From the NCBI GenBank assembly GCA_005883965.1, contig VAWL01000070.1, positions 1 through 34,343 of the forward strand: a stretch of DNA of 34,343 nt, written 5' to 3'. A program made the position numbers and the translations under genes. This stretch comes from Actinomycetota bacterium. GTDB taxonomy: Bacteria > Actinomycetota > Thermoleophilia > Gaiellales > Gaiellaceae. The notes beneath the pieces are model-generated. The model was not told where the DNA came from and did no database searches. It saw only the letters and a list, made by a program, of their open reading frames with translations. Below, piece after piece: positions 1 to 34,343 of the stretch. The stretch's first letter is position 1. The number at the start of each line of letters is the position of its first letter.

Positions 1-1062
1 GACATCAACGACTTCGACGAGACCGCGCCCGGCCCCTGGGAGTGGGACGTGAAGCGGCTGGCGGCGAGCTTCGCGGTGGCAGGACGGGAGATCGGCTTCT
101 CGGCGAAGGAGCGGAGGACGGTCGCGCTCGCCACCGTCAGCGCCTACAGGAAGGCGATGAGCGCCTTCGCCGAGATGCACAACCTCGAGGTCTGGTACGC
201 GCGCCTTCCGGCCGAACGGGCGATGGTCGAGTTCACCGCCGGCATCGATCCGAAGCGCCTGAAGAAGGCGCGGGCCCAACTCGACAAGTCGCGCACGAAG
301 GACAGCATGCAGGCTTTCGAGAGGCTGACCCGGCGCGTCGATGGCGAGCCGCGGATCATCAGCGACCCGCCGCTGATCGTGCCGCTCGAGGAGCTCCTCA
401 CCACGAAGCGGGAGCGGAGCTCGGTCGAGCGCGAGCTGCGCAAGGTGCTCGATTCCTATCGCGAAACGCTGGCGACCGACCGCCGCCACCTGCTCGAGCA
501 GTTCCGCTTCGTCGAGCCGGCGCGCAAGGTGGTCGGCGTCGGCAGCGTCGGCACCCGCGCCTGGATCGCGCTCTTCCTCGGCGCAGACGATCGCGATCCG
601 CTGTTCCTCCAGATCAAGGAGGCCGAGGCCTCGGTGCTCGAGCGGTTCCTCGGGAAGAGCCAACACGGCAACTCCGGCGAGCGCGTCGTCGCCGGCCAGC
701 GCCTGATGCAGGCGACGAGCGACATCTTCATCGGGTGGACGCACGTGAGCTCTGGGCTCGACGGCTTGGCACGGGACTTCTACGTTCGCCAGCTCAAGGA
801 TTGGAAAGGCTCGTTCGTCATCGAATCAGCTGTTCCCCCGGCCGCAGCCGCGTACGGGAAGGCGTGCGGCTGGACCCTTGCCCGGGCGCATGCGCGCTCC
901 GGCGAGCGGGTCGCGATCGCCGCGTATCTCGGCAAGTCCGACACGTTCGACCGGGCGCTGGCGGTCTTCGCCGAGACCTACGCCGACCAGAACGAGCGCG
1001 ACTACCAGGCGCTGAAAGACGCTGTCGACAACGGCCGCGTCACCGCACAGACTGGGCTCTAG
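1..1062 (+). CDS. DUF2252 family protein, 5'-truncated by the window edge
   Basis: Frame 1 is open from base 1 (DINDFDETAPGPWEWDVKRLAASFAVAGR...), a DUF2252-typical motif, and continues to the stop at 1062. Confidence 0.85.
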   Translation, partial: DINDFDETAPGPWEWDVKRLAASFAVAGREIGFSAKERRTVALATVSAYRKAMSAFAEMHNLEVWYARLPAERAMVEFTAGIDPKRLKKARAQLDKSRTKDSMQAFERLTRRVDGEPRIISDPPLIVPLEELLTTKRERSSVERELRKVLDSYRETLATDRRHLLEQFRFVEPARKVVGVGSVGTRAWIALFLGADDRDPLFLQIKEAEASVLERFLGKSQHGNSGERVVAGQRLMQATSDIFIGWTHVSSGLDGLARDFYVRQLKDWKGSFVIESAVPPAAAAYGKACGWTLARAHARSGERVAIAAYLGKSDTFDRALAVFAETYADQNERDYQALKDAVDNGRVTAQTGL

Positions 1063-2708
1063 CGCTCGACGGTGACCAGTGTGCCGACCGGCGTGTACGG
1101 CCAGACCTTCGCGGCCGACGCCAGTGGTAGCTCTACGCAGCCGAGGCTCTGCGGAGTCCCGAACGAGGCGCGGGTGAAGGCGTGGATCGCGTCGCCGCCG
1201 TTGAAGTAGCTGATCCAGCGAATCCCCGGGTCGTTGTAGTGCGAGCCGTCCGGGTTGGTGCCGCTCATCGTCCCAACGGGGATGTGCTCGAAGACCGAGA
1301 AGGTGCCGAGCTTCGTCGGCGCAGCCGGGATGCCGGTGTTGCCGGGGGACGTGAGGATCGTCTGGCCGTTGTGCCAGAGCGTCAGCGACTGGGGCACGCT
1401 GCTGTGAACGTAGACGTAGCTGTACCCGTCGTTCCGCCGCTTGCCGGCGATGGCCTCCTCGAGCAGCGCGTGCCAGACCTGGGCTCCGGGGATCGCGTCG
1501 ACGGTCAGGCGGTGGGTGTCCTGGAACATCATCACGGCCCCGCGCGTGATCTGGTCGTAGCTGCCTTCGTGCCACAGGGAGCGCAGCTCCGGCGGCACGT
1601 TCCCGTACCGCCAGACGAAGTGGCCTCGCGGTGGCGCGACCGCGGCCTGCAGCTCCGCGGCGGGGGTGCGGGCGACGGGCCGGCCGGACGGCGTCCAATC
1701 GACGGGCAGGTAGCCGGCCTGCGCCAGCAGCTGTTGGAGGCGAAGGACCGAGCCCGCGGGGACCGTCCAGGCGAGCCTGCTGGTCGTGCGCAAGCCGCTG
1801 CCCGAGGCTCTCGTGACGGCGACGCGGTGCCCGAGGTTGAGCTCCAGGTTCGAGGCGAAGCGGGCGCCGAAGCCGGACGGGGTGAAGAGGAGCGTGTGGT
1901 CGTCGGTCTGGCGCCAGCGGCCGCTCACGTGGGGCGAGATCGTCGGGGGAGCATCGCCTAGCGCCTTGTCGACCGGCACCGAGAAGGTGAGCCGGATCGG
2001 AGAAGCCGGGGCGAGCTGCCCACCCGGCTTCGGCTGGACGACCGCAACCGGGACCGGCGCGGGCGGGAACCAGCTGATCGAAACCGGGGCGCCGAGCCGC
2101 TCCCACGGGCGCGCCGCGGCGGCGACCACGACTCTGCCGGTTGCAGAGCGCCGCGGTAGCGCGACCGAGCTCTGGGCACCGTCGAGGCTCACCGACCTCA
2201 GGTGGCCGGGGGTCCCGTAGGCGGCGGCGCTGACGGGCTGGTCGAAGCTGACGCGTACCTTCGAGCCCGGGCGGACCGTGAGCCAGCGCGCGTCGACGGC
2301 GGCGACGGGCGCCTCGACCGTCCACTGCTCGTGGCGCTCCTTGCCCAGCGCCCAGCCGACCCAGCCGGGCCGGCGAACGACGGCGTCGACAGAGACTCGC
2401 TCGCCCGGGGACAGGAACGTCCGCGGCGTCAGGCTCCCGTGCCGTACGCCGAGCGGGATCCTCCGCCCGTCCGGCCCGAACGCGCGCACCTGCTCGAGGG
2501 TCCCGCCGAAGGGCTGGACCTCGACCTTCGCGAGCCCGGTCGGGTCACCGGTGAGGTTTACGTCCGACCAGACGACCACGGCTGCGACCAGCGCGACCAG
2601 CGCGACGGCGACGACGACGAGAACGATCCAGGGCGCGCGACGGCGCCGACGCCGCCGAGAACGCGGCGGCGCGTGCGTGATCGGCGAACGCGGCAGCTCG
2701 ATCGTCAC
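1059..2708 (-). CDS. L,D-transpeptidase (YkuD family), membrane-anchored, with Ig-like and peptidoglycan-binding-like regions
   Basis: N-terminal Arg-rich + TM segment, 'VLRLQQLLAQAGYLPV' PG-binding-like segment, C-terminal 'IHAFTRASFGTPQSLGCVELP' matching the YkuD catalytic H...S-x-G-C motif. Start could be GTG at 2708 or upstream (ORF open to 2744). Confidence 0.85.
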   Translation of the reverse strand: MTIELPRSPITHAPPRSRRRRRRRAPWIVLVVVAVALVALVAAVVVWSDVNLTGDPTGLAKVEVQPFGGTLEQVRAFGPDGRRIPLGVRHGSLTPRTFLSPGERVSVDAVVRRPGWVGWALGKERHEQWTVEAPVAAVDARWLTVRPGSKVRVSFDQPVSAAAYGTPGHLRSVSLDGAQSSVALPRRSATGRVVVAAAARPWERLGAPVSISWFPPAPVPVAVVQPKPGGQLAPASPIRLTFSVPVDKALGDAPPTISPHVSGRWRQTDDHTLLFTPSGFGARFASNLELNLGHRVAVTRASGSGLRTTSRLAWTVPAGSVLRLQQLLAQAGYLPVDWTPSGRPVARTPAAELQAAVAPPRGHFVWRYGNVPPELRSLWHEGSYDQITRGAVMMFQDTHRLTVDAIPGAQVWHALLEEAIAGKRRNDGYSYVYVHSSVPQSLTLWHNGQTILTSPGNTGIPAAPTKLGTFSVFEHIPVGTMSGTNPDGSHYNDPGIRWISYFNGGDAIHAFTRASFGTPQSLGCVELPLASAAKVWPYTPVGTLVTVER

Positions 2709-2905
2709 GTACAGAGGATACGGACCGTTTGCCCTGGAGCCCACAATCGCCAGGTGGCAAGGTCATCCGAACGGAATCTGGCCGGCCTCAGCGCGGAAGA
2801 TGTTCGCGCAGCTTCTTCGCGATCGAGCAGGCGGACGTGGCGGCCTTCCGGCTTGCTCTTGGGCCGCGCCGCGTCGAGCGCCCCCTACGGCAGTACCATC
2901 GCCAA

Positions 2906-4174
2906 ATGAGTCCAGCCAGACCAACGGTGCAAGTCGTCGGCCGGCGGATGGACGCCGAGCACTACCGGCTGCGCGACTTCCTCACGCGCTCCGCGCAACC
3001 GTACGAGTGGCACGAGGCGGGGTCGGCGGACGCCGACCAGTTGCTCGAGAAGCTTGGGCTCGAGGCTGCCGCGCTGCCGGTGTTGATCGACGGCGAGCAG
3101 TCGCTCCAAGCGGCAACGGTCGAGTCGGTCATGACGGCCTGGGGCGGCAACCAGCCGGCGAAGCGCAAGCACTACGACTTCGTGGTGATCGGCGCCGGGC
3201 CGGCAGGCCTCGCGGCTGCCGTCTACGCCGCGTCGGACGGCCTCTCCACGCTCGTCTGCGATCGCGACCTGCCGGGCGGCCAGGCCTCGTACGCCACCAT
3301 GATCGAGAACTTCTTCGGGTTTCCCGACGGGATCGGCGGTGCCGAGCTCGCACGGCTTGCAGGCCGGCAAGCCGAAGGTTTTGGAGCCGAGCTGCTCCTC
3401 ATGCGCGCCGTCAACGGCAGCCGACTGAACGGTCAGGACGAGCCCGTCGGACTGCTCATCGACGACGGCTCCGAAGTGACTGCTTCCGTGGTCCTTGCGG
3501 CGCCCGGCATCGATTGGGCTCGGCTCGAGCTCGACGGCCTCGACGACCTCATCGGCGACGGCGTCTACTACGGAGCCGGCCGGAGCGAGGCGGCGCAGTG
3601 CGCCGGCCAGGACGTCGTGGTGGTGGGCGCCGGCAACTCCGCGGGCCAGGCCGTTCTCAACTTCGCGAACCAGACGGCTCGGGTGACGATGCTCATTCGC
3701 GGCGACCGCCTCAGCAAGAGCATGTCCGCATACCTGATCGAGCGCATCGAGAAGCATCCCCTGATCGACGTCCGGCTCGAGACCCAGCTGACCGAGCTGC
3801 ATTCGAACGACGGCGGGCTGACCGGAGTGACCTTCGCGGACTCGGGCGGGAAGTCTGAGACGCGGGCGGTCGACGGCGTCTTCCTCTGCATCGGCGGGCG
3901 GCCGCACACCGAGTGGTGCTCGCGCGAGCACGTGCATATCGATGACCGCGGCTACATCCTCACCGGCCAGGACCTTCTGAAGGACGGGAAGGCGCCGGAC
4001 TGCTGGCCACTCGAGCGCGATCCGCTGCCGCTCGAGACCAGCCGAGTCGGCCTCTTCGCGGCCGGCGACGTTCGCCACGGGTCGACCAAACGCGTCGCCG
4101 CCGCCGTCGGCGAGGGGTCGATGGTCGCCTCGCTGATCTTCAGCCGTCTTGCCGAGCTCGGTGTCACCTACTGA
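2906..4174 (+). CDS. Thioredoxin-reductase-like FAD-dependent oxidoreductase with N-terminal thioredoxin-fold-like region; no CxxC redox motif
   Basis: ATG at 2906. 'DFVVIGAGPAGLAAAVYA' and 'DVVVVGAGNSAGQA' dinucleotide-binding motifs, C-terminal 'GLFAAGDVRHGSTKRVAAAVGEGS'. The usual CxxC region reads GVYYGAGRSEAAQC. Confidence 0.85.
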   Translation: MSPARPTVQVVGRRMDAEHYRLRDFLTRSAQPYEWHEAGSADADQLLEKLGLEAAALPVLIDGEQSLQAATVESVMTAWGGNQPAKRKHYDFVVIGAGPAGLAAAVYAASDGLSTLVCDRDLPGGQASYATMIENFFGFPDGIGGAELARLAGRQAEGFGAELLLMRAVNGSRLNGQDEPVGLLIDDGSEVTASVVLAAPGIDWARLELDGLDDLIGDGVYYGAGRSEAAQCAGQDVVVVGAGNSAGQAVLNFANQTARVTMLIRGDRLSKSMSAYLIERIEKHPLIDVRLETQLTELHSNDGGLTGVTFADSGGKSETRAVDGVFLCIGGRPHTEWCSREHVHIDDRGYILTGQDLLKDGKAPDCWPLERDPLPLETSRVGLFAAGDVRHGSTKRVAAAVGEGSMVASLIFSRLAELGVTY

Positions 4175-5159
4175 GCTCGCAGCGGTCCTCGAGCACGCCC
4201 GGCGGCGAACCGAGACCTTGCTCGACCCCCTCCCGGACGAGCAGCTGACGCGCCAGGTCTCGACGCTCCAGTCGCCACTCGTCTGGGACCTGGCTCACAT
4301 CGGCTACTTCGAGGAGCTCTGGTTGCTCCGAAACGGCAACGTCAACGGCAACGGGCTCGACGATCTATACGACTCGTTCGCACACGGCCGAGCCGAGCGC
4401 GGGACGCTGCCCATCCTGTCCCCCGACGACGCGCGTGCCTACGTCTCGGAGGTGCGCAGGAAGGTGCTCGAGCGGCTTCCCGAGCTGGCGGGGGACGACT
4501 TTCTTGTCGGCATGGTCGCGCAGCACGAGCTCCAGCACGTCGAGACGATGACGCAGACGCTTGCCCTCGCAGGCTTGGCCGACTCCGGGCTGCCCCGGGT
4601 CACGGCGCGCGGCGACGTCCTCGTTCCCGGCGGGCAGTTCACGTTGGGCTCGGACGACCGGTGGGCTTACGACAACGAGCGGCCGGCGCACGTCGTCGAC
4701 CTGCCGCCGTTCCGGATCGACCGTGCCCTCGCGACGAATGCGGAGTACGCGGCGTTCGTCGAAGCCGAGGGAGCAGCTGCATCGCTCCGCGCGGGTCGTG
4801 AGGACGAGCCCGTAGAGCACATCTCGTTCCACGAGGCCGAGGCCTACGCATCCTGGGCCGGCAAGCGCCTGCCGACCGAGCCGGAGTGGGAGAAGGCGGT
4901 GAAGAGCGTCGGCAAGGAGCTCGAGCACGCCCAAGGGGCGGTCTGGCAGTGGACGTCAACGTTCTTCGGCGGGTACCCGCGCTTTCGCGCCTACCCCTAC
5001 AAGGAGTACTCCGAGGTGTTTTTCGGCGACGAGTACCGAGTGCTGCGCGGCGGCTCGTGGGCGACCGATCCGCTCGTCGCCCGGCCGACCTTTCGCAACT
5101 GGGACCTGCCACAGCGCCGGCAGATCTTCGCCGGCATCCGGTGCGCATCCGATGTCTAG
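4161..5159 (+). CDS. egtB: Ergothioneine biosynthesis protein EgtB (DinB + FGE-sulfatase domains)
   Basis: 'SPLVWDLAHIGYFEELWLLR', iron-ligand-like 'QHELQHVETMTQTL', FGE-type 'LPTEPEWEKAV', 'VLRGGSWATDP...FRNWDLPQRRQIFAGIRCA'. GTG start at 4161 (TTG at 4149 possible); overlaps the upstream gene. Confidence 0.9.
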   Translation: MSPTELAAVLEHARRRTETLLDPLPDEQLTRQVSTLQSPLVWDLAHIGYFEELWLLRNGNVNGNGLDDLYDSFAHGRAERGTLPILSPDDARAYVSEVRRKVLERLPELAGDDFLVGMVAQHELQHVETMTQTLALAGLADSGLPRVTARGDVLVPGGQFTLGSDDRWAYDNERPAHVVDLPPFRIDRALATNAEYAAFVEAEGAAASLRAGREDEPVEHISFHEAEAYASWAGKRLPTEPEWEKAVKSVGKELEHAQGAVWQWTSTFFGGYPRFRAYPYKEYSEVFFGDEYRVLRGGSWATDPLVARPTFRNWDLPQRRQIFAGIRCASDV

Positions 5160-6084
5160 AGCCCCCAGCGCAGTCCGTCCGGACCTCTTCGAGGCAACTC
5201 GCCGGACCCTGCAGCGCGAGCCGAAGGAGCTGCCGCCGGTCTGGCTCTACGACGAGCGCGGGTCGCTGCTGTACGAGTCGATCACCCGCCTCCCCGACTA
5301 CTACCTGCCGCGCCGGGAGGCCGAGATTCTGGCCGCGCGCGCCCGCGCGATCGCCGCGCAAACGGAGGCGCGGACACTGGTCGAGCTCGGGTCGGGGAAC
5401 GCCAGGAACACCCGGTTTCTCCTGGACGCGCTCGAGCTCGAGCGATTCGTTCCCTTCGACGTCAGCGAGCAAATGCTGCGGACGAGCGCGAGCGCGATCG
5501 CCGAGGCGTATCCGCAAGTCTCCGTCGAGCCAATCGTGGGCGACTTCGAGCACGATCTCGGAGCGCTGCCGACCGAGGGCCCACGGCTGATCGCGCTCCT
5601 CGGAAGCACCCTCGGAAACCTCTACCCCGAGCAGCGGGCGGAGCTGCTCGCCTCACTGGCCCGGGAGCTGCGCGAGGACGACACGCTGCTCCTCGGGCTC
5701 GACCTGGTGAAGGACGCCGCCAGGCTCGAGGCTGCCTATTTCGATCGCGCCGGTGTGACGGAAGCGTTCGTCCGAAACGCTCTCGCGGCCGCCAATCGCG
5801 AGCTTGGCGCCACCTTCGAGCAGGGCCGGTTCGGCTACGAGCCGCGCTGGGATCCGGAGCACGAGTGGATGGACATCGCGCTCCGTGCACTCGAAGCCCA
5901 CGTCGTCGCAGTGCCGGAGCTGAAGCTGGAGCTCGCGTTCCGCAAGGGCGAGCGGCTTCGGGTCGAGATCAGCTCGAAGTTCCGGCGGGACGCTCTCGAA
6001 AGGGAGCTCGAGCCCGCGGAGTTGAGCGTTCGCTCGTGGTGGACCGACCGGCGGGGCGACTTTGCAGTCGCCCTCGCAAGCTGA
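5152..6084 (+). CDS. egtD: L-histidine N(alpha)-methyltransferase EgtD
   Basis: 'LPPVWLYDERGSLLYESITRLPDYYLPRREAEIL', 'LVELGSGNARNTRFLLDAL', 'LLGSTLGNLYPEQ'; overlaps egtB by 8 nt (ATGTCTAG). Confidence 0.93.
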   Translation: MSRAPSAVRPDLFEATRRTLQREPKELPPVWLYDERGSLLYESITRLPDYYLPRREAEILAARARAIAAQTEARTLVELGSGNARNTRFLLDALELERFVPFDVSEQMLRTSASAIAEAYPQVSVEPIVGDFEHDLGALPTEGPRLIALLGSTLGNLYPEQRAELLASLARELREDDTLLLGLDLVKDAARLEAAYFDRAGVTEAFVRNALAAANRELGATFEQGRFGYEPRWDPEHEWMDIALRALEAHVVAVPELKLELAFRKGERLRVEISSKFRRDALERELEPAELSVRSWWTDRRGDFAVALAS

Positions 6085-6097
6085 GAAAGGAGACGGA

Positions 6098-6382
6098 ATG
6101 TCCGCGAATCCCATCTGCAGCCACCTCGACCAGATCGAGGTGACCGAGCTACCGGAGACCATCGAAGGGTGCGAAGAGTGCCTGAAGATCGGGGGCACAT
6201 GGGTTCACCTCCGCATGTGCATGACCTGCGGGAAGATCGGCTGCTGCGACTCGTCGCCGAACCGGCACGCGACTGCGCACTCCGGTGAGAGTGGTCATCC
6301 GATCATCCGCTCCGCGGAGCCCGGCGAGGACTGGAGCTGGTGCTACATCGACGAGGTGGCGTTCGCGGCCGTCCGGCAGTAG
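6098..6382 (+). CDS. UBP-type zinc finger protein
   Basis: ATG at 6098; Cys/His-rich 'CSHLDQIEV...GCEECLKIGGTWVHLRMCMTCGKIGCCDSSPNRHATAHSGESGHPIIRS'. 13 nt after egtD, AAAGGAGA ribosome-binding-like sequence upstream. Confidence 0.9.
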   Translation: MSANPICSHLDQIEVTELPETIEGCEECLKIGGTWVHLRMCMTCGKIGCCDSSPNRHATAHSGESGHPIIRSAEPGEDWSWCYIDEVAFAAVRQ

Positions 6383-6402
6383 CGACTCACGAAATCCGCT
6401 GG

Positions 6403-6871
6403 TCAGGCGGCCTGGCGCTCGATCGTCGTCCCGCCCACCGTGAGCGTGACCTCGACGTTGCCGCGTGCCCCTTGAGTAAGGGCAGGTCTCGTGCGCGGTC
6501 TTCATCAGGTCGACCGCCACGTCACGGGTGAGCTGAGGGGCGTCGAGGTCGAGGGCCGCGACAAGCCAGAAGCCGCCGCTGGGTACCGGCTCGATCCCCA
6601 CACGAGCGGTGACACGCGAGTCGCTGAGATCGAGCTTCTTGCCGAAGGCGAACCGCATCAGCGCCGACTGGAAGCAGGCCGCCCACCCGGTGGCAAAGAG
6701 CTGCTCAGGGTTCGTCCCTGGGCCCCCTGAACCGCCCATCTCAGCCGGGACGTCGAGGTCGACGTCGAGCCGGCCGTCGCTGGTGCGGGCGTGTCCCTCT
6801 CGGCTGAATCCTCGAGCGGTCGTCCAGTATCAGGGCGGCGAGGTCGTATTCGCGCTCCTGGGTGCTCCCAT
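6403..6871 (-). pseudogene. ohr: Organic hydroperoxide resistance protein (Ohr/OsmC family), disrupted by an in-frame TGA and a frameshift
   Basis: Reverse strand reads YWTTARGFSREGHARTSDGRLDVDLDVPAEMGGSGGPGTNPEQLFATGWAACFQSALM...AHETCPYS (both Ohr cysteines), then shifts frame to GNVEVTLTVGGTTIERQAA*. A TGA at 6830-6832 interrupts the N-terminus. Confidence 0.75.
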
Positions 6872-6966
6872 CTCAGAGGCTCAGTTTCCCCCGGAGGCGT
6901 AGGCCACCAGCGCGTAGGCGTAGCCGAGTCGACGCCAGAGAATTGGAAGGGGCAGGGCCTGCCACG

Positions 6967-7368
6967 GTGACGCCGGTGCTCGTCTACGAGGATGTACGCG
7001 CCGCGGTCGCGTGGCTCGAATCGGCGTTCGGGTTCGGGGAACGGGTGCGGATTGGCGACGGGCACCGCGCTCAGTTGCGGGTCGGCTCAGACGGTGCCGT
7101 CGTCGTCGCCGAGGCGGGTGCCGATCGGGTCGCCCCGAGCGGCGGCGGTGTGACGCATATCGTCAAGGTGCGTGTGCCGGATGTGGATGCGGCATTCGCT
7201 CGGGCGCGTGAAACAGGCGCACTGGTCGTGGAGGAGTTGACGACGTGGGAGTACGGTGAGCGCTCCGGCGTCGTCGAGGATCCCGGCGGCCACCGGTGGG
7301 AGCTGACGCAAACAGTGCGCGACGTCGCCCCCGAGGAATGGGGTGGCGTGACAATCGCCCCCTGGTGA
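6967..7368 (+). CDS. Glyoxalase/bleomycin-resistance (VOC) family protein
   Basis: 'VTPVLVYEDVRAAVAWLESAFGFGERVRI...VEDPGGHRWELTQTV' typical VOC fold; probable GTG start at 6967. Confidence 0.85.
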   Translation: MTPVLVYEDVRAAVAWLESAFGFGERVRIGDGHRAQLRVGSDGAVVVAEAGADRVAPSGGGVTHIVKVRVPDVDAAFARARETGALVVEELTTWEYGERSGVVEDPGGHRWELTQTVRDVAPEEWGGVTIAPW

Positions 7369-7467
7369 CAGCTCGGTCGGCTGCGCGAGTGTTCGCCAAT
7401 GTTCCCCGAGCCACGTCGGCGCGGTGATCCCGTCTCGTGGCCGTCCGGTATGGCGCAGAATCCGCGA

Positions 7468-8805
7468 ATGGACTCGAACGCCTCGCGCCTCCCACAGATC
7501 AGGTACGCGCGCAACGGTGGAGTCGCGATCGCCTACCAGGTGGTGGGCGACGGGGACGTCGACCTCGTCTACGTGCCCGAGTGGACGTCGAACCTCGTGC
7601 ACTGGTGGGAGTATCCGCGCTGGCGCGACTTCTACCTCCGCCTCGCCCGTTCGTTCCGGCTGATCCTGTTCGACAAGCGCGGAACCGGTCTCTCCGACCA
7701 CGGCGGCCAGTTCGCCGCCCTCGAGACGAGGATGGAGGATTTGCACGCGGTTCTCGACCACGCCGGATCGTCGAATCCGGTGATCTTCAGCGCGGACGAG
7801 GGGAGCGCGATGGCCGTCCTGTTCGCGGCGTCGTATCCGGAGCGAACGCGGGCGCTCGTGCTCTTCCACGCCCGAGCGAAGGGCTCCACCGCGCACGCCG
7901 ACGCCAAGTCACCGCAGTACCTGCCCGCTCTTCGGGAGGGCTGGGGCATCGAGGAATGGTGTGACCAGCTCTTCAGGGAAGTGTGGCCGTCGCTCGCTGC
8001 GAACGAGGACGATCGGCAGTGGTTCGCAAACTCCGTACGGCTCGGAGCGAGCCCCGCGGTCGCGTACGCGCTCAACCGTGCCTTTCACGAGACCGATCTG
8101 CGCGACGTGCTGCCCGCGGTGCACGTCCCGACGCTCCTCCTCTACCGCTCGTTGCCGGAGGAGGAGGCGGCGACGATGGACGCGGCGACCCGGATCCCGG
8201 GCGCGCGGACGATGCGCGTGTCCGGCACCGACCCGGGCGCGATCTTCCTCTCGCCCGAAATCGCAGACGAGATCGACCGGTTCGTTGCCGGCGAAGAAGC
8301 CCCGGCCGTCCCCGAGAGCGTGCTCGCCACTGTCGTGTTCACCGACATCGTCGGCTCGACCGACCATGCGGCACGGATCGGCGACCGCGCCTGGCGCGAC
8401 CTCCTGGCCCGCCACCACGCGCTCGTCCGACGGGAACTGGCGCGCTTCCGCGGACACGAACGCGACACGGCCGGCGACGGGTTCTTCGCCACCTTCGACG
8501 GCCCCGCGCGCGCGATCAGGGCGGCGCAGGCGATCGTCGACGGCGTCCGCACGCTCGGCCTCGAAGCGAGAATCGGGATCCACGTCGGCGAGTGCGAGCT
8601 CCACGACGGGAAGATCGCGGGCCTCGCCGTCAACATCGGCTCCCGCGTCGCCTCCAACGCCGGCGCAGGCGAAGTGCTCGTCTCGCAAACGGTTCGAGAC
8701 CTCGTCGCCGGATCAGGAATCAGGTTCGAAGATCGAGGCGTCCACGAACTTAAGGGAATACCCGGGAGCTGGCAGCTCTTCGCGGTCGTAGCCGCAGACA
8801 CCTGA
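7468..8805 (+). CDS. Alpha/beta-hydrolase domain fused to class III adenylate/guanylate cyclase domain
   Basis: N-terminal 'IAYQVVGDGDVDLVYVPEWTSNL...FDKRGTGLSD' hydrolase core; C-terminal 'VVFTDIVGSTDHAARIGD...DTAGDGFFATFDGPARAIRAAQAI...RIGIHVGECE' cyclase motifs. Confidence 0.9.
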   Translation: MDSNASRLPQIRYARNGGVAIAYQVVGDGDVDLVYVPEWTSNLVHWWEYPRWRDFYLRLARSFRLILFDKRGTGLSDHGGQFAALETRMEDLHAVLDHAGSSNPVIFSADEGSAMAVLFAASYPERTRALVLFHARAKGSTAHADAKSPQYLPALREGWGIEEWCDQLFREVWPSLAANEDDRQWFANSVRLGASPAVAYALNRAFHETDLRDVLPAVHVPTLLLYRSLPEEEAATMDAATRIPGARTMRVSGTDPGAIFLSPEIADEIDRFVAGEEAPAVPESVLATVVFTDIVGSTDHAARIGDRAWRDLLARHHALVRRELARFRGHERDTAGDGFFATFDGPARAIRAAQAIVDGVRTLGLEARIGIHVGECELHDGKIAGLAVNIGSRVASNAGAGEVLVSQTVRDLVAGSGIRFEDRGVHELKGIPGSWQLFAVVAADT

Positions 8806-8978
8806 CGTTCCGCCCCTCGCGCCCCGATCAGCGTCAGCGACGTCCCGGCGGCCGACGATCGAGAGTGAGAAATCATCCGGCTCGCGCGAGCTTCCGGTTG
8901 CGGAGAAGCAAGCGTCGCCTGGGCCAGTGTTCGGGAATGTCCCTCGACCAGCGGGCAGTCGAACCTAGGATCAGAAGC

Positions 8979-9251
8979 ATGGTCGCCGTCGATTATGAGC
9001 GGGCGGAACGCGCGTACCTCGACGCCATTGCCAGCGGTGCGACGTCGGCTGACCTTGCTGCGGCGGCGCGGCAGTGCAGCGAGATCGCTCACGACTGGTA
9101 GTCGGCCGCCTACGCAGAGTTCTTCTCCGAGAGAGGCATCCGCGGTGAAGCTGACCGTACGGTGATCGAGAAAGAGATCGAAGCAGAGAAGGCAGAGCTG
9201 CTGAGTGATCTTTGGCGCGACATCGCCTCTGCGTACGGCACACGTTCCTAA
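8979..9251 (+). pseudogene. Small conserved-looking hypothetical ORF interrupted by an in-frame TAG
   Basis: MVAVDYERAERAYLDAIASGATSADLAAAARQCSEIAHDW-*-SAAYAEFFSERGIRGEADRTVIEKEIEAEKAELLSDLWRDIASAYGTRS*; the frame stays protein-like after the TAG at 9099-9101. Confidence 0.5.
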
Positions 9252-9323
9252 GGCGCTCTCGTCTGGGCCAGCGTGCGCGAATGACCCCTGACTAAGTCGG
9301 GCCGACGGCGACGGTAGCTCTGG

Positions 9324-9428
9324 CTAACCCAGGGTGAATGTAGCGAACACGATGAGGAACGCGATCCAGAGAGCAAAGAGGACGAGCGCGCCGACGACCA
9401 ACTTCCTCCGCCCGCTCCATGCAGCCAT
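9324..9428 (-). CDS. Small single-TM protein, 34 aa
   Basis: Reverse strand: MAAWSGRRKLVVGALVLFALWIAFLIVFATFTLG*; positive N-terminus followed by a hydrophobic helix. Below the length cutoff of the supplied ORF track. Confidence 0.5.
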   Translation of the reverse strand: MAAWSGRRKLVVGALVLFALWIAFLIVFATFTLG

Positions 9429-9610
9429 AGCTCGACTCTACCTGGCCCCCCGCGACGTCATCAGTAATTCGATGAGGAGGACCGTCGCCTGGGCCAGCGT
9501 CCTTGTCGCCTGACGGACTGGAGGCTGAGCGGGCATGACCGACTCACCAATCCGCTCACCAAGCGCCCTCCTCGCACCGGGACGGAGGCACGAAACGCCT
9601 TGACAAGGGA

Positions 9611-9658
9611 TGGAGCTAGCGGGGCTCGAACCGGCGACCTCCCAGGTGCGATCCATGC
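9611..9658 (-). other. Partial tRNA-Ala (anticodon region to 3' end), candidate attachment-site remnant
   Basis: tggagctagcggggctcgaaccggcgacctcccaggtgcgatccatgc matches the 3' 48 nt of the tRNA-Ala at 29859-29906 with 4 mismatches; no 5' half is present. Confidence 0.8.
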
Positions 9659-10021
9659 CTTAGAACCGCGTGATCCGGTCTGGAACCGGGCATAACTGGC
9701 CTGGCCTGTGTCGTCCTGGTGCTCAGGATTTGCGCCAAAGTAGCTCGGTATCGATTGCCCGAGCGGGTACATGGCGGCGCTTTTCCCATTTCCCACGCGC
9801 GCGGGTGCCTAAGGCGAGTCGCAAGCTCGGCGTGCTCGCGGTCAAGGATGCGCACGGTTGGGGGAGCGGGCGCATCTATGAGACTAGGGAGTCGGGCAAA
9901 CCTCTTTCCGGGGAGTACTGGGCGGCAGTTCTTCCCTAGGGGGAGCGGAAGCGCCCGGCTCCCCTCTCCTGATCAAAGAGAGGCGAGAGCCGCCGCACGA
10001 GGACCGGACAACGAAGCCGTG

Positions 10022-10438
10022 TCAGCGGACGCCAGCGCGAGGCATGCTCGCGTTCAGGAGCGCCAGCGCCAGGACGATGTCGGCCAGGCAGCTGACACCC
10101 TCGCCTTTCCTTATGTACGCCGCCGCTCCCGCATCGAGAGCCCGGGAATCCGGTCCCTCCACCGAGGTCATCAGGACGACAACGGGGCTCTCCGACATAT
10201 TGCGCAACTTTCGCGTCGCCTCGACTCCGTCGACGCCCGGCATTGCAACGTCCATCAGCACGAGCGACGGCTTCAGCGTCTCGACGAGCTGGATTGCCTC
10301 CTCGCCATCGCCGGCGATACCGATGACTTCGAACGCGCCATGCTCCTCGACCGACAGTCGCAGCTCGTCGGCGAAGCGGCGGTCCTTGTCCGCGATGACG
10401 ATACGTGTTCTGTCCCGGGGCGGCCGTGGACGTTGCAC
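10022..10438 (-). CDS. Stand-alone response regulator receiver-domain protein
   Basis: 'RIVIADKDRRFADELRLSVEEHG...PSLVLMDVAMPGVDGVEATRKL...VVVLMTS...DAGAAAYIRKGEG' canonical receiver; no output domain. Confidence 0.85.
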   Translation of the reverse strand: MQRPRPPRDRTRIVIADKDRRFADELRLSVEEHGAFEVIGIAGDGEEAIQLVETLKPSLVLMDVAMPGVDGVEATRKLRNMSESPVVVLMTSVEGPDSRALDAGAAAYIRKGEGVSCLADIVLALALLNASMPRAGVR

Positions 10439-10592
10439 AGCCTCAGTTTGTCATACGGAGCGCTCCGGTTCTCCTCCCCAAGAGGCCGGGATTCGTTGAC
10501 AATCGAGCCTGTCGGCGGGTGCAAACTCCCAAGGATTCGTTATCAGAGCGCTTCGAAAAGGCCGGGAGCTGGCGCGCGACCTGGCAGAGCAA

Positions 10593-11264
10593 CTAGCCGG
10601 CGCCCGGCGGCGACGGGTGCATGAGAGCCACACCGTGGATATGGGCCCACCGGGTCGCCTCGGTCCGGTTTGAAACCTCGAGCTTCTCGTAAATGTTCGA
10701 AAGGTGGAACTTGATCGTTTCGAGCGAAACCCACAGCATGCGGGCGAGCTGCGCATTGGAGTAGCCCTCGGCGACGAGTTGGAGGATCTCGCGCTCGCGC
10801 GGGGTAAGCATCACGGCTGTGCTCCGGGACGTCGTTTGGCGGGCTTGATCGGGAAGTGGCCATTCCTTGGCGAGGTAGATCGAGCGCTCGAAGACCTGGC
10901 GGATCGCAACGATCAGATCGTCAGGGCGTGCCGTCTTGAGCACGTAGCCCGCGGCTCCTGCAGCGAAAGCCGCGTTGACTGCACGTGGGTCGTCAACGGT
11001 CGACCAGACGACGACGCGCAGGTCGACCACCTTCTCTCGCGCTCGATGGATGCTCTGCAAGTCATCAGCACTTGTCTGGTCGTTGTCGATTCCGGCAACA
11101 AATAGATTTGGTCGGCGCTCTTCGACGAGCTTGACCGCCTCGTCCACAGAAGTCGTCGCCGCACTCACGGACACGTCAATGGCGGCCAACACTCGCACGA
11201 GCGCGCGAAGCCATAATTCAGACCGATCGCATACGACCGCCGCCCGCTCTCCCCTTGCGGTCAC
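10593..11264 (-). CDS. NarL/LuxR-family response regulator with degenerate receiver
   Basis: C-terminal HTH 'LTPREREILQLVAEGYSNAQLARMLWVSLETIKFHLSNIYEKLEVSNRTEA'; receiver-like N-terminus with 'PNLFVAGIDNDQ' where P-x-L-x-x-x-D is expected. Confidence 0.88.
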   Translation of the reverse strand: MTARGERAAVVCDRSELWLRALVRVLAAIDVSVSAATTSVDEAVKLVEERRPNLFVAGIDNDQTSADDLQSIHRAREKVVDLRVVVWSTVDDPRAVNAAFAAGAAGYVLKTARPDDLIVAIRQVFERSIYLAKEWPLPDQARQTTSRSTAVMLTPREREILQLVAEGYSNAQLARMLWVSLETIKFHLSNIYEKLEVSNRTEATRWAHIHGVALMHPSPPGAG

Positions 11265-11450
11265 GGCGGTGACTCCTATCCTGCTGTTGGTAACTCCTCC
11301 CCTCCCCTCCCAAGGTAGTTCCCAGTCCTTCGATTGTGCGACCGCATATTTGTACCAATTTCGTAACTATTTCAAACTGCGCTGACACGTGCTACGCGCA
11401 CGACCGTGCGAGTGTTGGTTGCTTGCGTGCGCGAGAGCACGAGCTTCCGC

Positions 11451-12674
11451 TCAGCGCCTGAGGTCGCGAACCGTGTGGCTGATCGCGAAAACGAGCGAGA
11501 TCCCGAGCACCGCGAAGAGGAACAGGCGCAACCAGTCCCTGGGAGAGCTAGGTCGGAATCCGTTCGCCCCGGAGAGCCCGCCAGGAAGCTCGGGGCTCGG
11601 GGAGTTCTTGCTCGTCTCAGCCGCGAGCACGCCGCCCTTCGACGTCTGCGCCCGTCCGTCGCGATCGACGCCGCTCATCCCGATCAGCGCCGCGAGGCTG
11701 TTCCCGGGAAATGGCAACGAGGGTGCGCAGGAGTTGCGCATCCAGAGAGCCGCGAGCTGTGAGCGCTTGGGACGGCCACTGGTGACAATGACGACGCGGG
11801 TCACGAAGAGTCTGCGGCCACTCCGGACCGCGCGCGCGTCGATCCTGTACGTGCCAGGTGCCAGACGGCGTCCTCCTAGGCGGCCGCTGAACCGGAGCCT
11901 GTTGACGCCCTTGTGTCCGCGGAGTTGGAAGCTTCGCGTCACACCGCAGCGCGGCGCCAACTGAGTCACCGTCACCCTCACACGACCGGCCTTGCGGAGC
12001 CTGAACATGAACGTGGTCGCTCGATGATGCCGCCCCTTCGACACGATCCACCTGGGCGACCGCGGAGCTCGTGCGGGCGACCCGTACGTGACGCTCGACC
12101 CGCCAGCGCTGCCCGCCTGCGGTGCCCCGGAACCAGATGTACCGGACGAGCCGCTTGCTGAGCCGCCCGAGCCGGGCAATACCCCGCCGGCAGCCGGGGG
12201 CAGCGGCGGCGGCGGAGGCGGCGGAGGCAGGTTCGGCGGCGGTGGTGGAAGCGGCGGCGGTGGTGGAAGCGGCGGGGGCGGCGGAAGCGGCGGTGGCGGA
12301 GGCGGCGGTGGTGGAAGCGGCGGCGGCGGCGGAAGCGGCGGCGGGGGCGGCAGTGGCGGGGGCGGAGGCAGCGGCGGGGGCGGCGGAAGCGGCGGTGGCG
12401 GAGGCGGCGGTGGTGGAAGCGGCGGCGGCGGCGGAAGCGGCGGCGGGGGCGGCAGTGGCGGGGGCGGAGGCAGCGGCGGGGGCGGAGGCAGCGGCGGGGG
12501 CGGCGGAAGCGGCGGCGGGGGCGGCAGCGGCGGCGGCGGTATCAAACCCGCAGTTGCCGACGAATTGCCCGGTAGAAGTGTGGGTGTCTGCGCGGTTCCG
12601 GAAGCGATCAGGAAGGCGGCGGCGAGAACCAGAGCCGACACCAAAAGCGCCCTCACCGAGCGTCCAGGTCTCAT
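11451..12674 (-). CDS. Secreted/surface protein with long (PPPPPL)n stalk, C-terminal beta-rich domain and TM anchor
   Basis: Signal peptide-like N-terminus 'MRPGRSVRALLVSALVLAAAFLIASGTAQ', about 115 residues of PPPPPL repeats, 'FMFRLRKAGRVRVTVTQLAPRCGVTRSFQLRGHKGVNRLRFSGRLGGRRLAPGTYRI' domain, C-terminal 'WLRLFLFAVLGISLVFAISHTVRDLRR'. Confidence 0.8.
   Translation of the reverse strand: MRPGRSVRALLVSALVLAAAFLIASGTAQTPTLLPGNSSATAGLIPPPPLPPPPPLPPPPPLPPPPPLPPPPPLPPPPPLPPPPPLPPPPPPPPPLPPPPPLPPPPPLPPPPPLPPPPPLPPPPPPPPPLPPPPPLPPPPPLPPPPPNLPPPPPPPPLPPAAGGVLPGSGGSASGSSGTSGSGAPQAGSAGGSSVTYGSPARAPRSPRWIVSKGRHHRATTFMFRLRKAGRVRVTVTQLAPRCGVTRSFQLRGHKGVNRLRFSGRLGGRRLAPGTYRIDARAVRSGRRLFVTRVVIVTSGRPKRSQLAALWMRNSCAPSLPFPGNSLAALIGMSGVDRDGRAQTSKGGVLAAETSKNSPSPELPGGLSGANGFRPSSPRDWLRLFLFAVLGISLVFAISHTVRDLRR
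12191..12540. repeat. 18-bp coding tandem repeat (PPPPPL codons) with a 102-bp higher-order duplication
   Basis: Dense GGCGGNGGNGGNGGAAGC-type units on the + strand; 12285-12386 is repeated at 12387-12488 nearly identically. Confidence 0.85.
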
Positions 12675-12734
12675 CGTCTTACTCCAGGCCCCATCGTCTT
12701 ACTCCCGCCCCATCGTCCTCCCGCCCCATCGTCT
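12672..12734 (-). promoter_or_regulatory. Four tandem copies of a ribosome-binding/start-codon-like module upstream of the PPPPPL gene
   Basis: Reverse strand: TAAGACGATGGGGCGGGAGGACGATGGGGCGGGAGTAAGACGATGGGGCCTGGAGTAAGACGATGA; ATGs start at 12729, 12713, 12694 and 12674. Confidence 0.7.
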
Positions 12735-12805
12735 TAGTTAAACGCGCGGGCGCATGCGGCTGGTTGCGGCTTTGAAGTCCCAACCCCCCGACCGGGGAGG
12801 TTGCC

Positions 12806-14227
12806 TTGACCGCAGTCCTGAAGCCAATCACTCTTGTTGCGGAGCCCGGAGGAATGCAGTTCCGGGTCGCATTCGGGTTACGGCATCTCAGGGGAGCAGA
12901 CGGTACTCACCACCGAATAGAGGATTGGGTGGAACTAAACGAAGCCTTTCGACGGATTGTCCTGCAGCACGTGCGACTCATCGCGTGCTTCGTGATCACA
13001 GGCCTCGCCGTGGGCGCGCTCGTGCATCGCGCCACAGGGAAGACCTTTACCACGTCGGCGCGGCTGGCGCTTGACACGCAGGACCCGGCGTCCCGGACCG
13101 AAGCGGCTGCGATAGCCGACATGGGCCAGGCGATCGCGACGAGCCCAGCGCAAATCCGAGCAGCGCTCAACCGCAGTCATGTCCGTCGAGATGTCGCTGG
13201 CGTCGCGCACCACGTCGCCGTCCGACCTTTGGGGACGTCGGGCGTCCTCGAGCTCTCGTATAGCGATCGGACCTCGCACGGCGCGAAAACCGTGGCGGAC
13301 GCGCTGGCCGCTCAGCTGATCCGGACTCGCCTCGCGATCAGCAACGGCGAGCTCCAGCGGGCCCTCTCTGCAAGCACCGGACAGATCGACGGCATCAATC
13401 GCAAGATCGCCGAGCTCGACGCAACGGCCGCGTCAGACCCGGCGGCCGCTGCACAACGGGATCTCCTTGCACAACAGCGTTCGACGATCGAGAGCGAGCG
13501 TGCAACTCTCCTTTCGAGCGCAGCGCTACGACCGAAGCCGTCGATCATCAGCCCTGCAGTTCTCCCCACGCACGCGACTACTTCCGGTCTGATCCCGTAC
13601 ATGACGCTTGGCGCGATCTTCGGCCTGATACTCGCACTCGGCACCGCCGGCCTGGTGGAGATGATCCGACCCACAGTCGTCGGTGAGGACGCCCTCGCCC
13701 GGGAATTCGATGCGCCACTTCTGGGCAGGTTGTCGGGGGTGCCCGGTCAGGCGTCGCTGGTGGCGGACACGACGTCATTGGCCGACCACATCAGGCTCGC
13801 CAGTGAAGGCTCCCGGGTACACGGTGTCTGGCTGGTCGGTGCAGGGCCTTCGGTCGACCTGAGGTCGCTCGCTGTCGCGCTCACACGTTCCGGCGATTCC
13901 AACGGCTCGTCCAGGGCTCCAAAGGCAGCCAACGACCCACATGCGCGGGGCGTCACGGTCGACGTATTCGATGCGCACACGTGGTCGCCGAACGGCGGAG
14001 GTGCGGGCGTGGTCCTTGTTTCGCCGCTCGCCCTCAAGAAGGAAGATCTCATCGAGACAAATCAACTTCTCGAGCTGAGCAGGTTGCCGGTCCTGGGTCT
14101 GATCACGTATGACGGCGAACGCCCGTGGCGGCCGGGCCTACGCCCTGTCGACCCGGTCGGCAAGGGTGTGACAAAGCCGGCTCAGCAGAGCGGCCTAGAG
14201 AAGGTCACTCGCTCGAGCTCGCGTTGA
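12806..14227 (+). CDS. Wzz/chain-length-determinant-like protein with a degenerate BY-kinase-like cytoplasmic region
   Basis: TTG start after GGGGAGG; N-terminal TM 'LIACFVITGLAVGALVHRATGKTFTTSARLAL', coiled periplasmic region, second TM 'IPYMTLGAIFGLILALGTAGLVEMIRPTVVGEDALAREFDAPLLGRL'. Walker A not present. Confidence 0.75.
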   Translation: MTAVLKPITLVAEPGGMQFRVAFGLRHLRGADGTHHRIEDWVELNEAFRRIVLQHVRLIACFVITGLAVGALVHRATGKTFTTSARLALDTQDPASRTEAAAIADMGQAIATSPAQIRAALNRSHVRRDVAGVAHHVAVRPLGTSGVLELSYSDRTSHGAKTVADALAAQLIRTRLAISNGELQRALSASTGQIDGINRKIAELDATAASDPAAAAQRDLLAQQRSTIESERATLLSSAALRPKPSIISPAVLPTHATTSGLIPYMTLGAIFGLILALGTAGLVEMIRPTVVGEDALAREFDAPLLGRLSGVPGQASLVADTTSLADHIRLASEGSRVHGVWLVGAGPSVDLRSLAVALTRSGDSNGSSRAPKAANDPHARGVTVDVFDAHTWSPNGGGAGVVLVSPLALKKEDLIETNQLLELSRLPVLGLITYDGERPWRPGLRPVDPVGKGVTKPAQQSGLEKVTRSSSR

Positions 14228-14261
14228 ACGCGTTGCGAGGGCGGCCGTCTGTGTTCGTTCT

Positions 14262-16304
14262 ATGCCGGCCCTCCCGGGCGTGCGTCGCCTAGTTGCCTTC
14301 CTCGCAGGAGCTGTGCTGATCGGGTACATGATCGTCGCCCTCGGCACCGCAGCCGGCAAGCCCTTGGGCGGTCGTCCGTCGGCGCCGGCCGAGGCTGGCA
14401 AGGCGCCACGGCATCGGTACATGATCAACTCGGGCTCGAGCGCGCCGCTCGTCGCGTCCTATGGCTGGAACCTCCTCGACGTCAGCTCGAAGTGGAGAGC
14501 CGACCGGCTCCCGGGCAGGACGCGCGGCCTGGTGTGGCTCGGCGATTACGACAATTCCACTTGCGGGTGGCAAGTCTCCGATGACGAGCTTCGAAGCGAA
14601 GTACAGCGGATGGCTCGCGATCGAAAGGTCTTTGGGTTCTACATCTCCGACGAGCCCGATCCGAACGCGTGCCCGGCGGCGCCGGCACAGCATCGAGCAC
14701 GCACGCAGCTCATACACGCGCTCAGTCCGGGCAAGCCGACGATCCTTGTCGTTGACTCGAATTCGGGTCGAGCGACTCTCGAGCAGATCCCGAAATGGGT
14801 AGGCGCAGCCGACATTCTCGGGCTCGATCCGTATCCGTGCTACCGGGGCAAGCGGTGTCATTTCGACTGGATTGGCAGGGTCATCACGGCCGCCAACAAG
14901 GCGCGAGTGCCGTATTGGGGAGTGGTGCAGGCCTTCGCCGACTCGACCTGGCGCTGGCCGACGAACGCCGAGGAACGGCACATGCTCTCGCAATGGGCAG
15001 CGTCGAGGCAGTCCGGCTACATGACTTTCAGCTGGAGATGGGACGGCCATAGCCTCACGCAGCAGCGAGGCTTGCTCGACGTCTTCAGGCGCTTCAACCG
15101 ATCCGCGCCCGGCGTACGTTCCACAGGGCGAAGCACGGGACTACGGCCAGAGCGGACGCTTGGTGGCACGGCCACGGAGCTGCATTACACCTACGCCGGT
15201 CCGAACTCCGTGACGTTCGACTGGACGGGAACGGCTCGCTCCGTTCGCTACGGGCCTACGACGCGCTACGGGTCGGTTGTTCCCGCCCGCCACCCGAGGA
15301 TCACGCCCTTTTCGTCGAAGGGGCCATTCTGGCAGGCGACGATCACTGGATTGCAGCGCGGGAAACGGTATCGCTACGCGGTAGGCCGGGTGAAGTCCGC
15401 TTTTTCGACCCCGCCGGTAGGCCGGTTTCGGTTCGACCTCGAAGCCGACGTCGGGGCATCCAGTGACTACGACGCCGTCAGCGTGACCCAGAAACAGATT
15501 TTCGCGGACAACCCGGCCTTCGTGATCCTCGCCGGGGACCTCTCGTATGGAAACGATCACGGCCAGCCGGCGGTCGACAGGCATTTCAACGACGTGATGG
15601 CCTGGAGTCGCCGTGCCGCATACATGGCCGCCTGGGGCAATCACGAATGGGACGAGTCGACGGACGACCTCCGAAACTACAAGGGGCGAATCGGAATCCC
15701 ACACGGGCACGCGTCTCCTGGCGCACCGGGTGAAGGGTGCTGCGGCGCGGATTGGGGCTGGTTCGATGCCGGCGGAGTGCGGTTCATCTCCTATCCGGAG
15801 CCCTACACCGATGCGACGTGGACCGACTGGCAACGGAAGGCCGTGCGGCTGATGGCGGCCGGTCAACGCAATCCTCGGATCCACTTCATCGTGACCTTCG
15901 GCCATCGACCCGCCTACTCCACCGGGCACCACCCTGGCGACAAGTCACTCGCGTCGATTATCGACGCCCTCGGAGACCGCTATTCGAAGTACGTCTTGAA
16001 TCTGAACGGGCACTCTCACGACTACGAGCGTTTCGTGCCGATCCACCACGTTGTGCAGATATCGGCCGGCGCCGGCGGCTCGAGTCTGGAAGCGTGGTCG
16101 CGTGGCCCAGACTCTCGTACAGCCGTCCGCGCTCTGCACCTGGAGCATTTGCGAGTGGACGTGAGCGCCAGCAGGATGCGAATCGAGGCCGTGTGCGGGC
16201 CGCCCTCCTCAAGCCAGGGCATCAGTTGTCGGCTGGGAACGGTGATCGACTCGTACACAATCCGCACGCCCCGCCGAGCGCAGGTGAAGGCGAGAGAGGG
16301 CTGA
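14262..16304 (+). CDS. Two-domain secreted protein: glycoside-hydrolase-like TIM-barrel region fused to purple acid phosphatase-like metallophosphoesterase
   Basis: N-terminal TM; 'VFGFYISDEPDPNAC...ADILGLDPYPCYRGKRC...WGVVQAFADS'; C-terminal PAP motifs 'DVGAS', 'GDLSYGND', 'GNHEWD', 'VTFGHRPAYS', 'NGHSHDYER'. Confidence 0.8.
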   Translation: MPALPGVRRLVAFLAGAVLIGYMIVALGTAAGKPLGGRPSAPAEAGKAPRHRYMINSGSSAPLVASYGWNLLDVSSKWRADRLPGRTRGLVWLGDYDNSTCGWQVSDDELRSEVQRMARDRKVFGFYISDEPDPNACPAAPAQHRARTQLIHALSPGKPTILVVDSNSGRATLEQIPKWVGAADILGLDPYPCYRGKRCHFDWIGRVITAANKARVPYWGVVQAFADSTWRWPTNAEERHMLSQWAASRQSGYMTFSWRWDGHSLTQQRGLLDVFRRFNRSAPGVRSTGRSTGLRPERTLGGTATELHYTYAGPNSVTFDWTGTARSVRYGPTTRYGSVVPARHPRITPFSSKGPFWQATITGLQRGKRYRYAVGRVKSAFSTPPVGRFRFDLEADVGASSDYDAVSVTQKQIFADNPAFVILAGDLSYGNDHGQPAVDRHFNDVMAWSRRAAYMAAWGNHEWDESTDDLRNYKGRIGIPHGHASPGAPGEGCCGADWGWFDAGGVRFISYPEPYTDATWTDWQRKAVRLMAAGQRNPRIHFIVTFGHRPAYSTGHHPGDKSLASIIDALGDRYSKYVLNLNGHSHDYERFVPIHHVVQISAGAGGSSLEAWSRGPDSRTAVRALHLEHLRVDVSASRMRIEAVCGPPSSSQGISCRLGTVIDSYTIRTPRRAQVKAREG

Positions 16305-16321
16305 CCGTGGCAGACGGGTCT

Positions 16322-17314
16322 ATGTCCTACTGGAGTGGTCGCCGCGTGCTGGTCACCGGCGCCGGGGGTTTCATCGGTAGCCACGTTTGTGAGTTGCTCG
16401 TCGGCGCCGGGGCAAGCGTCCGCGCGTTTGTTCGCTACAACTCTCGAAACGACTACGGGTGTCTCGAGTTCTGCGAGCCAGAGATGAGGGAAGAGCTCGA
16501 GATCTTCACTGGTGATCTCGCAAACCCCGAGGCGGTCGCCGGAGCGGTCGCTGGGTCCGACGTTGTTCTCCATCTCGGCGCGCTCATCCCGATTCCCTAC
16601 TCGTACCGGCACCCGAGGGAGTTCGTAACAGCCAATCTGGAAGGAACCCTCAACGTGCTCGAAGCCACGCGTCGGCTGGAGGTTTCGCGGATCGTCCAGA
16701 CTTCGACCAGCGAGGTATACGGGACGGCGATGAGTGTTCCGATTCCGGAGCACCATCCGCTCCACCCCCAGTCGCCATACGCCGCGTCCAAGGTCGGCGC
16801 GGATCAGCTGGCGCTCTCGTACGGGAGATCGTTCGAGACGCCGGTCGTCGTTGCCCGTCCCTTCAATACTTTCGGTCCGCGCCAGTCGGCTCGGGCGGTG
16901 ATTCCGACAGTCATCACGCAGGCGCTCTCGCGCGAGGCGATCGAGCTCGGGTCAACCTCGCCCACCCGTGACTTCGTCTACGTGGAAGACACCGCGCGCG
17001 GGATCATCCGTTGCGCAGAGGTCGACGACGCCCTGGGTGAGGTGATCAACCTCGGCACCGGAGTGGAAGTTTCGATCGGTGGGATCGTCGAGCGGGTGCT
17101 GGCGCTCGTCGATCGCCAGCTGCCTGTGCTCGTCGCCGAGGATCGACTTCGGCCACCCCACAGCGAGGTCGAACGGCTGATCGCCGACCGCAGCAAGGCA
17201 CGCGCGATGCTCGGCTGGGAGCCTGCCATCGATTTCGACGAGGGGCTTCGTCGCACGATCGAGTGGCTCCGCGGCTCGCTTGCCGTGTACAAACCGAGCA
17301 TCTACAACGTCTGA
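16322..17314 (+). CDS. NAD-dependent epimerase/dehydratase, nucleotide-sugar 4,6-dehydratase-like (LegB-like)
   Basis: 'RVLVTGAGGFIGSHVCELL', 'TSTSEVYGTA', 'SPYAASKVGADQL' (YxxxK), 'RPFNTFGPRQSARAVIPTVI', 'SPTRDFVYVEDTARG'. Confidence 0.85.
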   Translation: MSYWSGRRVLVTGAGGFIGSHVCELLVGAGASVRAFVRYNSRNDYGCLEFCEPEMREELEIFTGDLANPEAVAGAVAGSDVVLHLGALIPIPYSYRHPREFVTANLEGTLNVLEATRRLEVSRIVQTSTSEVYGTAMSVPIPEHHPLHPQSPYAASKVGADQLALSYGRSFETPVVVARPFNTFGPRQSARAVIPTVITQALSREAIELGSTSPTRDFVYVEDTARGIIRCAEVDDALGEVINLGTGVEVSIGGIVERVLALVDRQLPVLVAEDRLRPPHSEVERLIADRSKARAMLGWEPAIDFDEGLRRTIEWLRGSLAVYKPSIYNV

Positions 17315-17355
17315 CGACCGACCCTTGGCGAGCTGCTGTCCGCAGCGCCGTCCGC

Positions 17356-19713
17356 CTAAGGGGAAGCGATGAAGGCGTCGTCCGCGTAGAAGACAGCGCC
17401 GGGCGCAGCTTTCGCGACGTAGACGTTGAAATCCAGCGTGGAGGCACCGGGCGCAACAACGGTGTGCGTCACGGAGACTTGTTGCCACGACGTCGTCAGG
17501 GCCACCTGTGCGCTCGTCGTCCCCACCAACGTCGAACCATTGTACTCCCGGAACCTGAGCGTGATTATCGCGCCGGGCGTGTCCGCGCGAACCCAGATGC
17601 CGCCTACATAATTGCCCGGCAGCGTCGTCTTCACCCAGTTCGGAGAGTCGTTGAGGTCGGCTGCACTCGCCGTCGTACCGGTGTTCGTGAGCTGAGCAGC
17701 CCAGCCGCCAGAGTGGCTCCCCGCTACTCGTGTGAGGACGATGTTCGCGCCCGAGCCGGAGGTGTTCCAACCGGACAGATCCGTCTCGAAGCCCGGGTTT
17801 TTCACCAGGTTGGCCGCAGCACTGACGGTGACCTGAGAGCTCGCGCTCGACGACTGCCCGGCCGTATCCGTCACCGTCACGGTGACGGTGTAGGTGCCCG
17901 CCGCTGGGTAGCTGTGGTCGGCGCTCGCTCCTGCCTGGGGGCCGACCGTTGCCGAACCGTCGCCGAAGTCGAAGCTGTAGCTGGCGATCGGCGTGGCGTC
18001 AGTGTCGCTGGACCCGGATGCATCGGCAGTGACCTCAAGTGGCGCAGGGCCCGAGGAGGGACTGACCGTCAGCGCCGCATTTGGCGGCGAGTCGATCGTT
18101 GCGGCGCTGACGGTGGCTTGCGAGCTGGCGCTCGACGACTGGCCGGCCGTGTCCGTCACCGTAACCGTGACGGTGTAGGTGCCCGCTGCTGGGTAGCTGT
18201 GGTCGGCGCTCGCTCCTGCCTGCGGGCCGACCGTCGCCGAGCCGTCGCCGAAGTCGAAGCTGTAGCTGGCGATCGGCGTGGCGTCGGTGTCGCTCGACCC
18301 GGATGCATCGGCCGTGACCGTAAGCGGCGCAGGGCCCGAGGAGGGACTGACCGTCAGCGACGCGGACGGGGGCGCGTCGAGGGTGCTCGGCTGGAACTCG
18401 AATGCACCGGCATCGTCATAGGTGCGAGGGCCGGCACCCGTGTTTGGCGTAGCAGGGTCGTCGATCCGAGGAAGATCCTCGGCGTCCAGGGCGGGCTGCC
18501 CGCTCGTACCTGAATCTGCGTAATCGATCGCGGGGGAGCCGGCGACGAGGTGGAAGTCACGCGCGCCGATGTCGCGCCACTTCGGGTCGGCGTCGAGGCC
18601 GTGGCTCATCTGCCCGCTTGTGGCCTGGTAGGCGGCCAACGTGGTGTAGCTGACCGAGTTCCAGATCAAGAGCGTGTCCGGTGTCGTCAGGTGGACGACG
18701 TTGTAATCCACTGTCGTACCAGCCGTGGACCCGCTCTCGACGCGGATGTCACTGTGTGTCCGCGGACTCCTGATTCCGTTGTCGACGCTGATGTTGTTCA
18801 TGATCGTGCCGCCTGTTGAATTGCCCTCGAGGTTGATCCCGGCGGTCACGTTCTTGTAGACGGTGTTGCCGATGATTCGCTGGCCGGTGGTGCGCAAGTC
18901 GTCGATTCCGTGGTCGCCGTTGTTGTACGAAACATTGTTGTAAATCAGGGTGTCGTTCGCGCCTGAATACGACTCAATGCCGGAGTCCTCGTTGTCGTGC
19001 GTGATGTTGTTGTCGACGACGTTCGCGGTCGACTCATAGATGCGGATGCCCGGCGCCGCACGCTCGAACCCGCGGGCGTTCCTGAACGTTTCGTTTCCCC
19101 GCACCTCGTTTCGCGTTCCACCGACCACCATGATTCCGGCATAGCTGTTGTCGTGGCTCTTGTTCCCCACTATCAAGGAATCGGTTGAGTTGTTGAGCCG
19201 GATTCCTGCGCGGGTCATGCCGCTCGTCTGGAAGCCGGCGTAGCTCACGTTGTTGTTCGAGATCGTGATGGACGACGAGCTCGACACGGTGATTCCGTAG
19301 TCAGGGGTATTCGTCACCGTGAACCCGTCGACCGTGATCCAGCTCCGGCCGGAGATCACGAACCCGTTCGTTCCCCCCGTCACCGTTACGGTCGCGCCGG
19401 GCGCGGCCCTGAGAGCGATCGGCGCAGTCGGGGTCCCGGACTTCGAGATCGTCACCTTCTCGGAGTACGTACCCCCTGCTACCTGCACCGTCTGCCCCGG
19501 GGCGACTTTCGCAACGGCCGCGCCGATCGTGCAGAACGGTGCGGCTTGCGCGCCGCTCCCAAAGTCCGAGCAGCTGGGACTCGCACCGTCGACGTAGAGC
19601 GTCGTCGGAGACCCGCCGAGCGCGGGCGAAATCGAGGTCAGGACCAGCGCAACTGCCACAGCGCAGAGTCCGAGCGCTGCCGACCGCGGGCGAGGACGAA
19701 ATCGACGCAGCAT
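17356..19713 (-). CDS. Secreted right-handed beta-helix protein with two PKD domains and C-terminal carbohydrate-binding-like domain
   Basis: Signal peptide; 'DGASPSCSDFGSGAQAAPFCTIGAAVAKVAPGQTVQVAGGTYSE' pectate-lyase-like start, parallel beta-helix NNxVxxN repeats, two 'SYSFDFGDGSATVGPQAGASADHSYPAAGTYTVTVTVTDTAGQ' PKD domains, 'NLVKNPGFETDLSGWNTSG' CBM-like domain. Confidence 0.87.
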   Translation of the reverse strand: MLRRFRPRPRSAALGLCAVAVALVLTSISPALGGSPTTLYVDGASPSCSDFGSGAQAAPFCTIGAAVAKVAPGQTVQVAGGTYSEKVTISKSGTPTAPIALRAAPGATVTVTGGTNGFVISGRSWITVDGFTVTNTPDYGITVSSSSSITISNNNVSYAGFQTSGMTRAGIRLNNSTDSLIVGNKSHDNSYAGIMVVGGTRNEVRGNETFRNARGFERAAPGIRIYESTANVVDNNITHDNEDSGIESYSGANDTLIYNNVSYNNGDHGIDDLRTTGQRIIGNTVYKNVTAGINLEGNSTGGTIMNNISVDNGIRSPRTHSDIRVESGSTAGTTVDYNVVHLTTPDTLLIWNSVSYTTLAAYQATSGQMSHGLDADPKWRDIGARDFHLVAGSPAIDYADSGTSGQPALDAEDLPRIDDPATPNTGAGPRTYDDAGAFEFQPSTLDAPPSASLTVSPSSGPAPLTVTADASGSSDTDATPIASYSFDFGDGSATVGPQAGASADHSYPAAGTYTVTVTVTDTAGQSSSASSQATVSAATIDSPPNAALTVSPSSGPAPLEVTADASGSSDTDATPIASYSFDFGDGSATVGPQAGASADHSYPAAGTYTVTVTVTDTAGQSSSASSQVTVSAAANLVKNPGFETDLSGWNTSGSGANIVLTRVAGSHSGGWAAQLTNTGTTASAADLNDSPNWVKTTLPGNYVGGIWVRADTPGAIITLRFREYNGSTLVGTTSAQVALTTSWQQVSVTHTVVAPGASTLDFNVYVAKAAPGAVFYADDAFIASP
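17822..18360 (-). repeat. Near-identical tandem duplication encoding two PKD domains, period 285 bp
   Basis: Copy A starts at 17822 and copy B at 18107; encoded domains differ by only a few residues. Confidence 0.8.
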
Positions 19714-19873
19714 GGGCGGCCTTCATTGTCGAACATCGCCCCCACGGCGTGACCTCCACGTTCGGGGGGTCTTCCACCAAGCCCATTGACACTCTCGGCG
19801 GAGCGGCCGACCATGCACGCACCCTCAATGCGGCCGGGGAGAGAGCCGGGAAGAGGGAGAGAGAGGGGGTTCT

Positions 19874-20605
19874 GTGATTGCCATTTGGCCCACGGCGCCG
19901 CGCGCGCAAAGCGTGAACGCGAGCCGCTTGATCGACATCGCCGTCGCCGGCGCGTTCTTGCTCGTCTTAATGCCTCTCTTGCTCGTTATCGCCGCCGCAA
20001 TTCGGATCGACAGTCGGGGGCCGATTTTTTTCCGCTGTCGCAGGGTCGGTTTTCGCGGCGCCGAGCTGCAGATGCTGAAGTTTCGGAAGATGCGCGACGG
20101 CGCCCCCGGCGACGCCGTGACGCTCAGCACCGATGAGCGGTTTACCTCAGTTGGGCGCGTTCTCGCCAGGACGAAGCTCGATGAGCTACCCCAGCTATGG
20201 AACGTCCTCAAGGGCGAGATGACGCTCGTCGGCCCACGGCCGGAAGATCCACAATTCGTCGCGCTCCGCAGCGACGACTACGCAACGCTTCTGACGGTGA
20301 AGCCGGGAGTGACCGGCTTCTGTCAGCTCGCCTTCGCCAAGGAGGGCGACGTCCTCGACCGCGAGGACCGGGTCCGGGACTACGTCGAACGGCTGTTTCC
20401 GCAGAAGGTGGCGCTCGACCTGCTGTACGTCAACCGGCGCTCGCTGCTGCTCGATCTCCGCATTCTCGCCTGGACGTCAGCGGCCGTGGTTGGAAGGCGC
20501 GACATCGCCGTGGACCGAAGCACCGGCGCGCTGGGAGTTCGGGAACCACGCGGCGAGAAGGCGGCCGTTTCAGTGCCTGCCAGAGGGGTTGGACTGGAGC
20601 AGTGA
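19874..20605 (+). CDS. Bacterial sugar transferase (initiating polyprenyl-phosphate phosphoglycosyltransferase, small monotopic type)
   Basis: 'RLIDIAVAGAFLLVLMPLLLVIAAAIRIDSRGPIFFRCRRVGFRGAELQMLKFRKM...LARTKLDELPQLWNVLKGEMTLVGPRPEDP...KPGVTGFCQL' hallmark motifs. Confidence 0.93.
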   Translation: MIAIWPTAPRAQSVNASRLIDIAVAGAFLLVLMPLLLVIAAAIRIDSRGPIFFRCRRVGFRGAELQMLKFRKMRDGAPGDAVTLSTDERFTSVGRVLARTKLDELPQLWNVLKGEMTLVGPRPEDPQFVALRSDDYATLLTVKPGVTGFCQLAFAKEGDVLDREDRVRDYVERLFPQKVALDLLYVNRRSLLLDLRILAWTSAAVVGRRDIAVDRSTGALGVREPRGEKAAVSVPARGVGLEQ

Positions 20606-21414
20606 CCGAGGGGGTTTTGGACCTTCGCGAAGACCTCGCCGCCCGGGCACGCCGACGACGCCCCCTGAAGGCGGTAGTCCTCGCGGGCGGAATGGGCACT
20701 CGTCTCGCTCCGTACACGTCGGTGCTACCCAAGCCGTTGATGCCGATCGGCGACCGCTCGATTCTCGAGCTGGTTCTCGGGCAGTTCGCCGCCTGCGGGA
20801 TCACCGACGTCACCCTCTGCGTCGGGCACCTCTCGCACCTGATCGAAGCCGTGCTCGACAACCGCCCCGAAGACGGTGTCGAGATCAAATTCGTGCGCGA
20901 GGACGAGCCTCTCGGCACGGCGGCGCCGCTAAGACTCGTCGATGGGTTGGACCGGACCTTCGTCGCGATGAACGGAGACGTCCTGACGACGCTCCCCTAC
21001 GACGGGTTCCTTCGGCACCACCGACGCAACCGCAACATCGTGACGATCGCGACGCGAGAGCGCACTACGCAGATCGACTATGGCGTCCTCTACCTCTGCG
21101 GGAATGGCCGGCGGAATCAGGTCGCGTCTTACGACGAGAAGCCGCAGATGACCGCGACCGTGAGCATGGGCATCTATGCCATTGAACCGGCGGCCCTGGC
21201 CTACATCCCCCGGAGAGGCCGCTTCGACTTCCCGGATCTCGTGAAGGCCCTTCTGCGGGCGGGAGAGAAGGTCGGCGTCTATCGCCACGACGGGCTCTGG
21301 TTCGATATCGGCCGGCCAGACGACTACGAAGAGGCCGTCGCGGCCTGGGTCGAGATGCCGACGCCTTCGTTGGCGGTAAGGGCCGTTTCCTCCGCGGCAT
21401 CACAGGGAGCCTGA
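20602..21414 (+). CDS. NDP-sugar nucleotidyltransferase
   Basis: 'LKAVVLAGGMGTRLAPYTSVLPKPLMPIGDRSILE', 'FVAMNGDVLT', 'WFDIGRPDDYEEA'; GTGA overlap with upstream stop. Confidence 0.92.
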   Translation: MTEGVLDLREDLAARARRRRPLKAVVLAGGMGTRLAPYTSVLPKPLMPIGDRSILELVLGQFAACGITDVTLCVGHLSHLIEAVLDNRPEDGVEIKFVREDEPLGTAAPLRLVDGLDRTFVAMNGDVLTTLPYDGFLRHHRRNRNIVTIATRERTTQIDYGVLYLCGNGRRNQVASYDEKPQMTATVSMGIYAIEPAALAYIPRRGRFDFPDLVKALLRAGEKVGVYRHDGLWFDIGRPDDYEEAVAAWVEMPTPSLAVRAVSSAASQGA

Positions 21415-21417
21415 ACC

Positions 21418-22629
21418 ATGGCGACCCGAAGCGTCGAGCCCAGTCTGCGAACGACTGCCCGGACGGTAGCCGCTCCGCGCGACGAACCCGCCTGGAGCGT
21501 GCCGCTTTCGGACGTCCTCGTGGACGAGGAGATCGAGGACGCCGTCGCACAAACTCTCCGCTCGGGCTGGTGGAGCTCGGGCCCACGGGTTGCTGAGCTC
21601 GAGCACGAGTTCGCTCGTTTCTCCGGGGCGCGACACGCGTTGGCGGTGGCCAACGGCACGGCGGCGCTACACCTCGCGCTGCTCGCTTCTGGCTGCGGCG
21701 CGCAAGATGAGGTGCTCGTGCCCTCGCTCAACTTCGTAGCGGCGGCGAACACGATCGTTCATACGGGCGCTACGCCCGTGTTCTGCGACATCTGCGGCGG
21801 AGACGACCTCAACGTCAGCCCCGAGGATCTCGAGGCTGCGATCGGTCCTCGGACGCGTGCAGTCGTCGTTATGCACTACGGCGGACACCCGTGTCGAATG
21901 GACGCGATCCTCGAGCTCGCAGCGGAGCACGAGCTTGCCGTCATCGAGGATGCGGCGCACGGGCCGGGAGCACGGTGGGGAGAGCAGATGTGCGGGACGA
22001 TCGGCGACGTCGGCTGCTTTAGCTTCTTCTCGAACAAGAACCTGCCGATTGGCGAGGGCGGAATGGTCGTCACCGATGACGACGCACTCGCGGAGAGGGC
22101 GCGCCTGCTGCGTTCGCACGGGATGACCACGCTCACGTGGGATCGGCACCGCGGGCACGCTTCGAGCTACGAGGTCGTCATGGCAGGCTTCAACTACCGA
22201 CTGGACGAGCTCCGCGCGACGATCGCGCTTGTGCAGCTCGGGCGCCTCGAGCGGCAGAACGCGGAGCGCGCCCGGATCGTCGACCTCTACCGGGCCGCAC
22301 TCGACGGAACGAACGGCCTGTCCATGCCGTTCGCACCGCGCACCGACGTCACGTCCGCTCATCACCTGGCCGTGGTACTGCTGCCAGAGGGTTGCGAGCG
22401 GGCGCGGTTCCGGGGTTCACTCATGGAGCGGGGAATCCAGACGAGCGTCCATTACCCACCGATTCACCGCTTCCGGGCCTATCGGGAGTTCGCGACACGT
22501 CGGGTGCTGCCACGCACAGAAGCCGTCGCCGAACGGCTCGTGACCCTTCCGCTCTTCCCACACATGTCGAGCGACCAAGTGTGGGCGGTGACCGACGCGG
22601 TGGCGTCTGCGACTGAAAGCGTGACATGA
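21418..22629 (+). CDS. DegT/DnrJ/EryC1/StrS-family PLP aminotransferase
   Basis: 'SGWWSSGPRVAELEHEFARFSGARHALAVANGTAALHLAL', 'VIEDAAHGPGARW', PLP-lysine motif 'FSFFSNKNLPIGEGGMV'. Confidence 0.93.
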   Translation: MATRSVEPSLRTTARTVAAPRDEPAWSVPLSDVLVDEEIEDAVAQTLRSGWWSSGPRVAELEHEFARFSGARHALAVANGTAALHLALLASGCGAQDEVLVPSLNFVAAANTIVHTGATPVFCDICGGDDLNVSPEDLEAAIGPRTRAVVVMHYGGHPCRMDAILELAAEHELAVIEDAAHGPGARWGEQMCGTIGDVGCFSFFSNKNLPIGEGGMVVTDDDALAERARLLRSHGMTTLTWDRHRGHASSYEVVMAGFNYRLDELRATIALVQLGRLERQNAERARIVDLYRAALDGTNGLSMPFAPRTDVTSAHHLAVVLLPEGCERARFRGSLMERGIQTSVHYPPIHRFRAYREFATRRVLPRTEAVAERLVTLPLFPHMSSDQVWAVTDAVASATESVT

Positions 22630-23954
22630 GCTCCGTCGATCTCGCGGGAGCTAGGGGCCTGCTTCGCCCGGCCAAGCCGAGGGCGGCCCTGCGGCTGGGG
22701 GATCGCCTGAACGTGCTCGACCGGGCGCGCACGCCCGTCGTGTTCGCCGCGGCCGCGGTGGCACTGCTCCCGCTGCTCCGCCCGGGCGGCCCGGGAGCCA
22801 CGGCTCCAGTCGATCTCCTCATCGCATTCGCGCTCGCCGCCTGCGTCTTCTGGGGTGTCAACAGCGAGGAGCGGTGGCATTTCCCCTACGCCTTCGCGAT
22901 GTTTCTGTTCCTCGGGGGTGGAGTGGTTGGGGCTCTTGCCGGCCCGGTGCCTGTTGCCGGAATCACGGCACTGATCCAGGACGTGTTCTTGCTCACGTGG
23001 TGCTGGGCGGTCCTGAACATCTGCATCTCGACCAGCAACATGAGGATTCTCCTCCGAACCTGGGCCTACAGCTCGATCGTCTGGGCGAGCCTGCTCTTCC
23101 TAGGGCTCGCAACCGGAACGACCGCCCTCACAGGACGATCGTCCAACGAAGCCGGCAGGACGATGCTCACGTTCGGCAGTCCGAACGTGGCTGCGAACTA
23201 CCTGTTCATATCGGTGATGGTGATCTGGGCGACCGGTCACCCCCGGCGGCGGCTATTCCGGTTCGCCGGGTACGGCCTTCTTGTCGCCGCTCTCATTTCG
23301 ACCGGCTCCAACAGCGGCATCCTCTCGCTCCTGATCGGCGTCGCGATCGCCGCACTCCTCGGCGTCTATCGGCGAGCGGGCACGATCGCGACCGTTACGA
23401 CGCTCTGTTTTCTGTTGCTCGGCGGATACGCGGTCGCCGCCACCCTCAGCGTCAAGAGCATCCAGGACAGGGCTCACTACAGCCGCTATGCGTTCATTCG
23501 TGACGGCATCGGCCGCCAGGCGGAAAGCGTCGCTCAACGCGGCTCGATTCTGCACGAGAGCATCCACCTGTACCGAGTGGGAGGGCCGCTCGGCGCCGGC
23601 CCGGTTTCGACGAAAGCGCGGCTCCGAGCGGAGCAGGCCCCGTTCGTCAAGGAGGCGCACGACGACTACTTCGCCGCCCTGAACGAGCGAGGGGTGCTGG
23701 GCTTTCTGGGTCTCGCCCTTCTGCTCGGGGGCGTCATGCTCCGGGCCCTTTCCATTCTCAAGAAGCCCGTGGCGACACGCGAGCTTCCGATGGATCTCGT
23801 CCGACCAAACGCGATCGTCGGCGCGATCGCCGGAACACTGGTCGCAATGGCGCTTTCCGAGCTTCTCCACGATCGACACGTATGGGCACTCTTCGCATTC
23901 GTGGCGGCGTTGGCCCTCCGGCGGAGGCAATGGCACAGCTCAGAACCTTCGTAA
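22626..23954 (+). CDS. O-antigen ligase/polymerase-like multi-TM protein (Wzy-like)
   Basis: About 10-12 hydrophobic segments, a large loop, 'HDDYFAALNERGVLGFLGLALLLGG' typical of Wzy/WaaL proteins; ATGA overlap with the aminotransferase gene. Confidence 0.8.
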   Translation: MSSVDLAGARGLLRPAKPRAALRLGDRLNVLDRARTPVVFAAAAVALLPLLRPGGPGATAPVDLLIAFALAACVFWGVNSEERWHFPYAFAMFLFLGGGVVGALAGPVPVAGITALIQDVFLLTWCWAVLNICISTSNMRILLRTWAYSSIVWASLLFLGLATGTTALTGRSSNEAGRTMLTFGSPNVAANYLFISVMVIWATGHPRRRLFRFAGYGLLVAALISTGSNSGILSLLIGVAIAALLGVYRRAGTIATVTTLCFLLLGGYAVAATLSVKSIQDRAHYSRYAFIRDGIGRQAESVAQRGSILHESIHLYRVGGPLGAGPVSTKARLRAEQAPFVKEAHDDYFAALNERGVLGFLGLALLLGGVMLRALSILKKPVATRELPMDLVRPNAIVGAIAGTLVAMALSELLHDRHVWALFAFVAALALRRRQWHSSEPS

Positions 23955-25231
23955 GGCGTCGCAATAGCGTCCTCGGCGCGAACATCGCGGCCCGGATCGC
24001 CGCGCTCGTCTCGTTGTCGGTCGCAACACTGTTGGTCGCACGGACCACCGGCCCGGCAGGCGTCGGGGTCTACGCGCTTCTGCGGGTGCTTCCAGGCTTA
24101 GCCGGGGTGGTTCTCTCCGCAGGTTTGCCAGGCGCCACGACCTACTTCCTGGCCGGGCCGGAGCGAGAGAACAAAAGGCTGCCTATGACGCTGGTCGCGA
24201 TGGCCCTCGCCGGCGGCTTGCTGGGAACGGGGCTCTGGGCGCTCGGGGCGCCGCTACTGCATGCCACGCTTTTCCCGCGGCTTTCGCTCCCCCTCATCCT
24301 CCTCGCCGGTGTCACCGTCCTGACACAGCTCATCGTCGCGACCGCGAAGTCGTGTTCGCAGGGGACGGACGACCTCCCCGGGGCGAACCGGGTCATCGTC
24401 AACGAGGAGTTCATGTTCCTACCCGCCTACGGGGCGCTATGGGGCCTCGGTGTGCACGGCTATGCGGCTTCGATCTGGGGTCTTCTCTTTGCGGACGTCG
24501 TCACTGCCGTCTTCGGCACGGGACGCCTTGCCAGGAGAGGGTTCTTCCGCGAGGCCGCTCGACCCTCCATCGACCTTGCAAGGCGCATCGCCGGCTACGG
24601 TCTGCGCGCCCAGGTCGGAGGCATTCTGACTCTCCTGAACCTGAGGCTGGACTTTCTTCTGATCAGCGTGTTGACGGGGCCGGCAGTGCTCGGTGTGTAC
24701 GCAGTGGCCTCGAAGTTCGCAGAGCTCGTGAAGATCCCCCCACTGGCGCTGACCTACGTTCTGTACCCCAAGTACGCGCGGGACGACCAGCAGACCGCTG
24801 CCGCGAAGGCTCGCAAGCTGCTCCCCAGAGCTGGGTTGCTCGCGGCAGGAGCCATCGTCCCTGTCTGGTTCGCCGCGACGCTGCTGATTCCGGCGCTCTA
24901 CGGGTCTGACTTCAAGGGCGCGATCACTCCCGCTCACATAATCCTGGTTGGGCTTGCGCCCCAAGGGATCGCCGCGGTGATCACCGCCTTCCTGTATGGC
25001 GTTGGGCGACCCGGCTTGAACTCGTTGGGGATGGCCGTCGGACTGGCCGCGACGGTCGTCCTCGATCTCCTGCTGATTCCGCGTTTCGGAGCGGTTGGCG
25101 CGGCAAGCGCCTCCGCCGTTGCCTACGCGTCGAGCACGCTTGCTCTGGTTTGGCTCTTTGGCTGGGTCAACCGGCCGACGCGCACGGCTGCCTGGCGAGA
25201 TGGGAAGAGCCTCTCGGGAGCGGACGCGTGA
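23930..25231 (+). CDS. Polysaccharide flippase (Wzx/MATE-like)
   Basis: 'NSVLGANIAARIAALVSLSVATLLVARTTGPAGVGVYALLR...GLPGATTYFLAG', multi-TM throughout; overlaps the wzy-like gene. Confidence 0.87.
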   Translation: MAQLRTFVRRRNSVLGANIAARIAALVSLSVATLLVARTTGPAGVGVYALLRVLPGLAGVVLSAGLPGATTYFLAGPERENKRLPMTLVAMALAGGLLGTGLWALGAPLLHATLFPRLSLPLILLAGVTVLTQLIVATAKSCSQGTDDLPGANRVIVNEEFMFLPAYGALWGLGVHGYAASIWGLLFADVVTAVFGTGRLARRGFFREAARPSIDLARRIAGYGLRAQVGGILTLLNLRLDFLLISVLTGPAVLGVYAVASKFAELVKIPPLALTYVLYPKYARDDQQTAAAKARKLLPRAGLLAAGAIVPVWFAATLLIPALYGSDFKGAITPAHIILVGLAPQGIAAVITAFLYGVGRPGLNSLGMAVGLAATVVLDLLLIPRFGAVGAASASAVAYASSTLALVWLFGWVNRPTRTAAWRDGKSLSGADA

Positions 25232-26217
25232 GCGGCGCGGTTCGAAGCCTCGTCACCGGCGCAGCCGGCTTCATCGGGTCTCACCTAGCCGAGACGCTTC
25301 GTTCTCGAGGAGATGATGTCGTTGCGATTGATTCGTTCACGGACTACTACGATCCGGATCGGAAGCGCGAGAATGCTCGAGGCCTCGACGTGCTCGATTT
25401 CGATCTCGAGACGGGTGACCTCGACGTACTGATCGGAACGGTCGACCGCGTCTTCCATCTCGCGGGTCAACCCGGTGTCAGAGCGAGCTTCGGCGCGGGC
25501 TTCGAGCTCTACACCCGGCGCAATGTTCTGGCCACGACACGACTGTTCGAAGCCGCCGCGCGCCACGGCGTTCGTGTGACTTACGCGTCTTCGTCCTCGA
25601 TTTACGGTGACGCTGAGTCCTATCCGACACCGGAGGACGTGCAGCCTCGACCGATCTCGCCGTACGGCATCACGAAGCTGTGCTGCGAGCACCTCGCGTA
25701 CGCGTACGCTCGTACGGGCCTCGATGCCGTCGGACTTCGGTACTTCACCGTTTACGGCCCGCGACAGCGTCCCGACATGGCGTTTACGACGATGCTCGAA
25801 GCGCTCGCCTCCGGAAGCGCGTTTCCCCTCTATGGGGACGGGTCCGCCTCGCGCAGTTTCACCTACGTCGACGATGCGGTATCCGGCACGATCGCAGCGA
25901 TGGAACGCGGCGGAGCCGGCTTGATCTACAACATTGGCGGCGGCGAGGAGGCGTCGATGATCGACGTCTTCGAGCTCGCCCGCCGCGTCTCCGGCCGAAC
26001 GCTGCGTATCGACCGCCTCAACGCCGTTGCCGGCGACGTGCGGCGCACGCGAGCCGACGGTACGCGAGCGTCTGCGCACCTCGGCTGGGTGGCGTCGACG
26101 CCACTTGCCGAGGGGCTCGCGGAGCATTGGAGATGGGTTGCCGAGCGGTTCGGGGTGCGACGGGCGCGCCGGTCGCCGTCCACCACGAGAGTGCCGCTGA
26201 CCGCCCACTCTCGTTGA
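25228..26217 (+). CDS. NAD-dependent epimerase/dehydratase (UDP-glucuronate/UDP-glucose 4-epimerase-like)
   Basis: 'RSLVTGAAGFIGSHLAETLRSRGDDVVAIDSFTDYYDPDRKREN', 'YASSSSIYGDAE', 'SPYGITKLCCEHL', 'GLRYFTVYGPRQRPDMAF'; GTGA overlap with flippase. Confidence 0.9.
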   Translation: MSGAVRSLVTGAAGFIGSHLAETLRSRGDDVVAIDSFTDYYDPDRKRENARGLDVLDFDLETGDLDVLIGTVDRVFHLAGQPGVRASFGAGFELYTRRNVLATTRLFEAAARHGVRVTYASSSSIYGDAESYPTPEDVQPRPISPYGITKLCCEHLAYAYARTGLDAVGLRYFTVYGPRQRPDMAFTTMLEALASGSAFPLYGDGSASRSFTYVDDAVSGTIAAMERGGAGLIYNIGGGEEASMIDVFELARRVSGRTLRIDRLNAVAGDVRRTRADGTRASAHLGWVASTPLAEGLAEHWRWVAERFGVRRARRSPSTTRVPLTAHSR

Positions 26218-27404
26218 TGTCGATGCGCGGCAAGAAGGACATCTGGCTCGTGGGCAGCGACGACATCCGGCTGCGGATTCCCTATGTCCTCGAGCTGCGC
26301 CGTCGCGGGTTTGACGTGACGATGGTGGGTTCCGAACCGCCCGATCCGTTTGGGGCGCACGAGATCCCGTACCACCGGTACTCGCTCTCGCGCGCGTTGG
26401 ACCCTCTCGCGGATTGGCGAGCCTATCGAGAGCTTCTCGCACTCTTCCGCGATCACCGGCCCTCGGTCGTGCACGCCTTCGACACCAAGCCCGGAATCCT
26501 CGCGTCGCTCGCCGCACGAAGGGCTGGTGTGCCGGTACGCCTCCGAACGCTGACCGGGATGGGATACGTGTTCTCGAGCTGCTCGCCCCTTGCCTTGCTT
26601 CTTCGCCCAGTCGACCACCTGATGCAGGCGGTCGCGTCGCGGGTTGCCTCTCTAACCATCTTCCAGAACCGCGACGACCAGGCTTACTTTCTCCGTCATA
26701 GGCTGGCGCGGGCGGACGCGTCCGAATTAGTGCCGGGCTCGGGCATCGATGTTGAGCTTCTGCGGAGCCAAAGGCCCTCAGCCGAGGCGCTCGCAGCTCT
26801 GCGCCGCGAGCTTGGTATCGACGGCGAGGTCGTAGTGACGATGGTCTCGCGCCTGGTGCGGACCAAGGGAGTCGCGGAGTACTGCGCCGCCGCGGGAGCC
26901 ATTCGGCGTGAGCGCCCGGACTGTACGTTCCTGCTCGTCGGACCGGTGAGCTCGGAGGGCTGGCAAGCAGTTCCGCAAAGCGAGGTCGAAGGGAACCCGA
27001 ACGTGCGTTGGCTCGGGCCACGGCCGGACGTTCCGGCTCTTCTTGCGATTAGCGATGTGTTTGCCCTTCCGACGTTCTACCGGGAAGGGATACCTCGGGT
27101 GCTGCTCGAGGCCGGGGCGATGGGGTTGCCGCTGATTACGACCGACATGCCGGGCTGCCGCGACGTCGTTCGAGACGGGTGGAACGGGATTCTCGTTCCG
27201 CCACGGAACGTGCGCGCTTTAACGGTCGGTTTGTTGGCTCTGCTCGATGCAAAACGAGACGCACTCAGGCAGATGGGAGCAAACAGCCGGACGCACGTCG
27301 AGCAGCACTTCACGCTCGACCTGATTACCGACGCCTACGCCGACATCTACCGGCGCGCTCTCTATCGCACGAGTGGCAGAGCGGCAATACCGGCCCTTCC
27401 GTAG
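26217..27404 (+). CDS. Glycosyltransferase family 4 protein
   Basis: 'KPGILASLAARRAGVPVRLRTLTGMGYVFS', 'VVTMVSRLVRTKGVAEYCAAAGAI', 'FALPTFYREGIPRVLLEAGAMGLPLITTDMPGCRDVVRDGWNGILVP'. Confidence 0.93.
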   Translation: MSMRGKKDIWLVGSDDIRLRIPYVLELRRRGFDVTMVGSEPPDPFGAHEIPYHRYSLSRALDPLADWRAYRELLALFRDHRPSVVHAFDTKPGILASLAARRAGVPVRLRTLTGMGYVFSSCSPLALLLRPVDHLMQAVASRVASLTIFQNRDDQAYFLRHRLARADASELVPGSGIDVELLRSQRPSAEALAALRRELGIDGEVVVTMVSRLVRTKGVAEYCAAAGAIRRERPDCTFLLVGPVSSEGWQAVPQSEVEGNPNVRWLGPRPDVPALLAISDVFALPTFYREGIPRVLLEAGAMGLPLITTDMPGCRDVVRDGWNGILVPPRNVRALTVGLLALLDAKRDALRQMGANSRTHVEQHFTLDLITDAYADIYRRALYRTSGRAAIPALP

Positions 27405-27435
27405 GCCGCCGCGCGGCGCCTTGACACGAGGCGGA

Positions 27436-28188
27436 CTACTCCGCCAGCGATGCCAACTCGTCGACCAGGGTAGCGACGTCCGCTTCAAGTTGGCCTGACC
27501 CGCCGTTGCGAACTCTCCGTAGCAACGGGCCGGATAGCTCTCCGCCGAGGCCCACGTTCTCCGACAGCAGCTTGTCGAGCAGATCGGCACCGCGCACGAG
27601 GGCTGCTTGACGTTCAGCGGCTTCCATCCGGTCGAGACGTCCCGCGCGTGCCTTTCTCGACGCCATGCGCGCTTGGATCAGTCCGAGCGGCGCCTCCACG
27701 GCTACAACGACGTCGGGCAGCGGCACCGCCGAGGGCGGACCCACGAGAAAGGTGGACGAGTAGTCAGGTATGACGCGTTCGTCTCCGGCGAAGCCGATCG
27801 ACCACAGCAGCTGGTAGATCCCCTCGTCCAGTAACTCGACTACCGGCCGGTTTCGAGCACGCCGCAGAAGACCAACGAGGAAGAGCCAGTTGTACAGGAG
27901 CCTCAGGACGTCCACACGGCTTTGCTGGCCACTTCCGATCAGGGCCCGCCCGACTTTCGCAGCGCGCCCAGGACGCCCCAGCGCCTCCATTGCGCAGATG
28001 CCAGACTTATAGAGCACGCGCCGCGACCTGCCGAGTTCGTGGTTGATCCGCAGAGCCGAAGATCGGGCCGGGGTACCTACCGCAGCGAGGCGTGCGGCGA
28101 CAAGCCGCGTCGCGTGAGACTTGCCGACACCTGGCAGGCCGACGAACTCGACGACCAGAGGCTGCGTCAAGGTCAGATGGCCGGCCAC
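27436..28188 (-). CDS. P-loop kinase-like protein (thymidylate kinase-like fold)
   Basis: 'LVVEFVGLPGVGKSHATRLVAARL' Walker A; 'VVVAVEAPLGLIQARMASRKARAGRLDRM' nucleotide-kinase lid-like region. Confidence 0.75.
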   Translation of the reverse strand: MAGHLTLTQPLVVEFVGLPGVGKSHATRLVAARLAAVGTPARSSALRINHELGRSRRVLYKSGICAMEALGRPGRAAKVGRALIGSGQQSRVDVLRLLYNWLFLVGLLRRARNRPVVELLDEGIYQLLWSIGFAGDERVIPDYSSTFLVGPPSAVPLPDVVVAVEAPLGLIQARMASRKARAGRLDRMEAAERQAALVRGADLLDKLLSENVGLGGELSGPLLRRVRNGGSGQLEADVATLVDELASLAE

Positions 28189-29801
28189 AGCCGCCGCTTC
28201 ACCTCGAGCATCACCGCGGCGAGGTCGTAGTCGGCATCGATGTCGATCACGCCGGACGACGCATTGTCGAACCGCAGGTTCCTGACAAGTTGCGTCCGGA
28301 ACGCAAGCTCCCTCGGATCATCGCCGGGTCTCCGCGCAGCAGCCGTTTCTTGCGTGACGTTAAGACGAACGACTATGTCGGGCGGAATGGTCTCAGCCAG
28401 TTTGTAGATCCCGTCCTCCCAGCGCGACAGCACCCGCTTCACACGTGCCGGCGACTCCCTCCACGTCCACAGGAGAGGCCCGTCGTTGACGCCGTCAACC
28501 TGGGTCTGCGGGTATCGATCGCAGATGACTATGAAGCCCCGCTCCCGTGCCCGGGCCACCATCCTGAGCTTCCAGCGCTTCTCACGAGCAAGCGCGAGAG
28601 CCCACACCGCACGCTTGAAGCCGATGTCGCGCGTCCGACGCTGCTCGGGGTCCATACGGGTCGAGCGTGTGCGGCCACGCGTGAGCTCGAGGACAACCCT
28701 CATCGGCCAGCGCAGGATCGAGGACCGACCTTGACCGCTTCCGAAATAGATCTGAACGACGTCGACCTTTCCTACCAGCCAGGAATAGAGCATCTGGCTG
28801 ACAGAGGACTTCCCGGCGCCGTCGCTGCCGATGACAGCGATCACGGTGCCGCCACCCGGACCGGAGCGCGAGTACGGGAATGGACGGTGGAGGTAGCGGC
28901 GGTTGATGCTTCCAACCACCCATCTGAGCTCGCGAGCCCATCGATGGAGGAGCGCGGGCAGCGGCCGGTAGCCGCGGAACACCGTCGGGCTCCGGAGTAG
29001 CTCGCGACGCAGGCGCTTCAGCCGATTGAACGACAGGTCTTGAGCGATCGCCAGCCCTACGAGGTCGCCTGCTCGAGGCCCGAGAAGCCGGTTGGCGTGC
29101 TCTTTCGGAGCCGCGGGGTCGACCCGCGCCGCCAACCAGGAATGCTCGCTCCGTAGCCCGCCGGACTCGCCGCGGCCGGACGCGACTCGAGCGGTCAATC
29201 GATCGCGCCACCTGATCTTGAGCGCGGATCGGCACACGAGCAACAGCCACTCGAGCCCTGGGTCGGCCACGAAAAGTCCAGTCGATTCGTCGAGAACTCG
29301 TCTCGTCAGAAATTCGCGCTCCCACGGGAGCCGATAGTTCTTGAAAAAGCGTTCCCCGACGATCAACCGATAGTGCAGGTGGAGATGCAAAAGACGGCCC
29401 GTGCGCTCGTCCGTTGCAAAGAAGTCCTCGACGCCCGGATACGCCCGCGAGGGGTGAGCCGGAAATCGCTTGAAGCCGTGCCGAGCGAGAAGGACTGCGA
29501 TGAGCTCGCTCTGCCCAGCGTCGCACAGCACATCGAGATCCGTTGAGCCCTCCAATCCTGCCGCGACCTGCGCACTACTCTTGAAGTTGCAGTAAAGGAC
29601 GCCGTCCTGATTCAGGGCTTCGAAGAGTCGTTCCGAGGTCGTGGTGGCCAGTGCCACGGGATTCCTTATTCCCCTAACCACTGAATCCGGATGCCGGCGT
29701 ACATCGCTGAGTGCCGAGTCGTCCGGATGCGGTGGCGCGCGTTCATTTCCGCTCATCCTCGCTGCGGTGGCAGGCGACGACAAGCCGCCCACCGCGACCA
29801 T
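28173..29801 (-). CDS. Fusion of nucleotidyltransferase-like domain and thymidylate-kinase-like P-loop domain
   Basis: N-terminal 'LEGSTDLDVLCDAGQ...RFPAHPSRAYPGVEDFFATDERTGRLLHLHLHYRLIVGERFFKNYRLPWEREFL'; C-terminal Walker A 'VIAVIGSDGAGKSSVSQML' and 'GFIVICDRYP'. Start may be internal (ATG at 29756). Confidence 0.75.
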   Translation of the reverse strand: MVAVGGLSSPATAARMSGNERAPPHPDDSALSDVRRHPDSVVRGIRNPVALATTTSERLFEALNQDGVLYCNFKSSAQVAAGLEGSTDLDVLCDAGQSELIAVLLARHGFKRFPAHPSRAYPGVEDFFATDERTGRLLHLHLHYRLIVGERFFKNYRLPWEREFLTRRVLDESTGLFVADPGLEWLLLVCRSALKIRWRDRLTARVASGRGESGGLRSEHSWLAARVDPAAPKEHANRLLGPRAGDLVGLAIAQDLSFNRLKRLRRELLRSPTVFRGYRPLPALLHRWARELRWVVGSINRRYLHRPFPYSRSGPGGGTVIAVIGSDGAGKSSVSQMLYSWLVGKVDVVQIYFGSGQGRSSILRWPMRVVLELTRGRTRSTRMDPEQRRTRDIGFKRAVWALALAREKRWKLRMVARARERGFIVICDRYPQTQVDGVNDGPLLWTWRESPARVKRVLSRWEDGIYKLAETIPPDIVVRLNVTQETAAARRPGDDPRELAFRTQLVRNLRFDNASSGVIDIDADYDLAAVMLEVKRRLWPAI

Positions 29802-29857
29802 GCCGGAAGCTGCACGCCTGCAGCCTGAGCAAAAGCCTCGCTTAGCAGGGGTTTCAG

Positions 29858-29931
<74 letters not shown>

Positions 29932-30061
29932 GCGGTCGGGACATTGTAGCCGGGTGGGCCCCGCGGTTCGGTACCCCGCGCGAGGGACTTGACTCAAGCG
30001 GAGCCGCCACGGTGCCGTAGCACCTCGTACGTTCTGCGGCTCGAAACAAAGGAAAGCTCCC

Positions 30062-30553
30062 GTGAAGCCGCAGCCCGCCGCCAAGACCCTCTCCGCAGTC
30101 GCCCGCCTCGTTGGAATCGGCCTCGCCTTCGCCGCGCTCGCTGCGCCCAGCGCCTCCGCGCAAGGCGGGACGCACGTCGTGGCGCACTGCGCCGGTGACA
30201 TCCTCTCCGGCACCGTCCATGTCGGCGGCACCACGCACAGCACGCTCGACCTCGCGGTGCTCGCGAAGCATGGCCAGAGGTCCGGCTTCACGACGACCGG
30301 CATGAGCCAGTCGCTGAACGTCGACGGCGGCCGCTCGTATCCGTTCCGGTTCAACATCGGCCGGCTCACCGGATCCGCAACGGCCTATCGCGTCGACCCG
30401 CCCGGCGACCACAGCAACACGGTGCCTGCCTCGAGCTGCGCGCCCGGGCACCAGGTTCCCGAGGCGCCGCTGTCGCTGCTGCTGCCGGTCAGCGTCCTCG
30501 GCATCGGCGGGCTCCTGGCAGCCCGCAACCGCCGCCGCAGCGCCGCGAGCTAG
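30062..30553 (+). CDS. Secreted protein with PEP-CTERM-like C-terminal sorting signal (putative exosortase substrate)
   Basis: Signal peptide 'LVGIGLAFAALAAPSASAQ'; C-terminus 'VPEAPLSLLLPVSVLGIGGLLAARNRRRSAAS' = motif + TM + Arg cluster. 8 nt upstream of the exosortase gene. Confidence 0.8.
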   Translation: MKPQPAAKTLSAVARLVGIGLAFAALAAPSASAQGGTHVVAHCAGDILSGTVHVGGTTHSTLDLAVLAKHGQRSGFTTTGMSQSLNVDGGRSYPFRFNIGRLTGSATAYRVDPPGDHSNTVPASSCAPGHQVPEAPLSLLLPVSVLGIGGLLAARNRRRSAAS

Positions 30554-30561
30554 CTCGAACC

Positions 30562-32229
30562 GTGACGACACTCGCGCTGCGGAGGGTCGCGGACGTCCAC
30601 CGAGTCCCTGTGCCGGCCTCGCTTCGGCTCGCGCTCCTCGGCTGCTGCAGCGCAGTCGCGTTTTGGTTCTCGCTGCGGTCGCTCTCGGGCCAGTGGCGCT
30701 ACGAGACGCCGCTTGCGGATCTCGTCCTCGTCCCGCTTCTGGCCGCCGCGCTCTTCGTCGCCGCCTCTCGGCGCCACCCATACGTGGGCGAGCTGCGGCT
30801 CGGTTGGTTCGATCTCATGGCCGGGACAGCGCTGCTCACAGGGTCACTCGCCCTCGTCGCAGTGGGGCCGGTCTATTGGTCGAAGTACTTCTGGGCGATG
30901 CGGCTCGACCTCCTTGCCCTGCCGCTGTTCGTCGCCGGCGGCATCTTGCTGCTCTTCGGCGCGCGGGCGATTGTGCCGTTCGGGCTGCCCGTCTTATCCC
31001 TGCTGCTCGCCTGGCCCCTTCCGTACCTCGCGTTCCTCGAGCGGCTGCTCGGCACGTTCACGAGCGCGACGGGCGGCGCGGCGGCGTTCCTCGCACCCCG
31101 GCTGCACCTCGCCACCCCGGTAACGAGCTCGGGGGACGGGGTCTTCGCGCTCCACCACGGGCACGAGAGCTTCTCGCTCTCGGTCGGAAGCGCATGCTCC
31201 GGGGTGAACTCGCTTGTCGGCTTCTTCATCCTCGGCGTCTTCGCGCTCTACTTCGTCGAAGGCTTGCTCTCGCGCCGCCTCGCCTGGCTGGCCCTTGGCG
31301 CCGCGCTTGTCTGGGCTGCGAATCTCGCCCGGATCCTCGTGCTCTTCGCCGTCGCCCGAGGCTTCGGCGAGCGGGCGGCGATCGCGCTTTTGCACCCGAT
31401 CGCGGGGATCGTCGCGCTGAACCTCGCGGTGCTGCTGCTGCTGGGGCTGATGCGGCGCTTCCATCTGTTCTGGCGCGAGCTCGAGCCGGCCGAGATCGAC
31501 ACCCCGCTCGCCCTGCCCGGGCCGCCGGACAAGCGGGCGTCGGTCCTGCGCGTCTCGACGAGGGTCGTCCTGATCGGTGCAGCCGCGGTCGTGTTCGGCA
31601 TCGCCGACGGAGCGCTTGCAACGACCGCGCGCGGACTGACCAATGACGGCGTGCCCGCGATTCCGGCGTTCAGCACGCGGCCACTTTCGGCACCAGGCTG
31701 GACGATCCGGAAAGCCGAAACGATCGGCTGGACCGCTCCGTATTACGGCAAACACTCGTCCTGGGTGCGCTACGTCATGCGGCCACGGCGGCCCTCGCCG
31801 AGCGCCTTCACGATCTGGCTCGACGCGGTCCGCAGTCCGAACCTTGGCGCGCTCGACGCCTACACGCTCGCGCACTGCTACGCCTTCCACAGCTTCACCG
31901 TCGACGCAGCGACGCGGGTCGACCTCGGCGAGGGCGTTTTCGGGAACGCGTTTGTCTACACGAGCCCGCGCGCGGACTGGCGGGCGGTCAGCTGGCAATG
32001 GCCGGTCCGGCGCGGCGCCAAGGTCGAGCACGAGCGGCTCGTCCTGATTGCGGCTTCGGATGCACGCCCGGCGGAACTCGCCGAGCCGTCGTCCGGCAGC
32101 GCCTTCAACCGCGTGCTGTCGCTTCTGGACTGGCGCTCTTCAGGGCACGACGCGAACCCGCGGCTGACACGAGCACTCCAGCGCGTTGCAGCTCGAATCG
32201 TCCTGAGGCGAATCGAGGCGGCCGCGTGA
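30562..32229 (+). CDS. Exosortase/archaeosortase family protein with extra C-terminal extracytoplasmic domain
   Basis: Multi-TM; catalytic Cys in 'SVGSACSGVNSLVGFFILG', Arg in 'AANLARILVLFAVARGFG', His in 'ALLHPIAGIVALNLAVLLLLG'; then about 200 residues of soluble EpsI-like(?) domain. Confidence 0.88.
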   Translation: MTTLALRRVADVHRVPVPASLRLALLGCCSAVAFWFSLRSLSGQWRYETPLADLVLVPLLAAALFVAASRRHPYVGELRLGWFDLMAGTALLTGSLALVAVGPVYWSKYFWAMRLDLLALPLFVAGGILLLFGARAIVPFGLPVLSLLLAWPLPYLAFLERLLGTFTSATGGAAAFLAPRLHLATPVTSSGDGVFALHHGHESFSLSVGSACSGVNSLVGFFILGVFALYFVEGLLSRRLAWLALGAALVWAANLARILVLFAVARGFGERAAIALLHPIAGIVALNLAVLLLLGLMRRFHLFWRELEPAEIDTPLALPGPPDKRASVLRVSTRVVLIGAAAVVFGIADGALATTARGLTNDGVPAIPAFSTRPLSAPGWTIRKAETIGWTAPYYGKHSSWVRYVMRPRRPSPSAFTIWLDAVRSPNLGALDAYTLAHCYAFHSFTVDAATRVDLGEGVFGNAFVYTSPRADWRAVSWQWPVRRGAKVEHERLVLIAASDARPAELAEPSSGSAFNRVLSLLDWRSSGHDANPRLTRALQRVAARIVLRRIEAAA

Positions 32230-33458
32230 GCTCACTCGCAGGCGTCCTCCTCCACCACGTCCTCCACGATGTCTTCGCGCTGTACGCGTCAGTCGTGATG
32301 GCGCACTTCGGCCTCCAGGTCTTCTTCGCGCACCGCAGCTACCGCCGTGCGCTCGCGACGCGCGGCGCGCGCTCGTCGCGGCTGCCGGACGTCGACGTTG
32401 TGATCACGTCGTACAACGAGGATCCCGCAAGCCTGCGCGCCTGTCTCGAGTCGCTCCTGGCGCAGGACTACCGCGGCGCCGTGCAGGTCTACGTGGTCGA
32501 CGATTGCTCGAAGAACCGCACCGAGCTGATGCCGGTCTACGCCGAGTTCGACCGCATCCCCGGCTGGTCGGTCCTCCTCCCCGAGCGGAACCGCGGGAAG
32601 CGGATGGCACAGGATGCCGCGTTCCGCCACTGCCGCGGCGAGCTCCTCGTCACGGTCGATTCCGACACGATCGTCGATCCCGACGCGGTAGCTGAGATCG
32701 TCGCCGCGTTCGACGACGAGCGAGTGGGAGCCGTGACCGGCGATGTCGGCGTGACCAACTTCCGCACGAACCTGCTCACGCGCCTGATCGAGATGCGCTA
32801 CTGGGTCGCTTTCAACCAGGAGCGCGCCGCGCAGAGTTGCTTCCGGACGGTGCTCTGCTGCTCAGGCCCGCTTGCCGCGTACCGGCGCGTCGCGCTGCAG
32901 CAGATCTGGGCGCGGTACGTGAGCCAGACCTTCCGGGGCATCGACTGCACGTACGGCGACGACCGGCATCTGACCAACCTCGTCCTCGGGGAGGGCTACG
33001 ACACGCTCTTCCTGCCCTTTGCCCATGCGGTGACGAACGCGCCCGAAGACGTTCCCTCGTACCTGCGCCAGCAGCTCCGGTGGAACAAGAGCTTTTACCG
33101 CGAGCTGCTCTGGACGGTGCCGTTCCTGCTTCGGCGCTCGCCCTACATGGTCTTCGAGGTCGTCGTGCAGACGGCCCTGCCGCTACTGCTGACGCTGGCT
33201 GTCACCACCGCGCTCCTATACGCCGCAGTCGAGGCGCCGGCCCGGCTACTGCACTACGCGGTCGTGATCGCCGGGATGGCCGTCCTCCGCTGCGCGTACG
33301 CGATCTACCGCACCCGCCGCCTGTCGTTCCTGCTCTTCGTCTTCTACGGCTTCCTGCACCTCGGCCTGCTCGTCCCACTCCGGATCCGCGCCCTGCTGAC
33401 GCTGACCGACAACAGCTGGGGAACACGGAAGACGGTTAGCGCCGGCGGACGAGCGTGA
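32226..33458 (+). CDS. Membrane glycosyltransferase family 2 (NodC/HasA-like processive synthase type)
   Basis: 'DVDVVITSYNEDPASLRACLESLLAQDYRG', 'LLVTVDSDTIVDPDA', 'GDDRHLTNLVL', 'QQLRWNKSFYRE' (QxxRW), C-terminal TM helices; GTGA overlap with exosortase. Confidence 0.9.
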   Translation: MSSLAGVLLHHVLHDVFALYASVVMAHFGLQVFFAHRSYRRALATRGARSSRLPDVDVVITSYNEDPASLRACLESLLAQDYRGAVQVYVVDDCSKNRTELMPVYAEFDRIPGWSVLLPERNRGKRMAQDAAFRHCRGELLVTVDSDTIVDPDAVAEIVAAFDDERVGAVTGDVGVTNFRTNLLTRLIEMRYWVAFNQERAAQSCFRTVLCCSGPLAAYRRVALQQIWARYVSQTFRGIDCTYGDDRHLTNLVLGEGYDTLFLPFAHAVTNAPEDVPSYLRQQLRWNKSFYRELLWTVPFLLRRSPYMVFEVVVQTALPLLLTLAVTTALLYAAVEAPARLLHYAVVIAGMAVLRCAYAIYRTRRLSFLLFVFYGFLHLGLLVPLRIRALLTLTDNSWGTRKTVSAGGRA

Positions 33459-34077
33459 CGCCATCACGGACGGTGAGCATCACCGACGTGACTCTCTCGT
33501 CAGAGGCGATGCGGTCGTTGATCGCCTTGATGCCGCGCGTGCCCTCCGAGTCGTCTGAGCCGTCGAGCACGCGACCGCTCCAGAGGGTGTTGTCGAGAGC
33601 CATCAGGCCGCCATCGGCGAGACGCGGGAGCAGCGCTTCATAGTAGTTGACGTAGTTCTCCTTGTCGGCGTCGACGAAGACGAAATCGAACTCGCCTTCG
33701 AGCTTCTCGATCGTCTCGAGCGCCGGGCCGAGGTGGACGGTTATCCGGTCGGCATAGGGGCTCCGGCCGATGTAGCGTTGGGCGACTTCGGCGTGCGTCT
33801 CGTCGAACTCGCAGGTGTCGATGCGACCGCCCTCGGGGAGGCCGGCGGCCATCGAAATCGACGAGTAGCCGCTGTAGGTGCCGAGCTCGAGCACGCGCTT
33901 CGGCGCGAGCGCGTGGACGAGCAACTCGAGGAAGCGGCCCTCGATTGGGCCGGTGAGCATCTGCGGGGAGTCGAGCGTCGCCTTGGTCTCCTCGGCGAGC
34001 TCGGCGAGCAGCGGCGTCGGCGGCGTGGTGTGGGCCTCCGCGTAGGCCTCGATCTCCTCCGGGACGATGAAGCTCAC
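33436..34077 (-). CDS. SAM-dependent O-methyltransferase (class I, COMT-like)
   Basis: 'KRVLELGTYSGYSSISMAAGLPEGGRIDTCEFD', 'FDFVFVDADKENYVNYYEALLPRLADGGLMALDNTLWSGRV'; GTG start at 34077. Confidence 0.9.
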   Translation of the reverse strand: MSFIVPEEIEAYAEAHTTPPTPLLAELAEETKATLDSPQMLTGPIEGRFLELLVHALAPKRVLELGTYSGYSSISMAAGLPEGGRIDTCEFDETHAEVAQRYIGRSPYADRITVHLGPALETIEKLEGEFDFVFVDADKENYVNYYEALLPRLADGGLMALDNTLWSGRVLDGSDDSEGTRGIKAINDRIASDERVTSVMLTVRDGVTLVRRR

Positions 34078-34343
34078 TGCGCGGCCTGTGTGCGGGGCGC
34101 CTCGTTCAGCGTGCCTGCCTTGATCCGCTCGGCCATGTCGTTGGATTCCTCGCGGTAGACCGACCCGTCCTCGAACTCGATCCACGGAAATCCTCTCTGG
34201 CCGGTGCGGGCGACGGTCTCTTCGCGAGGCCCGCGGTACTTCTCCTTGACGATCTCGTACTCGATGCCCTCGTCGTTGAGCGCCTTCTGGACGCGCCAGC
34301 AGGGATGCCCGCTGAACTTGACCCAGACGTTGCCGCAGCGGTG
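34074..34343 (-). CDS. Glutaredoxin/GST N-terminal-like protein, truncated by window edge
   Basis: Reverse frame: HRCGNVWVKFSGHPCWRVQKALNDEGIEYEIVKEKYRGPREETVARTGQRGFPWIEFEDGSVYREESNDMAERIKAGTLNEAPRTQAAQ*; GTGA overlap with the methyltransferase. Confidence 0.7.
   Translation of the reverse strand, partial: HRCGNVWVKFSGHPCWRVQKALNDEGIEYEIVKEKYRGPREETVARTGQRGFPWIEFEDGSVYREESNDMAERIKAGTLNEAPRTQAAQ

Follow-up and report, generated by a model that had tools for sequence, protein, structure and literature searches.

The locus analyzed here raises the question of why a phosphatase is joined to a domain resembling glycan-cleaving enzymes among polysaccharide synthesis genes, and on what such a protein would act. 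The window, meaning the whole 34,343-nt stretch of DNA that was analyzed, is an entire contig (G000:C130) of a metagenome-assembled genome of 2.3 Mb that is 82% complete and comes from a soil actinobacterium. A sequence-only reading had proposed that one of its genes codes for a secreted bifunctional protein, in which a barrel cleaves and a purple acid phosphatase (PAP) dephosphorylates a phosphorylated glycan, and had taken two kinase-like genes in the same block as an argument for this. The fold, the phosphatase and the glycan context of that interpretation were borne out, whereas cleavage as an ordinary glycosidase and the argument from the kinases were not.

Architecture of the fusion gene

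The fusion ORF has an ATG start and no internal stops, and it is a real gene coding for a real fusion (Table 1). Full-length homologues were found at 68% (L026) and 60% (L027) identity, and the codon composition is gene-like (GC3 0.78), indicating that this is not a chance ORF. The translation contains FYISDEPDPN and LDPYPCYRGKRC in the N-terminal half, and DVG (396), GDLSY (425), GNHE (459), FGHR (546), and GHSHDYER (583) in the C-terminal half. With its hydrophobic leader, the protein is probably exported or membrane-anchored. The full-length model was of moderate confidence (pLDDT 74.5, pTM 0.56) and does not fix the relative placement of the two halves.

Table 1. Features of the fusion gene and its surroundings, in window coordinates.
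Feature	Position	Strand	Remarks
Wzz-like chain-length protein gene	12806..14227	+	34 bp upstream of the fusion; weak family matches: EpsF, ChnLen, Wzz
Fusion gene, 680 aa	14262..16304	+	Hydrophobic N-terminal segment, (beta/alpha)8 barrel, beta-sandwich, PAP
Hydrophobic N-terminal helix, residues 5-30	14274..14351	+	Putative signal peptide or membrane anchor; sequence and full-length model
Clan GH-A-like (beta/alpha)8 barrel, residues ~53-280	14418..15101	+	AlphaFold, Foldseek, alignment A6; no Pfam/NCBIfam family
E131, end of beta4	14652..14654	+	Aligns with the acid/base Glu in the NEP motif of GH5 mannanases
Q223, end of beta7	14928..14930	+	Position of the clan GH-A nucleophile Glu; model and alignment
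PAP N-terminal beta-sandwich, residues ~304-395	15171..15446	+	Pur_ac_phosph_N 307-384, below the Pfam cut-off; model strands
PAP catalytic domain, residues ~388-645	15423..16196	+	D396, D426, Y429, N460, H548, H584, H586
NAD-dependent sugar-nucleotide epimerase/dehydratase	16335..17314	+	Directly downstream; start approximate, domain from ~16343
Right-handed beta-helix with two PKD domains	17356..19713	-	Homologous to the part C-terminal to PAP in other actinobacteria
Nucleotidyltransferase, DegT aminotransferase, Wzy-like polymerase, Wzx-like flippase	20197..25231	+	Polysaccharide genes
Two P-loop kinase-like genes	27436..29801	-	P-loops present

The phosphatase half

PAPs share five motifs, DxG, GDxxY, GNH[E/D], VxxH, and GHxH, with seven metal ligands (PMC2553084). 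By its sequence the C-terminal half is a member of this group, since all seven ligands are present, as are all the motifs quoted in the sequence-only reading. The ligands are conserved across alignment A4, except that Tyr is replaced by Leu in one relative (L043). The fourth motif reads VTFGH with its spacing off by one, and its His aligns with the plant ligand. In Pfam, Metallophos matched residues 395-588 above the cut-off (E 1.9e-9), and the N-terminal PAP family matched below it (E 3.7e-5). In a search with a profile of 11 C-terminal halves, wheat PAP phytase scored 1.1e-13 and lupin PPD1 2.3e-12, and a Foldseek search with the full fusion model placed plant PAPs first (best E 1.5e-19). 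The predicted structure is that of a PAP with its N-terminal beta-sandwich. Judged from its motifs, the phosphatase half looks intact, suggesting that it is active.

The presence of a plant phytase among the closest solved PAPs fits an explanation by phosphate scavenging, in which phytate-like organic phosphorus is the source from which the PAP releases phosphate, and the barrel does no more than tether the PAP to the matrix of the cell itself, as the beta-helix/PKD part may do elsewhere. The barrel residues and the gene neighborhood bear on this explanation as well.

The barrel and its missing nucleophile

A prediction from an alignment of 13 N-terminal domains gave a barrel of eight strands alternating with helices (AlphaFold; pLDDT 90.5, pTM 0.84), so the barrel fold suspected from the sequence is present in the model. 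In a Foldseek search against the PDB, the best match was GH158 (6pal, E 1.1e-7), followed by GH2, GH164, GH18, GH128, and GH53; most of the list belongs to clan GH-A, with a few non-GH TIM barrels lower down. The TM-scores were moderate (0.5-0.65), and the predicted (beta/alpha)8 barrel is thus placed near clan GH-A without a family assignment. Pfam and NCBIfam scans of the first 300 residues gave no usable match, and a single-sequence search of PDB sequences returned chance matches only. The barrel profile gave a weak GH5 mannanase match among PDB sequences (E 0.003), with the catalytic NEP Glu over E131. Membership in GH128 (PF11790) was considered and rejected, with no Pfam match and a profile-profile probability of 0.4% (the GH128 alignment held two sequences). 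The same genome has another polysaccharide-type locus (L118, G000:C30), where a GH-A-like protein with both NEP and TEYG motifs is encoded beside a sugar transferase gene.

In clan GH-A, the acid/base residue follows beta4 and the nucleophile follows beta7 (PMC7157763). In a 19-row barrel alignment that includes rhizobial and Myxococcota proteins and extends down to about 25% identity, only E131, P132, Y191, and Q223 (window numbering) are invariant. By alignment, E131 is the acid/base Glu; the residue before it, which in clan GH-A is usually Asn, is Asp in most rows and Asn in some. The nucleophile Glu after beta7 is lacking by the same alignment: Gln stands there in 19/19 rows, at a position assigned from strand order and DSSP and not from superposed coordinates. 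Judged by position, then, the barrel lacks the second catalytic Glu. E237 (domain numbering E187) was weighed as a candidate for this carboxylate, but it was set aside since the rhizobial relatives carry Gln at that site.

These residues bear directly on the earlier proposal of a bifunctional hydrolase, with the barrel as an ordinary retaining glycosidase that cleaves the glycan and the PAP as the enzyme that removes phosphate from it. The clan GH-A-like fold and the conserved beta4 Glu agree with it, and exopolysaccharide clusters often encode glycosidases (PMC9075953). However, GH-A enzymes carry the nucleophile after beta7 (PMC7157763), and the E297Q variant served to identify the nucleophile of Bs164 (PMC7105311), whereas Gln is the natural residue in every aligned relative of the barrel. 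Thus the barrel is not a canonical retaining glycosidase, and we regard this proposal as improbable. An absent nucleophile would suit the binding role that phosphate scavenging assigns to the barrel, but the invariance of E131, Y191, and Q223 down to about 25% identity is more than a mere anchor needs.

Recurrence of the barrel with phosphoesterases

The barrel-PAP fusion was found in four loci: the window, L026, L027, and L091, the last ended by a contig edge. L027 is from the Thermoleophilia and of the same family as the window, while L028 and L089 are from the Thermoleophilaceae of the same class. In L089, barrel and PAP are separate genes in opposite orientation about 1.3 kb apart, with an epimerase between them in a Wzx/Wzy cluster; in trees this split pair clusters with the fused ones, and the trees do not give the direction of change. 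The barrel is also paired with a different metallophosphoesterase, which shares only a short stretch with the window PAP (36%). In G177 it is fused to this enzyme twice (L075/L086 and L084/L087) and once lies about 1 kb from one (L088); in L085 one lies about 1.6 kb downstream of the barrel. In L085, a PF04185 phosphoesterase gene (2147-3226, minus strand) adjoins the barrel gene, with a CBM96-metallophosphoesterase gene beside it. In another family of the phylum (L096), the barrel is followed by a metallophosphoesterase, but an assembly break interrupts the phosphoesterase part, and this case was not counted.

A survey of 399 genomes of the class showed the barrel in 12 (two of them weak), the PAP subfamily of the window in 6, and the cognate Wzx in 8. 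All 6 PAP-subfamily genomes hold the barrel, unfused in three of them. With the three fused genomes left out, the barrel is still present in 3/3 PAP genomes (hypergeometric 8e-6), and it is present in 6/8 cognate-Wzx genomes (5e-9), both values treating the genomes as independent, though they are related. The barrel lies on the same contig as the cognate Wzx, within about 8 kb, in 5 genomes. No barrel relatives were found in phages. Members of the family occur on Mesorhizobium and Bradyrhizobium plasmids, annotated as calcium-binding or hypothetical proteins and without a phosphatase (L139 4980-6320, L140 4959-6134, L141 5004-6287).

Domains are freely shuffled in exported multidomain proteins. 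The fusion could accordingly be incidental, with two secreted domains brought together in an accretion-prone cluster and no functional coupling, and relatives of either half do occur alone. We consider this very unlikely, since the barrel is paired with two phosphoesterase subfamilies, the split form lies in one cluster, and PAP and barrel co-occur in 6/6 genomes.

Gene neighborhood

The fusion lies inside a polysaccharide cluster, as the sequence-only reading had it; the cluster is of the Wzx/Wzy type, and this placement recurs in relatives, including L026 and L089. Beyond Wzx, the window also contains a second epimerase and a glycosyltransferase. The gene order wzz-fusion-epimerase-beta-helix is kept in L026, where the downstream epimerase has a homologue at 78%, and L133 has the order wzz-PAP-beta-helix with a PAP lacking the barrel. 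Two findings that would speak against a glycan-related fusion, a missing barrel fold and occurrence only outside glycan loci, were looked for, and neither was obtained: the fold is present and the fusion occurs in glycan loci.

In Nocardioidaceae, Nonomuraea, Kribbella, and Terrabacter, the beta-helix/PKD part and the PAP form one polypeptide. In Nonomuraea and Kribbella, the scanned neighbors of the PAP relatives include no polysaccharide genes. The L091 fusion, at its contig end, has an aspartate-kinase-like gene about 2 kb off on the readable side, and methylmalonyl-CoA mutase is encoded near L090, a locus with the barrel alone. The housekeeping genes of L091 and L090, like the neighbors scanned in Nonomuraea and Kribbella, argue against a strict link to polysaccharides. 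The two scanned loci of soil actinobacteria, where beta-helix/PKD-fused PAPs lie outside polysaccharide clusters, also favor phosphate scavenging, but the fusion of the window is tightly set between wzz and the epimerase. Overall, we see phosphate scavenging as possible but rather unlikely.

The two kinase-like genes had been read as fitting a phosphorylated glycan. In 11 related genomes holding the barrel, the PAP or the cognate Wzx, the larger gene was not found (0/11), and the smaller gave one weak 29% match, on another contig. Since these genes are not conserved with the fusion, they lend no support to a shared phosphorylated substrate.

Other genes of the window include ergothioneine-type genes (2729-6084), namely an FGE-sulfatase/DinB (EgtB-like) gene and a histidine-specific methyltransferase (EgtD-like) gene; next to these lie genes for an FAD oxidoreductase and an L,D-transpeptidase. 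The stretch at 7399-8805 combines an alpha/beta-hydrolase-like region with an adenylate/guanylate cyclase domain, and a 47% homologue of it adjoins the barrel-phosphoesterase fusion in L087.

Proposed function

Based on predicted folds, motif conservation, recurrent pairing and gene neighborhood, we infer export, phosphatase activity, the polysaccharide of the surrounding cluster as the substrate, and the role of the barrel. The fusion would be exported or membrane-anchored and would act on the exopolysaccharide from the Wzx/Wzy-type cluster. The barrel may form a clan GH-A-like glycan site that grips the polymer, with the general-acid Glu kept and Gln at the nucleophile position, and the two-metal PAP would strip phosphate either off the glycan itself or off a phosphorylated partner nearby. 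With Gln at that position, either any bond breaking is non-canonical or the barrel only recognizes and positions the glycan; a possible non-canonical route would be substrate-assisted, via the adjacent Asp/Asn130-Glu131 pair. We give a protein whose barrel holds the cluster's exopolysaccharide while its PAP removes phosphate about an even chance of being the correct explanation. A further suggestion, which we hold to be unlikely, is that the Glu-Tyr-Gln barrel represents an undescribed family of glycan-active enzymes without the GH-A nucleophile (e.g., substrate-assisted on N-acylated sugars), and that polysaccharide maturation couples it functionally to PAP-type phosphatases.

Taken together, a barrel family that lies outside Pfam, has its nucleophile naturally replaced and is found again and again with phosphoesterases suggests that some step by which bacteria build or use exopolysaccharide depends on phosphate. 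The recurrent pairing in two forms, often near slime-polysaccharide genes, points to an uncharacterized step in finishing or using the polymer.

Comparison with known systems

The occurrence of glycosidases in polysaccharide clusters is known, and to our knowledge no phosphatases are coupled to them. We know of no exopolysaccharide-operon enzyme of the PslG, PelA or AlgL type with a PAP. Neither a PAP-glycosidase fusion nor a PAP sited in an exopolysaccharide cluster came up in a literature search of incomplete coverage. The glycosidases PslG and PelA and the lyase AlgL are encoded in exopolysaccharide operons (PMC9075953). The fusion resembles them in being a glycan-enzyme-like protein coded within a polysaccharide cluster, a likeness of context, and differs in that its barrel lacks the nucleophile and it carries a PAP.

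The closest solved structures are plant PAPs (lupin PPD1 3zk4, wheat PAP phytase 6gja, and kidney bean PAP 1kbp). The fusion shares with them the beta-sandwich, the two-metal catalytic domain, the five motifs and the seven ligands including Tyr, but it is bacterial, about 17% identical, extended at its N terminus by the barrel and a hydrophobic leader, and set among polysaccharide synthesis genes. The same barrel is found in uncharacterized proteins encoded on rhizobial plasmids, some annotated as calcium-binding, and in a Myxococcota MAG (L049). In these proteins E, Y, and Q are likewise invariant; they differ in their identity of about 30-38% and in having no phosphatase domain in the proteins examined. 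With clan GH-A glycosidases (GH158 6pal, GH128 6ufz, GH2, GH164, and GH5 mannanases), the barrel has in common the (beta/alpha)8 fold and the beta4 acid/base Glu after Asp/Asn. Unlike them, it has Gln at beta7, is shorter (about 230 aa), shows 8-16% identity and matches no family. Its naturally replaced nucleophile makes it a natural test case for glycosidase chemistry that does without this residue.
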